Both the position numbers and the translations under genes were made by a program. A stretch of DNA of 64,000 bases, taken from contig JAOLXX010000014.1 of assembly GCA_028343155.1 (NCBI GenBank), forward strand, positions 1 to 64,000, read 5' to 3'. Source of the stretch: Polaribacter sp. (GTDB lineage: Bacteria; Bacteroidota; Bacteroidia; Flavobacteriales; Flavobacteriaceae). The notes beneath the pieces are model-generated. The model was not told the DNA's origin. It ran no database searches and saw only the letters and a program-made list of their open reading frames with translations. Shown one piece after another: positions 1-64,000 of the stretch (positions within the stretch are counted from its first letter, which is position 1; each line of letters opens with the position of its first letter).

Positions 1-2240
1 TTAATAATAGTGATGAACTCTATAAAGCAATTGATTCTGGTGAAGCTGGAGATCAGATTATTTTGGCAAATGGAATTTGGAGAGATGTTCAAATAAAATT
101 TAGAGGAAAAGGAACTAAAGATAATCCTATAACCTTAAAAGCAGAAACTGCAGGTAAAGTTACTATTGAAGGAGAATCGTATTTAAAATTTGGAGGCGAA
201 TATTTAGTCGTTGAAGGCTTGCATTTTAAAAACGGATTTTCACCATCTAATGCAGTCATAGATTTTAAAATACGTAATAAAGACGCTGCTGATGAAATAT
301 CAAATAATTGTAAAGTTACCAATTGTGTAATAGAAGATTTTAATAAGCCTAAACGCGATAAGAGCGATTTATGGGTACAATTTTGGGGGCGACATAATGA
401 GTTAAGTAATTCTTACATAGCAGGAAAAACCAACAGAGGTCCAACTGTTAGGGTTAGTATTTCTGGTATAGAAAGTATCAATAATTTCCATCAAATCGTT
501 AACAACCATTTTGGACCAAGACCAGTAAAAGGGGGGCCAAGTGGAGAAACTATACAATTAGGAGATAGTTATACATCTATGTCGCCAAGCCATACTATGG
601 TTGCTAATAACTTATTTGAAGAATGTAATGGCGAAGTAGAAGTTATTTCGAGTAAAACAAATTTCAACATTTTTAAGGATAATGTATTTTATAAAAGCGA
701 AGGTTCTTTAGTAACTAGACATGGAAATTATGCAACCATTGATGGAAATTATTTTATTGGTGATGGTGTTAATGAAAACTATGGCGGAATTCGAATTATA
801 AATACAGGGCATTGGGTCATCAATAATTACTTTTTTAATCTGATTGGAAAAAGTTTTAGAAGTCCATTGGCAGTGATGAATGGTATTCCTAAATCACCAT
901 TAAACCGTTACAATCAAGTTACAGATGTTGTTGTTGCTTATAACACCTATGTAAACTGTAGTTCGCCATGGCAATTTGGAGTAGGTACAAACATTGCCCA
1001 AGCAGATGTGTTACCTAAATCAGAAATCCGATCAGCAAGAGCAATTAGAACTACTGTTGCAAATAATATCATTTACAATGAAAAAGGCCTTGAAGCTATT
1101 GTTGTCGAAAATGATAAAGCGGATGGTGTAACATTCAAAAATAACATCATCAATAATCAAGGGGTAGCATTTAACGACTTTAATGGAGGAATTGTTGAAG
1201 CATCTTTAGAATTGAAAAAAATATCAGATAACATTATCCTTCCATCAGGAATTCCTTCTGATTTTGAAGCCTTTAATGGATTTGATTTTAATACCATTAA
1301 AAACGATTTGTTTGGCACATCAAGAAAGGATAGTAAAAGTATTGGGGCTTCTGTAGGTATAAATGTTTCTAATCCAAATATTTTAGATAAATCTAAATAT
1401 GGAACTTCATGGTATTCAAATATCGTTGAGCCCAAAGACCCAACAACACACACTGTAAGCAAAGCAGAAGAGTTCCAAGCTAAAATAAATGAGGCCAGTA
1501 ATGGTGATATTATTGCTTTAGCAGAAGGTGTTTACAATCTAAATAACTCTTTAATAATTAATAAGACCATTACAATTCAATCTGAAGGAAATGCGCAAAT
1601 TGTGTTTTCAGGTAAAGAAAGCACACCACTATTCTCATTACAACCTTACGGAAAACTAAGCGTAAATAATTTAAGTTTAAAAGGAAATAACTCAAACTAT
1701 GCATTTGCAAGTTTAAAAGAAAATATGTCAAATCATTTTGGATTAACAGTTTTAAACTCTGAAATCAGTGATTTCAATTACATTTTAAAAGCTTATAAAG
1801 AATCATTTTCTGAGCGTGTTACTTTTGAAAACACCTCAATTTCTAATTGCGAAAATGGTATAGAATTATCTGAAGAAAAAAATGACAAAGGTGACTATAA
1901 CACAGAGTATTTAACCATCAATAATTGTAATTTCAACAACGTTAAGGCAAATGTTGTTGATTACTACAGAGGTGGTTATGACGAATCTACCATTGGCGGA
2001 AATCTTTTAGTAATCAATAGTATGTTTACTAATTGTGGTGCAAAAGAAAAAAATAAAAGACTACTAAATCATAATGGTATTGTAAACGTAAATATTACTA
2101 AAAATATATTTAAAAATAATCCAGTACAATTTGTATCAATACTTTGGGGAGCAAAAAACAATGTAGAATCAGAAAATAGTCTAACTAATTCAGGGCAAAT
2201 AAAAACTAAAGAAAATTTAGTGATGACGTTGATGTATTAA
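1..2240 (+). CDS. PL6 alginate lyase, two beta-helix domains (5' partial)
   Basis: Polysaccharide lyase family 6 enzyme that cleaves alginate by beta-elimination. The frame is open from base 3 to the left edge, so the start codon lies outside the window; a TTG at 63 is internal. Two right-handed parallel beta-helix segments are visible: the first about 1-1440, ending in a linker, and a second about 1440-2240 that restarts with a typical 'AGDTI.LA.G.Y' turn. In the first, an SSKTN lysine (codon 654-656) and a TRHG arginine (717-719) lie 21 residues apart, as do the catalytic Lys and Arg of two-domain PL6 enzymes such as AlyGC; the acidic EVEV stretch just before fits the calcium site. The next gene starts 5 bases after the stop. 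The family is clear; substrate preference (polyM, polyG or MG) cannot be read from the sequence. Confidence 0.93.
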   Translation, partial: NNSDELYKAIDSGEAGDQIILANGIWRDVQIKFRGKGTKDNPITLKAETAGKVTIEGESYLKFGGEYLVVEGLHFKNGFSPSNAVIDFKIRNKDAADEISNNCKVTNCVIEDFNKPKRDKSDLWVQFWGRHNELSNSYIAGKTNRGPTVRVSISGIESINNFHQIVNNHFGPRPVKGGPSGETIQLGDSYTSMSPSHTMVANNLFEECNGEVEVISSKTNFNIFKDNVFYKSEGSLVTRHGNYATIDGNYFIGDGVNENYGGIRIINTGHWVINNYFFNLIGKSFRSPLAVMNGIPKSPLNRYNQVTDVVVAYNTYVNCSSPWQFGVGTNIAQADVLPKSEIRSARAIRTTVANNIIYNEKGLEAIVVENDKADGVTFKNNIINNQGVAFNDFNGGIVEASLELKKISDNIILPSGIPSDFEAFNGFDFNTIKNDLFGTSRKDSKSIGASVGINVSNPNILDKSKYGTSWYSNIVEPKDPTTHTVSKAEEFQAKINEASNGDIIALAEGVYNLNNSLIINKTITIQSEGNAQIVFSGKESTPLFSLQPYGKLSVNNLSLKGNNSNYAFASLKENMSNHFGLTVLNSEISDFNYILKAYKESFSERVTFENTSISNCENGIELSEEKNDKGDYNTEYLTINNCNFNNVKANVVDYYRGGYDESTIGGNLLVINSMFTNCGAKEKNKRLLNHNGIVNVNITKNIFKNNPVQFVSILWGAKNNVESENSLTNSGQIKTKENLVMTLMY

Positions 2241-2245
2241 AAAAT

Positions 2246-3247
2246 ATGGCTAAAAAAGTAATCACATTTGGTGAAGTAATGATGCGATTATCGCCGCCAG
2301 GTTACGAGAAATTTTCACAAGCATCTTCATTTGAGCTTGTTTATGGTGGGGGCGAAGCCAATGTAGGTATTTCATGTGCCTATTTAGGAATGAAAGCTGC
2401 ACACGTTACTCGTTTTCCAGATAATGCACTAGGTAAAGCAGCTACACAATTTTTACGAAAACATTGGTTAAGTACGGAGCATGTTATCTATGGAGATAAT
2501 ATGATGGGCAAGTATTTTCTCGAAAAAGGTGCAGTACATAGATCTAGTGAAGTCATTTATGAAAGAGAAGGTTCTGCGTTCTCCTTAATTGAACCATCAA
2601 TGATAGACTGGGAAGATGTGCTAAAAGATGCCGATTGGTTTCATTGGACAGGTATAACACCTGCCATTTCAAAAGGTGCTGCAAACTGTTGCTTACATGC
2701 TATTAAAACAGCTAATAAATTAGGGGTAACAGTCTCAGGAGATATTAATTCGAGAGATAATATGTGGAAGTACGGAGCGACCATGCAAGACGTTATACCA
2801 GAATTGGTAAAACATAGTAATGTCGTAATTACCAGTAGTAGTGGCATTCGTGAAATGTTTGCTTTAGGTCGACCAAAGGATAAATTTCAAGATTTAGCAA
2901 AACAACTCATAGACCTTTTTCCTAACATAAAGAAAGTAGTCAAAAAAACAAGACGGATTATGAGTGCTTCACACCATCAAATTCAAGGAAAAATTTGGAA
3001 TGGAGAAGCATTCATTAATTCAGACATGTTAAACATAACCCACATTATAGATCGGGTTGGTACTGGTGATGCATTTGCTGCAGGCCTTATCTATGGGTTG
3101 TTGCATTTCAATGATAAGCAAGCCATAGAGTTTGCTTCGGCTGCATGTGCTTTAAAACATACCGTTCCTGGTGATGTAAACACAGTTTCTCTTGAAAATG
3201 TTGAGAGCTTATTAAAAAATGAAACTGCTGGTGCAATAAAGCGGTAG
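2246..3247 (+). CDS. Divergent PfkB-family sugar kinase, KDG-kinase paralogue (possibly impaired)
   Basis: A 333-residue PfkB carbohydrate kinase clearly related to the 2-keto-3-deoxygluconate kinase at 32407-33453 (shared VYGGGE.NV, DWFHWTGITPAIS-type and IDRVG.GDAF segments). The ATP-site GTGD with catalytic Asp275 is kept. Several kinase landmarks are altered: the conserved NEED (NxxE, Mg/phosphate binding) reads SSSG at 197-200, the DLNYR loop reads DINSR at 166-170, the arginine of DRLG is Met (NMMG, 85-88), and TTLRG reads KKTRR at 233-237. It may have a changed substrate, low activity or a regulatory role. It sits tightly between a PL6 and a PL7 lyase, so it belongs to the alginate operon. 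The fold is certain; the reaction is inferred. Confidence 0.8.
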   Translation: MAKKVITFGEVMMRLSPPGYEKFSQASSFELVYGGGEANVGISCAYLGMKAAHVTRFPDNALGKAATQFLRKHWLSTEHVIYGDNMMGKYFLEKGAVHRSSEVIYEREGSAFSLIEPSMIDWEDVLKDADWFHWTGITPAISKGAANCCLHAIKTANKLGVTVSGDINSRDNMWKYGATMQDVIPELVKHSNVVITSSSGIREMFALGRPKDKFQDLAKQLIDLFPNIKKVVKKTRRIMSASHHQIQGKIWNGEAFINSDMLNITHIIDRVGTGDAFAAGLIYGLLHFNDKQAIEFASAACALKHTVPGDVNTVSLENVESLLKNETAGAIKR

Positions 3248-3308
3248 TGTAATAGAGCTAGTTGAGGTAAATATATCATTTCAAAATAATTCAAAAATTT
3301 GATTAATT

Positions 3309-4343
3309 ATGAATACTAAAAACAATAACATTATAGGTCAACTTCTTTTAATTGGTCTGATATTAATAATAACTAGTTGCGCAGATAATACCAAAAAGAC
3401 AACTACCCAAGTTTCTAATACGAAAACTTATCCAAGCGATGTCATTTCGTTTATGGACAAATGGAAAATCCTTTTAGGCGACGGGACACACGTTCAAGAC
3501 CTAGTAGATTATAAAAAAAAAGATTTCTTCTATGTTGAAAATGAAAACGATACAAATTGGGTTGTTTACAAAACACCAAATTCTGGCATAACTTCAAGAA
3601 CTTCAAGCAACACAAGAACAGAATTAGGAGAAAAAGCACATTGGGTTCCAGTAACTGGTCGAAAACTAACAGGAACTTTAAAAGTACAACATGTCTCAAC
3701 TACGGGAGATGCAACAGCTGCGTCATCCTATTCAGTAGTAATTGGTCAAATACATAGTGATGAAGGTCATGAAAACGAACCACTAAAAATCTATTACAAA
3801 AAATTCCCAAGTCATACAAAAGGATCCGTATTTTGGAATTATGAAATCAACACAGAAGGCGACAATATCGGTAGATTTGATTACTCTACCGCAGTTTGGG
3901 GACATGATTTTTCGGTAGTTGGTACAAGTCCTACTAATTACCCAAAAGAACCAGAAAATGGAATTGAATTAGGAGAAGAATTTAGTTATGAAGTCAATGT
4001 TTACAAAGGCGTTATGTATCTCACTTTTACTAGTAAAAATCATAAAACAGTACAGTTTACAAAGAGTTTGATTAAGTCAGATTTTGCTACTAAAGCAGAC
4101 ATTCCAGCACAAGTAATAAAAGTATATGCAAATAGAGAAAAAGGTGGCGGTGTTGAGCGTGAAATTGCCTATGCTGGCGAAATGAATTATTTTAAACAAG
4201 GAGCGTATAATCAGGCAAATGCAAAAAGTACCAAATCAGAAGTTTATGGTGGTGATATTGCCAAACAATACCAGAACGGAAGCTATACAGAGGTTTGGTT
4301 TAAGGACGCTACTGTAGGTGAAAGCACTGAACCAAATAAATAG
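3309..4343 (+). CDS. PL7 alginate lyase, lipoprotein
   Basis: Alginate lyase of family 7 (beta-jelly-roll fold). The three diagnostic strands are all present: RTEL at 103-106, QIH at 147-149 and YFKQGAYNQ at 294-302, which contain the catalytic Arg, Gln/His and Tyr. QIH (rather than QVH) has been associated in this family with guluronate-containing substrates. A lipoprotein signal ends at Cys24 (ITSC), so the enzyme is probably anchored in the outer membrane. The ATG at 3309 places the signal correctly; 61 bases separate it from the preceding stop. It is paralogous to 13671-14795, with which it shares the entire domain and the same Cys24 lipobox position. The next gene begins 3 bases later. 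Confidence 0.93.
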   Translation: MNTKNNNIIGQLLLIGLILIITSCADNTKKTTTQVSNTKTYPSDVISFMDKWKILLGDGTHVQDLVDYKKKDFFYVENENDTNWVVYKTPNSGITSRTSSNTRTELGEKAHWVPVTGRKLTGTLKVQHVSTTGDATAASSYSVVIGQIHSDEGHENEPLKIYYKKFPSHTKGSVFWNYEINTEGDNIGRFDYSTAVWGHDFSVVGTSPTNYPKEPENGIELGEEFSYEVNVYKGVMYLTFTSKNHKTVQFTKSLIKSDFATKADIPAQVIKVYANREKGGGVEREIAYAGEMNYFKQGAYNQANAKSTKSEVYGGDIAKQYQNGSYTEVWFKDATVGESTEPNK

Positions 4344-4345
4344 TA

Positions 4346-5488
4346 ATGGCTAAAAACTTAAAAGTATTAGTTTCTGGCACTGGATTCGCAGGACAAGGAC
4401 ATGCAGATGCTTTTCGAGCAGTAGGCGTTGAAGTTGTAGGCATAGTTGGTAGAACAGAAAGTGTCGTCGAAGAAGTAGCTAAAAATAAAGGTATTCCTTA
4501 TTTCGGTACAGATTGGGAGAAAGCATTAAAAGAATGTCAACCTGATATTGTCTCAATTGGTACACCTGGCGGTGCACACTATGAAAATATTACAACGGCT
4601 ATAAATTATGGATGCCATGTATTTTGTGATAAACCACTAACCGACAAAGGAGATTCGGCAATAGAATTACGAGAGCTAGCCAAAAATAAAGGAATAAAAA
4701 CCGCATTTGCTTCAAGCTTTAGATATATGCCTCATGTTATTCATGCCAAACGATTGGTGTCAGAAGAAATAATAGGAGAACCCGTTGAGGCGGAGTTTAT
4801 TTCTCATTTTAATTTAGAACGTGATATTCCATTTGGATGGTCTCACCGAAAAGAAGATGGTGGTGGTCGATTAAACAACAACTTTACCCACATGCTTTCA
4901 ATTGCAACATCAGTAATTGGTGAAAAAATACTATCAATTATAGGTGAAGTGCGAGATGATTTAGGAAAAGCACCTATCGTTGATGGTGTTCACAATTTTA
5001 AAACACGAAGAGATCATATTCCAAAAGACCTAAACGACCCATCTCTTAAATGGGGAGAAAGTAATGTTGAATGGTCTTATACAGTTCTGGCAAAACTAGA
5101 AAGTCTTATGGCTTCAAAACCTGTTTCAGTTTTGTTTAAACATGGTGGTCTTAATCCAAGATTTAACGAAGATCATATAGTATTTTATGGCACAAAAGGA
5201 GCTATTTACATAAAAGGGCATTACGGTATGGGGCCGCTTTATTTGTATAACGAAATAGATAAAAAATGGGAAGAGCTACCATTACCACAAGATATTGTTG
5301 ATGAACAACCCAATATTGAAGGTGATACAGAACGTAATTGGCAATTCCTTATAAGAGAATTTGTAAAAGATATCGAAGGAGAGCCCTATTCAACATATCA
5401 AACTTTTAAAGAAGGAAGTTTATATCAAACACTCATTGACCTGATTAGAAAAAATGATAATTGGACAGATGTCCGTCATTTACAATAA
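4346..5488 (+). CDS. Gfo/Idh/MocA family oxidoreductase
   Basis: A 380-residue NAD(P)-dependent sugar or sugar-acid oxidoreductase. The N-terminal Rossmann fold shows GTGFAGQGHADAF at residues 10-22 and, after strand 5, the DKPL version of the family's EKP motif; the rest is the alpha/beta substrate-binding domain. No signal peptide, so cytoplasmic. It starts 3 bases after the PL7 gene and is followed by a sodium symporter, so it is part of one transcription unit. The family includes inositol, glucose, galactose and uronate dehydrogenases; which sugar this one uses cannot be deduced. A role in interconverting uronates or aldonates for the downstream ManD and gluconokinase steps is inference from position only. 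Confidence 0.85.
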   Translation: MAKNLKVLVSGTGFAGQGHADAFRAVGVEVVGIVGRTESVVEEVAKNKGIPYFGTDWEKALKECQPDIVSIGTPGGAHYENITTAINYGCHVFCDKPLTDKGDSAIELRELAKNKGIKTAFASSFRYMPHVIHAKRLVSEEIIGEPVEAEFISHFNLERDIPFGWSHRKEDGGGRLNNNFTHMLSIATSVIGEKILSIIGEVRDDLGKAPIVDGVHNFKTRRDHIPKDLNDPSLKWGESNVEWSYTVLAKLESLMASKPVSVLFKHGGLNPRFNEDHIVFYGTKGAIYIKGHYGMGPLYLYNEIDKKWEELPLPQDIVDEQPNIEGDTERNWQFLIREFVKDIEGEPYSTYQTFKEGSLYQTLIDLIRKNDNWTDVRHLQ

Positions 5489-5496
5489 AACCCACT

Positions 5497-7260
5497 ATGG
5501 AGAGTAGCCCTATGACTTATGAGTATTTGGTGATCGCTGGCTATTTTTTGCTCGTTATTGGTATCGGCTTTATGTTTAAAAATATGGCCAGTAAATCTAC
5601 GAGCGATTATTTTCGTGGTGGTGGCCGTATGCTTTGGTGGATGGTTGGCTCAACGGCTTTTATGATGCAGTTTTCAGCATGGACATTTACTGGTGCGGCA
5701 GGCAAAGCATTCGCAGATGGTTTTGCGGTCTGTTTGGTGTTTATAGCCAATGCATTCTCTTATTTCTGTGGCTGGGCATACTTTGCTAAACGTTTTCGGC
5801 AGATGCGTGTAGATACACCAACGGAAGCTATTAAAGGCAGGTTTGGTACGCAGAACGAACTATTTTTTTCTTGGGCACTAATTATTTTTACATTAATAAA
5901 TGCAGGTATATGGCTTAACGCATTAGGTGTTTTTGCTAGTGCTGTGTTTTCAGCAGATATTAGCTTAACCATTATTATTACCGGACTTACAGTGGTATTT
6001 GTTTCGGTGCTTTCTGGGGCTTGGGGAGTTGTCGCTTCCGACTTTATGCAAACTTTGGTCATTGCGGTCATATCAATCGCTTGTGCTATTGTAGCATTGA
6101 TTAAAGTAGGAGGACCAGTGGAATTGGTAACTAATTTTCCTTCAGATTTTATAATGGGCCCTAATATGAATTACGGTCTATTATTAATTGGAACCTTTGT
6201 ATTCTTTTTAGTCAAACAACTAATTACCATTATGAATATGCACGATTCCTTTCGTTTCTTAAATGCAAAGGATTCTAAAAATGCTAAAAAAGCAGCACTA
6301 CTCGCTATGGTTCTGATGGGAGTTGGCAGTATAATATGGTTTATTCCACCATGGGCTTCAGCAATTTTATTTCCTGATGCTGCTTCGGCTTACCCAGAAT
6401 TGGGTAACAAATCTGCAGATGCTATCTATCTTGTCTTTACCAGAAATATTATGCCTATTGGTACAGTAGGTTTGTTACTCGCTGGTTTGTTTGCAGCTTC
6501 TATGTCTTCAATGGATTCTGCCTTGAATAAGAATACAGGTATTATAGTCCGCAGTATATATGAGCCATTTTTAAAGAAGAGAGGTAAGCATGTCGATGAT
6601 AAAAAACTATTAAGATTGAGTATGTTGCTGAGTTTTATCAGTGGTGTCGTTGTTATCGCTATGGCATTATTCTTTAAATCATTAAAAGAATTGAGTCTTT
6701 TCGATTTAATGATGTCATTGTCTTCTATGATTCAAGTACCATTATTAATACCACTAATTCTTGGGCTTTTTATTAAAAAAACACCAAATTGGGCACCTTG
6801 GGCTACCGTTATTCTAGGTTTGTTTTTATCGTGGCTTATGAAAGAGGTGATAACACCAAATGTCTTTGCAAATTGGATAGGTATACCTGAATTTACATCG
6901 AGAGAAGCAACCGATATGAATTTAATCTTAACTCTTGGAGTACATCTTTTTATCACTGCTGGATTTTTCTATGCCACATCATTTTTCTACAATGAAGCAA
7001 AAGACACAAATAAGCTTGAAAATGAGAACTTCTTTATAAATCTAGAAACACCTGTTGTAGCCGATAATCAGCAAGACGAATATGACCGTCAACAAAGAAG
7101 TAAGCTAGGTACTATGGTGACAATAATGGGAGCTGGTATTTTACTCATGGCACTCATTCCTAATCCATTTTGGGGCAGATTGGTGTTTATTCTTTGTGCT
7201 ATAGCTATTTCATTTATTGGCCTATTGTTGAAACGCAGTGCTAAACCTAAAATAACTTGA
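5497..7260 (+). CDS. Sodium:solute symporter (SSS family)
   Basis: Inner-membrane Na+-coupled transporter with about 13-14 hydrophobic segments, covering nearly the whole 587 residues, plus a charged loop near the C terminus (around nt 6990-7100). The N-terminal GYFLLVIGIGF and the DYFRGGGRMLWW segment are typical of SSS sugar-type members. The frame is open back to a TTG at 5461 inside the previous gene, but the ATG at 5497, 8 bases after that gene's stop, gives a sensible N terminus (a second ATG is at 5512). Position in an alginate operon suggests import of monomer, short oligomer or aldonate; the substrate is not readable. Confidence 0.88.
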   Translation: MESSPMTYEYLVIAGYFLLVIGIGFMFKNMASKSTSDYFRGGGRMLWWMVGSTAFMMQFSAWTFTGAAGKAFADGFAVCLVFIANAFSYFCGWAYFAKRFRQMRVDTPTEAIKGRFGTQNELFFSWALIIFTLINAGIWLNALGVFASAVFSADISLTIIITGLTVVFVSVLSGAWGVVASDFMQTLVIAVISIACAIVALIKVGGPVELVTNFPSDFIMGPNMNYGLLLIGTFVFFLVKQLITIMNMHDSFRFLNAKDSKNAKKAALLAMVLMGVGSIIWFIPPWASAILFPDAASAYPELGNKSADAIYLVFTRNIMPIGTVGLLLAGLFAASMSSMDSALNKNTGIIVRSIYEPFLKKRGKHVDDKKLLRLSMLLSFISGVVVIAMALFFKSLKELSLFDLMMSLSSMIQVPLLIPLILGLFIKKTPNWAPWATVILGLFLSWLMKEVITPNVFANWIGIPEFTSREATDMNLILTLGVHLFITAGFFYATSFFYNEAKDTNKLENENFFINLETPVVADNQQDEYDRQQRSKLGTMVTIMGAGILLMALIPNPFWGRLVFILCAIAISFIGLLLKRSAKPKIT

Positions 7261-7264
7261 GGTG

Positions 7265-8107
7265 ATGACATCCGTAAAACATACAACATATCTTTTGTTA
7301 CTTCTAGTTTGTCTTTACGGATGTAAAGGTCAAGAAGAGCAAATTATAAAACTAACAAATGGTGTAGATGATTCTGCAGGAGGTGGTGACTGTTATATAA
7401 TTAAAACAACTTCGGCTATCTATTACCTAGATAAAGCTGGTGGAGGTTTGTCTAGTATGATTGATAATAATGGTGAGGATTGGTTAGGATTTCATAATAA
7501 AAAAGGGTCTGCTCACAAAGGTGAATACAGAGGATTTCCTAATGCTATCCATAAACAGGATGGGAGTTATTTTCATGCTATGAATGCAGGAACCAATCCA
7601 TCAACTTCCGTTGTTAATATAGAGTCTAATAACCATGTTCAAATTACGTTCACCTCAGAAAATAGTAAATGGGAAGGGCAATGGGATTTTTATCCTAATC
7701 GATGCGATTTTTCCATGACTAAAATAAGTAAGGGTTACAAATATTGGGTGCAATATGAAGGTGTTCCTAACGGTAAAATGGATGCCTCAGATTTTTGGTT
7801 GGCCTCAGTTGATAAAAATAAACACCCTATTTCAGAACCCTTTCTTGGAGACTTGCCAGCGCCAGAGTGGATGGCTTTTGGTGATGCGAATGCTTCACGA
7901 GTATTATACCTTTTGCATCATGAAGATGATGATTTTCCTGATAATTATGTAAGTCGACCAGACATGACAGTACTTGGCTTTGGCAGACAAAACAAAGATA
8001 AATATCTAGATACGGTACAAAGATTTTCAATTGGTTTTGTGGAGTCTACAGATTATGAAATAGTTAGTCAAACAATGAATGCCATTTTAAAACAAAGTAT
8101 TAAATAG
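7265..8107 (+). CDS. Unrecognised periplasmic lipoprotein in the alginate locus
   Basis: I do not recognise the family. The protein has a lipoprotein signal ending at Cys20 (LYGC) and about 260 residues of soluble domain, rich in aromatic residues and glycine, with repeated Trp-Asp and His-rich stretches (for example YLLHHEDDD near the C terminus) and a pattern of beta-strand-like segments. The composition resembles a beta-sandwich or mutarotase-like carbohydrate-binding fold, but no catalytic motif can be assigned. GTG at 7262 and ATG at 7265 are both possible starts; the ATG is preferred. It overlaps nothing, follows the symporter by 4 bases and precedes the ManD gene by 7 bases, so it is co-transcribed with uptake and catabolic genes. 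Confidence 0.75.
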
Positions 8108-8114
8108 TTACACA

Positions 8115-9332
8115 ATGAAGATAGTAGATATAAAAATATATGTGAATTGCCCTGGACGTAATTTTGTTACAGTAAAAATTGAAACAGATAAAGGTATTTA
8201 TGGACTAGGTGATGCGACACTTAATGGTCGTGAAATGGCTGTTGTTGCTTATTTAGAAGAGCATATTAAACCATGTCTTATTGGTAAAGATGCGCATCAA
8301 ATCGAAGATATTTGGCAATACCTATATAGAGGTTGTTATTGGCGAAAAGGACCAGTGACTATGACGGCAATTGCAGCAATTGATATGGCACTTTGGGATA
8401 TTAAAGGAAAAGCTGCAGACTTACCTGTTTATCAATTATTAGGTGGAAAAAGCCGAGAGAAAATTAAAGTATATGGTCATGCGAATGGTAAAAATATAGA
8501 GGAAACTTTAGACCATTTAGGCAGATTAATCGATGAAGGTTACAAAGCAGTTCGTTTGCAATGTGCCATTCCGGGATTAGAAGGCACTTACGGTACTTTA
8601 GCCGATAAAAAAGATTATTACGAATTACAGAGCGATAGACCTTTGCCACCAGAGCAAATTTGGGATACAAATACATACTTAAATTTTGTACCAGAGTTAT
8701 TTAAAAAAGCAAGAGAAAAATATGGCATGGATGTGCAGTTGTTGCATGATGTGCATAGTCGTTTAACACCCATTGAAGCTGCGCGATTAGGAAAAATATT
8801 AGAACCTTATAACTTATTTTTTTTAGAGGATAGTGTTACGGCTGAAAATCAATCGGGTTACAAATATGTGCGAGAGCACACCACAATACCACTTGCAGTT
8901 GGAGAGATTTTTAATACCATTTGGGATGCAAAAGAACTCATAGAAAATCAATGGATAGATTATATTAGAATGGCCGCAACTCATGCTGGAGGTATTACGC
9001 CAATGCGAAGAATAGCAGATTTTGCTTCATTGTATCATATAAGAATGGCACCACACGGACCGCCAGATATATCACCAATAGGTCATGCCGCTAATGCACA
9101 TTTAAATATATGGGCACCAAATTTTGCAATACAAGAGTTTATTGGTTTTGGTGGAACAACATTAAACAACGTTTTTAAGCATCCTCTAACTCTTGAAGAT
9201 GGTCATTTGTTGTTACAAGATAAACCAGGGCTTGGAGTAGATTTTGATGAAAAAGCTGCTGAGAAGTATACCTATAAAAGGTCTTATTTACCAGTAAGCA
9301 GATTAAAAGATGGCACTTTATGGAACTGGTAA
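8115..9332 (+). CDS. D-mannonate dehydratase-like enzyme, enolase superfamily (ManD/RspA)
   Basis: Enolase-superfamily acid-sugar dehydratase of the ManD (RspA) subgroup, full length at 405 residues, ending in the subgroup's DGTLWNW tail. Expected catalytic pieces are present: Arg147 and Tyr159, metal ligands Asp212, Glu238 and Glu264, and His214 in LLHDVHS. The family dehydrates D-mannonate and, in some members, D-gluconate, both giving 2-keto-3-deoxygluconate. The active-site loop reads HGPPD (314-318); an Ala/Pro difference close to this loop has been linked in the family to high or low mannonate activity, so efficiency is uncertain. The window also holds a non-homologous mannonate dehydratase (UxuA, 26722), so this copy may prefer another aldonate. 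Confidence 0.88.
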
Positions 9333-9352
9333 AACAAAATTAATAGTTGAAT

Positions 9353-11239
9353 ATGAGTAATAGTGTAATATTCGTTATGGGAGTTTCAGGTTGTGGAAAA
9401 AGCACAATCGGAAAATTGCTTGCTCAAAAATTAAACATTCCTTTTTTTGATGGAGATGATTTTCATCCAGAAACGAACATTAAAAAAATGTGTAGCGGAA
9501 AACCTTTAAATGATGATGACAGGCAAGGTTGGTTAGAAACATTGAATAATTTAGCAAAAGAACAGTTGACTACTAACAGTTGTATTATAGTTTGTTCAGC
9601 ATTAAAAGAAAAGTATCGTACTATTTTAAATGAAGGTATTCAAAATAATTCAGAATGGGTTTTTCTTGAGGGTTCGTTTAAACAAATTTTAGATAGAATT
9701 AATAAAAGAGAGAATCATTTTATGTCTTCTAATTTACTAAAATCGCAATTTAAAATTTTAGAAGAACCAAAAAATGCCATTAAAATAGATGTGAATTTAA
9801 CTCCAAATGCTATTGTAAAAATGATAAAAAAAGAATTAACAGTAAAATCACAGTTCGGTCTCTTCGGTTTGGGCGTTATGGGTAAAAGCCTAAGTAGAAA
9901 TTTGGCAAATAAAGACTTTAAAATCTCTCTTTTTAATAGACATGTTGAAAAGGTTGAGGTAGATGTTGCCAAAAACTTCAAGGAACAATATTCAGAGTTG
10001 TCAAATGCTGCTGCTTTTGATGATATTGCTGCTTTTGTAAACTCTTTGCAAACACCAAGAAAAATTATGCTCATGGTAAATGCTGGGAAAACAATAGATT
10101 ATGTTATTGAAGATTTATTACCACATTTATCTGAGAATGATATTTTAATTGATGGTGGAAATTCAAACTATAAAAAAACAAAAGAGCGCAACGTATATTT
10201 AAAAACAAAAGGGATTCATTTTATTGGTACAGGAGTCTCAGGTGGTGAAGAAGGTGCTTTAAAAGGCCCATCTATAATGCCAAGTGGAGATAAAGAAGCG
10301 TATAAACAAGTACAACCTTATCTAGAAAAAATTTCGGCTAAAGACAAAAACGATTTGCCTTGCTGTACTTATATTGGTCCAGAAGGTAGTGGTCAGTTTA
10401 TAAAAATGGTTCACAATGGTATAGAATATGTAGAGATGCAATTATTGGCAGAAGTCGCTACGATTTTAAAAGCCATAGGGCAAAATCCAGATGAAATTTC
10501 TACTACTTTAGAATCTTGGAAAGATACAGCTAGTAGTTATTTGTTAGAAATAACAACTGCTATTTTTAAGAAGAAAGAAGGCAACGATTGGCTGGTAAAT
10601 AAAATACTAGATAAAGCAGGAAATAAAGGCACAGGTAATTGGACGACCATAGCTTCGGCAGAATTTGGTGTGCCAAGTACGTTGATCGCTTCAGCATTAT
10701 TTTCAAGATATGTGTCCTTTTACAAAGAGGAAAGAATACTATTAAGTAAGAGTTTTGTAACGCATAGTAATTCAGAATTAAACATCACAACAAACGACGT
10801 TTTAGAAGCCTATCAATTTGCGAGAATTATAAATCATTATCAAGGTTTTAAATTAATAATTGAAGCGTCTAATAAATCCGCTTGGAATTTAAATATAAGC
10901 GAAATCGCAAGAATTTGGACCAACGGTTGCATCATAAGATCTACCTTAATGGAAGATTTAGTTGACGTCTTTAAAGAAACGACAAACATATTAACAGATG
11001 TTGAGTTGATAGAAAAAGTGAATCAATTTAAACCTTCAGCAAAAAAAGTAATTTCACAATGTGTGCTTAATGATTTAACGACACCTGCTTTAAGTGAAGC
11101 GATTCAATTTTTAAACGGAATTACAACTGAGTATGCATCTGCAAACGTTATACAAGCACAACGCGATTATTTTGGATCACACACGTATCAAAGATTAGAC
11201 GATCCATCAGGAAAAAGTCATCATACTAACTGGAATTAA
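9353..11239 (+). CDS. Fused gluconokinase / 6-phosphogluconate dehydrogenase
   Basis: One reading frame encodes two enzymes of the gluconate route. Residues 1 to about 165 are a GntK-type gluconokinase with Walker A GVSGCGKST (10-18) and the DGDDFHP substrate loop. From about residue 167 a complete decarboxylating 6-phosphogluconate dehydrogenase begins, with GLGVMG (172-177) for NADP, DGGNSNYK, GTGVSGGEEGA and GNKGTGNWT motifs, ending at residue 628. Gluconate would be phosphorylated and then oxidised to ribulose-5-phosphate and CO2 with NADPH formed. The frame opens at TTG 9347; the ATG at 9353 is the better start. It lies between ManD and an NRAMP-like gene in the alginate operon. Confidence 0.93.
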   Translation: MSNSVIFVMGVSGCGKSTIGKLLAQKLNIPFFDGDDFHPETNIKKMCSGKPLNDDDRQGWLETLNNLAKEQLTTNSCIIVCSALKEKYRTILNEGIQNNSEWVFLEGSFKQILDRINKRENHFMSSNLLKSQFKILEEPKNAIKIDVNLTPNAIVKMIKKELTVKSQFGLFGLGVMGKSLSRNLANKDFKISLFNRHVEKVEVDVAKNFKEQYSELSNAAAFDDIAAFVNSLQTPRKIMLMVNAGKTIDYVIEDLLPHLSENDILIDGGNSNYKKTKERNVYLKTKGIHFIGTGVSGGEEGALKGPSIMPSGDKEAYKQVQPYLEKISAKDKNDLPCCTYIGPEGSGQFIKMVHNGIEYVEMQLLAEVATILKAIGQNPDEISTTLESWKDTASSYLLEITTAIFKKKEGNDWLVNKILDKAGNKGTGNWTTIASAEFGVPSTLIASALFSRYVSFYKEERILLSKSFVTHSNSELNITTNDVLEAYQFARIINHYQGFKLIIEASNKSAWNLNISEIARIWTNGCIIRSTLMEDLVDVFKETTNILTDVELIEKVNQFKPSAKKVISQCVLNDLTTPALSEAIQFLNGITTEYASANVIQAQRDYFGSHTYQRLDDPSGKSHHTNWN

Positions 11240-11258
11240 TACAAAAAAAAATGTCACC

Positions 11259-11317
11259 TCGAGCGCAGTCGAGAGTTTTTTAAATAATAAATTAAATTAG
11301 TTCTCGACTGCGCTCGA
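11259..11317. repeat. 16-bp perfect inverted repeat (REP-like) between operon genes
   Basis: TCGAGCGCAGTCGAGA at 11259-11274 is the exact reverse complement of 11302-11317, with 27 AT-rich bases between. The GC-rich arms stand out from the surrounding DNA and each arm contains TCGA at both ends. The element could fold into a strong hairpin in the mRNA between the GntK-Gnd and NRAMP-like genes, acting as a partial terminator or stabiliser. Similar 'CTCGACTGCGCTCGA' hairpins are, to my knowledge, dispersed in flavobacterial genomes. Confidence 0.85.
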
Positions 11318-11343
11318 ATAGACAATACAAAACCACAATAATT

Positions 11344-12636
11344 ATGGAAGCAACAACACCCAAGAAATCACTACTCAAAAAAATTATTGTCATAATATTA
11401 GGGTTTGGCCCAGGTATTTTTGCTATAGGTTACACCATTGGTACAGGTAGTGTTACCTCTATGATAAAAGCAGGAAGTGCTTATGGTATGCAATTAACTT
11501 GGGTGCTTTTACTGAGTTGTTTGTTTTCAGGAATTCTTATGTTTGTTTATGGGAACTATACATTAATTACAGGAGAAACAGCACTATTCAGTTTTAAAAA
11601 ATATATAAAAGGAGGTAAATTAATTGCAATCTTAATTATTATTGGAATTTCTGTCGGACAATGGGGTTCGCTCATGGGAATTTTAACCATTTCATCCAAT
11701 ATGCTTTATGAGATATTTGCTATATATTTTGAAGGACTTAAAACCTACGAATACGAAACGGTTTTAGCTATTGCTGTTTTAATTGTCGGTATTTTTTATG
11801 CTTTAATGCTAGTAGGTAAATATACATTTTTCGAAAAAATATTAGTCATATTCGTAACGTTTATGGGATTGTCTTTTATTGTGTCTTTATTTTTTGTGCA
11901 CCCATTACCATCAGAAGTTTTAGAAGGATTAATGCCATACATTCCAGAATCTAAAGATTCGCAAGTATCAGGGAAAATGATGGTTGCAGCATTTGTAGGA
12001 ACGACCATGGCAGCCGCTACATTTTTATCTAGACCTTTGTTTGTAAAAGGAAAAAATTGGGGTATAAAGGATTTAGGTAAACAACGAAAAGACGCAATTA
12101 CAGCAGCAATATTGGTGTTTATTATAAGTGGCGCTATTATGGCAGTGGCTAGTGGTGCATTATTTCATCAAGGCACTCCAGTAAATAACGTTTTGGATAT
12201 GGCAAAACCACTAGAGCCTATTGCAGGAAGTTTTGCGGTAGCAGTTTTCTTTTTTGGAACACTAAGTGCAGGTTTGTCTTCTATTTTTCCTTGTTTATTA
12301 ATCGCTCCGCTTTTAGTGGCAGATTACCAATCCGGAACTTTAGATACAAGTTCTAAACAGTTTCGAGTAATTACCGCAATTGCTTGCTTGGTGGCTTTAA
12401 TTGGACCAGCATTTTTTGGAGGTAAGCCTATCTTGGTTCAAATTTTATCTCAGGTTTTTAATGTCTTTATTTTACCACTTGTGGTGTTAGGCATCATATT
12501 ATTGGTAAACAACAAAAAAGTAATGAAAGGCTATACAACTAGTCTTTTGGTAAACATTGGGTTGTTTGCAGCATTATTTTTCTCTTGCATAATTTCATAT
12601 ACAGGTGTTGTAGGGTTAATGACAAAATACTTTTAA
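11344..12636 (+). CDS. NRAMP-fold membrane transporter lacking the metal-site motifs
   Basis: A 430-residue polytopic inner-membrane protein of the NRAMP (MntH) fold, about 11 membrane segments. The TM1 region GFGPGIFAIGYTIGTGSV.. followed by AGSAYG and WVLLLSC aligns with the NRAMP TM1-TM2 pattern. However the metal-binding DPGN of TM1 reads IGTG, and the TM6 MPH reads AAA (in GTTMAAATF), so classical Mn/Fe transport is unlikely. A paralogue is at 23493-24743. Position in an alginate operon suggests transport of a carbohydrate acid or another ion; this is inference. Spacing to the next gene is 4 bases. Confidence 0.8.
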   Translation: MEATTPKKSLLKKIIVIILGFGPGIFAIGYTIGTGSVTSMIKAGSAYGMQLTWVLLLSCLFSGILMFVYGNYTLITGETALFSFKKYIKGGKLIAILIIIGISVGQWGSLMGILTISSNMLYEIFAIYFEGLKTYEYETVLAIAVLIVGIFYALMLVGKYTFFEKILVIFVTFMGLSFIVSLFFVHPLPSEVLEGLMPYIPESKDSQVSGKMMVAAFVGTTMAAATFLSRPLFVKGKNWGIKDLGKQRKDAITAAILVFIISGAIMAVASGALFHQGTPVNNVLDMAKPLEPIAGSFAVAVFFFGTLSAGLSSIFPCLLIAPLLVADYQSGTLDTSSKQFRVITAIACLVALIGPAFFGGKPILVQILSQVFNVFILPLVVLGIILLVNNKKVMKGYTTSLLVNIGLFAALFFSCIISYTGVVGLMTKYF

Positions 12637-12640
12637 TAAA

Positions 12641-13594
12641 ATGGCCTCTATAAGCAGAAAAGATTTTATAAAAAAGACAGCGTTAACTGTAAGTGCGCTC
12701 CCACTCTTAAGTTTCCCATTAAGTGCATGGGCTATGGAAAATAGTATTGAAGAGCATCTTTCGGTGAATATTTTTTCTAAACACCTTCAGTTTTTAGATT
12801 ATACATCTACTGGAGGAATGGCTGCCGAAATGGGCTTTTCAGGAGTAGATTTAACTGTAAGACCTAAAGGACACGTGTTGCCAGAATTGGTTAAAGTGGA
12901 TTTACCTAAAGCAGTATCTGAAATTAAATCTGCAGGATCTACTTGTGAAATGATTACGACCAGTATTGAAAGTGTACATAATACTTTGGATGTAGATATT
13001 ATTAAAACCGCGGCTAAATCTGGCATCAACTATTATCGTACGCATTGGTTTAAATATATAGAAGGCAAAACAATGGAAGATTCGCTGGAACTATATAAAC
13101 AGCGAGTTAAAGAGTTAAGTAATCTAAACAGCGAACAAAATATTATTGGATACTATCAAAATCATGCAGGTAAAAATGTAGGAGCATCTTTTTGGGAAAT
13201 AAAAAAAATATTGGAAGCAGCAGATGTAAATCATTTTGGAACACAATACGACATTCGTCATGCGCTTGCAGAAGGTGGGCATTCTTGGGAAAATGGATTG
13301 AAACTATTGCAATCAAACATAAAAGGAATCGTGTTAAAAGATTTTAAATGGGGAAAAGTTAATGGGAAATGGAAACCTATTAATGTACCAATTGGCGAAG
13401 GCATGGTTGATTTTAATACCTATTTTAAATTATTAAAAAAATACAAATTAAAACCACCAGTATCACTTCATTTAGAATATGATTTAGGAGGTGCAGATAA
13501 AGGATATAGTAGTATATCTGTAGATAAAAAAGTTGTGTTTAACGCAATGATAAAAGACCTAAATAAGATTCAACAATTATGGAAAGAAGCATAG
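12641..13594 (+). CDS. Exported xylose-isomerase-like TIM-barrel protein
   Basis: Sugar phosphate isomerase/epimerase family (AP endonuclease 2-like TIM barrel), 317 residues. Barrel landmarks include GFSGVDLTV near the start, a GTQYDIRHA metal-strand segment, LKDFKWGK, and a final LHLEYDLGG. The N terminus has SRKDFIKKTA followed by a hydrophobic run ending AWA at about residue 31, which looks like an export signal with a relaxed (RK) Tat-type motif, as seen in many Bacteroidetes members of this family. The substrate is unknown; epimerisation or isomerisation of a periplasmic uronate product is a guess. It lies between the NRAMP-like gene and a PL7 lyase. Confidence 0.8.
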   Translation: MASISRKDFIKKTALTVSALPLLSFPLSAWAMENSIEEHLSVNIFSKHLQFLDYTSTGGMAAEMGFSGVDLTVRPKGHVLPELVKVDLPKAVSEIKSAGSTCEMITTSIESVHNTLDVDIIKTAAKSGINYYRTHWFKYIEGKTMEDSLELYKQRVKELSNLNSEQNIIGYYQNHAGKNVGASFWEIKKILEAADVNHFGTQYDIRHALAEGGHSWENGLKLLQSNIKGIVLKDFKWGKVNGKWKPINVPIGEGMVDFNTYFKLLKKYKLKPPVSLHLEYDLGGADKGYSSISVDKKVVFNAMIKDLNKIQQLWKEA

Positions 13595-13670
13595 CTTAAT
13601 TTTAGCGATTTCATACAATAACATTCAATAGACCTCAAAAAAATAATTTTTAGAAAAAAAATAATAAACA

Positions 13671-14795
13671 ATGAATAAAAAAAACATAACATTCGTAGCA
13701 GCGTTCTTAATTCTTGGTACTTTTCTAGTATTTACTAGTTGTAAGGATACTGCTAAAAAAACAAACACTTCGAGTTCATCTAACACAAATGAAAAAGAAA
13801 TTCAAAAAACAGTTTACGCAAGTGATGTTATTCCGTTTTTTGATAATTTTAAATTAATTTTAGGTGATGGTTCTAACGTAGGAAAACCAATTAATTTTGA
13901 AAACCAAGACTTCTTTTATACAGAAAAAGGGAGTAACGAGAATTGGGTTGTTTTTAAAGCACCGAATGCAGGAAGTACACATGGGACTTCAAACAACACA
14001 AGAACAGAATTAGGACAAACAAAAAAATGGTATCCTAAAACAGCTAACGATAAAATGACAGCTACGCTTAAAATTATCAATGTATCATCTACAGGAGATG
14101 CACGTGTCGCAGCTTCACACTCTGTAGTTGTTGGTCAAATTCATAGTGCTGATGGGCATGAAAATGAACCGCTTAAAATATTTTACAAAAAATTTCCTGG
14201 CCATACCAAAGGTTCTGTTTTTTGGCATTATGAAATAAATACAAAAGGCGACGACAATTCTGGGCGTTGGGATTTTTCTACAGCAGTTTGGGGTGATGAC
14301 TTTTCTGTAGTTGGTGATTCAAATAATACGTATCCAGAAGAGCCTAAAGATGGCATCGCATTAGGTGAAGAATTTAGTTATGAAATTGAAGTTAAGAATG
14401 GTGTTATGAATTTGAAATTTATAAGTGAAAAACATCCAACCAAAACATTTAGTAAAAACTTAATTGAATCAGAATATAAAACCAAAGATGATATTCCTGA
14501 ACAAACGCAAAAATTATTTGTGCCAATTGGTCAAGATGGTGTAGAGCGAGAAAATGCCTATGCAGGTGAGGGTTGTTTTTTTAAACTTGGCGCTTACAAC
14601 CAAACTAACGGAAAATCACCCGAAATAAATAAAAACTGGTGTTCTGGTGCAGAAACACATGGTGGTGATGTTAAAAAACAATATAAGGATGGAAACTATG
14701 CTGAAGTGTGGTTTAAAACCGGAAGCATTTCAGTAAGTGAAAATGCAGTTTCTAATGAAGGGTATTTCTCTAAAAATGATCATTTAAAAAAATAA
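13671..14795 (+). CDS. Second PL7 alginate lyase, lipoprotein
   Basis: Paralogue of 3309-4343 with the complete PL7 signature: RTEL at 111-114, QIH at 156-158 and FFKLGAYNQ at 303-311 (first Tyr of the usual YFK replaced by Phe, catalytic second Tyr kept). Lipoprotein signal ends at Cys24 (FTSC), followed by a Ser/Thr/Asn-rich linker. It differs from the first copy in having Cys302 and Cys324, close enough to form a disulfide around the last catalytic strand, and a longer C terminus. The pair probably divides the work between polymer types or modes, but that cannot be read here. An SDR gene follows 1 base after the stop. Confidence 0.93.
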   Translation: MNKKNITFVAAFLILGTFLVFTSCKDTAKKTNTSSSSNTNEKEIQKTVYASDVIPFFDNFKLILGDGSNVGKPINFENQDFFYTEKGSNENWVVFKAPNAGSTHGTSNNTRTELGQTKKWYPKTANDKMTATLKIINVSSTGDARVAASHSVVVGQIHSADGHENEPLKIFYKKFPGHTKGSVFWHYEINTKGDDNSGRWDFSTAVWGDDFSVVGDSNNTYPEEPKDGIALGEEFSYEIEVKNGVMNLKFISEKHPTKTFSKNLIESEYKTKDDIPEQTQKLFVPIGQDGVERENAYAGEGCFFKLGAYNQTNGKSPEINKNWCSGAETHGGDVKKQYKDGNYAEVWFKTGSISVSENAVSNEGYFSKNDHLKK

Positions 14796-14796
14796 T

Positions 14797-15567
14797 ATGC
14801 AAAGCAATACAAAATTAAACGGAAAAAACATACTCATAACTGCTGGTGCACAAGGCATAGGAGAGGCAATAACAAAGCACTTTATTGATAGTGGTGCTAA
14901 TGTGGCAATTCATTATTTCTCAAGTGCTGATACCGCAAATACATTAGTAGAGTATGCAACTAGCAAAGATGTAAAAGCGGTTGCTATTAGTGGTGACTTA
15001 ACAAAAGAAGCGGATGCAAATGCATTGGTTGAAAAAACGATAGAAGCATTTGGTGGTTTAGATATACTAATTAATAACGCAGGTTCACTTGTTGCCCGTA
15101 AATTACTTAATGAGTTAGAAGCAGATTTCTGGCACAAAGTAATGGACATTAATATGACATCTATGCAATTTGTTACACGAGCAGCAGCACCATATTTAGC
15201 AAAAAACGAAAATAGTAGTATTGTTAATTTAGCATCTTTGGCAGGACGTAAAGGTGGTCATCCAGGGTCTTTAGTTTACGCGACGAGTAAAGGAGCAATC
15301 TTAACTTACACACGTGCTCTTTCAACAGAATTAGGTCCAGAAGGTATTCGAGTTAATGCCGTTGCACCAGGTCTTATTCTAGGCACGTCGTTTCATAATA
15401 CACATACAACAAAAGAGTCGGCAGCTAAAACCACTGCTGGTATTCCAATACAACGCGCAGGTAATTCAGCAGATGTTGCTCGAGCAGTTTTATATCTGGC
15501 TTCGGAATATGACGGTTTTATAACTGGGGCTACATTAGATATTAATGGAGGTGTATACAATATGTAG
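14797..15567 (+). CDS. SDR-family oxidoreductase
   Basis: Cytoplasmic short-chain dehydrogenase, 256 residues. The cofactor loop reads TAGAQGIG (Ala in place of the first Gly of TGxxxGxG), followed by NNAG, a YATSKGA catalytic Tyr/Lys segment and the C-terminal FITGATLDINGG. It starts 1 base after the PL7 gene. Family members reduce sugars, aldonates or ketones with NAD(P)H. It is a second candidate for DEH reductase besides 30414-31178, or it may act with the Gfo/Idh enzyme on uronates; sequence alone does not decide. Confidence 0.85.
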   Translation: MQSNTKLNGKNILITAGAQGIGEAITKHFIDSGANVAIHYFSSADTANTLVEYATSKDVKAVAISGDLTKEADANALVEKTIEAFGGLDILINNAGSLVARKLLNELEADFWHKVMDINMTSMQFVTRAAAPYLAKNENSSIVNLASLAGRKGGHPGSLVYATSKGAILTYTRALSTELGPEGIRVNAVAPGLILGTSFHNTHTTKESAAKTTAGIPIQRAGNSADVARAVLYLASEYDGFITGATLDINGGVYNM

Positions 15568-15599
15568 TTAGTGATTAAATTTAATCAAAAAAATAATTG

Positions 15600-15629
15600 T
15601 ACTTTTGGTAAACCAGATTGGAAAACCAA
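15600..15629 (+). promoter_or_regulatory. Promoter -7 element with tandem operator dyads before PL17
   Basis: TACTTTTG (15600-15607) matches the Bacteroidetes -7 consensus TAnnTTTG. Overlapping it are two dyads, TTGGTAAACCAG at 15605-15616 and TTGGAAAACCAA at 15618-15629, offset by 13 bases. A regulator bound here would block the polymerase. The -33 element is poorly matched. The same arrangement occurs upstream of susC and of the MFS gene, pointing to a common regulator, probably the GntR protein at 28283. Confidence 0.7.
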
Positions 15630-15647
15630 ATTTAATTTATCCTTTTT

Positions 15648-17903
15648 ATGAAAATTTCATATTTTTTTTTAATGAGTTGTTTGCTAATCGTTTCTTTTTC
15701 TTGTATTAAAAATAAGACTTCTGATGCAAAAGAAGATTATAATTCTCAGCATCCAAGTTTAATATTAACCAAACAAGGTGTAAAAGACATTCGATCTAAA
15801 TTAGGGAGTATTCCGATTTTCGATAATACATTAGAAAAGGTAAAGGCAGAAATAGATGCAGAAATTGAATTAGGAATAGAGGTGCCAGTACCAAAAGATT
15901 ATTCAGGTGGTTATACGCATTCTAAGCATAAACGTAATTGGTTTGTGTTACAAAAAGCAGGTCTTTTGTATCAAATTCTAGATGACGAAAAATATGCAAA
16001 ATATGTAAAAGACATGTTAATGCAATATGAGGAAATGTATAAAACATTACCATTGCATCCAAAAACGAGATCGTATGCTAGAGGTAAATTATTTTGGCAA
16101 TGCCTAAACGATTCAAATTGGTTGGTTTATGTAAGCCAGGCTTATGATTGTGTTTACAATTATTTATCAGAAGAAGAACGTAACAAATTAGAAACAAATT
16201 TATTTAGGCCATTTGCAGACCATATTTCTATAGATAGTCCGCAATTTTACCAAAGAGTTCACAATCATAGTACATGGGGAAATGCAGCTGTTGGTATGAT
16301 TGGGTTGGTTATGAATGATGAAGAGTTGATTGACCGTGCTTTATACGGGATTAAAGATTTAAAGTTAAATACGGAAGAAAAAGATGATGATGGCGGATTT
16401 TTAAATAAAAATGGTAAAGCAGGTTTTTTAGCAAATATAGAAGAGCCTTTTTCGCCAGACGGTTATTATAATGAAGGGCCTTATTATCAACGGTATGCAA
16501 TGTATCCTTTTTTAGTTTTTGCAGAAGGATTACATAACGTAAAACCAGAGTTAAAAATATTTGAATATAAAGAAGGTGTATTGTTAAAATCAATTAATGC
16601 CTTGTTAAATTTATCTGATGCAGATGGTGAGTTTTTTCCGTTGAACGATGGTCAAAAAGGAATGTCTTATTACAATAGTGCTTTAGTTACAGCAGTAGAT
16701 GTTTCGTATCATTTTGGTACGCAAGATACAGGTTTATTAACAATAGCGTCTGAGCAAGATCGCGTATTACTAGACGATTCTGGTTTAGCAGTAGCACTCG
16801 GTATTAAAAAAGGGTTAAAAAAACCTTTCAATAAAAAATCTATTAACCTTTCTGATGGGCCAAAAGGAAAACAAGGAGGTGTTGCCATATTAAGAAACGA
16901 AGATCTAGAATTGGTATTTAAGTATGCTGCACAAGGATCTAGTCATGGTCATTATGATAAGTTATCTTGTTCGTTATATGAAAAAGGCGAAGAAATACTT
17001 CAAGATTATGGTTTATCACGATTTGTAAATATCGAACAAAAAGGTGGAGGGAATTACCTAAAGGAAAACAAGACATGGGCAAAACAAACCATAGCGCATA
17101 ATACTTTAACACAAAATGAAATGGCTCATTTTAATGGAAAGTACGAAATAGGTAGTCAGCATCATTCAGTACTAAACTATTTCTCTTTAGACAATGAAAA
17201 CATTCAAGTCGCAAGTGCAAAAGAAAGTAATGCATATCCGGGGACAGAGATGCTTCGTACGATGGCAATTATAAAAAACGAAGATTTTGAAAAGCCATAT
17301 ATGCTAGATATCATGAAGGTAACTTCTAATAAAGCAAATCAATACGATTTCCCATATTACTTTTTAGGACAAGTCATACAAACAAACTTTGAATATAAAA
17401 CACCAGAAGTTTTAAAACCTTTAGGTTCAAAAAACGGGTATCAGCATTTATTTGTTGAAGCTACTGCCAAGGCTAAAAATAAAAACTCTAAGTTCACTTG
17501 GATGAATAATCGTACGTTTTATTCGCTAACCACAGTAACAACTAATAAAGACGAATTGTTATTCACTAGAATAGGCGCTAATGACCCTGAATTTAATTTA
17601 CGACGAGACCCAGCTTTATTATTAAGGAGAAAAAACACAAAAAACACAATTTTTGTTTCAGTAATAGAAGCACATGGTAGTTATAGTCCTGTTTCAGAAT
17701 CTGCAGCTAATTCAAAAAGTATTACAAAAGAATTAAAAGTGGTTTATAATGATGAAACTTATACAGCTATAAAAATAACACATATAAATGGGAATAGTAA
17801 ACTATTTATAACATCAAATACAAACACTTCAAAAGAAACATCACACAAATTAGTAATCAATAGTAAGAATTATGAGTGGTCAGGTTCTTATTACTTTAAA
17901 TAA
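15648..17903 (+). CDS. PL17 oligoalginate lyase, lipoprotein
   Basis: Exolytic alginate lyase that degrades unsaturated oligomers to monomers. The N-terminal part is an alpha/alpha toroid with the HNHSTWGNAA and NEGPYYQRYA segments that carry the catalytic Asn/His and Tyr region in PL17; the C-terminal half is the heparinase II/III-like beta-sandwich with GSSHGHYDKL. A lipoprotein signal ends at Cys19 (SFSC), implying a periplasmic, membrane-anchored enzyme. Full length at 751 residues. It has its own promoter with operator dyads and is followed directly by kdgF, whose substrate is the monomer PL17 releases. Confidence 0.93.
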   Translation: MKISYFFLMSCLLIVSFSCIKNKTSDAKEDYNSQHPSLILTKQGVKDIRSKLGSIPIFDNTLEKVKAEIDAEIELGIEVPVPKDYSGGYTHSKHKRNWFVLQKAGLLYQILDDEKYAKYVKDMLMQYEEMYKTLPLHPKTRSYARGKLFWQCLNDSNWLVYVSQAYDCVYNYLSEEERNKLETNLFRPFADHISIDSPQFYQRVHNHSTWGNAAVGMIGLVMNDEELIDRALYGIKDLKLNTEEKDDDGGFLNKNGKAGFLANIEEPFSPDGYYNEGPYYQRYAMYPFLVFAEGLHNVKPELKIFEYKEGVLLKSINALLNLSDADGEFFPLNDGQKGMSYYNSALVTAVDVSYHFGTQDTGLLTIASEQDRVLLDDSGLAVALGIKKGLKKPFNKKSINLSDGPKGKQGGVAILRNEDLELVFKYAAQGSSHGHYDKLSCSLYEKGEEILQDYGLSRFVNIEQKGGGNYLKENKTWAKQTIAHNTLTQNEMAHFNGKYEIGSQHHSVLNYFSLDNENIQVASAKESNAYPGTEMLRTMAIIKNEDFEKPYMLDIMKVTSNKANQYDFPYYFLGQVIQTNFEYKTPEVLKPLGSKNGYQHLFVEATAKAKNKNSKFTWMNNRTFYSLTTVTTNKDELLFTRIGANDPEFNLRRDPALLLRRKNTKNTIFVSVIEAHGSYSPVSESAANSKSITKELKVVYNDETYTAIKITHINGNSKLFITSNTNTSKETSHKLVINSKNYEWSGSYYFK

Positions 17904-17922
17904 AAACAATAAATACAAATAT

Positions 17923-18309
17923 ATGAAACGGTTCAGTGAAAAGTACATTATCACAAAAGAAATGGAATGGGAAAAACTTGGAGGAGGTGTCTCAAGAAAA
18001 TTCTTAGGATATGATAATCAAATTATGATGGTAAAAGTGAAATTTGATAAAGGCGCATTAGGTGCCCCACATCAACATTTTCACACACAGACAACCTATT
18101 GTGTTTCTGGAAAATTTGAATTTGAAATTGATGGGGTAAAGCAAATTGTAGCAGCAGGAGATGGAGTGTATATAGAACCTAATTTATTGCATAGTGCAAT
18201 TTGTATAGAAGAAGGCATGTTAATAGATACATTTAGTCCCGTAAGAGAAGATTTCTTAAGTGGTGATGCCGTATCTTATTTTGGAGATAACAATCCTAAA
18301 AAAAGTTAG
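17923..18309 (+). CDS. kdgF: KdgF-type cupin, unsaturated uronate linearisation
   Basis: A 128-residue single-domain cupin. The metal-binding pattern HxHxHxQ (His50, His52, Gln56) and the second-motif His90 match KdgF, which converts the cyclic 4,5-unsaturated uronate monomer from alginate or pectin to the open-chain keto acid DEH. The frame is open back to 17872 inside the PL17 gene, but the ATG at 17923, 19 bases after the PL17 stop, gives the usual length and N terminus. Coupling to PL17 supports the role. Cytoplasmic, no signal. Confidence 0.9.
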   Translation: MKRFSEKYIITKEMEWEKLGGGVSRKFLGYDNQIMMVKVKFDKGALGAPHQHFHTQTTYCVSGKFEFEIDGVKQIVAAGDGVYIEPNLLHSAICIEEGMLIDTFSPVREDFLSGDAVSYFGDNNPKKS

Positions 18310-18400
18310 CTTTATAATATTGTATTATCAAGTAGAAGTCTGTGGGATAGAGCCTTAATTTTTTTTTAAAAAAAAATAGTTTTCAAAAAATATTTTTTTT

Positions 18401-18431
18401 TTTGGTTTTAACATAATTTTAAGTATATTTG
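18401..18431 (+). promoter_or_regulatory. susC promoter (TTTG-N19-TATATTTG)
   Basis: TTTG at 18401-18404, 19 bases, then TATATTTG at 18424-18431 is a full match to the Bacteroidetes primary-sigma promoter pattern. The -7 box overlaps the first operator dyad that follows. Confidence 0.75.
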
Positions 18432-18479
18432 GAGAACCAAACTGGTAAACCAGATTAATAAATCAGAGTGGTGAGCCAG
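18429..18479. promoter_or_regulatory. Operator cluster upstream of susC
   Basis: TTGGAGAACCAA (18429-18440), CTGGTAAACCAG (18442-18453) and GTGGTGAGCCAG (18468-18479) are three versions of one dyad. The first two are 13 bases apart and the third is 26 bases further, i.e. two steps of the same register. The cluster begins inside the -7 box and extends past the likely transcription start. Confidence 0.7.
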
Positions 18480-18654
18480 TAATAAATAAAAAAAGAACAG
18501 GTGAACACCTATCCTTTTTAAAGTAATTTTTACTTCAATTTCGAGGGAAGTAATAACAAGTAACTAAAACATGCTTAGCACAAAGCCACAAAAAATTATA
18601 TTTAAATTTTTGTTTGTGTTGTTCATTTTTAGTTGATTTTTTTAACAAATTAAA

Positions 18655-18698
18655 ATTAAATTCAAATTAAATTCAAATTAAATTCAAATTAAATTCAA
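18655..18698. repeat. 11-bp tandem repeat in susC leader
   Basis: Four uninterrupted copies of ATTAAATTCAA, followed by a decayed fifth, end 15 bases before the susC ATG at 18714. The period equals about one DNA helix turn and the sequence is unstructured A/U-rich leader in RNA, which may keep the ribosome site open. Confidence 0.8.
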
Positions 18699-18713
18699 AC
18701 TAAATTAAAGATT

Positions 18714-21700
18714 ATGAGTCAAAAAACAAAGTTGATTTTAGTGTTTATGTTTTTTTGCGGGATTGGTATCTACGCTCAAGAATCATACTTGCTAAAAGGA
18801 ACAGTCGCATCGGCTGTAGAAAATATTCCACTACCTGGAGTTAATGTTGTTATTTCCAATAGTTCATCAGGAGCTTCTACTGATTTTGATGGAAATTATC
18901 AAATTCAAGTAAAAAAAGGAGATGTATTATCATTTTCTTATTTAGGTTTTGTAACTAAATCAGTTACTATATCTAACCAAAAAACAGTAAACGTTGTTTT
19001 AGTAGAAGATGCTAATTCATTAGAAGAAATTGTAGTAGTAGGTTATGGTTCTCGTAAAAAGAGTGACATTACAGGAGCAGTATCTTCAGTTACTGCAGAT
19101 GAGTTAAATGCTTTTCCTGTTTTAAATGCAGCGCAAGCATTACAAGGTAGAGCAGCTGGTGTAGTTGTACAATCTAATAATGGTGGTGAGCCAGGTGCTC
19201 CTATTAGTATTAAAATTAGAGGAAATACTTCTATTAGGGCAAGTAGTGCTCCATTAATTGTAGTAGATGGTTTTGTTGGAGCAAGTATGCCACAAGCAAA
19301 TGATATTAAATCTTTAGAGATTTTAAAAGATGCATCTGCAACGGCTATTTATGGTTCTAGAGGTTCTAATGGGGTAGTAATGGTAACTACTAAAAAAGGT
19401 AAAAGCGGTAAATTAGTTGTTGAGCTAAATACTACTTTTGCTGTTCAAAACACTGCTAATAAATTAGACTTATTAAATGCAGATGAATTTGCAGATTATC
19501 AAAACCAAATTAGAGTTAATCAAGGTATTGCTTCTGCATACGTTCAAGGTAGTGCAAATACAGATTGGCAAGACTTAATTTATACTGCTGGTAATACGAC
19601 TAATCATCAAATTTCTTTTTCAGGAGGTACAGAGAAAGTAAATTTCTACGCTTCTGCAAATTATTTTGAACAAGATGGTATCTTAGTTAATTCTGGTTTT
19701 GAGAGAATGACATTTTTATCAAATTTAGATGCACAAGTTACAGATAAATTAAAGTTAGGAATGAACCTTTTTGGAAGTAGAGGTACTAAAAATGGTGTTG
19801 CTACACAATCTAACGGTTCAGTTACTGTTGGTGGAGATGATGTTATTTCTATTGCAATGCGTTTTGCACCAGATGTAGATATTACAGATGCAAACGGAGC
19901 TTTTACAACAAACACAATTGGAGACCCTGTTGATAACCCTTATGCTGTTGCAACAGAAAGAAAAGACGAAACTAAAACAGATAATTTTAGAGCAAATTTT
20001 TATGGAAGCTATGATATTTTAGAAAATCTTACTTTCAAATCTACATTAGGTTTTAGTACTAAAAACCAAACAAGAGGTATTTACCAACCATCTACATTAA
20101 TAATTACTTCTTCTGCAGAAGGTGGTAAAGCTTCTATGGGAAATTATAGAACAACAAACGTTTTAAACGAAAACTACTTAACTTATAAAAAAGAAATAGG
20201 AAAAGGGACTTTAACATTATTAGGAGGTGCTTCTTACCAAAAAAATGTAGCAGAATATTTTTCGGCTGCTGGTAATGGTTTTATTTCAGATAGTTTTTCT
20301 TATTATGCTTTAGACAAAGCAACAACTTTATTACAGCCAGCCTCTTATTTACAAGAATATGAAATACAATCTGTATTTGGTAGAGTAAATTATGATTTTA
20401 ATGACAAGTATTTAATTACAGCTACGGTAAGAAGAGACGGTGCTTCTAATTTTGCTGCAAATCATAAATATGCAACATTTCCATCTGCTGCTTTAGGTTG
20501 GAAAGTTTCAAATGAAGAATTTTTAAAAGACAATGAAGCTATTACTAACTTAAAACTAAGAGCAAGTTATGGTGTTACAGGTAATCCATCAATAGCGCCT
20601 TACGAATCTTTAGCTAGACTTTCTAGCCTTTATGCTTCTAGTAATGGACAAACGGTAAATGCTATTTCTACAGACCAAGCGGCTAACCCAAATTTAAAAT
20701 GGGAATCTTCTTACCAAGCAAACTTTGGTGTAGATTTAGGTTTATATAATGGTAAAGCAACTATTTCATTAGATTACTATAATATTGATACTAAAGATTT
20801 AATTCTAAGTAATGCGGGTATTCCAGAATATTTTGGAAATATAAATACTGGAAGTTTAGCAAATTTAGGGGAAATTAATAATAGTGGATTTGAAATTTCT
20901 TTAAACACTAGAAATATTTCTAATGACAATTTTAGTTGGAATACAGACTTCAATTTATCGGCTAATAAAAATAAAGTAGTAGCTTTAGTAAACGATGCAG
21001 ATGTTTTTAATAATGGAGCGCCAAGTTATTTTAGTGTTGATAGAAGTAATATTTTAAGAGTAGGTGAAGAAGTTGGTCTTTTCTGGGGTTATGAATATGC
21101 AGGAGTTTACCAAGGTGGAGCTTTACCCGCAGGCACAGCTACTATTGCAGGTGGTGTTGCAGGAGATCCTTTATTTAGCGATCTAGATGCTTCTGGAGAT
21201 ATTGGTGCTGATGATAGAACAATTATTGGAAATCCAAATGCAGATTATACTTTTGGTATTACAAATAACTTTAGCTATAAAAACTTTGATTTGAGTATCT
21301 TTTTTCAAGGTTCTCAAGGTGGAGAAATTTTTAACATGACGAATGTTCAGTTAAATAATGGTGATGCAAATACTACTAGAGATTACTTTAATAGTGCTTG
21401 GACACCCACTAATACAGATACAAATTCACCAAGAGTAGGGAATAACAGTAATAGAGAAATTTCTTCTCGTTTTGTTGAAGATGGTAGTTATGTAAGATTG
21501 AAAAATATAGCTGTTGGTTATAATTTTCCTAATGAAGTTATTAAAAAGTTAGGTTTGGATAATGTAAGACTTTCTGTAAGTGCACAAAACTTATTAACTT
21601 TTACAAATTACTCTGGTTTAGATCCTGAAGTTAATTATGCTGGTGCTGCTGGAGATAACAATACTTCTTCTAATACTGTTCAAGGTTTTGATTTTGGAAA

Positions 21701-21749
21701 TTATCCAACAGTAAAATCAGTTAACTTTAGTCTTAATATTAAATTTTAA
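18714..21749 (+). CDS. SusC-like TonB-dependent receptor
   Basis: Outer-membrane TonB-dependent transporter of 1011 residues. A Sec signal ends at YAQ (about residue 22), followed by a carboxypeptidase-regulatory-like beta-sandwich (about 25-100, with LPGVNV and DFDGNYQI), the VVVGYGSRKKSDITGAVSSV plug start, and a long 22-stranded barrel ending in aromatic/charged FSLNIKF. It is paired with susD 24 bases downstream and preceded by regulated promoter elements. In this locus the cargo is most likely alginate oligosaccharide. Codon use is strongly biased, as for a highly expressed gene. Confidence 0.95.
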   Translation: MSQKTKLILVFMFFCGIGIYAQESYLLKGTVASAVENIPLPGVNVVISNSSSGASTDFDGNYQIQVKKGDVLSFSYLGFVTKSVTISNQKTVNVVLVEDANSLEEIVVVGYGSRKKSDITGAVSSVTADELNAFPVLNAAQALQGRAAGVVVQSNNGGEPGAPISIKIRGNTSIRASSAPLIVVDGFVGASMPQANDIKSLEILKDASATAIYGSRGSNGVVMVTTKKGKSGKLVVELNTTFAVQNTANKLDLLNADEFADYQNQIRVNQGIASAYVQGSANTDWQDLIYTAGNTTNHQISFSGGTEKVNFYASANYFEQDGILVNSGFERMTFLSNLDAQVTDKLKLGMNLFGSRGTKNGVATQSNGSVTVGGDDVISIAMRFAPDVDITDANGAFTTNTIGDPVDNPYAVATERKDETKTDNFRANFYGSYDILENLTFKSTLGFSTKNQTRGIYQPSTLIITSSAEGGKASMGNYRTTNVLNENYLTYKKEIGKGTLTLLGGASYQKNVAEYFSAAGNGFISDSFSYYALDKATTLLQPASYLQEYEIQSVFGRVNYDFNDKYLITATVRRDGASNFAANHKYATFPSAALGWKVSNEEFLKDNEAITNLKLRASYGVTGNPSIAPYESLARLSSLYASSNGQTVNAISTDQAANPNLKWESSYQANFGVDLGLYNGKATISLDYYNIDTKDLILSNAGIPEYFGNINTGSLANLGEINNSGFEISLNTRNISNDNFSWNTDFNLSANKNKVVALVNDADVFNNGAPSYFSVDRSNILRVGEEVGLFWGYEYAGVYQGGALPAGTATIAGGVAGDPLFSDLDASGDIGADDRTIIGNPNADYTFGITNNFSYKNFDLSIFFQGSQGGEIFNMTNVQLNNGDANTTRDYFNSAWTPTNTDTNSPRVGNNSNREISSRFVEDGSYVRLKNIAVGYNFPNEVIKKLGLDNVRLSVSAQNLLTFTNYSGLDPEVNYAGAAGDNNTSSNTVQGFDFGNYPTVKSVNFSLNIKF

Positions 21750-21773
21750 TAAATAATTTAAAAACATAATAAT

Positions 21774-23324
21774 ATGAAAACAACATATAAATATTTATTC
21801 TTATTATTGATGAGTCTATCAATAGTTGGATGTTCAGATTTAGTTGAAGAGCCTGAAGGTCTATTAGCACCAGATGGTTTTTTCAATACTCCAAAAGACA
21901 TACAGACAGCTGTAGATGGTGCTTTAACGCACGCAATTAATGAGAAATTTTGGGGTAGAAAACTTTCTATAGCATTAATGTTACGTTCAGATATGGTAAA
22001 CCTTAATTCTACCGAAACAAGAAGAATGGAACATAACAGTTTAACTACGCTTACTAACAATGGAATGATTAGCGAGTTTTGGTTAAAAACATATCAAGGA
22101 ATTGCAGCTGCTAATTTAGCAATTGATGGAGCTAGTTATGTAGATGTTGCTGAGAATCTTAAAAACCCAGTAACTGCACAAGCTTATTTTATGAGAGCAT
22201 TTTACTATTTTCATTTAGTAAGACAGTTTGGTGCTGTTCCTTATATAGATGCACCTTTAACGGATGCAGTTGCAGCGGGTTCTATTAGTAGAACGCCAGT
22301 AGATGAAGTATATGCTAATATCATTTCAGATTTAGAATATGCTAAAACTTGGTTGCCAAATACACAAAGCTCTAGAGCAATACCTGCAAAATCTGCAGCA
22401 AGTTCTTATTTAGCTTTAGTTCATTTAACTATGGGTGAATATCAAAAAGCTTTTGATGAAGCTAAAGATGTTATCAATAAAAAAGTAACTTATAATGTAG
22501 GCTTAGACGCAAATTTTCAAAACTTATTTAATGCAGAAGTTATAGATTCTTCTATAGAACCTATTTTTGCATTAGATTATAATAATTTTGAAGCTCCTAA
22601 TAATGGATATGATCAAATAGCACCTATGGTTGGTATTAGAGGAGATCAAAGAGGTTCAGGTGGTGGTTGGTCTGTTGGAAGCCCTACACTTGCAGTTTAT
22701 ACTTCTTGGGATGCTGGGGATTATAGAAGAGCTGTTAGTTTAGATGATAGAGCAAATATTGCAGATGCTAGTAAAGTAGTTCATACTGTAGATTATACTC
22801 AATTTGATGTAAGTGGGCATAAGTTTGCTCAAAACACTCCATATATTGCTAAATATATGAGATATCCTGGAGCATTTGCTAGAGGAAGTGCAAGAGCAAC
22901 AAGTCATAATTACTCTATGATGCGTTATGCAGAAGTATTATTAATTGCTTCTGAAGCAGCTGTAGAAATTGGAGACAATGGATCTGCTTTAATGTATTTA
23001 AATGAAGTTAGAGCTAGAGCTAGAATGGGTGGTGCTACAAAAACAGGTGCTGATGAAGAATATACTTTTGCTGCAAGTACTATTCCTGCAGATCATACAG
23101 GAACAGTTACGGTTAATGATGTATTAGAAGAGCGTAGACTTGAGTTAGCTTTTGAATGTAAAAGATGGTATGATATTGCAAGAAGAAAAATTGGTGCAAC
23201 TGTATTTAGTGCTTCTGGTTTTGAAGGAGCTAAAAGCGATTTTAGTGCAGATGATTATTTAATGCCATTACCTGCAGATGAGATTGAAAGAAACCCTAAT
23301 TTAACACAAAATCCTGGGTACTAA
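21774..23324 (+). CDS. SusD-like glycan-binding lipoprotein (RagB/SusD)
   Basis: Outer-membrane surface lipoprotein that forms the lid of the SusC pore. The lipoprotein signal ends at Cys20 (IVGC), followed by helical TPR-like repeats and the family's C-terminal pattern (MRYAEVLLIASEAA, EERRLELAFECKRWYDIARR, ending in NPNLTQNPGY). Length 516 residues is normal. Binding of alginate oligomers is inferred from the surrounding lyases. Confidence 0.95.
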   Translation: MKTTYKYLFLLLMSLSIVGCSDLVEEPEGLLAPDGFFNTPKDIQTAVDGALTHAINEKFWGRKLSIALMLRSDMVNLNSTETRRMEHNSLTTLTNNGMISEFWLKTYQGIAAANLAIDGASYVDVAENLKNPVTAQAYFMRAFYYFHLVRQFGAVPYIDAPLTDAVAAGSISRTPVDEVYANIISDLEYAKTWLPNTQSSRAIPAKSAASSYLALVHLTMGEYQKAFDEAKDVINKKVTYNVGLDANFQNLFNAEVIDSSIEPIFALDYNNFEAPNNGYDQIAPMVGIRGDQRGSGGGWSVGSPTLAVYTSWDAGDYRRAVSLDDRANIADASKVVHTVDYTQFDVSGHKFAQNTPYIAKYMRYPGAFARGSARATSHNYSMMRYAEVLLIASEAAVEIGDNGSALMYLNEVRARARMGGATKTGADEEYTFAASTIPADHTGTVTVNDVLEERRLELAFECKRWYDIARRKIGATVFSASGFEGAKSDFSADDYLMPLPADEIERNPNLTQNPGY

Positions 23325-23416
23325 TTTTTGTTATTACATTTTTTCAAAATTAATGTAAAACAACAATTACAAAATTTCAATAGAAGTTTAACAACTTCGC
23401 TATAAAAATTAGAGAT

Positions 23417-23450
23417 AAGAATCTATTGGATTAACCAGTAGATTCTTTCT
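23417..23450 (+). terminator. Hairpin after susD
   Basis: AAGAATCTA (23417-23425) pairs with TAGATTCTT (23439-23447); inside, TGG/CCA extends the stem around a short AT loop. A weak T-rich tail follows. It may attenuate read-through into the NRAMP-like gene rather than stop transcription fully. Confidence 0.6.
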
Positions 23451-23492
23451 CGTTTATAACTAATTTAGAATAACTTTAAAAAACTAACATCA

Positions 23493-24743
23493 ATGGCAAC
23501 AACTAGTATTTCTTTTTCAGAAAAAATAAAAGCAAAACTTAAAGACTTCGGTCCTGCATTTTTTATAATTGGTTATGTGGTAGGTACAGGAAGTGTAACT
23601 TCTATGGTGGTGTCTGGAGCTAAATTTGGCTTAAGTCTATCTTGGGCGCTACTCTTATCTTGTTTTTTTACCTATTTTTTATTGGTATCAATTAGTAAGT
23701 TAACTATTGTTACTGGAGATACATTAATGTTTAATTTTAAAAAGACTTTTGGTAAACCTGTAACTATTTTTATAATTGCGGCACTTCTTGTTTCTATAGT
23801 TTCATCATGTATTGGTGTTATGGGTGTAGTTGCAGAGGTGACTATGGAATGGATCAATGTAAAAACAGCTATCTCTTTTTTAAATAAACCAATAGTTTCT
23901 ATTTTCTTTATTACATTATTAGTTGGTCTTTTCTGGACAGGAAAGCATGAAAATTTCATAAAAGTGATGAGTATGTTGGTCGGTTTTATGGCACTTGCTT
24001 TTATTATTACCAGTTTTATGGTTGTAAAAGAATCCGGAAAATCGATTGTAGATTTTTTCCCGGCATTGCCTGAAGGCGATAATATGGGATTGATCATTGC
24101 AGGAATTGTAGGGACAACAATGGCAGGGGTTTGCTTGGCTTCTAGAAGTATTTTAGTACAAGAACAAGAATGGGGATTAGACGATTTAAAGAAAGAAAAG
24201 AAAGATGCCATGTCTTCTATGATACTAACGTTTTTAATTAGTCTAGCCATCATGATTAGTGCTACCGGAACTCTTTATTTTACAGGAACCAAAGTAGATA
24301 GCGCAACAGATATGATGCATGCACTTGGTCCTTGGGCTGGAGATTTTGCATTGACATTATTTACATTAGGTATTATTGGAGCAGGATTGTCTTCAATATT
24401 TCCAAACCTATTATTATTTCCTTGGTTAATTGCAGATTATACAGGAACAGAGCGAAACATGAAAAGACCTTTGTTCAAGTTAATTGTTGTTTTAGTTGCA
24501 TTATCTGGCTTAATAGTACCTATTTTAGGAGGTAAACCAGTTTGGATTTTAATAGCATCACAAGCATTAAGTCCATTTGTAATGCCTTTAATAACGTTAT
24601 TTCTAATAATTTTATTGAATAAAACTGAAGTTATGAAATCACACAAAGCCAAATTAGGAATGAATATAGCATTATGTGCAACGTTTATTTTTAATTGCTA
24701 TATGTTATTTGTAGCCATCAAAGGATTTTCAAACTTTATATAA
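23493..24743 (+). CDS. Second NRAMP-fold transporter lacking metal-site motifs
   Basis: Paralogue of 11344-12636, 416 residues and about 11 membrane segments. TM1 shows IIGYVVGTGSVTSM where DPGN would be, and the TM6 region shows GTTMAGVCLASR where MPH would be, so the Mn/Fe site is missing in this copy as well. The shared GTGSVTSM, WALLLSCFF and AGLSSIFPNLL segments define a distinct branch. It lies downstream of susCD and 29 bases before the ManA-like gene, so it probably brings a monomeric sugar acid or a counter-ion into the cytoplasm; this is inference. Confidence 0.8.
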   Translation: MATTSISFSEKIKAKLKDFGPAFFIIGYVVGTGSVTSMVVSGAKFGLSLSWALLLSCFFTYFLLVSISKLTIVTGDTLMFNFKKTFGKPVTIFIIAALLVSIVSSCIGVMGVVAEVTMEWINVKTAISFLNKPIVSIFFITLLVGLFWTGKHENFIKVMSMLVGFMALAFIITSFMVVKESGKSIVDFFPALPEGDNMGLIIAGIVGTTMAGVCLASRSILVQEQEWGLDDLKKEKKDAMSSMILTFLISLAIMISATGTLYFTGTKVDSATDMMHALGPWAGDFALTLFTLGIIGAGLSSIFPNLLLFPWLIADYTGTERNMKRPLFKLIVVLVALSGLIVPILGGKPVWILIASQALSPFVMPLITLFLIILLNKTEVMKSHKAKLGMNIALCATFIFNCYMLFVAIKGFSNFI

Positions 24744-24772
24744 TTTACAAAAAACTAGACAGTTTATAGAAT

Positions 24773-25867
24773 ATGAATGAACAACTAGAAAAATACGCAC
24801 AAATACCTCTAAAACAACTTTCTAATAGAGTTTGGAGAACATACGAAGGTGGCGCATTAATAGATAGGTGGAAAAAAACGTCTCCTGAAGTAGATAATAG
24901 CATGCCAGAGCAATGGATTATGTCTACAATTACTGCTCGTGGAAAAAACAGACCAGAAAACGAAGGACTTTCACTTATTGAAACCAATGACGGAGTTCTG
25001 CCTTTAAAAACTATAATCGACTCTAATTTAGAATTATTTTTAGGTAAAAAACTTGCAAATAAATACGTCACAACGGGCGTTTTAATAAAAATGTTAGATT
25101 CTTTAGAACGTTTAACCGTTCAAGTACATCCTGATAAAGAATACGCTAAAACAGTTTTTAATTCAGAATTTGGTAAAACCGAATCTTGGTACGTGTTAAA
25201 TACACGCGAAATAGATGGAGAAAAGCCTGTTGTTTATATGGGTTTTAAAAAACATGTTACCAAAGAGTTATGGAAAACCCATTTCGAAAATCAGAACATT
25301 CAAGGTCTATTAGATTGTTTACATAAAATTGAAGTAAAAGCAGGTGATGCTTTTATGATTTATGGTGGTGTACCGCATGCAATTGGTGCTGGTTGTTTTT
25401 TAATGGAAGTACAAGAACCAACTGATTATACCATGCGTGTAGAAAAAATAACGCCAAAGGGTTTAAAAATAGTTCCAGAATTAATTCATCAAGGTGTTGG
25501 AGAAGAAAAAATGTTAGCATGTTTTCATTACAACACTTATACTTTAGACGAAGTACTTCAACAATGGAAAATAGAACCCGAAGTTATTGACAGTTCAAAT
25601 GAATTTACATTAAGCACATTATTCAACAAAAAACACACCAACTGTTTTGGTTTAAGCGAATTACTTTTAGAAGGAAGTCACACTGTTAAAGGAAACGCCT
25701 CTTTTTATGTTGCTGTTATTTATTCTGGCGATGGAACAATGACGTGTAACGGACAAGAGTTTGAATACTCTCAAGGTGATGAAATATTTATTTCAGCAGC
25801 TATTTCTGAAATTACATTTAATTCAAAAATAGCATCAAAAATATTACTCTGTTATCCACCAAATTAA
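24773..25867 (+). CDS. Class I mannose-6-phosphate isomerase-like cupin
   Basis: Zinc cupin aldose-ketose isomerase of the type I phosphomannose isomerase family, 364 residues. The metal ligands are visible as VQVHPD (Gln and His), KTESWYV (Glu) and VPHAIGAG (His), followed by the EPTDYTMR segment. The family interconverts mannose-6-phosphate and fructose-6-phosphate. It sits directly before UxuB and UxuA, which turn fructuronate into mannonate and then KDG; mannuronate to fructuronate is the same chemistry as mannose to fructose, so a mannuronate isomerase role is an attractive inference. The ordinary ManA role is not excluded. Confidence 0.82.
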   Translation: MNEQLEKYAQIPLKQLSNRVWRTYEGGALIDRWKKTSPEVDNSMPEQWIMSTITARGKNRPENEGLSLIETNDGVLPLKTIIDSNLELFLGKKLANKYVTTGVLIKMLDSLERLTVQVHPDKEYAKTVFNSEFGKTESWYVLNTREIDGEKPVVYMGFKKHVTKELWKTHFENQNIQGLLDCLHKIEVKAGDAFMIYGGVPHAIGAGCFLMEVQEPTDYTMRVEKITPKGLKIVPELIHQGVGEEKMLACFHYNTYTLDEVLQQWKIEPEVIDSSNEFTLSTLFNKKHTNCFGLSELLLEGSHTVKGNASFYVAVIYSGDGTMTCNGQEFEYSQGDEIFISAAISEITFNSKIASKILLCYPPN

Positions 25868-25891
25868 ATTCCAATTACTAAAATATTTAAA

Positions 25892-26704
25892 ATGAATTTA
25901 TTCAATATAGAAAATAAAATAATACTCGTAACTGGGTCCTGTGGTGTGCTTGGTGGCGGAATCGCAAAATATTTATTAGAGAATAATGCAACCGTAATAT
26001 TGTTGCATTATAAAGAAGCACCATTATTAGAAACCATAAATACGTTTAAAAAAATAAGCAACAAAGTAGCAGGCTATGTTTGTAATGTTGTTGAAGAAAA
26101 GAGCCTTCAAGAAGTAGCCTCAAAAATAATGGACACTTATGGCAAAATAGATATTCTTATAAATGCTGCAGGCGGAAACAAACCAGGCGCAACTGTTGGT
26201 CCAAATCAATCAGTTTTTGATGTGGATGTAGAACAATTTAAACAAGTCGTTGATTTAAATTTATTTGGAAGTATTATTCCGTCTTTAGTTTTTGGTAAAC
26301 AGATGGCTAAAAACAAAAAAGGGGCTATTATTAACCTATCTTCTATGGCTGCAGATAGAGCTATTACACGTATAATGGGCTATTCTGCCTCTAAAGCGGC
26401 TATAGATAATTTCACAAAATGGATGTCTGTAGAGTTGGCTCAAAAATATGGCGATGGTATGCGCGTAAATGCGGTAGCACCAGGGTTTTTTATAGGAAAT
26501 CAAAATAGAGCTTTGTTAACTAACGATGATGGAAGTTACACAGATAGAGGCAATACAATCATAAAAAACACACCTATGAATCGCTTTGGTGAAGCAGACG
26601 AACTCAATGGAGCAATACATTATTTGTGTTCCGAAGCATCAAAATTTGTAACAGGAATTGTAATTCCTGTAGATGGTGGATTTAGTGCGTTTAGTGGTGT
26701 ATAA
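25892..26704 (+). CDS. uxuB: SDR-type D-mannonate oxidoreductase (fructuronate reductase)
   Basis: Short-chain dehydrogenase of 270 residues with the cofactor loop VTGSCGVLGGG, the TGxxGVLG variant typical of SDR-type fructuronate reductases, then NAAGG, YSASKAA (catalytic Tyr/Lys) and a VIPVDGGFSAFSGV tail. It would reduce D-fructuronate to D-mannonate. It is followed 17 bases later by UxuA, which uses mannonate. This is the SDR analogue, unrelated to the long-chain UxuB of enteric bacteria. Confidence 0.85.
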   Translation: MNLFNIENKIILVTGSCGVLGGGIAKYLLENNATVILLHYKEAPLLETINTFKKISNKVAGYVCNVVEEKSLQEVASKIMDTYGKIDILINAAGGNKPGATVGPNQSVFDVDVEQFKQVVDLNLFGSIIPSLVFGKQMAKNKKGAIINLSSMAADRAITRIMGYSASKAAIDNFTKWMSVELAQKYGDGMRVNAVAPGFFIGNQNRALLTNDDGSYTDRGNTIIKNTPMNRFGEADELNGAIHYLCSEASKFVTGIVIPVDGGFSAFSGV

Positions 26705-26721
26705 TTTTTAGATAAAGGAAA

Positions 26722-27900
26722 ATGAAGCAAACATGGCGTTGGTACGGGCCAAAAGACCCAGTATCTTTATTAGATATAAAACAAGCAGGAGCAACAGGAA
26801 TTGTTTCGGCATTACATCATGTTCCAAATGGAGAAATTTGGACGATTGAAGATATTGAAGAACGAAAAGCAATCATAGAAAAAGCAGGACTCACTTGGAA
26901 TGTAGTGGAGAGTATTCCTGTGAATGAAGAGATTAAAACACGTTCAGGTAACTTTCAAAAATATATAGAAAACTATAAAACAAGTATTGAAAATTTAGCG
27001 AATTGCGGAATTACAATCGTGTGTTATAATTTTATGCCTGTGTTAGATTGGACCAGAACATCTTTAGATTATGAACTCAACGATGGTTCAAGAGCATTGC
27101 AATTTGATGCTACTGCATTTGCTGTATTTGAATTATATATCTTAAAAAGATCTGGAGCAGAAAACAATTATACTGATGCTCAAAAAAAAGCAGCAAAAAT
27201 CTATTTTAAAAATGCATCAGAAACGGATAAAAAACAACTCACTAAAAATATTATAGCAGGTTTGCCAGGAGCAGAAGAAGGATATACTCTTGAGCAATTT
27301 GAGGGTATTCTAGATGCCTATGTGAATATTGATGCTCAAAAATTAAGAGAAAACTTGGTTCTTTTCTTAAAAGATATTATTCCTACAGCAGCACAAAATG
27401 AAGTTTTAATGTGCATTCATCCAGACGACCCCCCTTTTTCAATATTAGGATTACCAAGAGTAGTAAGTACAAAAGAAGATTTTGATTTTTTGTTTTCTCA
27501 TGTACCACATATTTCAAATGGCATTACTTTTTGCACCGGTTCATTGGGAGTAAGAGCAGATACTAATTTAGTGGAACTATTTCAAAATTTTGCAGAGCGC
27601 ATACACTTTTTACATTTAAGAAGTACGCAACGCGATGATAAAGGAAATTTTTATGAAGCAAATCATTTAGAAGGAGATGTAGATATGTTTAGTATTGTAA
27701 AAGAAGTAATACTTGAAGAAAGAAGACGAAAAACTGTTGGAAGAAAAGATGTACGAATTCCAATGCGGCCCGATCATGGCCATCAAATGCTAGATGATTT
27801 GGTAAAGAAAACAAACCCAGGATATTCAGCAATTGGAAGACTGAGAGGTTTAGCTGAGTTAAGAGGGTTGGAATTTGGGGTGTCTAAAAGTTTAATCTAA
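26722..27900 (+). CDS. uxuA: Mannonate dehydratase UxuA
   Basis: D-mannonate to 2-keto-3-deoxygluconate dehydratase (xylose-isomerase-like TIM barrel), 392 residues. Family hallmarks: [12 protein letters not shown] near the N terminus, SALHHVP, the [13 protein letters not shown] segment, CIHPDDPP (metal Cys/His/Asp) and the C-terminal RPDHGHQML metal/catalytic motif. Cytoplasmic. Together with the SDR before it this gives fructuronate to KDG, feeding the KdgK/KdgA pair at 32407-34208. The window encodes a second, non-homologous dehydratase (ManD) at 8115. Confidence 0.95.
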
Positions 27901-28282
27901 AAACTCACTTTTTATAGAACCTGTTTTATTTGAGTCAAAACCCAACTGCTTTAGTCACTTTTATTACATAACAAAAAAACATCAATATATTAATTTTTTT
28001 TCTCTATATTTGATAATCGAAATTGGTTAACCAGTATGGGTTATTGGAGTTAAATAGATTTTTATATATAACTACATTATTGTTTCAATTTCACATCAGT
28101 TATTAAAAAAAAATATTAAAAAGTAGGTGTCTTTGAGAACTACTTCAATGCCAGTAATTATTTATCAACAACGCCAGAAAATTCTTTTTCAAAAATTAAG
28201 TATTATAAATTAGAAGTTTCACATTATTTTTTTTTAAAATTTAAGCCTACAAAGTTAATCAAAAAAGGACAAAATAGAATTT
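27901..28282. other. Intergenic region with gntR promoter and operator
   Basis: No gene of convincing length. It carries a -7 box TATATTTG (28005-28012) and the operator dyad below; beyond them about 250 bases of AT-rich leader before the gntR start codon show no clear structure. Confidence 0.55.
28005..28034 (+). promoter_or_regulatory. Probable gntR promoter and autoregulatory operator
   Basis: TATATTTG at 28005-28012 fits TAnnTTTG; no good -33 element is seen. TTGGTTAACCAG (28023-28034), whose core TGGTTAACCA is a perfect palindrome, lies about ten bases downstream, at the expected transcription start. Unlike the other sites only a single dyad is complete here. Confidence 0.6.
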
Positions 28283-28984
28283 ATGAATTTAGAATTGCTA
28301 ACAAAAACTGAAAATCAAAAAGTTCAAAATCTATTAATAATTGGGATTAGAGATTTAATTAATTATAAAAACTTGGAACCTGGAGAAAAATTGCCTTCTG
28401 AAAGAATGCTTTCTGAAAAATTTAATGTTACTAGAAGCAATATTAGAGAAGCAATTCGAAAATTAGAATTCTATGGATTGTTAAAATCCATTCCACAAAG
28501 TGGAACTTTTGTTGCAAATATTGGTATTATTGCTTTAAATGGAATGATTGAAGATATTTTAAGATTAGACGAGCCAGATTTTAAATCTTTAGTAGAAACA
28601 AGAATTTTGTTAGAACTTAAAACAGTAAGACTGGCATCATTAAGAAGAACAGATGAAGATATAGCTCAATTAAAGGAAGCATTGGATGCTTATATCGATA
28701 AAGTTTCGAATGGTAAAGACGCTGTACAAGAAGATTTATTGTTTCATTTAGCAATTGCAAAAGCAAGTGGTAATAGCACAATGAATAAATTTATGCTAAG
28801 CATTACCCCAGAAATTATCTTAAAATTTGAAAAACATCATGTTTGTGATGACGATTTAGCACAAAGAGGAATAGATGATCATCAAGCTATTTTTAATGCA
28901 ATTATAGATAAGAAGCCACAACTAGCAAAACAAAAAATGAAAGAGCATTTTAAAGAACTTTATTCATATTGCTATAATTTATAA
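28283..28984 (+). CDS. GntR-family regulator, FadR/FCD subgroup
   Basis: A 233-residue repressor or activator. The N-terminal winged helix (about 15-80) shows LEPGEKLPSERMLSEKFNVTRSNIREAIRKLE, split here as PGEKLPSER and TRSNIREAI motifs, and the rest is the helical FCD ligand domain (Asp/His residues around EDLLFHLAIAKASGN and DDHQAIF) which in this subgroup binds a metal-bound carboxylic acid such as a uronate or KDG derivative. FadR-type GntR proteins bind TGGTnnnACCA-like dyads, matching the repeated element in this locus. Ligand and sign of control are inferred. Confidence 0.9.
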   Translation: MNLELLTKTENQKVQNLLIIGIRDLINYKNLEPGEKLPSERMLSEKFNVTRSNIREAIRKLEFYGLLKSIPQSGTFVANIGIIALNGMIEDILRLDEPDFKSLVETRILLELKTVRLASLRRTDEDIAQLKEALDAYIDKVSNGKDAVQEDLLFHLAIAKASGNSTMNKFMLSITPEIILKFEKHHVCDDDLAQRGIDDHQAIFNAIIDKKPQLAKQKMKEHFKELYSYCYNL

Positions 28985-29011
28985 ATAAGGTTAAATTTTA
29001 GTACAATTAAA

Positions 29012-29064
29012 TTTGACAGTTAGACATTTTTGATTACTTTTGGTAAACCAAATTGGTTTACCAA
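29012..29064 (+). promoter_or_regulatory. MFS-gene promoter with mirror-image operator pair
   Basis: TTTG (29012-29015), 19 bases, TACTTTTG (29035-29042) form a full promoter. TTGGTAAACCAA (29040-29051) and its reverse complement TTGGTTTACCAA (29053-29064) follow with 13-base spacing and overlap the -7 box. This is the cleanest copy of the locus operator. Confidence 0.75.
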
Positions 29065-29089
29065 TTTTTATTTAATTAAATAAAACAAT

Positions 29090-30373
29090 ATGAAAATAAA
29101 AGGTTTAAGATGGTGGATTATTTTCCTCATATTTATTGCAACTGTAATCAATTACATAGATCGCACTGCTTTCGCACTGCTATGGCCAGAAATGGGTAAA
29201 GATTTAGGAATGAATAATTCCGATTATGCTTTAATGCTAAATATCTTTCTATTCACCTATGCTGCAAGTAAATTTTTGTCTGGTAGATTATATGATCAAA
29301 TTGGAACCAGAGTCGGTTTCGTTGTCTCTATTGTTGTTTGGTCTGCAGCCGCAGCCCTACATTCTTTGGCAAGAGGAATAGTTTCATTATCTATAGTTCG
29401 TGGATTACTTGGTCTTGGTGAAGCAGGATTATGGCCAGGTGCTGTAAAAAGTAATGGCGAATGGTTTCCTGCAAAACAAAGGGCGTTAGCCCAAGGTATT
29501 TTCAATGCTGGAGCTTCAATAGGTAATGTGATAGCCCCTGTTATCATTGTTTATTTATATGCCCAATTTGGATGGAAATCCACTTACATTATATTAGGTG
29601 TGTTAGGCCTACTTTGGGTTATCCCTTGGTTAATCATAAACAAATCTAAACCAAAAGACCATCCTTGGATTACTGAGGAGGAAAGAAATATGTTGCTTAA
29701 TGATCGAAAGGAAAATAATGATGTTGTTGTTGAAGGAGCTAAAAGTCTAAGTGTACCTCAAATATTAAGTCACAAAGAGCCATGGGGAATATTGCTATGT
29801 AGATTTTTTATAGAACCAATTTGGTGGTTTTTTGCAGGTTGGATGCCCATCTATCTAAACGGTAAGTTTGGACTGAGTATAGAAGAAATTGGGAATACGA
29901 TGTGGATATCATATCTTATGGCAGCTGCTGGTGGAATCTTAGGAGGTTTGTTTACTGAAGCAATTATCAAAAAAACTTCAATAGATTTTGGAAGAAAAGC
30001 AAGTATCGTACTTGGAAGTCTATTAATCATAATTGGATTTGTTTCCATTATATGCTTTGTAAATGATTCTAATTATATGACATTCATATTTTTAGCTGGC
30101 TTAGCCCTGTTTGGATTTCAATTTGCAATAGGTAATATCCAAACGCTATCTAGTGATTTATTCAGAGGACCATCTGTTGGTACCCTAGCAGGATTAGCCG
30201 GTACAATTGCAGCATTTTCTCCTATTATAATGAACTGGTTTATTGGAAGAATAACTGAAGGAGGATCTTATACACCTGCCTTCATAGCGATAACACTTTC
30301 CGTAGTTTTGGCTGTGTTATCTATCTTCTTATTAATTAGAAAAGTTAAGCAAGTTGTCAATTTAGAAAACTAA
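29090..30373 (+). CDS. MFS hexuronate-type transporter (ACS family)
   Basis: Inner-membrane major facilitator of 427 residues with 12 predicted membrane segments. The NYIDRTAFALLWPEM start of TM1, GRLYDQIGTRVG loop 2-3 motif and RGLLGLGEAGLWPG in TM4 are typical of the anion:cation symporter group that includes ExuT. Likely substrates are DEH or other uronate monomers made by PL17 in the periplasm. It is preceded by the strongest operator pair in the locus and followed 40 bases later by the probable DEH reductase, consistent with import then reduction. Confidence 0.9.
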   Translation: MKIKGLRWWIIFLIFIATVINYIDRTAFALLWPEMGKDLGMNNSDYALMLNIFLFTYAASKFLSGRLYDQIGTRVGFVVSIVVWSAAAALHSLARGIVSLSIVRGLLGLGEAGLWPGAVKSNGEWFPAKQRALAQGIFNAGASIGNVIAPVIIVYLYAQFGWKSTYIILGVLGLLWVIPWLIINKSKPKDHPWITEEERNMLLNDRKENNDVVVEGAKSLSVPQILSHKEPWGILLCRFFIEPIWWFFAGWMPIYLNGKFGLSIEEIGNTMWISYLMAAAGGILGGLFTEAIIKKTSIDFGRKASIVLGSLLIIIGFVSIICFVNDSNYMTFIFLAGLALFGFQFAIGNIQTLSSDLFRGPSVGTLAGLAGTIAAFSPIIMNWFIGRITEGGSYTPAFIAITLSVVLAVLSIFLLIRKVKQVVNLEN

Positions 30374-30413
30374 ATAAATATTAATACAATTTTATAAATA
30401 TCAAAATAAGAAG

Positions 30414-31178
30414 ATGAGTAAATTAAATGAAAAAGTAGCTGTAATTACTGGAGCTACTGGAGGAATTGGTTTTGAAGTAGCAAAAAGATTAGGTAAAGAT
30501 GGATTTACTGTAATTTTAAATGGTATAGAAGATGATGCTGGAGCTGAAAGAGTAAAAGAACTTACTGCGGAAGGAATTACAGCTGAATATTTTGGATTTG
30601 ATGTTACAAACGAAGAGGCTGTAACTTCTAACATAAATACAATTGGAGAAAAGTATGGTAAAATTGATGTGCTTGTAAATAACGCAGGAGGATTAGGTGG
30701 AAGATCTCGATTTGAAGAAATGACAACTGAGTTTTACAGATTTGTAATGGCTCTAAATCTTGATTCAGCATTTTTCGCTTCAAGAGCCGCAATACCATTT
30801 TTAAAGAAAAGTGATTATGCTTCTATTATTAATTATACATCTAACGCAGGATGGAATGCAGGAGGACCAGGAGCTGGTATTTACGGAACATCTAAAGCAG
30901 GAGTACACGCAATAACAAGAGCATTAGCAAAAGATTTAGCAGAATATGGAATTAGAGTAAATGCAGTATCTCCAGGTACCATAGATACGCCATTTCATGC
31001 TCAAATTAAATCAACAAAACCAGAAGTATTTGCTTCTTGGGCAAACAATATTATGTTAGGTAGATTAGGAAAACCCGAAGATGTTGCAGGTGTTGTTTCT
31101 TTTTTAGCAGGTAAAGATTCAGCTTTCTTAACTGCAGAAACTATCCAAGTTGGTGGTGGACAAGCTTTAGGAATCTAG
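30414..31178 (+). CDS. SDR oxidoreductase, probable DEH reductase
   Basis: A 254-residue short-chain dehydrogenase with TGATGGIG cofactor loop, NNAGG, the YGTSKAG catalytic segment and a C-terminal IQVGGGQALGI. Length and gene context (MFS uronate transporter before, KDG kinase and aldolase after) match the DEH reductases described from alginate-degrading flavobacteria and Sphingomonas, which reduce 4-deoxy-L-erythro-5-hexoseulose uronate to KDG with NAD(P)H. Cofactor preference cannot be settled by eye. A GU-containing hairpin terminator follows. Confidence 0.82.
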   Translation: MSKLNEKVAVITGATGGIGFEVAKRLGKDGFTVILNGIEDDAGAERVKELTAEGITAEYFGFDVTNEEAVTSNINTIGEKYGKIDVLVNNAGGLGGRSRFEEMTTEFYRFVMALNLDSAFFASRAAIPFLKKSDYASIINYTSNAGWNAGGPGAGIYGTSKAGVHAITRALAKDLAEYGIRVNAVSPGTIDTPFHAQIKSTKPEVFASWANNIMLGRLGKPEDVAGVVSFLAGKDSAFLTAETIQVGGGQALGI

Positions 31179-31201
31179 CTTTTTATTTTGATTTGGGGTA
31201 A

Positions 31202-31237
31202 AACTTCTCTTTATGAATTTAAAGAGAGGTTTTTTTA
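31202..31237. terminator. Bidirectional terminator between DEH reductase and lacI
   Basis: AACTTCTCTTTA (31202-31213) pairs with TAAAGAGAGGTT (31220-31231) with one GU pair, followed by a T tract on the + strand. It overlaps the last codons of the convergent lacI gene, whose stop is at 31219-31221. Confidence 0.8.
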
Positions 31238-32253
31238 TTAGAAGAATCTCTCACTATTAATTCAGCATTTAGAATTATTTTATTCAAAGTCTGTTCAACA
31301 ATATTTTCTTTATTATGTTTTAAAAAAGCGTTTGCAGCTTGTTTTCCTATTTCTTCACTATGTTGATTTACGCTTGAGATTCTTGGAGTAACCATATCCG
31401 TAAAAGGTTCATTACCAAAACCAACTAAAGCAATATCATTTGGAATACTAATATTATTTTCATTTAAAACTTGTAAAGCACCTAAAGCAGCATAATCTCC
31501 TGCGACATAAACAGCATCTGGCCTATTTTTTAAACTTAACAACTGCTTCATTTTTGCTCTTCCATCTTCTATAGTAAGATTACTTTCAATCAATAACTCA
31601 TCATCTAAAGGTAAATTGTACTTTTTTAAAGCATCGATGTAACCTCTAATTCTATTGTTAAAAATTCGTGTACGTTTAAAACCACCAATATGAGCAATTC
31701 TTTTGCATTTCTGATTTACAAGATGTTCAACAATTATATGGCTGCTATTGTAATCATCAATGCCAATATAATCTACATTTAAATCATTTTCACCTCTATC
31801 AAACAAAATTAAAGGAATTCCTTTAGATTTTACTTTTTCATAATAAGATAAATCTACAGTTTCATTAGCCATAGAAGCAATAATTCCATCTACTTGTGTA
31901 TAAAGTAACGTATCTATACTTTTACATTCTTTATCATAGGATTCATTAGATTGTGTGATAATGATGCTGTACCCTTTTTTATTCAGTACTTCTTCTATAT
32001 TTTGAATAACCGATGAAAAGAAATTACTATTGGTTCTAGGCACAATAACTCCCACTAAATTACTTTTTCCACTGCGTAAAGCACTCGCTAAGTGATTGGG
32101 TTGATAATGTAAATTTTTTGCTACTTGTCGAACATTTTCTTTAGTTTTTTCGCTAATTCTTGAATCATTATGTAATGCTTTAGAGACTGCAGCAGCAGAA
32201 ATATTTAAAACGTTTGCAATATCTTTTATTGTAGTTCTCTTTTTTTTCACCAA
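31219..32253 (-). CDS. LacI-family transcriptional regulator
   Basis: A 344-residue LacI/GalR protein: N-terminal helix-turn-helix TTIKDIANVLNISAAAVSKAL, hinge YQPNHLASALRSGKS, and a periplasmic-binding-like sensor domain (VGVIVPRTNSNFF onward). It is divergent from kdgK; the shared intergenic region has two TTAAACGTTTAA sites, the standard type of LacI-family operator, one of them between the two divergent -7 boxes. It therefore likely controls itself and kdgK-kdgA, with KDG, KDPG or a uronate as effector (inference). Confidence 0.92.
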   Translation of the reverse strand: MVKKKRTTIKDIANVLNISAAAVSKALHNDSRISEKTKENVRQVAKNLHYQPNHLASALRSGKSNLVGVIVPRTNSNFFSSVIQNIEEVLNKKGYSIIITQSNESYDKECKSIDTLLYTQVDGIIASMANETVDLSYYEKVKSKGIPLILFDRGENDLNVDYIGIDDYNSSHIIVEHLVNQKCKRIAHIGGFKRTRIFNNRIRGYIDALKKYNLPLDDELLIESNLTIEDGRAKMKQLLSLKNRPDAVYVAGDYAALGALQVLNENNISIPNDIALVGFGNEPFTDMVTPRISSVNQHSEEIGKQAANAFLKHNKENIVEQTLNKIILNAELIVRDSSNKKTSL

Positions 32254-32260
32254 TTTTTTA

Positions 32261-32313
32261 TATATTTGCTTAAACGTTTAAACAAATATAGTTACTTTGT
32301 TTATATAATCAAA
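32261..32313. promoter_or_regulatory. Divergent lacI/kdgK promoters sharing one LacI operator
   Basis: TTAAACGTTTAA at 32270-32281 is flanked on the left by TATATTTG (+ strand, 32261-32268) and on the right by the same box on the - strand (32290-32283), giving a nearly perfect 30-bp palindrome. For lacI a TTTG on the - strand (32313-32310) lies 19 bases upstream of its -7 box, a complete promoter. The + strand box lacks a clear -33 partner. Confidence 0.75.
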
Positions 32314-32358
32314 ATTTCAAGTACCAAAAGAAGTTTTGATTTTATTTTAAAGAACTGC

Positions 32359-32370
32359 TTAAACGTTTAA
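32359..32370. promoter_or_regulatory. Second LacI-type operator upstream of kdgK
   Basis: TTAAACGTTTAA again, 89 bases from the first site and 36 bases before the kdgK ATG. Two identical sites at this distance suggest looping or a roadblock. Confidence 0.7.
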
Positions 32371-32406
32371 CTAGAAAATGATACACTTATAAAAAAATTA
32401 AACAAA

Positions 32407-33453
32407 ATGGGTAAAGTAGTAACTTTTGGAGAGATCATGTTAAGATTAGCTCCACAGGGATTTTTAAGGTTTTCACAAGCAAATAACTTTGATGTTGTTT
32501 ATGGAGGAGGAGAATCTAATGTAGCGGTTTCACTAGCAAATTATGGAGTTGATGTAGATTTTGTAACACGTTTACCAAAAAATGATATTGGTGCATGTGC
32601 AATGATGGAAATGAGAAAACGAGGTGTTGGAGTTAACAAAATTGTATGGGGTGGAGATCGACTAGGAATTTACTTCTTAGAAACAGGAGCCGTTTCTCGG
32701 GGATCGAAAGTTGTGTATGACAGAGCACATTCTGCGATTTCAGAAATAAAATCAGGGATGATCGATTGGGATTCAGTTTTTGATGGAGTAGAATGGTTTC
32801 ATTGGACTGGTATTACACCAGCGATTTCGCAAGGATCTGCAGATGTATGTTTGGAAGCTGTAAAAGCTGCTAGTGCAAAAGGAATTACTATTTCTACCGA
32901 TTTAAATTACAGGGCAAAACTTTGGAATTTTTGTGATGATACACATAGAGAAAAAATAATGACTGAATTAACTTCTTACTGTGATATTGTTTTAGGGAAT
33001 GAGGAGGATGCAGAAATGCATTTCGGTATTAAACCAGCAGGGATTTCTGTTCAAACGGAAGGGCATAATGTAAAAGCTGAAGCATTTTTATCTGTTTGTG
33101 AGCAAATGATGGAGAAATTTCCAAGAGCTAAAAAAGTGATTACTACCCTAAGAGGTTCTATCTCGGCTTCTCATAATACATGGGCCGGTGTGTTATATGA
33201 TGGAAAGACCTTGTTGCAAACTCGTCAATATCAAATTACCGATATAGTAGATAGAGTAGGTGGAGGAGATTCTTTTATGGGAGGCTTAATCTACGGATTA
33301 TTAAAATACCCAGAAGATGATCAAAATGCATTAGACTTTGCAGTTGCAGCATCTTGTCTAAAACATACAATTAAAGGAGATGCAAACCTAGCAACTGTTG
33401 CGGAAGTAGAAAAGTTAATGGGTGGTGATGCTTCTGGAAGAGTAGCACGTTAA
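32407..33453 (+). CDS. kdgK: 2-keto-3-deoxygluconate kinase
   Basis: PfkB-family kinase, 348 residues, with all landmarks intact: VVYGGGESNVA, GGDRLGIYFLE, DLNYRAKLW (165-173), NEED (198-201), TTLRG (246-250) and the ATP-site GGGD with catalytic Asp288. It phosphorylates KDG to KDPG, the step before the aldolase encoded 89 bases downstream. Expression is probably controlled by the divergent LacI protein. It is the functional counterpart of the degenerate paralogue at 2246. Confidence 0.93.
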   Translation: MGKVVTFGEIMLRLAPQGFLRFSQANNFDVVYGGGESNVAVSLANYGVDVDFVTRLPKNDIGACAMMEMRKRGVGVNKIVWGGDRLGIYFLETGAVSRGSKVVYDRAHSAISEIKSGMIDWDSVFDGVEWFHWTGITPAISQGSADVCLEAVKAASAKGITISTDLNYRAKLWNFCDDTHREKIMTELTSYCDIVLGNEEDAEMHFGIKPAGISVQTEGHNVKAEAFLSVCEQMMEKFPRAKKVITTLRGSISASHNTWAGVLYDGKTLLQTRQYQITDIVDRVGGGDSFMGGLIYGLLKYPEDDQNALDFAVAASCLKHTIKGDANLATVAEVEKLMGGDASGRVAR

Positions 33454-33482
33454 TTAGGTTTAATTGTTGAATTGTGTAAATG

Positions 33483-33494
33483 TTTAAACGTTAC
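33483..33494. promoter_or_regulatory. Imperfect LacI-type site before the KDPG aldolase gene
   Basis: TTTAAACGTTAC lies in the kdgK-kdgA gap and matches 10 of the central positions of the two perfect sites upstream. It may give the aldolase gene separate control. Confidence 0.45.
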
Positions 33495-33542
33495 ATAACG
33501 CAACAATTACACGATTAAATAAACAAACAATTACACAAAATT

Positions 33543-34208
33543 ATGGCTCAATATACAAGATTAGAAGTAGCGCAAGTGATGAAAAGTACTGGAATGGTTC
33601 CTTTATTTTTTCATAATAACCTAGAAATCAGTAAAAAAGTTTTAAAATCATGTTATGATGGGGGAGCTCGTTTAATGGAGTTTACTGCAAGAGGAGATTT
33701 TGCACACCAAGTTTTTGGAGAATTAACAAAATATGCAATTGCTGAATTACCAGGAATGATAATGGGCGTAGGGTCTGTTACAGATGCAGCAGCAGCATCT
33801 TTATATATGGCTTTAGGAGCAAATTTTATTGTAACACCTGTTTTAAGAGAAGACATTGCAATTGTATGTAATCGTAAAAAAGTTTTATGGTCTCCTGGAT
33901 GTGGAACCTTAACTGAAATAGCGAAAGCAGAAGAACTAGGTTGTGAAATCGTAAAATTATTTCCAGGAGATATTTATGGGCCTCAATTTGTAAAAGGAAT
34001 TAAAGGACCACAACCATGGACAAGTATCATGCCTACTGGAGGGGTTTCTCCAACAAGAGAAAACTTAGAAGGTTGGTTCAATGCAGGAGTTACCTGTGTT
34101 GGTATGGGATCTAAATTGATGGCAAAAGATGCTGATGGTAATTTTGATTATGTGAAAATTCAAAGCGTAACTAAAAGTGCTCTAGACATAATACAATCTC
34201 TTAAATAA
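33543..34208 (+). CDS. kdgA: KDPG/KHG aldolase
   Basis: Class I aldolase (Eda family, 221 residues) that splits 2-keto-3-deoxy-6-phosphogluconate into pyruvate and glyceraldehyde-3-phosphate. Catalytic Glu46 (MEFTAR) and Schiff-base Lys138 (CEIVKLFPGD) are in place, with the phosphate-binding PTGGVSP loop near 160. It ends the Entner-Doudoroff branch of the alginate pathway and is the last gene before a strong terminator. Confidence 0.93.
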   Translation: MAQYTRLEVAQVMKSTGMVPLFFHNNLEISKKVLKSCYDGGARLMEFTARGDFAHQVFGELTKYAIAELPGMIMGVGSVTDAAAASLYMALGANFIVTPVLREDIAIVCNRKKVLWSPGCGTLTEIAKAEELGCEIVKLFPGDIYGPQFVKGIKGPQPWTSIMPTGGVSPTRENLEGWFNAGVTCVGMGSKLMAKDADGNFDYVKIQSVTKSALDIIQSLK

Positions 34209-34231
34209 GGACTATTTTTAACCAAAATATG

Positions 34232-34266
34232 AAACCCTTCAAAATTATTAATTGAAGGGTTTTCCT
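34232..34266 (+). terminator. Terminator after kdgA
   Basis: AAACCCTTCAA (34232-34242) pairs perfectly with TTGAAGGGTTT (34252-34262) around a 9-base AT loop, then a T-rich tail. It closes the alginate locus. Confidence 0.85.
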
Positions 34267-34272
34267 CTTATA

Positions 34273-34389
34273 ATGAAACAGAATAAAGCAATTCTTACCA
34301 ATTATTTTTGCTTATTAATTCCTTTACCTATCACTTTGTATTGTTTCTTTTTAGCAATTGTGTCCAGTTATAATGACTTTATACGATAA
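34273..34389 (+). CDS. Possible 38-residue small membrane protein
   Basis: ATG to TAA, 38 codons: a Lys/Asn/Gln N terminus, one hydrophobic stretch of about 20 residues (TNYFCLLIPLPITLY region) and a short polar tail. It begins 7 bases after the kdgA terminator. No homologue is recognised and AT-rich DNA gives such frames by chance. Confidence 0.2.
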   Translation: MKQNKAILTNYFCLLIPLPITLYCFFLAIVSSYNDFIR

Positions 34390-34802
34390 GACAATTGATT
34401 TATCTCATATATTTATTTGAACACCTTAAAATCAATCAACAATTACCTTAATTATTATTAGAATTTTTAACTTTCAAGAAGTAAATTCCTTCTCCAAAAA
34501 TGAATCATAAATTTTTCTTTGATGTTTCATATATTTAAATTTTATTCTTAATTCTAACTGAAAGCTAAATTACCACATCCAAAAAGGAGAATATTAACTT
34601 TAGAAGAATTCCTTATAGAATTAAAGTACGGAAATTAGAAGCTAATCGCTATGTTTTAAATATTGTAATCAGCACTCGATAATAATAGCCCTCAGTAGTA
34701 GGTCTTGAAAACTCAGAGTAGGGCAACTAATTTTAAAAATGAGTTTATTCATGGCTATTATTAAAAAAACTTCAACTATTTTTACACTCTTAATTTTAGA
34801 AT

Positions 34803-35855
34803 ATGATTAAAAAAACCAGGGCAGAAATCACTAAATGTATATTGCATAAAGTCGCGAATAAATTTAACAGTGGACACAATGTTTTCTCTGAAGATTTAAT
34901 TCGTTTCGACCAAGAAAGTTACGATTTAATGAAGGGTTTCCTATTAAAGCCTTTTGGAGCGTTGACGCAAAGTTATCGGTTTTCTCATCATGCAGATGTG
35001 CGTTTGAATGAACTCAATAATTATGCTTCTGAAGTTTTTAAAGAAGAAAGTAGTTTTGTCGAATACTCTAAAAATATTGTCAATCATCTCTATGAGCAAT
35101 CGAATTCTGCACAAATAAAAACCGGAGATGTATTGATTGTTTTTATAGAGGGTATAGAATACAAAGATGTTTTGACAGAAGCAATAGGTGTTTTTAAAAT
35201 TGAAAATAAAATCGATTTTTTTCAAACTTATTTAGACGATAATAAGAGTTATGATGTGGTTGTTCAAAAAGGCATCTCTACCAAAAGGATTGATAAAGGT
35301 TGTTTGATTTTAAATACCTCAGATACTGAAGGAACTGTGGTATTGTCTGTTGATAATAATAATTATGATGCACAATATTGGATTAAAGATTTCTTATCTG
35401 TAAAAGTAGCAGACGATTATAATTCCCATACTCAGAACTATTTAGAAATGTGTAAAGAGTTTTCTGAAGAAGTGATTAAACCAGAATTGGGCATGCAAGA
35501 ACAAGGAAGTTTCTTGGCAAGTACCGTAGATTATTTTAAGGAGAATGAAGCGGTAGATTATGCTACTTTTAAAGACGAAGTTTTTGGAGAAGACAAGCAC
35601 AAATCCTTGTTTGATGATTATAAAAAGCACTACGAAACGCTAAATGATGTACTAATTAGAAATAATTTTGATGTTTCTGGCGTGGTGCTTAAAAAAGAAA
35701 AAAATAAGCTTAAGACCGAGATAAAGTTAGATACCAATATCAGTATTAAATTAGATGTTGATGCTCCAGAAGCCACTTCAGAATACCTTGAAAGAGGTTA
35801 TGATGAGGAAAAGAAAATGAAATATTATAAAGTGTACTTTAATGAAGAAAAGTAG
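34803..35855 (+). CDS. Nucleoid-associated protein, NdpA/YejK family
   Basis: A 350-residue protein of the 37-kDa nucleoid-associated family (Pfam NA37). Recognisable features are the N-terminal HKVANK segment, the FFQTYLDDN-like middle and a long acidic helical C-terminal half. Members bind nucleoid DNA, but their function is poorly defined. It is the first gene to the right of the alginate locus and is transcribed alone, with an unusual structured leader upstream. Confidence 0.75.
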   Translation: MIKKTRAEITKCILHKVANKFNSGHNVFSEDLIRFDQESYDLMKGFLLKPFGALTQSYRFSHHADVRLNELNNYASEVFKEESSFVEYSKNIVNHLYEQSNSAQIKTGDVLIVFIEGIEYKDVLTEAIGVFKIENKIDFFQTYLDDNKSYDVVVQKGISTKRIDKGCLILNTSDTEGTVVLSVDNNNYDAQYWIKDFLSVKVADDYNSHTQNYLEMCKEFSEEVIKPELGMQEQGSFLASTVDYFKENEAVDYATFKDEVFGEDKHKSLFDDYKKHYETLNDVLIRNNFDVSGVVLKKEKNKLKTEIKLDTNISIKLDVDAPEATSEYLERGYDEEKKMKYYKVYFNEEK

Positions 35856-35938
35856 GGTTGTTATTGGTAGATTTTTTTGGGTCTTGTCAAATTAGCTGCT
35901 AAGAATTACAACAAATAAATAAACTCTAGCTAATAATG

Positions 35939-36640
35939 TTAATCATAAAACGCATCTACTTCAAAAAGTGCTTTAAAATGTTTTAAAATTCTAGATTTTA
36001 CGGCTTCTATATCCACTTTTTTTCCCAACTCAGCTTCCATAGAAGTTACTGCTTTTCCTCTTATTCCACAGGGAATAATGTGGTCAAAATACCCTAAATT
36101 AACATTTGCATTCAAAGCAAAACCATGCATGGTTACCCAACGAGAAGAACGAATGCCTAATGCACAAATTTTGCGAGCAAAAGGGGTTTCTGCTCCCAGC
36201 CAAACACCTGTTTCTCCATTGCTTCTTTCTCCTTTTATTCCATATTCTGCAAGGCTTAAAATAATCGCTTCCTCTAATAACCGTAGGTATTTATGAATGT
36301 CCGTAAAGAAATTTTCTAAATCTAGAATAGGATAGCCAACAATTTGACCCGGACCATGATAAGTGATGTCTCCACCACGATTTATTTTATAAAAAGTGGC
36401 TCCTTTTTCTGCCAACTGTTTTTCATTTAATAACAAATTACTCATATCACCACTTTTACCCAGGGTATAGACGTGTGGGTGCTCTACGAATAGGAAATGA
36501 TTTTCTGTAGAAACTTGGTGTGCTCTTTTTCGATTGTCAATTTTTACAGCAACAATTTTTTGCAACAATGCGGTCTGGTATTCCCAAGTTTCTTTGTAAT
36601 CTTTTACCGATAAGTCTTTAAGATGTATGTTTCTATTCAT
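35939..36640 (-). CDS. lipB: Octanoyl-[acyl-carrier-protein] transferase LipB
   Basis: Lipoate biosynthesis: moves octanoate from ACP to lipoyl domains in the cytoplasm. The LipB signature RGGDITYHGPGQIVGYP is complete, and the later KICALGIRSSRWVTMHGFALN-type segment contains the catalytic Cys and the conserved His. Length 233 residues is normal. Divergent from the metallopeptidase gene with 77 bases between. Confidence 0.95.
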   Translation of the reverse strand: MNRNIHLKDLSVKDYKETWEYQTALLQKIVAVKIDNRKRAHQVSTENHFLFVEHPHVYTLGKSGDMSNLLLNEKQLAEKGATFYKINRGGDITYHGPGQIVGYPILDLENFFTDIHKYLRLLEEAIILSLAEYGIKGERSNGETGVWLGAETPFARKICALGIRSSRWVTMHGFALNANVNLGYFDHIIPCGIRGKAVTSMEAELGKKVDIEAVKSRILKHFKALFEVDAFYD

Positions 36641-36717
36641 AATATCTACTACAAAGATAATTATTTTGTTATATTTGAAAGACGCAACTAACGCTATTTT
36701 TTTTTAAAAAACTTTTT

Positions 36718-39700
36718 ATGAAAAGTAAAGTATTTTTATTATTTTTTGTAATCCTTTTATGTTTTCCTTTTGAAGGAATGAATGCTCAAATTTTCTCAAA
36801 AAAATTAAACAAAAATAGGACTGCTATTCAAAAAGATGAAATCTATGAAAAGGAAAATTTTCCCTCTACATATCATCTTGTTTCATTTGATGTAAATGAA
36901 TTTAAAACACTTTTAAATCAAAAAGCGAAGCGAGGACAACAGAAAATACAATTACCCAATTCAAACGGTGGTTTTTCAGATTTTGTAATTAAAGAGGCTT
37001 CTAATTTTGAGACCGCGTTGTCTCAAAAATTCCCCACGATAAAATCCTATTCTGCTCAAGGAATAACCGACCCAACAGCCGTTGCTAAAATAAGTATCGG
37101 TACTGATGGTTTTCATGCGGTTGTGTTCTCTGGGATTGAAGAAACGCTTTATGTAGAACCTTATACAAGGGATAATGAAATATTAATTACCTATAAGAGA
37201 AATGATTTAGCATCAGATAAAGATCCTTTTAACTGTCAGGTTGAAGCGTTTTCACGAAGAACAAATACGCAAGAAAACACCCTTCAAAATGCGAATGATG
37301 GAAAACTAAGAACCTTTCGTTTGGCATTGGCATGTAGTGGTGAATATGCACAGTTTCATTTAGCAAATCAAAGCGTGTCACCAACTGCCACAGTTGCTGA
37401 TAAAAAAGCAGCTGTTTTATCAGCAATGAACACAACAATGACTAGAGTTAATGGGGTTTTTGAAAAAGATTTATCTATAACGATGGTTCTTGTAGCAACC
37501 AATGATGTCATTATCTTTTTAGATGCGGATTCCGATGGAATTACAGAAGGAGATCCAAACGAAATGATTGATGAGGTACAAGTTATTTGTGATGCTCAAA
37601 TAGGAACTAATAATTATGATATTGGGCACGTTTTTAGTCTTGAAGGTGGTGGTTTAGCAGGTTTAGGAGTTGTTTGTAATGCAGTTTCTAAAGCACAGGG
37701 TGTTACAGGAAGGAGTCATCCTATTGGAGATCCATTCAATATCGATTACGTGTCTCATGAAATGGGGCATCAGTTTGGAGCAGATCATACTTCTAATAAT
37801 TCTTGTGATAGTAATCGATCGAATACAACAGCTATAGAACCCGGAAGTGGTTCAACTATTATGTCGTACGCAGGTATTTGCTCCCCAAACATACAAAGCA
37901 ATAGTGATGCTTATTTTCACGCTATAAGTATTACTCAAATGTGGGATAATATCCAATCTTCTGCCTCGTGTGGAATTTTAACTTCTACAGATAATGCAGC
38001 TCCCACGGCAAATGCTGGGGGATCTTTTAGCATTCCAAAGTCGACTCCTTTTGTGTTAAAAGGAAGTGCGACTGATGCTGATGGCGTAGCAAGTTTAACC
38101 TATAATTGGGAACAAATAGATGCCGAAATTGCAACAATGCCCCCAGTTTCTTTAAATTCGGGAGGCCCCTTATTTAGATCATTACCCTCAAAGGAGACTC
38201 CTATTAGATACCTACCTGAATTAGCAACTGTTGTCGCAGGAAATATGGGGTCAACTTGGGAGGTTTTACCATCGGTGGCAAGAGATTTAAATTTTTCTTT
38301 TTTAGTGAGAGATAATCATGTAGGAGCAGGAAGTTCGGCAAGAGATGATGTGAGAATAGTTGTAGTTGATTCAGCACCTTTTACAGTGACAGCTCCTAGC
38401 ACAAATTTGAATTGGTTTGTCGGTACAACGCAAACCATCACTTGGGAAAAAGGAACTACAGATACGGCTCCTATAAATTGCCAAAATGTAAATATTAAAT
38501 TGTCTACTGATGGAGGCGTTACTTTTACAACCCTGAAAGAAAACACTCCAAATGACGGAGCAGAAGATATTATTATACCGAATACTCCTTCCACAACTTC
38601 AAGAATTATGGTTGAAGCAGCCGATAATATCTTTTATAATATAAATGCTACAAATTTTGCAATAACTTCTTCGGGGCCTACTTTTTTGATGTCAGATATA
38701 ACTGGAGATCAAGTGGTCTGTAATACATCGGGTACTTCAGTAACGTATGATTTTGATTTTCAATATGTAAGTGGATTCTCAGAATCGGTTACCTTGAGCG
38801 CAGTAAATCCACCAGTAGGTAGTACAATTACCTTCAATCCAGCAATCATAACTACTACATCAGGTGCGTTAACTACATTTACAATGACCATTGCGAATTT
38901 AGAAAATCTTCCAGTTGGAGCAGCTATAATTCGTGTTAAGGGAACTGCAGCAACGTTGCGTAAAGAAACCCCTATTGTTGTAAACGTTTTTTCGAGTACC
39001 TATCCGCCAATTATTTTATCATCCCCAGTAAATTCAACTACAGACGTTAGTAATAAACCTGTTTTAAACTGGGAAAATAATAATAATTCGACCTCATATG
39101 TAATCCAGGTTTCTGATGATCCTAGTTTTACAAATAGTATTATCAATAAAGAAATAAACAGTAATTCATATTCTATTTTTGAACCTTTAAGTTCTCTTAA
39201 AATTTATTATTGGAGAGTAAAAGGAAAAAATATTTGTGGAGAAAGTACTTTCTCTTCTGTATTTAACTTTACAACCGAAAACTGTCAGGTTTGTGCGTCT
39301 AATGGAGCTTCTGGAGATAACATAAGTACTACTTTGGTGAAGTTTAAGAGTATCAATAATACTACGGAAAAGGTAGCTGGATATGCTGATTATACAAATA
39401 TAATAACGGAAGTGCAAAGAGAAGATTCACATCAATTAACGGTCAATGTGAATACTGATGGAGTGAATACGACACAAACAAAAGTATGGATAGATTGGAA
39501 TAACAATTGTAATTTTAGTGATGTTGGTGAAGAGTATGATCTCGGTTCGGTAAATAATAATTCAAATTCAGCAACTAGTTTGTCTCCTTTATTTATTACA
39601 ATTCCTGAAGATGCTGAATCTGGAGATTTGGTCATGAGAATATCTACTAAAAAGACGAACTCCTTTTTTGCGTCTTATCCTACCCCTTGTGAAACTAGTT

Positions 39701-40020
39701 TTTTAGGAGAAGTTGAAGATTACATCATTAGAGTTGTAGATTCTTTAAATGTTATTGCCGACAGTGTTTTTGATGATTTTAATTTGTATCCAAACCCAAC
39801 AAAAGGAGCGGTTGTTTTGAATTTAAAACTTAAAGAAGCTGAAACCCTTTCTCTTCAGTTATTTGATGTTAGAGGTAGGTTGATCGAAACGAAGTTTTTT
39901 TCAAATTTAGGAAACGACTTTTCAGAAAAAATATTTTTTAACAAAGCATCAGCTGGACTTTATCTGTTGAAAATCATGAATGGAGATGCCCATACAACAA
40001 GAAAGTTGATTTTCGAATAA
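36718..40020 (+). CDS. Secreted reprolysin-like metallopeptidase with T9SS tail
   Basis: Extracellular zinc protease of 1100 residues. A Sec signal ends near NAQ (about residue 24), a propeptide follows, then the metzincin motif HEMGHQFGADH (zinc His347, His351, His357; Glu348 catalytic) and the SYAG(I)C Met-turn equivalent TIMSYAG. The C-terminal half has fibronectin-like beta domains, a GEVEDY domain and a final type A T9SS sorting domain (LYPNPTKG, ..GLYLLKI..RKLIFE). It is therefore exported across the outer membrane by type IX secretion. Likely role is protein degradation outside the cell. Confidence 0.92.
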   Translation: MKSKVFLLFFVILLCFPFEGMNAQIFSKKLNKNRTAIQKDEIYEKENFPSTYHLVSFDVNEFKTLLNQKAKRGQQKIQLPNSNGGFSDFVIKEASNFETALSQKFPTIKSYSAQGITDPTAVAKISIGTDGFHAVVFSGIEETLYVEPYTRDNEILITYKRNDLASDKDPFNCQVEAFSRRTNTQENTLQNANDGKLRTFRLALACSGEYAQFHLANQSVSPTATVADKKAAVLSAMNTTMTRVNGVFEKDLSITMVLVATNDVIIFLDADSDGITEGDPNEMIDEVQVICDAQIGTNNYDIGHVFSLEGGGLAGLGVVCNAVSKAQGVTGRSHPIGDPFNIDYVSHEMGHQFGADHTSNNSCDSNRSNTTAIEPGSGSTIMSYAGICSPNIQSNSDAYFHAISITQMWDNIQSSASCGILTSTDNAAPTANAGGSFSIPKSTPFVLKGSATDADGVASLTYNWEQIDAEIATMPPVSLNSGGPLFRSLPSKETPIRYLPELATVVAGNMGSTWEVLPSVARDLNFSFLVRDNHVGAGSSARDDVRIVVVDSAPFTVTAPSTNLNWFVGTTQTITWEKGTTDTAPINCQNVNIKLSTDGGVTFTTLKENTPNDGAEDIIIPNTPSTTSRIMVEAADNIFYNINATNFAITSSGPTFLMSDITGDQVVCNTSGTSVTYDFDFQYVSGFSESVTLSAVNPPVGSTITFNPAIITTTSGALTTFTMTIANLENLPVGAAIIRVKGTAATLRKETPIVVNVFSSTYPPIILSSPVNSTTDVSNKPVLNWENNNNSTSYVIQVSDDPSFTNSIINKEINSNSYSIFEPLSSLKIYYWRVKGKNICGESTFSSVFNFTTENCQVCASNGASGDNISTTLVKFKSINNTTEKVAGYADYTNIITEVQREDSHQLTVNVNTDGVNTTQTKVWIDWNNNCNFSDVGEEYDLGSVNNNSNSATSLSPLFITIPEDAESGDLVMRISTKKTNSFFASYPTPCETSFLGEVEDYIIRVVDSLNVIADSVFDDFNLYPNPTKGAVVLNLKLKEAETLSLQLFDVRGRLIETKFFSNLGNDFSEKIFFNKASAGLYLLKIMNGDAHTTRKLIFE

Positions 40021-40031
40021 GTAGATTTACT

Positions 40032-40053
40032 TGCTTTTAAAAGCACTTTTTTT
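40032..40053 (+). terminator. Weak terminator after the metallopeptidase gene
   Basis: TGCTT-TTAA-AAGCA hairpin followed by C and seven T. The stem is only five pairs but the tail is good. Confidence 0.5.
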
Positions 40054-40065
40054 AGGGGTTTTAAG

Positions 40066-40152
40066 ATGACTTTCTTTAGAAAATTAGTTGTTTTTTTTGG
40101 AATTATAATTCCTCTTATTATTTTGTGTGTTTTTAAAATTTTTATCGACTAA
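40066..40152 (+). CDS. Possible 28-residue membrane peptide
   Basis: A 28-codon frame (MTFFRKLVVFFG.. ending KIFID) with one basic N-terminal turn and about 18 consecutive hydrophobic residues, a typical single-span small protein layout. It follows the protease terminator. No homologue is known to me; chance is a real alternative. Confidence 0.25.
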   Translation: MTFFRKLVVFFGIIIPLIILCVFKIFID

Positions 40153-40276
40153 TTTTAAATTTGTAAGTTGCTTTTTTTGAAGGAATAAGAAAAATGTACA
40201 TTTGAAGTCTTTTTTCTATTAAATTCAAGAGTGCATCAATAAGTAATGTCTTTATAAATAAATAGTTAGAGAATAT

Positions 40277-40999
40277 ATGTGTACAGTAACTTATCTGCCC
40301 TTAAAGAATAATGATTTTATTTTAACTTCTAATAGAGATGAAACTCCATTAAGAAATACAATTCCTCCTCAGGAGTATTTAGAAAATGGCGTAGCGCTAA
40401 CCTATCCAAAAGACGAATTAGCAGGAGGAACTTGGATTGGTTTAAGTGCTGAGAAACGATTGGTATGCCTTTTAAATGGTGGTTTTGAGATTCATCAAAG
40501 AAAGGGTTTTTACAAAAAGAGTAGAGGAATTATGGTTAAGAATATTTTATCTGCTACTGATTCCGTTGCTTTTATCAATGCGTTTAATTTTATAGATATC
40601 GAACCCTTTACATTGGTTTTGGTAGTTTGGGAAACACAATTAGAAGCCTTCGAGTTAGTGTGGGATGGTACAAAAAAACACTTTAATAAATTGCCTCAAG
40701 AACCTAGGATTTGGTCTTCATCTACGTTGTATACGCAAGAGATGAAACAAGTGAGAAAAGAGTGGTTTGCTGAATTTTTAAAAGAAAATACCGAATTTTC
40801 ACAGGAGGAAATTGTACAGTTTCATAAAATCGAAACATTAGGAACTCCAGAAACTTCCCTAAAAATGAAGCGTTCTTTTGTCGAAACGGTAAGTATTACC
40901 TCCATCATAAAAACAGCTTCAGCAATTAAAATGAAATATATAGATTTTGTTAGCAAGTCGAAAGTAGTTCTAAATAAACCTGTAGTACAAGAGTTTTAG
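40277..40999 (+). CDS. NRDE family protein (TANGO2-like)
   Basis: A 240-residue protein beginning MCTVTYLP and containing the family-defining SNRDE at residues 18-22. NRDE/TANGO2 proteins have an Ntn-hydrolase-like start in which Cys2 could act as nucleophile; their bacterial function is not established. GGTWIGLS and LLNGG segments fit the family. It is convergent with apaG, whose stop codon abuts its own. Confidence 0.85.
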   Translation: MCTVTYLPLKNNDFILTSNRDETPLRNTIPPQEYLENGVALTYPKDELAGGTWIGLSAEKRLVCLLNGGFEIHQRKGFYKKSRGIMVKNILSATDSVAFINAFNFIDIEPFTLVLVVWETQLEAFELVWDGTKKHFNKLPQEPRIWSSSTLYTQEMKQVRKEWFAEFLKENTEFSQEEIVQFHKIETLGTPETSLKMKRSFVETVSITSIIKTASAIKMKYIDFVSKSKVVLNKPVVQEF

Positions 41000-41386
41000 T
41001 TAGTTTAAAACTGTTTTGGTTGTGAGTTGAAAAGTGGGTATTATTACTTTAAATTGTTCAAAAGTATCTAGGTTTATCATGGTGTAAAAACCTTTCATAG
41101 CCCCTATGTTAGATTCTAAATAACAGCCAGAGCCATAGGTGTAGATTTCGTTTGGTCTAAGCGTTGGTGTTTGTCCAACAACTCCTTCTCCACTAACAAT
41201 TTCAGTATTATTAAGCGTGTCGAATATTTTCCAAAATCGGTCTGTAAGTTTAACCGTTTCTGGCGATTTGTTTTCAATAGTAATCGCATATCCAAAAAAA
41301 TGATACAGTTTGTTATTTCTATAACTAGTACCTTTATATTTTGTTTGAATAGAGATTTTTACCCCTTTTGTAATCTGATGTATCAT
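41000..41386 (-). CDS. apaG: ApaG family protein
   Basis: A 128-residue fibronectin-III-like beta-sandwich (DUF525). The frame is open upstream to 41524, but the ATG at 41386 gives exactly the usual ApaG length and start (MIHQITKGVKI). The YTIENKSPETVKL-like and GSGCYLESNIGAMKGFY segments are characteristic. Linked in enteric bacteria to cobalt/magnesium resistance and Ap4A metabolism; the biochemical role remains unclear. Confidence 0.92.
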   Translation of the reverse strand: MIHQITKGVKISIQTKYKGTSYRNNKLYHFFGYAITIENKSPETVKLTDRFWKIFDTLNNTEIVSGEGVVGQTPTLRPNEIYTYGSGCYLESNIGAMKGFYTMINLDTFEQFKVIIPTFQLTTKTVLN

Positions 41387-41614
41387 TGTTAGTAAATATA
41401 GGTTTTTACGTAAAAACCACAAATTATTATTTAGTTGATTTAAAACCATAAAAAAAAGTGTGTGTCCGTTTTGGATCATGAAATATTTTTTCAACGTTAT
41501 TCCAAATTCATTTAGGTAGCTCATACTGTTTATAGTCAGTTTATTATGATCAAAACTTGAAGTAAGTTTAGATTGATCATCCCTAGTTATTAAATATGGA
41601 TATGTAAAAAAAAA

Positions 41615-42832
41615 TTATCTATCCAAGTTAAAGAAACCAGATCCAACACCAATTACTCGGTCATAAAAACTCCCAAAAGGCTTGTAATACACGATGACTG
41701 AATATTCATTTTCAGTTTCGTAAAAAGTACCGTTTACTTCATCTCGATCAATATATCCTTCATGATCAACCGTTGCATAAGCATAATTGTAAAAACCTTG
41801 TTTTAGAAGAATATTTCCAAGGTAAGCACTTTGTTCTGGGTCGTATTGCAGTTTGTTTTCATCTACAATCTTAAAGTTATTAAAAGCTCCATACACATAA
41901 ACTTCTTTATTAATAAAAGGAGCAGCTACTAAAATCGAAAAATGCATCATGGCATAATCCGCCTCATTTTTAGAGTCTTGAGCTTCTAGGGATCTGATGA
42001 CAAACTGTCCGTTAATATCTGGGTTGTAATTGTATTTTCTGAATGGACTGTGTGTAAAAGGATATAAATAATGATGAAAGACTTCTTTTTTCTGAATTTT
42101 AATAATATTCAAACTTGTGTTTCTCAAAAATTTGCTATCAAAATTGAAATATTCATTTCCACCCCAAAAATTAGTTGCATTTGTATAGGTGTAAATCAAT
42201 TGATTTTGTTTGAAAAAAGTGGGTTGTAGATTGGTTATTTTTTCGTCCCAATTGCTGTTTTTTAAAACCACAACATTTATTTCTTGATTTGGAGAGTTGA
42301 TTTTAATCTGAGGATGGTTTATAGAAAACTCAACCGTTTGTTGGCTGTTCAGTGTTTTTGTGTTTCTACTTCTTGATACACTAACGCTAACCGTTGTTGC
42401 TCTTTCATAGAGAACAAAACGTCTTGTAAAAACAACGTCATCGGCTTCATTTAAAACAGATAAAAGATAATTTCCGCTTTTGGTGATGTCTGTATTTATA
42501 TTCGGAATATTGACTGAATAATGTGTGTAACTTTGAAGTGTATTGAAAGAATTGGTCCTGTTTATAATGGTATTTTGTTCAAAACCATTGATGTATTGAC
42601 TTGGTGATAATTGGCTCGATTTCCAATCATGAGTCATGTGTTCAATCTTATATTGATAGTCTTTGTTGTCTGCCTCTAAATCATCGAAGGATAATTCTAA
42701 AATAGTACCTAAGGGCACGATAGAAGAAAAATTATTTTCTTGAAAGGGTCTTAATTGAATGGATTTTATGTTTTGCGAAAAGAGGCTTGAGCAAAAAAAG
42801 ATAAAAAAAGGAATTAGAAATTTTAGATGCAT
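41615..42832 (-). CDS. DUF5103 protein, type IX secretion plug
   Basis: Secreted or outer-membrane-associated protein with a Sec signal ending FSQ; the ATG at 42832 puts the signal at the N terminus, while the longer frame to 42868 does not. The domain is DUF5103, identified as the Plug protein that closes the SprA translocon of the type IX secretion system on the periplasmic side (established in Flavobacterium johnsoniae). Beta-rich throughout, with YKIEHMTHDWK and PLGTILELSFDD as recognisable pieces. It fits the T9SS substrate encoded nearby. Confidence 0.85.
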   Translation of the reverse strand: MHLKFLIPFFIFFCSSLFSQNIKSIQLRPFQENNFSSIVPLGTILELSFDDLEADNKDYQYKIEHMTHDWKSSQLSPSQYINGFEQNTIINRTNSFNTLQSYTHYSVNIPNINTDITKSGNYLLSVLNEADDVVFTRRFVLYERATTVSVSVSRSRNTKTLNSQQTVEFSINHPQIKINSPNQEINVVVLKNSNWDEKITNLQPTFFKQNQLIYTYTNATNFWGGNEYFNFDSKFLRNTSLNIIKIQKKEVFHHYLYPFTHSPFRKYNYNPDINGQFVIRSLEAQDSKNEADYAMMHFSILVAAPFINKEVYVYGAFNNFKIVDENKLQYDPEQSAYLGNILLKQGFYNYAYATVDHEGYIDRDEVNGTFYETENEYSVIVYYKPFGSFYDRVIGVGSGFFNLDR

Positions 42833-43297
42833 TTTACAAAAATAAGGTTCATTTATGTCATTTATCAAAATTTAAGCCAAATTTTAATGAGATCATTTTT
42901 AAAAAAAAATAGTTTTTTATGAGAAAATGTCTATGAACGTCAAAAATCGAGGAGCCAATTCCTTTTTTTAAATTCTGGTTTTATTCCGACATCGCTATCA
43001 CTTTCTTTTTTTTTTTTTGAGCATCATTAACACTGTTGGTGTTTTAGGATAGCATCTATGCGATTTTCACCTTGTGCTAGTTGGGTATTTCTCAGTAATA
43101 TGAACTACTTTTTTTCTTTTAACTCAAAATATACAATAGAGAGCCTAGGTATAAAAAGTATTTTATAATACTCATTATTTATACTCATTATAAATAAGAA
43201 TAATAGGTTAATATATCCTTGAAAGTATATTAGAAATAATTGCTAAAATCGCTAAATTTGCATGATTTTTTTAGATAACTAAATATTCTAATTTACT
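42833..43297. other. 465-bp divergent intergenic region before nqrA
   Basis: No gene. Near the nqrA side TAAATTTG (43253-43260) fits the -7 consensus about 40 bases before the start codon, without a clear -33 partner. A poly-T/poly-A-rich stretch and a TTTAATAA-rich segment fill the rest. Confidence 0.5.
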
Positions 43298-44647
43298 ATG
43301 TCAAAAGACATTCGTATTAAAAAAGGCTTAGATATTAAGCTTGTTGGCGTTGCCGAAAAAAACATTACTAAGATTTCTCAGAGTAGTATTTATGCCGTAA
43401 AGCTAGAAGATTTTCACGGAATTACACCAAAACTCATTGCCAAAGAAGGAGCAGAAGTAAAAGCTGGAGATTCATTATTTTATTCAAAAAGCGATGAACG
43501 CATTTTATTTTCAAGCCCTGTTTCTGGAAAAGTAATTGAGATTGTACGTGGCGCAAGAAGAAAAGTGTTAGCAGTAAAAATCGCTGCAACTGCTTCACAA
43601 GAATACAAAGATTTTGGAACGAAAGAAGCAAACACTATGTCTGCAGAAGAAGTGAGGCATCATTTGTTCGCTTCCGGTTGTTGGCCTTTTGTAAAACAAC
43701 GTCCTTATGATGTTGTAGCAAATCCAGATCAAGCACCCAAAGCTATTTTTATATCTGGGTATGCAAGTGCACCCTTAGCTGCTGATTTAGATTATACTCT
43801 AGCGGGTAAAGAAGCGGCATTGCAAGCAGCAATTACAGCAGTTGCTAAACTTACTGATGGTAAAGTGCATGTTTCTGTAGGAGTGAATTCTAATTCTCCT
43901 TTGACAGGTTTAAATGGCATTGAAGTTCATAAAGTTTCAGGGCCACATCCTTCAGGGAATGTAGGGACTCAGATTGCGTCTATAGACCCTATCAATAAAG
44001 GAGAAGTTGTTTGGGTAATTACTCCCCAGGATTTAGTTGTTATTGGTGAGTTATTTTTAACAGGGAAGTTGAATCTAACTAGAACAGTCGCTCTAACAGG
44101 TTCGCAATTTAAGAATCCGCAATATGTGACTGCCATTTCAGGAGCAATCATTGAAGATGTAACGGCTAATAATTTGCAAAATGAAAATACAAGAATCATT
44201 AGTGGAAATGTGCTTTCTGGAAAAGAAGTGAAAGCCGCTGGTTTCTTAGGGTATTATGACAACCAAATAACAGCGATTCCAGAAGGAGACGATTATGAAT
44301 TTTTTGGATGGAACAAACCCATTTTTAATAAAATTTCTACTTCCAGAGCCTTAACTTTTTCTTGGTTAACTCCCAATAAAAAATACGATTTAAATACCAA
44401 CACAAATGGCGAACATAGAGCTTTTGTAGTAACAGGTTCTTATGAAGAAGTATTTCCTTTAGATATTTATCCGATGCAACTATTAAAAGCATTTATGTAC
44501 AAAGATTTAGATGAAATGGAAGCTTTAGGTGGATATGAAGTAGCACCAGAAGATTTTGCTTTGACAGAATTTGTTTGTGTATCAAAGCAGCCTCACCAAA
44601 AAATAATTCGAGAAGGTTTGGATTTAATGAGAGAAGAATTAGGATAG
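43298..44647 (+). CDS. nqrA: Na+-translocating NADH:quinone reductase subunit A
   Basis: Cytoplasmic-facing subunit of Na+-NQR, 449 residues, implicated in quinone binding. The DIRIKKGLDIKLVG start, the biotinyl-lipoyl-like KEGAEVKAGD loop and the C-terminal PLDIYPMQLLKA.. segment identify it. First gene of a complete nqrABCDEF operon. Confidence 0.95.
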   Translation: MSKDIRIKKGLDIKLVGVAEKNITKISQSSIYAVKLEDFHGITPKLIAKEGAEVKAGDSLFYSKSDERILFSSPVSGKVIEIVRGARRKVLAVKIAATASQEYKDFGTKEANTMSAEEVRHHLFASGCWPFVKQRPYDVVANPDQAPKAIFISGYASAPLAADLDYTLAGKEAALQAAITAVAKLTDGKVHVSVGVNSNSPLTGLNGIEVHKVSGPHPSGNVGTQIASIDPINKGEVVWVITPQDLVVIGELFLTGKLNLTRTVALTGSQFKNPQYVTAISGAIIEDVTANNLQNENTRIISGNVLSGKEVKAAGFLGYYDNQITAIPEGDDYEFFGWNKPIFNKISTSRALTFSWLTPNKKYDLNTNTNGEHRAFVVTGSYEEVFPLDIYPMQLLKAFMYKDLDEMEALGGYEVAPEDFALTEFVCVSKQPHQKIIREGLDLMREELG

Positions 44648-44800
44648 AATGAAGTGCTTAAAGTTGTCAAGTGGCGTAAGTTAAAGGTAATTAAGATTGC
44701 TTTATGTCATTAAAAATAATCTTGTGTCTTTGGATTTAAAAGACCAAACTATTAAAAATAAAACGAAATGTCTTTTCTATTTTAGAAGAAAATAAAAAGT

Positions 44801-46000
44801 ATGAGCTTAAAACAAAATTTACACAATTTAAAAGAAAAATATAAAGGAACTAAAATGGCTCCCGCATTTAACGCGATCCATACCTTTTTATATTTACCAA
44901 ATGAAGTGACTCACGGAGGAACTCATATAAAAGCAGCAGATGATTTAAAGCGTACGATGAATATCGTAATTATGGCCTTAGTTCCTTGTTTGCTTTTTGG
45001 AATGTTCAATGCAGGGTATCAACATTATGCTGCTATAGACGGTTCCTTAAGAACAGATGTATTGGCTAACTTTTTCACCTTTGATAATTTATGGATTGGA
45101 ATCATAAAAGTGCTGCCACTCGTAATTGTTTCATATGGAGTAGGACTATTGGTAGAATTTATTTTCGCAGTAATTAAAGGACATGAAGTAGAAGAAGGCT
45201 ATTTAGTAACAGGAATGTTAGTGCCTTTAATTGTACCAATTGACACCCCTTTATGGATGTTAGCAGTTGCCGTAGTTTTTGGAGTTGTTATTGGTAAGGA
45301 AGTATTTGGAGGCACAGGAATGAATATTTTAAATCCTGCTTTAACCATTAGAGCTTTCTTGTTTTTTGCATATCCAACTTGGATGTCTGGAGATAAAGTA
45401 TGGGTCTATGACGCTGTAAATAGAACAGGAACAGCAGATGCAATTTCTGGAGAAACTATTTTAGGAAGTTATGCGCAAAACCAAGAAGTAATCTACTCTA
45501 CATTTGATAAGTTCATGGGATTCATTCCTGGTTCTGTAGGGGAAACTTCTACATTTTTAATTCTTATAGGAGCAGCAATTCTAATTTTTACAAAAATAGC
45601 AAGTTGGAGAATTATTCTCTCAGCCTTTGTTGGAGCAGCAGTAATGGGCTTGATATTCAATCAAATTGTTGCCGCTGATATTATTACAGATTCTAGCAAA
45701 TTTTATGGTTTAATGAATACGGTTTGGTGGGAACACTTAACCATTGGTGGCTTGGCTTTTGGAGCTGTGTTTATGGCTACAGACCCCGTAACAGGTTCAC
45801 AGACAAATAAAGGAAAATGGATTTATGGTTTTTTAATTGGGTTTATATCTATTATGATTCGTGTGTTCAATCCTGCATATCCAGAAGGCGTATTTTTAGC
45901 AATTTTATTGATGAATGTATTTGCGCCAACAATAGACCATTATGTGGTTCAAGGAAACGTAAAGAAAAGATTAAAACGTACTAAAGTTAAAATCGCTTAA
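44801..46000 (+). CDS. nqrB: Na+-NQR subunit B
   Basis: Integral membrane subunit with about nine membrane segments that carries covalent FMN and riboflavin. The flavinylation motif reads SGET (in ADAISGETILGS) instead of the more common SGAT, with the Thr retained. 153 bases separate it from nqrA. Confidence 0.95.
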   Translation: MSLKQNLHNLKEKYKGTKMAPAFNAIHTFLYLPNEVTHGGTHIKAADDLKRTMNIVIMALVPCLLFGMFNAGYQHYAAIDGSLRTDVLANFFTFDNLWIGIIKVLPLVIVSYGVGLLVEFIFAVIKGHEVEEGYLVTGMLVPLIVPIDTPLWMLAVAVVFGVVIGKEVFGGTGMNILNPALTIRAFLFFAYPTWMSGDKVWVYDAVNRTGTADAISGETILGSYAQNQEVIYSTFDKFMGFIPGSVGETSTFLILIGAAILIFTKIASWRIILSAFVGAAVMGLIFNQIVAADIITDSSKFYGLMNTVWWEHLTIGGLAFGAVFMATDPVTGSQTNKGKWIYGFLIGFISIMIRVFNPAYPEGVFLAILLMNVFAPTIDHYVVQGNVKKRLKRTKVKIA

Positions 46001-46003
46001 ATT

Positions 46004-46750
46004 ATGAGTAAAAGAACAGATAGTAATTCATATACAATGATTTTTGCCGTAATTATGGTATTAGTTGTTGGTTCGTTGTTGGCCTTTTTTGCCTCCTCTT
46101 TAAAACCAAATATTGACGAGAATAAGCGCATTGAAAAGCAACAAAATATTTTGTATGCTATGGGAATCAATCAAAACGACGAGTCTAGTGCAAACTTTGT
46201 TTCTACAGATATTGCTGGTACTGAGTTTGTAAAATACATTAAAAAACAATTAATCATTCAAGGGAATAAAATTTCTGAAGATGATACCGCTTTTTTAATT
46301 GATGTAAAAAAAGAACAAACTGCTGCAAAAGCAGGAAATGAAAGAAGATTACCTTTATTTATTGGTGAAAAAGAAGGCAAAGTATTTTATGTAGCACCCA
46401 TTCGAGGAAAAGGTTTGTGGGATGCAATTTGGGGATATGTAGCCATGGATGAAAATATGATTGTACAAGGAGCTTATTTTGATCACAAAGGAGAAACGCC
46501 AGGTTTAGGAGCCAATATAAAGCAACGTTATTTTATGGATGATTTCATTGGAGAACATTTAATGTCTGCTAGCGGAGATTTTAAAGGAATTACCGTTGCC
46601 AAAGGAAATAACGACCCAAAAAACGAAGAGAAAACAGATTATGAAGTAGATGCAATTGCCGGTGCAACCATTACTGGGGATGGAGTTTCTGCCATGATAA
46701 AGAAAGATTTAGCATTGTATGTGCCTTATTTTAAATCATTAAAAAAATAA
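46004..46750 (+). CDS. nqrC: Na+-NQR subunit C
   Basis: Single N-terminal membrane segment, then a periplasmic FMN-binding domain with GETPGLGANI and the flavinylation motif DAIAGATITGDGV, where the second Thr of GAT(I)T is the FMN attachment region. The gene starts 4 bases after nqrB. Attachment would need an ApbE enzyme, not found in this window. Confidence 0.95.
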   Translation: MSKRTDSNSYTMIFAVIMVLVVGSLLAFFASSLKPNIDENKRIEKQQNILYAMGINQNDESSANFVSTDIAGTEFVKYIKKQLIIQGNKISEDDTAFLIDVKKEQTAAKAGNERRLPLFIGEKEGKVFYVAPIRGKGLWDAIWGYVAMDENMIVQGAYFDHKGETPGLGANIKQRYFMDDFIGEHLMSASGDFKGITVAKGNNDPKNEEKTDYEVDAIAGATITGDGVSAMIKKDLALYVPYFKSLKK

Positions 46751-46753
46751 AAT

Positions 46754-47401
46754 ATGGGATTATTATCAAAAAAAGACGCAGTATTACTCTCAGATCCTTT
46801 AGCGGATAACAACCCAATTACGATTCAAGTACTAGGTATTTGTTCTGCTTTAGCAATTACGGCAGAATTAAAAGCTTCCATTGTAATGGCGGTTTCTGTA
46901 ATATTTGTATTAGGTTTAGGAAACGTAGTGATCTCATTAATGAGAAACATTATACCTTCAAAAATTAGAATTATTGTGCAGCTAATTGTCGTAGCAACTT
47001 TAGTAATTATAGTGGATTTAGTATTAAAAGCATTTGCTTACGAATTGAGTAAAACACTTTCTGTTTTTGTGGGATTAATAATTACAAACTGTATTATTAT
47101 GGGACGTTTTGAAGCTTTTGCTTTAGGAAATGGACCTTGGCGTTCTTTCTTAGACGGAATAGGAAATGCAGTTGGATACGGTGTCATTTTAATTGCAGTT
47201 GGTTTCTTTAGAGAATTATTAGGTTCTGGAACTTTATTAGGATTTAAAGTTTTAGGAGATTCTATCGAGAAAACAGGATTATATGCGCTAGGATATGAAA
47301 ATAACGGGTTTATGTTATTATCTCCGATGGCATTAATAGTCGTGGGTATTATTATCTGGATTCAACGTAGTAGAAATACATCATTAATAGAAGAAAATTA
47401 A
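46754..47401 (+). CDS. nqrD: Na+-NQR subunit D
   Basis: Six-helix membrane subunit of 215 residues, with the LSDPLADNNPITIQVLG start and ITNCIIMGRFEAFA loop that, with NqrE, forms the 2Fe-2S site inside the membrane (Cys of TNCII and of ICSA). Confidence 0.95.
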   Translation: MGLLSKKDAVLLSDPLADNNPITIQVLGICSALAITAELKASIVMAVSVIFVLGLGNVVISLMRNIIPSKIRIIVQLIVVATLVIIVDLVLKAFAYELSKTLSVFVGLIITNCIIMGRFEAFALGNGPWRSFLDGIGNAVGYGVILIAVGFFRELLGSGTLLGFKVLGDSIEKTGLYALGYENNGFMLLSPMALIVVGIIIWIQRSRNTSLIEEN

Positions 47402-47418
47402 ATAGTTGTTAGTAAATC

Positions 47419-47477
47419 AGTATTCAGTTGGCATTAAATAGCTAACTGCAAAACTGCAAAACTGCAAACTGTATACT
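47419..47477. repeat. Imperfect inverted repeat with 8-bp tandem copies between nqrD and nqrE
   Basis: AGTATTCAGTTGGCA (47419 region) is nearly the reverse complement of TGCAAACTGTATACT at the other end, and in between AACTGCAA is repeated three times (47444-47467). Such CAGTTGGCAGT / AACTGCAAACTG elements are scattered in flavobacterial genomes. It interrupts an otherwise tight operon. Confidence 0.65.
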
Positions 47478-47484
47478 TAAAAAA

Positions 47485-48210
47485 ATGGAACATTTAGAAT
47501 TATTTTTCAAATCAATATTTATAGACAACATGGTATTTGCGACCTTCTTAGGGATGTGTTCATACCTTGCTGTATCTAAAAAAGTAGCTACTGCCGTAGG
47601 TTTAGGTGCTGCTGTTATTTTTGTGTTAGCAGTAACGGTACCTTTAAACTGGCTGTTAGACCAATATATTTTACAAGATGGCGCATTGGCTTGGTTGGGT
47701 GAAGAATATGCACAATACGATTTAAGTTTCTTATCTTTTATCATGTTTATTGCAACCATTGCAACCATGGTACAATTGGTAGAAATAATTGTTGAAAAAT
47801 TTTCACCATCCTTGTACAATTCATTGGGTATTTTCTTACCATTAATTGCTGTGAACTGTGCTATTTTAGGAGGAAGTTTATTTATGCAATCTCGTGAAAT
47901 TCCTACTTTAGGTTTGTCGTTAACTTACGGAGTTGGTTCTGGTATTGGTTGGTTTTTAGCGATACTTGCCATTGCTGCAATTCGTGAAAAAATTAGATAT
48001 TCAAGTGTACCACCAGCATTAAGAGGTTTAGGTATTACCTTTATCATTACAGGATTAATGGCCATTGGTTTTATGAGTTTTGGAGGAATGTTAACAGGTG
48101 GTGATGAAGAAAAGAAAGAAGAAAAGCCAGTAACAGAGGTCGCTATTAAGAAAAAAATAGAAAAAACATCAGCAAAAGAAATGGTTGCTGAAAATACAAA
48201 TATAAACTAG
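47485..48210 (+). CDS. nqrE: Na+-NQR subunit E
   Basis: Homologous to NqrD, six membrane segments, with the [14 protein letters not shown] and [12 protein letters not shown] segments whose Cys residues complete the membrane Fe-S site. The C terminus carries about 35 extra charged residues rich in Lys and Glu beyond the last helix, a tail longer than in proteobacterial NqrE. Confidence 0.95.
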
Positions 48211-48216
48211 AAGAAA

Positions 48217-49527
48217 ATGATATTAGCAGCAGGTACATCAGGAACCGTAATTGCAACAGTAGCCGCTTTTTTATTAGTAACATTGTTACTAGTAACATTG
48301 CTTTTATTTGTAAAACAAAAACTATCGCCTTCAGGTCCAGTAACAATCACCATTAATGGAGAAAAGAAAATAGAAGTTGGTTCTGGTAGCACACTTTTAA
48401 CAACATTAGGAAACGAAAAAATATTTTTACCATCCGCTTGTGGTGGTGGTGGTTCCTGTGTTCAATGTGAATGCCATGTTTTAGAAGGTGGAGGAGAAGC
48501 TTTGCCAACAGAAACACCTCATTTTACAAAGAAAGAATTAAAAACAGGAATTCGTTTAGCATGCCAGGTGAAAGTAAAACAAGACATGAACATTACGATT
48601 CCAGAGGAAGTTTTCGGAATTAAAAAATGGGATGCTGTTGTTGTAAGAAATTATAATGTTGCTTCATTTATCAAGGAATTTGTTGTTGAGATTCCTGAAG
48701 ATATGGGATACAAAGCCGGTGGATATATTCAAATTGAAATTCCTCCTTGTGAAGTAAAGTTTGCAGATATGGATATTACAGCACATCCAGAAGAGCATGA
48801 CACACCCGAAAAATTTAAAGCCGAATGGGACAAGTTTAAACTGAGACCTTTGGTAATGAAGAATGATGAAACGATAGAAAGAGCTTATTCTATGGCTTCT
48901 TATCCTGCCGAAGGTAGAGAGATTATGTTAAACGTACGTATTGCAACCCCTCCTTTTGATAGAGCAAAAGGCGGATGGATGGATGTAAATCCTGGAGTTG
49001 CTTCTTCTTATATTTTTGGATTAAAAAAAGGAGATAAATGTGTGATTTCTGGACCTTACGGTGAATTCTTTATCAATGAATCAGCATCTGAAATGTTATA
49101 TGTAGGAGGTGGAGCAGGAATGGCACCTATGCGTTCTCACCTATATCACCTTTTCAGAACCTTAAAAACGGGGAGAAAAGTAACGTATTGGTACGGAGGA
49201 CGTTCTAAGGCAGAATTATTTTATATTGATCATTTTAGAGCTTTAGAAAAAGATTTTCCAAACTTTAAATTCTTTATTGCTTTGTCTGACCCTTTAGAAA
49301 CGGATAACTGGAAAGTAAAGAAAGATATTAATGATGAAGCTGGAGACGGTTTTATGGGGTTTATTCACAATTGTGTGATTGAAAATTACCTAAATCACCA
49401 TGAAGCACCTGAAGATTTAGAATTGTATTTCTGTGGACCTCCATTAATGAACAATGCGGTTCAAAAAATGGGCGAAGATTTTGGTCTTGCAGACGAAAAT
49501 ATCCGTTTTGATGATTTTGGAGGCTAG
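48217..49527 (+). CDS. nqrF: Na+-NQR subunit F
   Basis: NADH-oxidising entry subunit, 436 residues: an N-terminal membrane helix, a 2Fe-2S ferredoxin domain with CGGGGSCVQC plus a later Cys (RLACQ), then FAD (RAYSMAS-type) and NADH (GGGAGMAPMRSH) domains, ending FDDFGG. Last gene of the operon. Confidence 0.95.
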   Translation: MILAAGTSGTVIATVAAFLLVTLLLVTLLLFVKQKLSPSGPVTITINGEKKIEVGSGSTLLTTLGNEKIFLPSACGGGGSCVQCECHVLEGGGEALPTETPHFTKKELKTGIRLACQVKVKQDMNITIPEEVFGIKKWDAVVVRNYNVASFIKEFVVEIPEDMGYKAGGYIQIEIPPCEVKFADMDITAHPEEHDTPEKFKAEWDKFKLRPLVMKNDETIERAYSMASYPAEGREIMLNVRIATPPFDRAKGGWMDVNPGVASSYIFGLKKGDKCVISGPYGEFFINESASEMLYVGGGAGMAPMRSHLYHLFRTLKTGRKVTYWYGGRSKAELFYIDHFRALEKDFPNFKFFIALSDPLETDNWKVKKDINDEAGDGFMGFIHNCVIENYLNHHEAPEDLELYFCGPPLMNNAVQKMGEDFGLADENIRFDDFGG

Positions 49528-49597
49528 TCGCATAGCGACTATAAATAAATTGTCATACTGAATTTACCTATGCTGAACTTGTTTCAGTATCTCATTA
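49525..49597 (+). repeat. Hairpins after nqrF, including a dispersed flavobacterial repeat
   Basis: TAGTCGC-ATA-GCGACTA (49525-49541) includes the nqrF stop codon. About ten bases on, a segment with TGTCATACTGAA and CTGAACTTGTTTCAGTATCTCATT (49551-49597) resembles the TGTCATTCTGAACTTGTTTCAGAATCTC element that is common between genes in this group. Together they probably end the nqr transcript. Confidence 0.6.
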
Positions 49598-49637
49598 AGT
49601 ATCAAAAATCAGTAGTTTTGTGGACTAATAAATTGTA

Positions 49638-50435
49638 ATGAACTGGACTAATTTTCTTTTTGCTTTCATAAGTTTTATTGCGGTAATTATTTTTATTTTA
49701 TACTGCTTTCAAGAGCATTTTATCTTTTTGAATGGAAAAAAAATAGCTAGAAATTATCACTATAACTGTTCTAATAAATTTGAAGAAGTCTTTATAAAAA
49801 CCGACGGAAACAACGAGATTAATGCACTTCATTTTCAATTACAAAATCCAAAAGGAGTTGTTTTATTTTGCCATGGAAACAAAGGAAATCTTTTAAGTTG
49901 GGGAAATAGAGTCGCTTGCTTTTTAGAATATAATTACGAGGTCTTGGTATTTGATTATAGAAACTATGGAAAAAGTACAGGAGAATTTCATGAAGAAAAT
50001 ATGTATAAAGATGCCTTGGCTGTTTATGATTATATAAAAAAAAATGTTGAAGAAGAAAATATTGTTATTTATGGGTTTTCTCTAGGAAGTACTTTTGCAA
50101 CCAGAATAGCCTCAGTAAACACCCCTAAAGAATTAATTTTAGAAGCCCCTTTTTATAATTTTAAAAAAGCTGTTCAATACAATTCAAAATGTGCGCCCAC
50201 TTTCTTGTTGAAGTATCAGTTTAGAACAGACCATGACATCACGAATGTAAGAGCACCCATCACTCTTTTTCACGGAAACCAAGACAAAACAACTTCCTTT
50301 TCGCAATCTAAAAAATTAATATCCTTAAATACATCTATTAAAAATCAATTTATAGAAATTGATAGCGGTACACATCACAATATTAGAGAGTTTCCTGTTT
50401 ATAAAGAAAAATTGAAAGAAATTTTAGAGCGGTAG
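49638..50435 (+). CDS. Alpha/beta hydrolase, membrane-anchored
   Basis: A 265-residue serine hydrolase with one N-terminal membrane helix. The nucleophile elbow GFSLGS, the early HGNKGN oxyanion region, an acidic residue after the FHGNQDKT strand, and a C-terminal HHNI histidine complete the triad. BEM46/ABHD13-like overall; substrate unknown. Confidence 0.85.
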   Translation: MNWTNFLFAFISFIAVIIFILYCFQEHFIFLNGKKIARNYHYNCSNKFEEVFIKTDGNNEINALHFQLQNPKGVVLFCHGNKGNLLSWGNRVACFLEYNYEVLVFDYRNYGKSTGEFHEENMYKDALAVYDYIKKNVEEENIVIYGFSLGSTFATRIASVNTPKELILEAPFYNFKKAVQYNSKCAPTFLLKYQFRTDHDITNVRAPITLFHGNQDKTTSFSQSKKLISLNTSIKNQFIEIDSGTHHNIREFPVYKEKLKEILER

Positions 50436-50474
50436 TATTTAATAAATTGTATTTTTAGTATCTTATAAATTTAC

Positions 50475-50927
50475 ATGAAGCGTATAGCGACCATTTTAAA
50501 GAAGCATTCCTACATTAAAATAAAGCTCAAAAAAATTGCCACCAATCATTTCGAATTAAAGGCAAAAATAAACGGTACAAAAGGGCGTTTCATTTTAGAT
50601 ACGGGTGCCTCAAATTCTTGTGTAGGGTTGAATCTGATTGAATATTTTAATCTCGATGCCCAAGAAAGTGAAACTAAAGCCGCTGGTGCAGGAGCCACAG
50701 ATATGGAAACACTAGCTTCGAAAAACAACACGCTAAAAATTGGCAGTTGGAAAACACAAAAATGTCATTTAGTGTTGTTTAATTTAGTACACGTAAATAC
50801 AGCACTCGTGCAACATCAAGCGAAAGAAGTTCATGGCATTATTGGCGCTGACATTTTACAAAAAGGAAAGGCGTTTATAGACTATAATAAAAATAGGTTG
50901 TATTTAAAAAAAAAACAAAGTAAATGA
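50475..50927 (+). CDS. Retropepsin-like aspartic protease domain protein
   Basis: A 150-residue single-domain protein with the retroviral-protease-type motif LDTGAS (catalytic Asp in DTG) and the second hallmark GIIGADIL near the C terminus. It would need to dimerise to form an active site. No signal peptide. Function unknown in bacteria of this group. Confidence 0.82.
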   Translation: MKRIATILKKHSYIKIKLKKIATNHFELKAKINGTKGRFILDTGASNSCVGLNLIEYFNLDAQESETKAAGAGATDMETLASKNNTLKIGSWKTQKCHLVLFNLVHVNTALVQHQAKEVHGIIGADILQKGKAFIDYNKNRLYLKKKQSK

Positions 50928-50996
50928 GTTAATTTTTGTTCCTTTGAAATCCGTAAATCATACAATCAATAATAACGAACCAAAAACCAACCGAAG

Positions 50997-51446
50997 ATGA
51001 GTCTGCAAAAACAAGTAATGGATAAAATGAAAGAAGCAATGAAAGCAAAAGATACGGTTGCTTTACAGGCTTTAAGAGCAGTAAAATCTGGATTTTTATT
51101 GGCAAAAACGGCAACGGGAGTTCAAGAAGAAGTCACAGAAGAACAAGCATTAAAAATTATCCAGAAGCAAGTAAAACAAAGAAAAGACAGTGCGGCTATT
51201 TTCATCAAACAAGATAGAGAAGATTTAGCAGCTCCAGAATTGGCAGAAATAGTAGTTTTAGAGCAATTTTTACCGGAAGCTTTATCCGAAGAAGAAATTG
51301 AAAAAGTAGTTCTTGAAACAATTGCGAAACTAGGTGCTTCGGGAATGAAAGATATGGGAAAAGTAATGGGCGCAGTATCAAATCAGTTATCAGGGCAAGC
51401 AGATGGAAAAATTATTTCCGTTCTGGTTAAAAAAAAATTAATATAA
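50997..51446 (+). CDS. GatB/YqeY domain protein
   Basis: A 149-residue helical protein matching YqeY (MKEAMKAKDTVALQALRAVKS start, KQRKDSAAIF, MKDMGKVMG.. end), related to the C-terminal tRNA-binding domain of GatB. Precise role unknown. Confidence 0.92.
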   Translation: MSLQKQVMDKMKEAMKAKDTVALQALRAVKSGFLLAKTATGVQEEVTEEQALKIIQKQVKQRKDSAAIFIKQDREDLAAPELAEIVVLEQFLPEALSEEEIEKVVLETIAKLGASGMKDMGKVMGAVSNQLSGQADGKIISVLVKKKLI

Positions 51447-51482
51447 AAAAAAAAGATTTCTACTTTTGTGGAATATAGAAAT

Positions 51483-51556
51483 GGCTGCGTAGTTCAACTG
51501 GATAGAATATCAGATTTCGGCTCTGAGGGTTGGGGGTTCGAATCCCTTCGCGGTCA
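51483..51556 (+). tRNA. tRNA-Arg (anticodon TCG)
   Basis: Full cloverleaf: acceptor GGCTGCG/CGCGGTC with two GU pairs, D stem GTTC/GAAT, anticodon stem TCAGA/TCTGA with loop TTTCGGC (anticodon TCG, reads CGA), T arm GGGGG-TTCGAAT-CCCTT, discriminator A. CCA is not encoded. A strong terminator begins 6 bases later. Confidence 0.9.
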
Positions 51557-51561
51557 CTTTT

Positions 51562-51603
51562 TATTCCCAAGAATAATTTTTTATTCTTGGGAATATTTTT
51601 TTG
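51562..51603 (+). terminator. tRNA-Arg terminator (repeat unit 1)
   Basis: A 15-bp perfect stem, TATTCCCAAGAATAA with TTATTCTTGGGAATA, TTTT loop, then eight T. An identical copy sits 132 bases downstream. Confidence 0.9.
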
Positions 51604-51693
51604 TACTATATTTAAGATAGTCAAAAATCGAAGGATAGAATATAATTTAAATCTTTAATAAAGTTAGAAGAGTCAACAGTGGAGGTCACTTTT

Positions 51694-51735
51694 TATTCCC
51701 AAGAATAATTTTTTATTCTTGGGAATATTTTTTTG
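51694..51735 (+). terminator. Duplicate terminator (repeat unit 2)
   Basis: Same 15-bp stem and T tail as the unit 1 hairpin; a third, imperfect version (TTATCC..GGATAA, 51825-51860) follows in the decayed unit. Confidence 0.85.
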
Positions 51736-51891
51736 TGTTAGATTTTAAATAGTCAAAAATCGAAGGATAAAATATAATTTAAATCTTCAATAAAGTTAGA
51801 AGAGTCAACAGTGGAGGTCACAATTTATCCTCAACAATAATTAATTATTTTTGGGGATAATTTCTTATATTTAGATTTCAAAAATTCATCA

Positions 51892-53169
51892 ATGAAAAAA
51901 CTATTCCTACTTTCTATATTAATTTTGTTTAATTGTTCAGATGATTGTAATTCTGATGATAATAACACAAGCAATAATAACGATCCCAATCCTGTGGTCT
52001 TAAATGAATGGATTCCAGGCAGTAATCTTGGTAATCCTCAAAGGGAATATTCAGACTCTAATTCTTCTTTAGTAAGCGCCACTGTTTCAAAAATGATTGA
52101 ATTCAATGGTGAACTATATGTTGGAGGTGATTTCCAGGTTATTGGCGGTCAAATAATCAAATATTTAGCAAAATGGGATGGTGTTAATTGGTCTTCTATT
52201 GGTCAGCTTGATTCACCTGTTGAAGATATGATTGTTTTTCAACAAAAACTTTATATTCAAGTTCAAGAAAATGAACTAAGTAATACAAATGAATATCAAT
52301 GTTCGGATTGCAATAGAATTTATAGTTGGGATGGTAATTTCCTGACATGGGAACAATTAAATTTCCAGCCTAATATTGGTGCTCCTGTTATTAATAATCC
52401 GTTATACTCAAAAAAAGCTTTCGGAAATTCTGGAGGTATATTTATAGGAGAAAAAAAATATGAACAATGGACTGTTCATGATAATAAGTTATTTGCATTC
52501 GTAAAAACTAATCAACAATCTAGTTCGGATGGCTTCGGATTTGAATTATTGAGCTTTGATGGTAATTCATGGCAAAATTTCAATCCTGATTTACAAACTA
52601 ACTATCATGGAGTACTCAAATCTTACAAAGGAGAGCTTTATGCAACACTCAAAGGTTCACACAGTTCATTAGAAGGAGGTTTGTATAAATTAGATACTTT
52701 TGAAGCATGGGATAATGGTATATTATATGCTTGGCTGGACTGGGTAAATGTTGCAGGTCAATCTTTAAGTGATCCAGAGATTCTAACAATCACAGAATTT
52801 AATAATAATCTAATTATAGGTGGTAATTTTGAAACAATTGGTGGAGTTGTTGCTCAAAACATTGCGAAATTTGATGGTACTAATTGGTCATCATTTGGGA
52901 ATTGGCCTTACGAACCCTACGAACTCAAAGTTTTTAATAACCAACTTTATGCCTCCTTTTACAATGGTAATTGGAATGGTTCAGATTTTGAAAGAATTGC
53001 AGTATATAATGGTAATTATTGGGACAGTTTACTTTACAACCTTTCCGATTTTGATATTGTAAGTGATGGAGTTCATAATACCATAACTATGTTTCAAGAC
53101 TATCTGTACTTGGGTGGGTCTAATTCAATAATTAGAGGTACAAATAACTTTATTAAGTTAGCCCAATAA
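51892..53169 (+). CDS. Beta-propeller-like lipoprotein with repeated blades
   Basis: Lipoprotein signal ending at Cys15 (LFNC) followed by an Asp/Asn-rich linker. The body contains several repeats of a 'FNGELYVGGDF..IGG...AKWDGVNWSSIG' type (around residues 68-115, 300-340 and others), resembling delta-60/kelch-like beta-propeller blades found in flavobacterial surface proteins. No catalytic motif. Located after the tRNA repeat array. Probably surface exposed; function unknown. Confidence 0.75.
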   Translation: MKKLFLLSILILFNCSDDCNSDDNNTSNNNDPNPVVLNEWIPGSNLGNPQREYSDSNSSLVSATVSKMIEFNGELYVGGDFQVIGGQIIKYLAKWDGVNWSSIGQLDSPVEDMIVFQQKLYIQVQENELSNTNEYQCSDCNRIYSWDGNFLTWEQLNFQPNIGAPVINNPLYSKKAFGNSGGIFIGEKKYEQWTVHDNKLFAFVKTNQQSSSDGFGFELLSFDGNSWQNFNPDLQTNYHGVLKSYKGELYATLKGSHSSLEGGLYKLDTFEAWDNGILYAWLDWVNVAGQSLSDPEILTITEFNNNLIIGGNFETIGGVVAQNIAKFDGTNWSSFGNWPYEPYELKVFNNQLYASFYNGNWNGSDFERIAVYNGNYWDSLLYNLSDFDIVSDGVHNTITMFQDYLYLGGSNSIIRGTNNFIKLAQ

Positions 53170-53289
53170 ACAATCTTTATTCAATTTACTAAGGCTTTGA
53201 AAATCTTTCAAAAAGTTTAACTTTCATAAATTTGGGTCACTCTAACGGAGAATTGATTCATTTGAATTAATTTTCCGTTTTTTGTTTTT

Positions 53290-53484
53290 ATGTATTTCAA
53301 TTGTTTGTGGATTCGTTTTTTTAGTTTATTTGCTTTTTTAGCTGAATTAATAGGTGTATCTCCTTCTGCTTCTATGCTTTTTGCGCTTTTCTCTTTTTTA
53401 ATTTTACCATTTCTGATAAATTTAATTGAACATATAGTTGAAAGAAATAACCAAAAAAAGGAAGAAGCTGATAAAAAAAATTGA
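53290..53484 (+). CDS. Possible small membrane protein
   Basis: A 64-codon frame with ATG start, two hydrophobic segments and a charged Lys/Glu-rich C terminus (HIVERNNQKKEEADKKN), a plausible small membrane protein layout. No family recognised; preceded by an AT-rich region with a T-rich hairpin at about 53240-53285. Confidence 0.4.
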   Translation: MYFNCLWIRFFSLFAFLAELIGVSPSASMLFALFSFLILPFLINLIEHIVERNNQKKEEADKKN

Positions 53485-53526
53485 GGAATTTAGGTTCTAA
53501 ACCATAGGCATATCTTCTTCTTTTAA

Positions 53527-53703
53527 TTCAGCTATTTTTTTGGGTATTCTCAGACCAATATTTCTGTAGAAAAACTATTAGACTCTGTAGAGGACTATTA
53601 CACGTTAGTTAAGCAAAACGCCTTTAAACTATTATCAGAAACCAAACTCGATAGTACTTCAGAGAAAAATTTAAATTTAGTACGGTATTATGAATTGTTG
53701 TAA
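53527..53703 (+). pseudogene. 58-codon remnant of a secreted protein
   Basis: An open frame without a start codon reads FFGYSQTNISVEKLLDSVEDYY.. and ends in a normal stop at 53701-53703. The composition is protein-like and GYSQ|TN looks like a signal-peptidase site; upstream hydrophobic codons are in another frame. It appears to be the decayed N-terminal end of a larger gene. The rest of 53485-53811 holds nothing recognisable. Confidence 0.4.
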
Positions 53704-53811
53704 CAGCGTCATAAATAATTGCAAACGGATACAATAAAAAACGTAGAAACTTCATAGTTTAAATAAAAAATAATTGCAATCTTTTTATAAGCACCATTAA
53801 ATTAGTTTGTT

Positions 53812-55083
53812 TTAAGAACTCAATTCATCAACAATTAAACCTTCTTGCAGTGTTCCAATAACCCCCATAGCAGCTCTTTCTCCAGAAATTATTGCGGCAT
53901 TTAAAGAGCCATTTAAAAGTTGGTCTCCAGCTAAAAATAAAGAAGAAGTGAGCTTTGTTTCTGTACTTGAAATTTCATACTGAAGATTGCTTAATTTAGG
54001 CAATGCTTTTTTTATTTGATATCTTTTTAAAAACTTAGCATCAGAAATATTACATAATTGTAATAATTCTTCTCTTATTTTTTTAATTAAATCTTTTTCG
54101 TTTAATTGATGTTTTTTAACGACCGTTACAGAAAGTAATTCATGGTCTCCTTTTGTAGTTGTTTTAACAGAAGTGTGATAAAAGAGGTTGTTAATCAATG
54201 AGTTTTCCTCTGAAATCAAACCAATTAAAGGTCTTGAAATGATTCTTTTTGAAGTTTCAAAATATAATGTATCACAAGTTTTCCAAATATTTTCTTGGTT
54301 TTTTAGGTTGGTGACTAGCGGACTTGCTTCAGTAGCAATAATTGTGAAATCACTTTCAATTTCTGTACCGTCTTTTAAAATGATAAGCTTATTTTTTACC
54401 GATTCTACTTTAGAATTTAAAAGAATTTTTGTGTTTTTTAAGTTGTCTTTCAATTGATTTGATATTGCCTGAATTCCATCTTTCGGTAATACAGCCAATC
54501 CCTCTCCAAACATTTTATAGATAAACTCAAACATTCTACTTGAAGTATCTAAATTGGGTTCTAAAAAGATTCCGCTAAAAAAAGGTTTAAAAAAAAGTTG
54601 AATTATAGCTTCTGAAAAACCAAAATCTATTAAATACTGAAGTGTCGTTTTTTCATCTTCTTTAAAAATTGTGTCAATTCTTTTTTTGTTTAAAAGGATA
54701 TTTAGTTTTAAGATTTTTATTTTATCAGAAAAAGTGCCAATAGAAGAAAATAGAGTGGGAAACAATAAAGAAAAAGAGCGAAGTGGATCTCCAATAGTTT
54801 GTGATTTTCCTTTTTTAAAAATAACAGCACCAGGTAATAATTTCTGTAACTTGAGTGTCTCAAAGTTTATATATTTTTTGGCTGCTGGATACGAAGTTAA
54901 TAAAACTTGAAAACCGCGATCTAAAGTATATCCTTCAACAAGATCAGATTTTACTCGTCCGCCAACAGAATAAGAACCTTCAATAATTGTTGGTTTATAA
55001 CCATAATTCTCTAAAACTCGTGCTGCTATTAAACCACTTATTCCCGCGCCAATAATATGAATTATTGAAGATTTATTTTTCAT
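53812..55083 (-). CDS. FAD-dependent amine oxidase/protoporphyrinogen-oxidase-like protein
   Basis: A 423-residue flavoprotein with the N-terminal dinucleotide fold HIIGAGISGLIAARVLE, the GGRV FAD signature (SVGGRVKSD) and a C-terminal FAD contact (LFLAGDQLLNGSLNAAIISGERAA). It belongs to the phytoene desaturase/amine oxidase superfamily; substrate unknown. Its start overlaps the end of the upstream exonuclease gene by 11 bases, so the two are coupled. Confidence 0.85.
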   Translation of the reverse strand: MKNKSSIIHIIGAGISGLIAARVLENYGYKPTIIEGSYSVGGRVKSDLVEGYTLDRGFQVLLTSYPAAKKYINFETLKLQKLLPGAVIFKKGKSQTIGDPLRSFSLLFPTLFSSIGTFSDKIKILKLNILLNKKRIDTIFKEDEKTTLQYLIDFGFSEAIIQLFFKPFFSGIFLEPNLDTSSRMFEFIYKMFGEGLAVLPKDGIQAISNQLKDNLKNTKILLNSKVESVKNKLIILKDGTEIESDFTIIATEASPLVTNLKNQENIWKTCDTLYFETSKRIISRPLIGLISEENSLINNLFYHTSVKTTTKGDHELLSVTVVKKHQLNEKDLIKKIREELLQLCNISDAKFLKRYQIKKALPKLSNLQYEISSTETKLTSSLFLAGDQLLNGSLNAAIISGERAAMGVIGTLQEGLIVDELSS

Positions 55084-56443
55084 TTTCTTTAAGTTTTTTT
55101 TTCTTCAGATAAGAAGAAATAATTCTTTGAACATCTCTATTGTCCTTTTTAGGTTCCACAAAGAACTGGTAATCCTCTGGGTTTTCTAATGCTGCAGATT
55201 GCGCTACAGTTACATACCCAATGCCTTTGTAAATTCCATCTAAAATTAATGCAAAACCAACTTCATTTTTAGTCCTTCCATTCTCTTTAATAATTAAGTT
55301 TTCTGCACCAATGCCTACCGATTTTATGGCTTCTTTTACTCTTTTATTATAAATTTCTACAGTTTCTTTATCACAACAAATACCGTTACATTTTTTTATT
55401 TGATAATCGAAACATCCAGCAACATTAGTTTGTAGATGACAATATTTTGGACATAGTTTAAATTCTTTACACAAAACTTCTAAGTGATTTCTGCATTCAG
55501 AAATGGAGTAGTATTTCATAATTGCATTTGGCGCTAATTTTAGTCGATTATACGCTAAGTGCAGAATTCCTTTCTGATCTTCATAAGAAAACAAACCAAC
55601 GGCCTCTCCTGACTTTCTCTGAGCCCTGTTGAATTTAGGATAGTTGTGTTTTATCTCGGAGGATTCCAGTAATAAAGCGAGTAATTCACTGCCTGTTTTT
55701 GTAAATGAAACATTAGCTGTTTCTAAACACATGGTTTGTTCTTTCTTTTTTTTGTCATAAAAATGACTGATCACACGCTGCTTTATGTTATTTGCTTTGC
55801 CAATATAAATAATCTCTTTAGCTAAATTTTTAAAGTAGTAGACACCAAAGGTTTCTGGCAAGTTATCAACGACTTTTTTGTCTAAAAGAGGAGGTAGGGT
55901 GGCTTCTCTAGATTTCGGGTTTAAAAAGGAGTTGATTGTAAAATTATCATCTCTTTCTATAAGTCTTTTGAATAGTTCTACGGTTGCTTCGGCATCTCCT
56001 TTTGCACGGTGTCTTCCATTTATGGGAATGTTCTCTCCAGTACAAATATTACCTAAACTGTAGGAGGCTAATCCAGGAATTATTTTTCTTGTCAGACGAA
56101 CGGTACACAATTTTTTTCGTTTGAAATCAAATCCCAAACTTTTAAATTCTGCTTGTATAATGTTGTAATCAAAGTTTACATTATGAGCAACAAAAATAGT
56201 GTCTTTTGTAATTTCTGCTATTTTTTTTGCAATTTCATAAAATTTGGGCGCATTTCTTACCATGGCATTTGTAATGCCTGTTAGACTGGTGATAAATGCA
56301 GGAATGTTTTGTTCTGGATTTATTAAAGAAGTAAATTCATCAACCACCTTTTTTCCATCGAAAATTAAAGCGGATATTTCAGTTATCTTTTGACCTTTAG
56401 GGCCATTTCCTGTGGTTTCTATATCAACTACTGCGAAGTGCAA
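55073..56443 (-). CDS. DnaQ-like exonuclease fused to a GIY-YIG (UvrC-like) nuclease
   Basis: Residues 1 to about 165 are a DEDDh 3'-5' exonuclease (VVDIETTG, HNVNFDY, HRAKGDAEAT). From about residue 195 a GIY-YIG endonuclease domain begins (FGVYYFKN, IIYIGKANNIKQRV) as in the UvrC N terminus and Cho, with a Cys-rich segment (CPKYCHLQTNVAGCFDYQIKKCNGIC) behind it. Likely DNA repair. Starts one base before the rpe stop codon, so co-transcribed with it. Confidence 0.9.
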   Translation of the reverse strand: MHFAVVDIETTGNGPKGQKITEISALIFDGKKVVDEFTSLINPEQNIPAFITSLTGITNAMVRNAPKFYEIAKKIAEITKDTIFVAHNVNFDYNIIQAEFKSLGFDFKRKKLCTVRLTRKIIPGLASYSLGNICTGENIPINGRHRAKGDAEATVELFKRLIERDDNFTINSFLNPKSREATLPPLLDKKVVDNLPETFGVYYFKNLAKEIIYIGKANNIKQRVISHFYDKKKKEQTMCLETANVSFTKTGSELLALLLESSEIKHNYPKFNRAQRKSGEAVGLFSYEDQKGILHLAYNRLKLAPNAIMKYYSISECRNHLEVLCKEFKLCPKYCHLQTNVAGCFDYQIKKCNGICCDKETVEIYNKRVKEAIKSVGIGAENLIIKENGRTKNEVGFALILDGIYKGIGYVTVAQSAALENPEDYQFFVEPKKDNRDVQRIISSYLKKKKLKENEK

Positions 56444-57100
56444 TTAGGCAATTGTATTTTTTAAGTCAGCAATTGTTTCCGTTGGATTTTCAGCTCCAAA
56501 AACATAGCTACCAGCAACAAGCACATTGGCACCTGCTTCAATTAAAGCATTTGCATTTTTATTGGTAACGCCACCGTCAATTTCTATTAGACAATCCGAC
56601 TTTGTAAAATCGATTAAATGTCTCAATTGGCTCACTTTTTTATAGGTGTTTTCAATAAAAGACTGCCCACCAAAACCCGGATTTACACTCATAATACAAA
56701 CCAAATCTAATTCTGTAATTACATCTTCTAAAACTGCAATAGGTGTATGTGGATTCAAAGCAATACCTGCTTTCATTCCTGCTGCTTTAATGGCCTGAAT
56801 GGTTCTGTGTAAATGAGGGCATGCTTCATAATGTACTGTTAGAATAGTAGCCCCTAAATCTGCAAAAGTTTCGATATATTGATCAGGATTTACAATCATT
56901 AAATGCACATCAATCGTTTTTTTAGCGTGTTTAGCAATTGCTTTTAAAACAGGCATTCCAAAAGAAATATTGGGAACAAAAACGCCATCCATAATATCAA
57001 TATGAAACCAATCTGCTTCACTATTGTTAACCATTTCTATATCGCGCTGTAAATTGGCAAAATCTGCCGCTAAAATTGAAGGTGCAATTAAATTATTCAT
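56444..57100 (-). CDS. rpe: Ribulose-phosphate 3-epimerase
   Basis: TIM-barrel pentose phosphate enzyme, 218 residues, interconverting ribulose-5-phosphate and xylulose-5-phosphate. Metal and catalytic residues are visible in APSILAADFANL, HIDIMDGVFVPNIS, DVHLMI, MSVNPGFGGQSF and EIDGGV. It would use the product of the GntK-Gnd fusion but belongs to a separate, house-keeping unit. Confidence 0.95.
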   Translation of the reverse strand: MNNLIAPSILAADFANLQRDIEMVNNSEADWFHIDIMDGVFVPNISFGMPVLKAIAKHAKKTIDVHLMIVNPDQYIETFADLGATILTVHYEACPHLHRTIQAIKAAGMKAGIALNPHTPIAVLEDVITELDLVCIMSVNPGFGGQSFIENTYKKVSQLRHLIDFTKSDCLIEIDGGVTNKNANALIEAGANVLVAGSYVFGAENPTETIADLKNTIA

Positions 57101-57151
57101 CAGTTTGTTGTTGTGTTTTTGTATGTTGCTGTAAAAATAGGGATATAAAAC

Positions 57152-57182
57152 AAAAAACTCTCGAATTTAATTCGAGAGTTTT
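57152..57182 (-). terminator. Terminator of the primary sigma gene
   Basis: AAAACTCTCGAA (57154-57165) pairs with TTCGAGAGTTTT (57171-57182). Read on the - strand, it follows the sigma gene and ends in a T tract, so it separates this gene from rpe. Confidence 0.85.
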
Positions 57183-57228
57183 CAATAAGATATTTACATT
57201 TTAGGGATCTGATAATCATTTGGAATTA

Positions 57229-58092
57229 CTATCCTAAATAAGTCATTAAAATTTTACTTCGAGAGGTATGCTTTAGTCTTCGAATTGCTTTTTCTTTAAT
57301 CTGGCGAACACGTTCACGGGTTAAATCAAAAGTTTCACCAATTTCTTCTAAAGTCATTGGTTGATGTTCTCCTAAACCAAAATATAGTTTTACAACATCC
57401 GCTTCACGTGGAGTAAGCGTTTCTAAAGCCCTGCTAATTTCAATTCTTAAAGACTCGTGTAATAATTTTCTATCAGGATTTGGAGATTCTCCAGAGTTTA
57501 AAACATCATATAAATTAGAATCTTCACCTTCAATTAAAGGGGCATCCATAGATACGTGACGTCCAGAATTTTTCATAGATTCTTTCACATCATTCACCGT
57601 CATATCTAATTTTTTAGCAATTTCTTCAGCACTTGGAGGGCGCTCATTCTCTTGCTCTAAGAAGGCATACATTTTGTTAATTTTATTGATAGAACCAATT
57701 TTATTTAACGGTAAACGTACAATTCTAGATTGTTCTGCTAAAGCTTGTAATATAGATTGACGAATCCACCAAACTGCGTAGGATATGAATTTAAAACCTC
57801 TAGTTTCGTCAAAACGTTTTGCTGCTTTAATTAAACCTAAGTTTCCTTCATTTATTAAATCTGGTAAAGTTAATCCTTGATTTTGGTATTGTTTTGCAAC
57901 TGACACTACAAACCTTAAATTGGCTTTTGTTAATTTCTCTAAAGCTATTTGATCACCTGCCTTTATAAGCTGTGCCAATTCAACTTCTTCATCAGCAGTA
58001 ATTAAATCTACTTTTCCAATTTCTTGTAAATATTTGTCTAACGATGCGGTTTCTCTGTTAGTAACCTGCTTGGTAATTTTAAGTTGTCTCAT
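57229..58092 (-). CDS. rpoD: Primary sigma factor (SigA/RpoD of Bacteroidetes)
   Basis: A 287-residue sigma-70 with region 1.2 ([20 protein letters not shown]), region 2 ([36 protein letters not shown]), region 3 and region 4 ([47 protein letters not shown]). Region 1.1 is absent, as is normal for the house-keeping sigma of this phylum, which recognises TTTG-N19-TAnnTTTG promoters like those mapped in this window. Confidence 0.96.
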
Positions 58093-58263
58093 CTAATTCT
58101 CTATGACTTTATGAAAGGATTTAAGTAATTCCTACAATTTATTATACGTATGAATTTAGATAATGTTACAAAAATGTTTTCTTTATTTCAACGAGGAATA
58201 AATACCATTCACCGATAGAAAACGGTAGTTCAACGAATTATTTATTTAAAGTGTGACTTATTT

Positions 58264-58862
58264 TTGTTCTTTAGTGTCTTAAAATATTCAAAATTGGAAA
58301 TCTTTGTCTTAAAAAAACTTTCAGACAATGATTTAGTGTTTGAAATTGTAGCAACAAATAGTCCTGAATTTTTTGCTGAATTCTATGATCGGTTTTCGAA
58401 CATCTTTTTTAATCAATGCTATAGGTTTTGTAAGAATAGAGAAGAAGCAGAAGATTTATCAAATGATATATTTGTAAAGCTTTTTGTGAAACTAAACCCC
58501 TTAAAAGATACGCTATGTTTTCGACATGGTTGTGTTTTTTTACCTATCATTTTTGTTTAAATTATATTCAAAGAAGTGCCTACAAGAAAAATGAAAGAAG
58601 CAATGTTTTTCCGACAAAATCAAAGAAGAGCCTGTTTTTTGAGGAGATAGTCACTGTTAATTTATTGAAAGTAAAATTAGAAAGATTGGCAGAGATTTTA
58701 GCTTTAATGAAACCCGCCGAGAAAATAATTTTATTAATGAAATATCAAGAAGATATGCGTATCAAGGAAATTATGTGCGTTTTAAAAATTAGTGAAAGTG
58801 CTGTTAAAATGAGAATTAAAAGAGCAAAAGCCAAAGTGGTAAAAATACATCGTGAATTGTAA
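58264..58862 (+). pseudogene. ECF sigma factor gene with a frameshift
   Basis: Two overlapping frames make one ECF sigma factor: 58264-58510 encodes region 2 (FYDRFSNIFFNQCYRFCKNREEAEDLSNDIFVKLF split across that stretch) and 58515-58862 continues one frame earlier with FSTWLCFFTYHFCLNYIQR and region 4 (MKPAEKIILLMKYQ, RIKEIMCVLKISESAVKMRIKRAK). The frame changes between about 58500 and 58517, consistent with one missing base. No ATG starts the first part either (TTG at 58264). Most likely a decayed or sequencing-affected gene. Confidence 0.75.
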
Positions 58863-59013
58863 TGATTATGAAAATTTTTTTAGGAAATCCTCAAAAATCA
58901 TCTTGTTTCTAAAAATGTTATTTGTAAAATATAGGATGCTATTTGTACGATAAAATACCCTGAAACACTTTCGTTTTTTTACATACATGAAGAAGTTTGC
59001 CGATGCGAACTAT

Positions 59014-59047
59014 TCTAAAAAAGTAAGAGACCATAAACGGTCTCTTA
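59014..59047 (-). terminator. Terminator of the deoxynucleoside kinase gene
   Basis: TAAGAGACC (59024-59032) pairs with GGTCTCTTA (59039-59047). On the - strand it is followed by CTTTTTTAG, placing a good T tail after the kinase gene. Confidence 0.85.
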
Positions 59048-59067
59048 GTAGTATTAATAGTTTTTTG

Positions 59068-59682
59068 TTAAAACAATCCATTTATTTGAGCATCTATTCT
59101 ATCTATAATGTACCCTAAATCTTCTTGGTTGTCAACAAAATCAATATTATCAACGTCAATAATTAGTAATTTACCTTTTGAATAGGTAGAGATCCACGCT
59201 TCATAACGCTCATTCAACCTACTCAAATAATCGATACTTATAGAGTTTTCATATTCTCTTCCACGCTTATGAATTTGTCCCACTAAGGTGGAAATATCTG
59301 CGCGTAAGTAAATTAATAAATCTGGAGGCGTTACTAAATTCTCCATTAAATCAAATAGAGAACTATAATTACTATAATCTCTATTCGTCATTAATCCCAT
59401 TGCATGAAGGTTGGGAGCAAAGATTTGAGCATCTTCATAGATGGTTCTATCCTGAATAATATTTTTGCCAGATTTTATCAATTCTAAAGTTTGACGGAAC
59501 CTACTATTTAAAAAAAATACTTGAAGATTAAAAGACCAGCGTTCCATTTCTGTATAAAAATCGTCTAAATATGGATTTTCATCAACAGATTCAAAATGAG
59601 GTTTCCATTTATAATGTTTTGCTAAAAGTTGTGTAAGTGTGGTTTTACCAGCCCCGATATTTCCTGCAATTGCAATGTGCAT
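59068..59682 (-). CDS. Deoxynucleoside kinase
   Basis: A 204-residue dNK-family enzyme that salvages deoxynucleosides. Walker A GNIGAGKTT near the N terminus, the ERWSFNLQVFFL substrate segment, the DRTIYED (DRS-type) motif and the RGREYENS lid arginines are in place. Cytoplasmic; precise nucleoside unknown. Confidence 0.93.
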   Translation of the reverse strand: MHIAIAGNIGAGKTTLTQLLAKHYKWKPHFESVDENPYLDDFYTEMERWSFNLQVFFLNSRFRQTLELIKSGKNIIQDRTIYEDAQIFAPNLHAMGLMTNRDYSNYSSLFDLMENLVTPPDLLIYLRADISTLVGQIHKRGREYENSISIDYLSRLNERYEAWISTYSKGKLLIIDVDNIDFVDNQEDLGYIIDRIDAQINGLF

Positions 59683-59893
59683 ATTTATAATTGTAATAAG
59701 TTTTATAAAGGATGCTAAAGGTACACAATTTTTATAATTAGTGCTGCAATTATAAAATCAATTTATATCCAAAACTTCTCATTATTAAAAGTCAATTATC
59801 TTTTTTCTAAAACTTTGAATTAAAATTAGAGCTAGGAACATTAAGTTTCATAAATAAAAAAGAGGATAACTTCGTTATCACAGTAAATAAATT

Positions 59894-59901
59894 TACATTT
59901 G
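59894..59901 (+). promoter_or_regulatory. -7 box immediately before gldA
   Basis: TACATTTG fits TAnnTTTG and ends 4 bases before the gldA ATG, so the transcript would start at or next to the start codon. A GATAAC-TTC-GTTATC palindrome lies at 59865-59879. No -33 element of full match (TTCG at the expected place). Confidence 0.45.
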
Positions 59902-59905
59902 TAGT

Positions 59906-60799
59906 ATGTCAATCAAAGTTTCTTTAGTTACTAAAATTTATAAAGATCAAAAGGCATTAAACGAAGTTTCTTTTTATGCAAAGAAAGGTCAAATCATAGG
60001 TTTTTTGGGGCCAAATGGCGCTGGAAAATCAACCATGATGAAAATTCTTACGGGTTTTATTAAACCGAATTTTGGACATGTTTTTGTGGATGAAATAGAT
60101 ATATTACAAAACCCTATAGAAGCTCAAAAAAGAATAGGTTATTTACCTGAACACAACCCTTTGTATTCAGATATGTATGTGCGAGAATATTTGCAATTTC
60201 AAGCAGCGATTTTTAAGGTTGCTAAAAGCCAGGTAGAAACCTGTATTGAAACCGTAGGATTGGCAATAGAAGCGCATAAGAAAATCAATCAATTATCTAA
60301 AGGATATCAGCAAAGAGTGGGTTTGGCTGCAGCAATTTTACACAATCCGAAAGTGCTAATTTTAGATGAACCTACAACAGGTTTAGATCCAAATCAGTTG
60401 GTAGAAATTAGAGCGTTGATTAAAGAACTAGGCAAAGATAAAACGGTGTTATTTTCTACTCATATCTTGCAAGAAGTAGAAGCAGTTTGTGATCGAGTAA
60501 TCATTATTAATAAGGGGGAAATTTTAATAGATAAAAAGCTTGCAGTACTGAAAGTTAGTAAGCAACAAACTATAGAAGTGACTTTTGATTGTAAAATTGA
60601 AACGCAGTTGATAGACAACTTACCAAGTTTAGTTTCTTATCAAAATAATGAAAATTTCACTTGGTGTATTACATTCGAAAACGAAGAAGATATGCGTTCA
60701 AAAGTATTTGATTTTGCACAAGAGAATGGATTTAAGATTCTGAGTTTAAATACTCAAAACAAAAATTTAGAAACCTTATTTAGAGAGGTGACTAGCTGA
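59906..60799 (+). CDS. gldA: Gliding-motility ABC transporter ATPase GldA
   Basis: ATP-binding subunit of 297 residues with Walker A GPNGAGKST, a Q-loop, signature LSKGYQQRVG, Walker B VLILDEPTTGLD and the H-loop STHIL. The GYLPEHNPLYSDMYVREYL segment matches GldA, the ATPase of the GldAFG transporter needed for gliding in flavobacteria. The membrane partners are not adjacent. Confidence 0.85.
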   Translation: MSIKVSLVTKIYKDQKALNEVSFYAKKGQIIGFLGPNGAGKSTMMKILTGFIKPNFGHVFVDEIDILQNPIEAQKRIGYLPEHNPLYSDMYVREYLQFQAAIFKVAKSQVETCIETVGLAIEAHKKINQLSKGYQQRVGLAAAILHNPKVLILDEPTTGLDPNQLVEIRALIKELGKDKTVLFSTHILQEVEAVCDRVIIINKGEILIDKKLAVLKVSKQQTIEVTFDCKIETQLIDNLPSLVSYQNNENFTWCITFENEEDMRSKVFDFAQENGFKILSLNTQNKNLETLFREVTS

Positions 60800-60840
60800 A
60801 TTTAGAATTATATTATTCTGCTACAAAGAGGAGCTAAAAA

Positions 60841-61491
60841 TTACTTTGTCAAATACTGATACGCTTCTAAAAGCGTTGGAAAAACTATTTTACTTCCGGC
60901 TTGTTTCAATTCGTTTTCAGAATATTGTGTAAGAATTCCAATCGGTACCATGCCTGCTAGTTTTGCGGCTTTGGTTCCTGTTAAACTATCTTCAAAAACC
61001 CAAATATCTTTAAAATCATTTTCTTTAAACCCTAGTGCGTTTGCCAAGGTAATGTATGCTTCTGGCGCGGGTTTTGGTTTTTCATAATCTTCCACGCCAA
61101 AAACAGTTGAAAAGTTAAGGTCTAAATGACGAACGCTGTTTTTTAAAAACTGTTTAGTAGCGTTACTAGCAATTCCGTAGGGTATCTTTTCTTTGGTTAG
61201 TAGAGTTGTAAACTCGTTAACCCCAGGCAATAGTTTCGGGATTTTAAAAAACAAGTCTAAATGTTTGTCTTTAAGAGAAAACAATGCTTCAGTCTGTTTT
61301 TCTTCACCAATAACACTGCAAAAATACGCAGCAATTATCATAGGAGATTTTCCTGCAAGACTTTTAGGAAATGGTGCAACTTCTTTGTTGAATAATTCTC
61401 TAAAAGCAGAGCTCCAGGCGCTACCATGGCTTTCGAAACTATCTACAACCACACCATCAAAATCAAATAAAAAACCTTTAGGTAATTGCAT
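60841..61491 (-). CDS. HAD-family hydrolase (beta-phosphoglucomutase-like)
   Basis: A 216-residue phosphatase or phosphomutase. Motif I FDFDGVVVDS, motif II (GIASNAT), Lys of motif III (EDYEKPKPAPEAY) and motif IV (VFEDSLTGTKAA) are all present, with a helical cap. Sugar phosphatase activity is likely; specificity unknown. Overlaps the upstream oxidase gene by 14 bases. Confidence 0.9.
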   Translation of the reverse strand: MQLPKGFLFDFDGVVVDSFESHGSAWSSAFRELFNKEVAPFPKSLAGKSPMIIAAYFCSVIGEEKQTEALFSLKDKHLDLFFKIPKLLPGVNEFTTLLTKEKIPYGIASNATKQFLKNSVRHLDLNFSTVFGVEDYEKPKPAPEAYITLANALGFKENDFKDIWVFEDSLTGTKAAKLAGMVPIGILTQYSENELKQAGSKIVFPTLLEAYQYLTK

Positions 61492-62803
61492 TCGTTGTTT
61501 CTTTTTCGTTCAATAATTCTAATAAATACGGATTTAAAAATTTATTCGTTGGATCTAATTTTTTTCTTAAGAGTTTAAAATCTTCCCATTTTTCATAAAC
61601 TTTAGATAATTCAGCGTCTTTGGCTGTAAAACGTTTTCCCCAATGGGGTCTTCCTCCATATTTCAGGAAAATTTTCTCAATACTTTTAAAAGCTTCATAA
61701 GTATCTGCAGTGGCTGCATTTCTAGAAACACATCCCATGGTAACCGTATCTTTTCCATACGCATAACTTAACCAAGAAGTATCTTTATAGACAAAACGAA
61801 CATCCATAGGGATGTGAATAAACGATTTATTACTCCATTTATTAATTTCTGTTTTTAATTCTTGAAACACTGTTGGAAAGATGTCCAAGCCAATAGTCCA
61901 TTCTGCTAATTCTATAGTGGAGCCTCTCGATTTAGTAACCGTAGCTTGGTACAATGAACCTTTGTGTTCTTTTGTAGTGCTAAAAAAACCTCTGTATAAA
62001 AGTTTATTTGCAATGGCTGTAAACCATGGAAAAATATGAGTATATTTATATAATATCTTTGAGGCAGCTCTTCTATGTTTTAAATATTTAGGTCCCATGT
62101 TTTCCTGAACTGCATTCTCTGGGTCAATTTTATCGCCCGTAATTACATATCCTTTGTCTGTATGAGGAAGCCATAAGATTCTTAAGAAATCATGTTTTTT
62201 TAATCGTTCACCAATTTTTGAGAGCCAAAGTTGATCATCTTCAGGCCCCTCCTTTACATGTAGAGTATAAATAGGTTCGCATTGAAAAGTAATAACAGAC
62301 ATCACACCTAAGACGCCTAAAGAGACTTTAAAAGCGTCAATTAATTCATCATCTTTTGTTATTTCTTTGATAGTACCATCCGCTAAAACAATACGGCATT
62401 TGGAGATGTATTCAGACAATAGTTTCCCACTAGTACCATGAGTTCCCGTAGCCAAAGCACCACCGATTGTAATTGTGTTGATATCTGGCAAACAAGGAAT
62501 ACACCAACCCTTTGACTCTATTGCCTCTAATAAGTCCCCTAAAATTACTCCAGATTGAACACTAATAGTTCGCTCGGAGTCATTAAAAGAGATAATCTCA
62601 TTATAGGTAGTAATGTCAATTAATGTTTCAATTCCTGATGCAATATCTGCAGATGATTGTTTGGTTCCAAAAAAACGCACTTTTTCAGAATTACAAACGA
62701 CTTCTTGCAATTCTTTTTCAGAAGTTATTTTGTAGAGAGATTTGTAGTTGTATGTAATATTTTCATTCCAACTTACCCAAAGACCATTATTTTCTTGTTT
62801 CAT
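61478..62803 (-). CDS. FAD-linked aldonolactone oxidase-like protein
   Basis: A 441-residue vanillyl-alcohol-oxidase-fold enzyme: FAD-binding N terminus with GGALATGTHGTSG, VLADG and the LGVLG..T segment, and the C-terminal substrate domain ending in the HWGKRF motif typical of D-arabinono-1,4-lactone and L-gulonolactone oxidases. It would oxidise an aldonolactone or alditol. No signal peptide. Confidence 0.85.
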   Translation of the reverse strand: MKQENNGLWVSWNENITYNYKSLYKITSEKELQEVVCNSEKVRFFGTKQSSADIASGIETLIDITTYNEIISFNDSERTISVQSGVILGDLLEAIESKGWCIPCLPDINTITIGGALATGTHGTSGKLLSEYISKCRIVLADGTIKEITKDDELIDAFKVSLGVLGVMSVITFQCEPIYTLHVKEGPEDDQLWLSKIGERLKKHDFLRILWLPHTDKGYVITGDKIDPENAVQENMGPKYLKHRRAASKILYKYTHIFPWFTAIANKLLYRGFFSTTKEHKGSLYQATVTKSRGSTIELAEWTIGLDIFPTVFQELKTEINKWSNKSFIHIPMDVRFVYKDTSWLSYAYGKDTVTMGCVSRNAATADTYEAFKSIEKIFLKYGGRPHWGKRFTAKDAELSKVYEKWEDFKLLRKKLDPTNKFLNPYLLELLNEKETTNAIT

Positions 62804-62883
62804 TTTTAGTATAAAATATCAAACAAAAGTAAACATTAATCTTTTTTTTGACGAGATGTTTTTTTTTATTTTACTATTAAGAA

Positions 62884-64000
62884 TCAATTTAATTTAAAAT
62901 CAATTTGCTGACTTTTTAAAGTTGCTAGCAATTCGTTAGAAATATGGATTTTTGTGTTTCTACTTGGTAAATTCACTTCAATTTTTTCTTTAGCATCCCA
63001 AATCGTAAAATGTAGTGTTTGTTTCCCTGGATTATTTTTTAGAATAGTTTCAAGATTTAAAACGATATTTTCTTTAATTTCTTTTAGAGGAATTTTTATG
63101 GTAATCTTTTTACACAAATCATCCATAATATCGTGTAATAATTTAAAATCAGTAAATTTTAGGCGCGGCTCCCCAGTACCTCCTTCTTTGTTTGTCCATC
63201 CAGGTTGAATTGTAGATCTTACAAATAGAAATGAGTTTGGTACTAAAAAGTGCTTAAATTTTAAATAATCCTCTCCAAAAATTCGAAACTCATTACTGTC
63301 TCCATAATCTTCAATTGTAAACATAGCCCAGCCTTTACCTGCTTTAGAAACTCTATGCTGTACATCAGAAATGATACCCGCAAAACTTAAATTTGCACCC
63401 ACATATTTACTAAGATCTTCTTTGAAACTCTTAAGTGTGGCATTGCAAAAGATCATTTCATTTTTAAAATCATCTAGCGGATGGGCAGAAATATAAATAC
63501 CAATCACTTCTTTTTCTTGGGATAAAAGCTCCATGTTTCCCCAAGTTTCACATGCTGGAATATCTGGTTCTGGAAATTGCACTTTAGAGGCTTCTCCAAA
63601 CATAGAAACTTGTGCAGAATTTTCGTTTTCTTGAAACTTACTTCCAAATTTCATTGCCCTTTCTAAAAAGGTCAACCCTTTTTCATCTGTAGCAAAATAT
63701 TGAGCTCTGTGGGTGTCTACAAAAGAATCAAAAGCTCCAGCCTTTATCAAGCTATCAAAAGATTTTTTATTTGCAGCGCGTAAATCTACACGTTTTGCCA
63801 AATCAAAAATAGAGGTATAATTTCCGTTTTCTTTTCGTTCTTTGATGATGGCTCTCACTGCAGATGCGCCAACTCCTTTGACAGCTGCCATGCCGAAACG
63901 AACAGCCCCTTCATTGTTGACGGAAAATTTCAAATAAGATTCGTTTAAATCTGGACCCAAAACTTGTAATCCCATTCGTTTACATTCTTCCATAAAAAAT
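62884..64000 (-). CDS. dnaE: DNA polymerase III alpha subunit, C-terminal part (partial)
   Basis: The frame runs off the right edge; the ATG at 63993 is internal (the preceding codons are Phe-Phe). Visible parts are the end of the polymerase core (MEECKRMGLQVLGPDLNES), the helix-hairpin-helix segment (GVGASAVRAIIKERKENG.., SLIKAGAFDSF) and the OB-fold domain (LSFAGIISDVQHRVSKAGKGWAMFTIEDYG), followed by a C-terminal extension. This is the replicative polymerase. Confidence 0.95.
   Translation of the reverse strand, partial: FFMEECKRMGLQVLGPDLNESYLKFSVNNEGAVRFGMAAVKGVGASAVRAIIKERKENGNYTSIFDLAKRVDLRAANKKSFDSLIKAGAFDSFVDTHRAQYFATDEKGLTFLERAMKFGSKFQENENSAQVSMFGEASKVQFPEPDIPACETWGNMELLSQEKEVIGIYISAHPLDDFKNEMIFCNATLKSFKEDLSKYVGANLSFAGIISDVQHRVSKAGKGWAMFTIEDYGDSNEFRIFGEDYLKFKHFLVPNSFLFVRSTIQPGWTNKEGGTGEPRLKFTDFKLLHDIMDDLCKKITIKIPLKEIKENIVLNLETILKNNPGKQTLHFTIWDAKEKIEVNLPSRNTKIHISNELLATLKSQQIDFKLN

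Follow-up and report, generated by a model that had tools for sequence, protein, structure and literature searches.

The 12-bp dyads that stand before the alginate genes of Polaribacter sp. (GCA_028343155.1, contig JAOLXX010000014.1, positions 1 to 64,000; this stretch of 64,000 nucleotides is hereafter the window) are very probably the operators of the AusR-like, FadR-type GntR protein encoded at 28283, set in a lattice that is locked to the promoter. In the sea, alginate is among the major carbon sources; to our knowledge, few regulators of its use in flavobacteria are known. In published work on Zobellia galactanivorans, AusR is described as a GntR repressor of most alginate genes, whose operators are single, double or triple and whose binding is stopped by breakdown products (PMC7874173, PMC8286568). 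The original prediction, which had assigned the dyads to the GntR protein, appears largely right but already known, in that it matches this published alginate repressor.

Predicted operators and genes of the alginate locus

The GntR protein, of the FadR/FCD type, is encoded inside an alginate utilisation locus, with genes for PL17-, PL7- and PL6-type lyases, susCD, an MFS transporter, a pfkB-type kinase and a KDPG aldolase in the same stretch (Table 1). Its structure model is moderate (pLDDT 77.6) and the nearest folds are GntR proteins, with TM-scores of about 0.5 and poor superposition. Downstream of susC, on the same strand, lie susD, Nramp, PMI-like, SDR and uxuA genes, and the genes from susC to uxuA presumably form one operon.

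All eight dyads first reported were recovered by the sequence scan, adjacent copies being 13 bp or a multiple of it apart as claimed, and two further degenerate dyads, at 18455 and 28010 (7 of 10 letters each), fill the same register. The first copy had also been said to overlap the TAnnTTTG box, a -7 consensus located at -12 to -5 (PMC9723704), at three promoters; the overlap is real but concerns four of them (15600, 18424, 28005 and 29035), slot 1 of the 28005 promoter being the degenerate dyad. The statement that no copies occur inside genes did not hold, the loose dyad YTGGNNNNCCAR being also intragenic at 10665, 15437 and 21226 in a scan of the window.

With up to 3 mismatches, TTGGTAAACCAA occurs 177 times in the window against 128.5 expected (sd 12.2), a mild enrichment. 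Single loose dyads number 123 in the genome versus 58 for the control, which is too common for a lone dyad to be diagnostic, and the single dyad was therefore rejected as a regulon marker. In the draft genome (1.92 Mb), tandem dyads with the 13-bp step match perfectly at 5 places, all confined to two alginate clusters (three places in the window and two at the second cluster, on another contig), as the proposed tie to alginate genes would have it. When up to 2 mismatches are allowed, 11 places are found versus 0 for the reversed control, the six imperfect ones being 28010 and five places outside both alginate clusters. The box joined to the first dyad, TAnnTTTGGNNNNCCAR without mismatch, has ten matches in the genome: five are described promoters, one is a reverse reading of the 15618 dyad, and the remaining four, being internal to open reading frames (959-1274 bp), were rejected as operators. 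As the draft is 81% complete, the regulon counted here is a lower bound.

Table 1. Features of the alginate locus in the window
Feature	Position	Strand	Basis
-7 box TAnnTTTG, PL17 promoter, TACTTTTG	15600..15607	+	motif position; consensus from PMC9723704
Operator slot 1, PL17 promoter, TTGGTAAACCAG, 10/10 letters	15605..15616	+	sequence scan
Operator slot 2, PL17 promoter, TTGGAAAACCAA, 9/10	15618..15629	+	sequence scan
PL17-type oligoalginate lyase gene	15648..17903	+	NF042990 E 4.3e-195, below curated cut-off; PF05426, PF07940
-7 box, susC promoter, TATATTTG	18424..18431	+	sequence scan
Operator slot 1, susC promoter, TTGGAGAACCAA, 9/10	18429..18440	+	sequence scan
Operator slot 2, susC promoter, CTGGTAAACCAG, 10/10	18442..18453	+	sequence scan
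Slot 3, susC promoter, degenerate dyad TTAATAAATCAG, 7/10	18455..18466	+	sequence scan
Operator slot 4, susC promoter, GTGGTGAGCCAG, 8/10	18468..18479	+	sequence scan
Predicted antisense RNA in susC leader, model R1	18486..18585	-	E 3.8e-10 in own genome
Degenerate -7 box of antisense RNA, TGGCTTTG	18581..18588	-	most aligned relatives: TAnnTTTG/A
susC (TonB-dependent receptor)	18714..21749	+	gene annotation
-7 box upstream of gntR, TATATTTG	28005..28012	+	sequence scan
Slot 1, gntR promoter, degenerate dyad TTGATAATCGAA, 7/10	28010..28021	+	sequence scan
Operator slot 2, gntR promoter, TTGGTTAACCAG, 10/10	28023..28034	+	sequence scan
PL7 alginate lyase C-terminus relic in gntR leader	28132..28224	+	84% identical to L054, <=71% to other loci
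Possible remnant of an ancestral gntR operator, AAGTTAATCA, differing from TGGTTAACCA by 3 letters	28252..28261	+	comparison with relatives, inference
gntR, AusR-like predicted repressor (GntR wHTH + FCD)	28283..28984	+	PF00392, PF07729
-7 box, MFS promoter, TACTTTTG	29035..29042	+	sequence scan
Operator slot 1, MFS promoter, TTGGTAAACCAA, 10/10	29040..29051	+	sequence scan
Operator slot 2, MFS promoter, TTGGTTTACCAA, 10/10	29053..29064	+	sequence scan
MFS transporter gene	29090..30373	+	domain search
SDR gene after MFS gene	30414-31178		domain search
LacI-type protein gene, same locus	31219-32253		

The 13-bp lattice and the GntR gene among relatives

The step noticed in the window recurs across 79 loci, the best of 424 relatives, among which no Zobellia is named. 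In these loci, 151 of the 154 dyad pairs within 60 bp are spaced by multiples of 13 bp, the wider ones comprising 23 pairs at 26 bp and 2 at 39 bp, and none stands at 12 or 14; six of eight control motifs yielded zero pairs. Within the 14 named genera (34 of the 79 loci), the spacings counted are multiples of 13 only. The dyads could also be independent GntR operators whose dimers do not touch, the step reflecting no more than the placing of one site over the -7 box and another over the start. We consider this rather unlikely: the distance to the -7 box would by itself set the place of slots 1 and 2, and 19 of the 21 gntR promoters found in the relatives' loci carry slot 2 alone, so that a single site may suffice, but the step is kept further from the box, as the wider pairs attest.

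Regarding the promoter register, dyads of unselected promoters lie 5 (106), 18 (102) or 31 (23) bases from the -7 box, versus a mean of 2.7 per offset, the peak at 5 being partly built in because the TTG of the dyad doubles as the end of the box. This offset count is the unselected test, since a further set of 125 promoters was chosen for having slot 1 or 2 filled by a dyad, so that occupancy there is by construction. The logo drawn from 124 promoters is an AT-rich palindrome with TKGT/ACMA boxes, as in the FadR-subfamily consensus (PMC4494728), and the TGG and CCA letters are conserved to 83-100% at slots 1 and 2, the dyads by which these 124 promoters were picked. As sequence motifs, single, double or triple operators are found before alginate genes, and the susC promoters of relatives hold two to four slots.

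It is improbable that the lattice arose and persists through tandem duplication of a 13-bp unit. One-period direct repeats are generally typical of duplication, but in their five variable positions the two first slots of a given promoter resemble each other no more than slots of different promoters do (likeness 0.635 versus 0.631 shuffled, p 0.35), so that the spacing is not just fresh duplication, and the lone gntR sites hold slot 2's distance from the -7 box.

Moreover, the dyads track the GntR gene. With at most 1 mismatch, tandem dyads are present in all 50 family genomes that carry the gene (E 1e-40 or better) and in 9 of the 149 that lack it (Fisher p 4e-38, species counts not being independent events). 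PL17 does not serve to tell a link with alginate genes from one with the GntR gene: as all 39 genomes with a PL17 match at E 1e-60 have the GntR gene, only the reverse test was possible, and the 11 GntR-bearing genomes without such a match all carry tandem dyads. Ahead of gntR itself, TGGTNNACCA stands within 200 bp in 18 of 29 relatives (within 40 bp in 14), self-control thus being not universal, or not always so marked. This tracking, the dyad before gntR in those 18 relatives and the FadR-subfamily type of the motif make it very improbable that another regulator binds the dyads, for instance the LacI-type protein, which is encoded in the same locus. Least probable is a function of the palindromes as leader RNA hairpins: the stretch 29040-29064 scores terminator-like, but slot 1 starts ahead of the predicted start site, the letters are conserved beyond pairing, and neither the -7 register nor the 13-bp step has an RNA reason. 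In the window, the gntR leader also holds a relic of a PL7 lyase, whose corresponding place in locus L061 is occupied by an intact PL7.

Sites, lattice, promoter register and the link to gntR emerge from the comparison of sequences; binding, repression, cooperativity and ligand belong to the model that we infer. Each TGGTnnACCA palindrome would receive one symmetric GntR dimer; the sites being palindromic, dimers lying side by side are the natural reading, and the 'head-to-tail dimers' of the original prediction are not supported. With the -7 box at -12 to -5, slots 1 to 4 would span approximately -7 to +5, +7 to +18, +20 to +31 and +33 to +44, respectively. Dimers on these sites would mask the start site as well as the end of the -7 box, RNA polymerase being kept off or stalled. 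Repression by covering the -7 element had indeed been proposed; dyads that track gntR, front alginate genes and lie over the -7 box and start site are consistent with it, binding and repression remaining its predicted part. The exact 13-bp step suggests contact, or a required fit, between neighbouring dimers, with about a quarter turn from one to the next, and the 'successive helix faces' proposed earlier come down to arithmetic, 13 bp making about 1.24 turns and implying a rotation of about 86 degrees per dimer. An alginate breakdown product would free the protein from its operators, and slot 2 alone, as is mostly found at the gntR promoter of relatives, would entail weaker self-control, next to susC promoters with two to four slots.

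A putative antisense RNA in the susC leader

At many alginate susC genes of marine Flavobacteriaceae, the AusR lattice may be one half of a double lock, the other being a convergent antisense RNA of about 75-110 nt; we judge the chances of this to be even. The R1 model was built from 49 sequences, that of the window among them, drawn from the leaders of susC-type promoters, with aligned stretches of 73-112 nt. In the window, a terminator-like hairpin (18519-18490, minus strand) closes the predicted RNA, which is antisense to the 5' region of a susC homologue. An exact -7 box for this element is absent from the window; among the leaders the antisense -7 box is found in 42 of 49, versus 2-8 of 49 for control patterns (the counts 43/50, 46/55 and 42/49 reflect slightly different stretches). 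Kordia algicida (locus L063) is one relative whose antisense box is intact. Stem pairing favours the minus strand (721 of 734 cells versus 681 on the plus strand), and per sequence 38 of the 49 favour minus, 3 plus and 8 neither. A sense-strand attenuator reading of the susC leader hairpin was dropped, the stems pairing better on the minus strand. Covariation is modest, with 4 of 15 pairs changing on both sides and a first stem that hardly varies.

The model has 55 matches, of which 49 are the sequences that built it; among the remaining six, one had been removed prior to alignment as an identical copy. An AusR dyad lies 9-94 bp from the element in 55 of 55, and a long ORF on the opposite strand starts 73-152 nt away in 54 of 55. 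The element is not universal: looser patterns detect it in 49 of 71 susC-type leaders plus the window, and the R1 model matches 52 of the 79 loci plus the window. The element is tied to AusR: at E below 1e-5, the model matches 36 of the 50 family genomes that bear AusR and 1 of the other 149, this sole match among GntR-less genomes being a terminator at an ORF end. The weak matches inspected comprise ten in GntR-less genomes, two in genomes with GntR (L203, L209) and two in the genome studied here. That of L209 is a susC leader, and that of L204, a genome with no GntR gene, could be related to the antisense element and precedes an ORF that weakly resembles susC (27% over 176 residues); the other twelve have no susC match beside them. 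In Rfam, no match was obtained for 14000-35000 at E 0.5.

In such a double lock, the terminator of the antisense RNA would end 9-94 bp short of the operators. After release of the repressor, this RNA would go on pairing with the leader of susC, where its CUUC-loop-GAAG stem-loop faces its own complement, and may set the level of susC expression or the rank of alginate among sugars.

Relation to known systems and significance

The predicted system resembles that of AusR in having a GntR protein of an alginate system and single to triple operators, a likeness of arrangement. With respect to the AusR description, the 13-bp lattice and the -7 lock are here quantified over 79 loci, and arrays reach four slots. 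The TKGT/ACMA boxes recall the FadR subfamily, and so does the centre of 2 nt that separates GT from AC, shared with UxuR. A survey of that subfamily reports additional, weaker half-sites located 7-12 nt from the centre of the site (PMC4494728); here, in contrast, the unit repeated at the 13-bp step is the entire palindrome. NanR of E. coli, whose structures (6on4, 6wfq) are among the nearest solved ones, is likewise an FCD-type GntR protein on repeated sites, but these are non-palindromic direct repeats, TGGTATAW (PMC4494728). As for the antisense element, DonS-type RNAs of Bacteroides are short, antisense to susC homologues and form a family of 78-128 nt (PMC7366714). The present predicted element is similar in layout and length (73-112 nt), but stands in Flavobacteriaceae and beside AusR operators.

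The operator rule, in which TGGTnnACCA follows the first base of TAnnTTTG at a distance of 5, 18 or 31, is sufficiently strict for the prediction of AusR regulons, and also allows testing whether GntR dimers need the 13-bp step. If real, the antisense RNA would bring to marine Flavobacteriaceae the DonS-type control of gut Bacteroides, and would tie antisense control to one known repressor, in two layers separable by simple deletions.

Tandem dyads and the GntR gene

All eight 12-bp dyads (TGGTnnACCA-type palindromes, the predicted operators of an AusR-like GntR protein encoded at 28283-28984 on the plus strand) claimed in the original prediction were found in the window, and two degenerate dyads at 18455 and 28010, with 7 of 10 letters each, lie in the same 13-bp register, so that the susC array comprises four slots, one of them weak, and the gntR array two, the first being weak. 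The overlap of slot 1 with the TAnnTTTG box was also confirmed, at four promoters instead of the three proposed: the box starts five bases ahead of slot 1 at PL17 (15600), susC (18424), gntR (28005) and MFS (29035). The statement that no copies lie inside genes does not hold, a loose (less strict) dyad being present within window genes at 10665, 15437 and 21226.

In the own 1.92-Mb draft genome (81% complete), five perfect tandem dyads were found, at 15605, 18429 and 29040 of the window and on contig 12 at 75930 and 77014; two mismatches add six places, 28010 among them, and the reversed motif has no match in this draft. The contig-12 copies precede a gene for a protein carrying a type IX secretion tail and a second susC-susD pair, adjoined by a PL6-type lyase gene. 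The perfect tandem dyads are thus not spread over the genome without relation to alginate genes; single loose dyads are common, however. Four other places with a box and one dyad were rejected as lying within open reading frames.

Regarding the regulator, 50 of 199 family genomes hold a GntR orthologue (E 1e-40 or better), and a tandem dyad, with up to one mismatch, occurs in all 50 and in 9 of the 149 others, exactly one each (Fisher p 4e-38); the reversed control matches in 7 of the 199. PL17 matches at E 1e-60 were found in 39 genomes, all among the 50, and the 11 GntR-bearing genomes without such a match still have tandem dyads. The sites therefore go with the regulator, which is an association and not binding. 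Among 29 relatives read closely, TGGTNNACCA lies within 200 bp ahead of gntR in 18 and is absent from this interval in 11.

According to the parts of PMC7874173 and PMC8286568 consulted, most alginate genes of Zobellia galactanivorans are repressed by the GntR protein AusR, which binds single, double or triple operators and is stopped from binding by alginate breakdown products; the present finding therefore belongs to a known kind of system. No text giving the 13-bp rule was found in the literature listings searched, but the primary AusR paper could contain it.

Among neighbouring genes of the window, a single ORF (9347-11239) fuses a shikimate/gluconate-kinase-like domain with 6-phosphogluconate dehydrogenase, and two Nramp-family transporter genes (11344-12636 and 23493-24743) stand amid uronate and alginate genes. 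A LacI-type gene and the genes for a pfkB-type kinase and KDPG aldolase (31219-34208) are divergently oriented, and the window has no tandem dyad ahead of the latter two.

Predicted features of the alginate loci
Feature	Position	Strand	Remark
C-terminal relic of a PL7 alginate lyase	28132-28224		between the gntR operator and gntR
Two AusR-type promoters of another alginate cluster	own genome (G000), contig 12, 75925-77038 (5926-7039 of stretch L014)		with PL6-type lyase and susC-susD
Predicted DonS-like antisense RNA, susC leader	18486-18585	-	sole strong model place in own genome, next best E 0.03

Spacing and promoter register in relatives

From an alignment of 15 orthologues, one scan supplied the 79 best loci among 424 relatives, each up to 20.7 kb long. 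These loci total 1.52 Mb and contain 154 pairs of dyads (9 of 10 letters or better) at most 60 bp apart, of which 126 are spaced by 13 bp, 23 by 26, 2 by 39 and 3 by other distances, so that the noted spacing of 13 bp or a multiple is borne out by 151; the 34 loci from the 14 named genera that were counted show multiples of 13 only. Six of eight control motifs gave no pair and one gave 3 scattered pairs, while YTGGANNTCCAR, a near variant of the dyad motif itself, gave 9, six of them at multiples of 13.

With no prior choice of promoters, distances from TAnnTTTG to a dyad peak at 5 (106), 18 (102) and 31 (23), for a mean of 2.7 per offset. The first peak, unlike the second, is partly built in, since the box ends in the TTG of the dyad. 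In the promoter profile, dyads are not enriched at the next upstream slot (offset -8). A TTG-like element lies 22-20 bases upstream of the -7 box in the dyad promoters of relatives. Among 125 promoters from 75 loci, chosen for carrying a dyad in slot 1 or slot 2, slots 1-2 are occupied in 67, 1-3 in 30, 1-4 in five and slot 2 alone in 20, with three other arrangements. The genes behind them, assigned by their best BLAST hit among the own genome's proteins, are susC-like (71), gntR (21), MFS (9), secreted protein (5), PL6 (4), PL17 (4), PL7 (3) and unassigned (3), with no ORF within 500 bp in five cases; for 67 of the 71 susC-type genes the best match is the contig-12 susC over the window susC.

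Leaders of gntR and susC

Slot 2 alone is occupied in 19 of the 21 gntR promoters, and gntR starts at most 40 bases downstream of TGGTNNACCA in 14 of the 29 relatives. A PL7-type tail, Pfam-checked in locus L061 only, ends at most 350 bp ahead of gntR in 54 of 79 loci; in the own genome and in L054, a close Polaribacter contig, the operator is set about 250-290 bases ahead of gntR, with a 31-residue PL7 tail alone between. It is likely that the PL7 promoter was fused to gntR by deletion and that the old operator (candidate at 28252-28261) decayed.

Between the susC operators and susC, a pattern search found two hairpins in the window and in 49 of the 71 susC-type leaders, predicted to form an antisense RNA resembling the DonS family of Bacteroides as described in the part of PMC7366714 consulted. 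In a minus-strand alignment of 49 such sequences, 721 of 734 cells over 15 pairs can pair on the minus strand vs 681 on the plus strand; one terminator-stem position is U-G, U-A or C-G on the minus strand in 48 and C-A on the plus strand in 30. A leftward -7 box precedes the element in 42 of 49 leaders vs 2-8 of 49 for control patterns. The model built from this alignment matches 55 minus-strand places in relatives' loci and the window (E 1.1e-5 or better), 49 being its training sequences, and predicts the element in 52 of 79 relatives' loci; an AusR-type dyad lies 9-94 bp from all 55 matches and a long ORF starts 73-152 nt from 54. Below 1e-5 it matches 37 of the 199 family genomes, comprising 36 of the 50 that carry the GntR gene and one other, in which the match is a terminator at an ORF end. 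Between 1e-5 and 1e-3 there are 12 further genomes, nine without the GntR gene: eight of these matches have no adjoining susC match and the ninth (L204) lies ahead of a weakly susC-like ORF.

The window element has a degenerate -7 box and so, judged from sequence, may be weak or dead; the second susC of the own genome has no model match. AAATTCAAATT-like repeats stand in tandem at 18650-18705, directly ahead of the susC start codon. The part of PMC9723704 consulted suggests that studies of such antisense RNAs in flavobacteria could begin from its antisense list; beyond this paper, nothing on point was among the literature matches listed.

Proposed repression

In Flavobacterium psychrophilum, the part of PMC9723704 consulted places the TAnnTTTG box at -12 to -5, a scale on which slot 1 extends from about -7 to +5 and slot 2 from about +7 to +18. 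Protein bound at slots 1 and 2 would mask both the -7 box and the start site. The slots within one promoter are not copies of one another, so the 13-bp step seems to be kept by need, the simplest being that neighbouring dimers touch or fit, which at 10.5 bp per turn would set them about 86 degrees apart. In the GntR protein, D151, H155, H200 and H222 are kept in 27 of 27 aligned sequences, which we take to be the metal-site pattern typical of FCD domains with acidic ligands, and an effector like KDG or DEH would fit this pattern.
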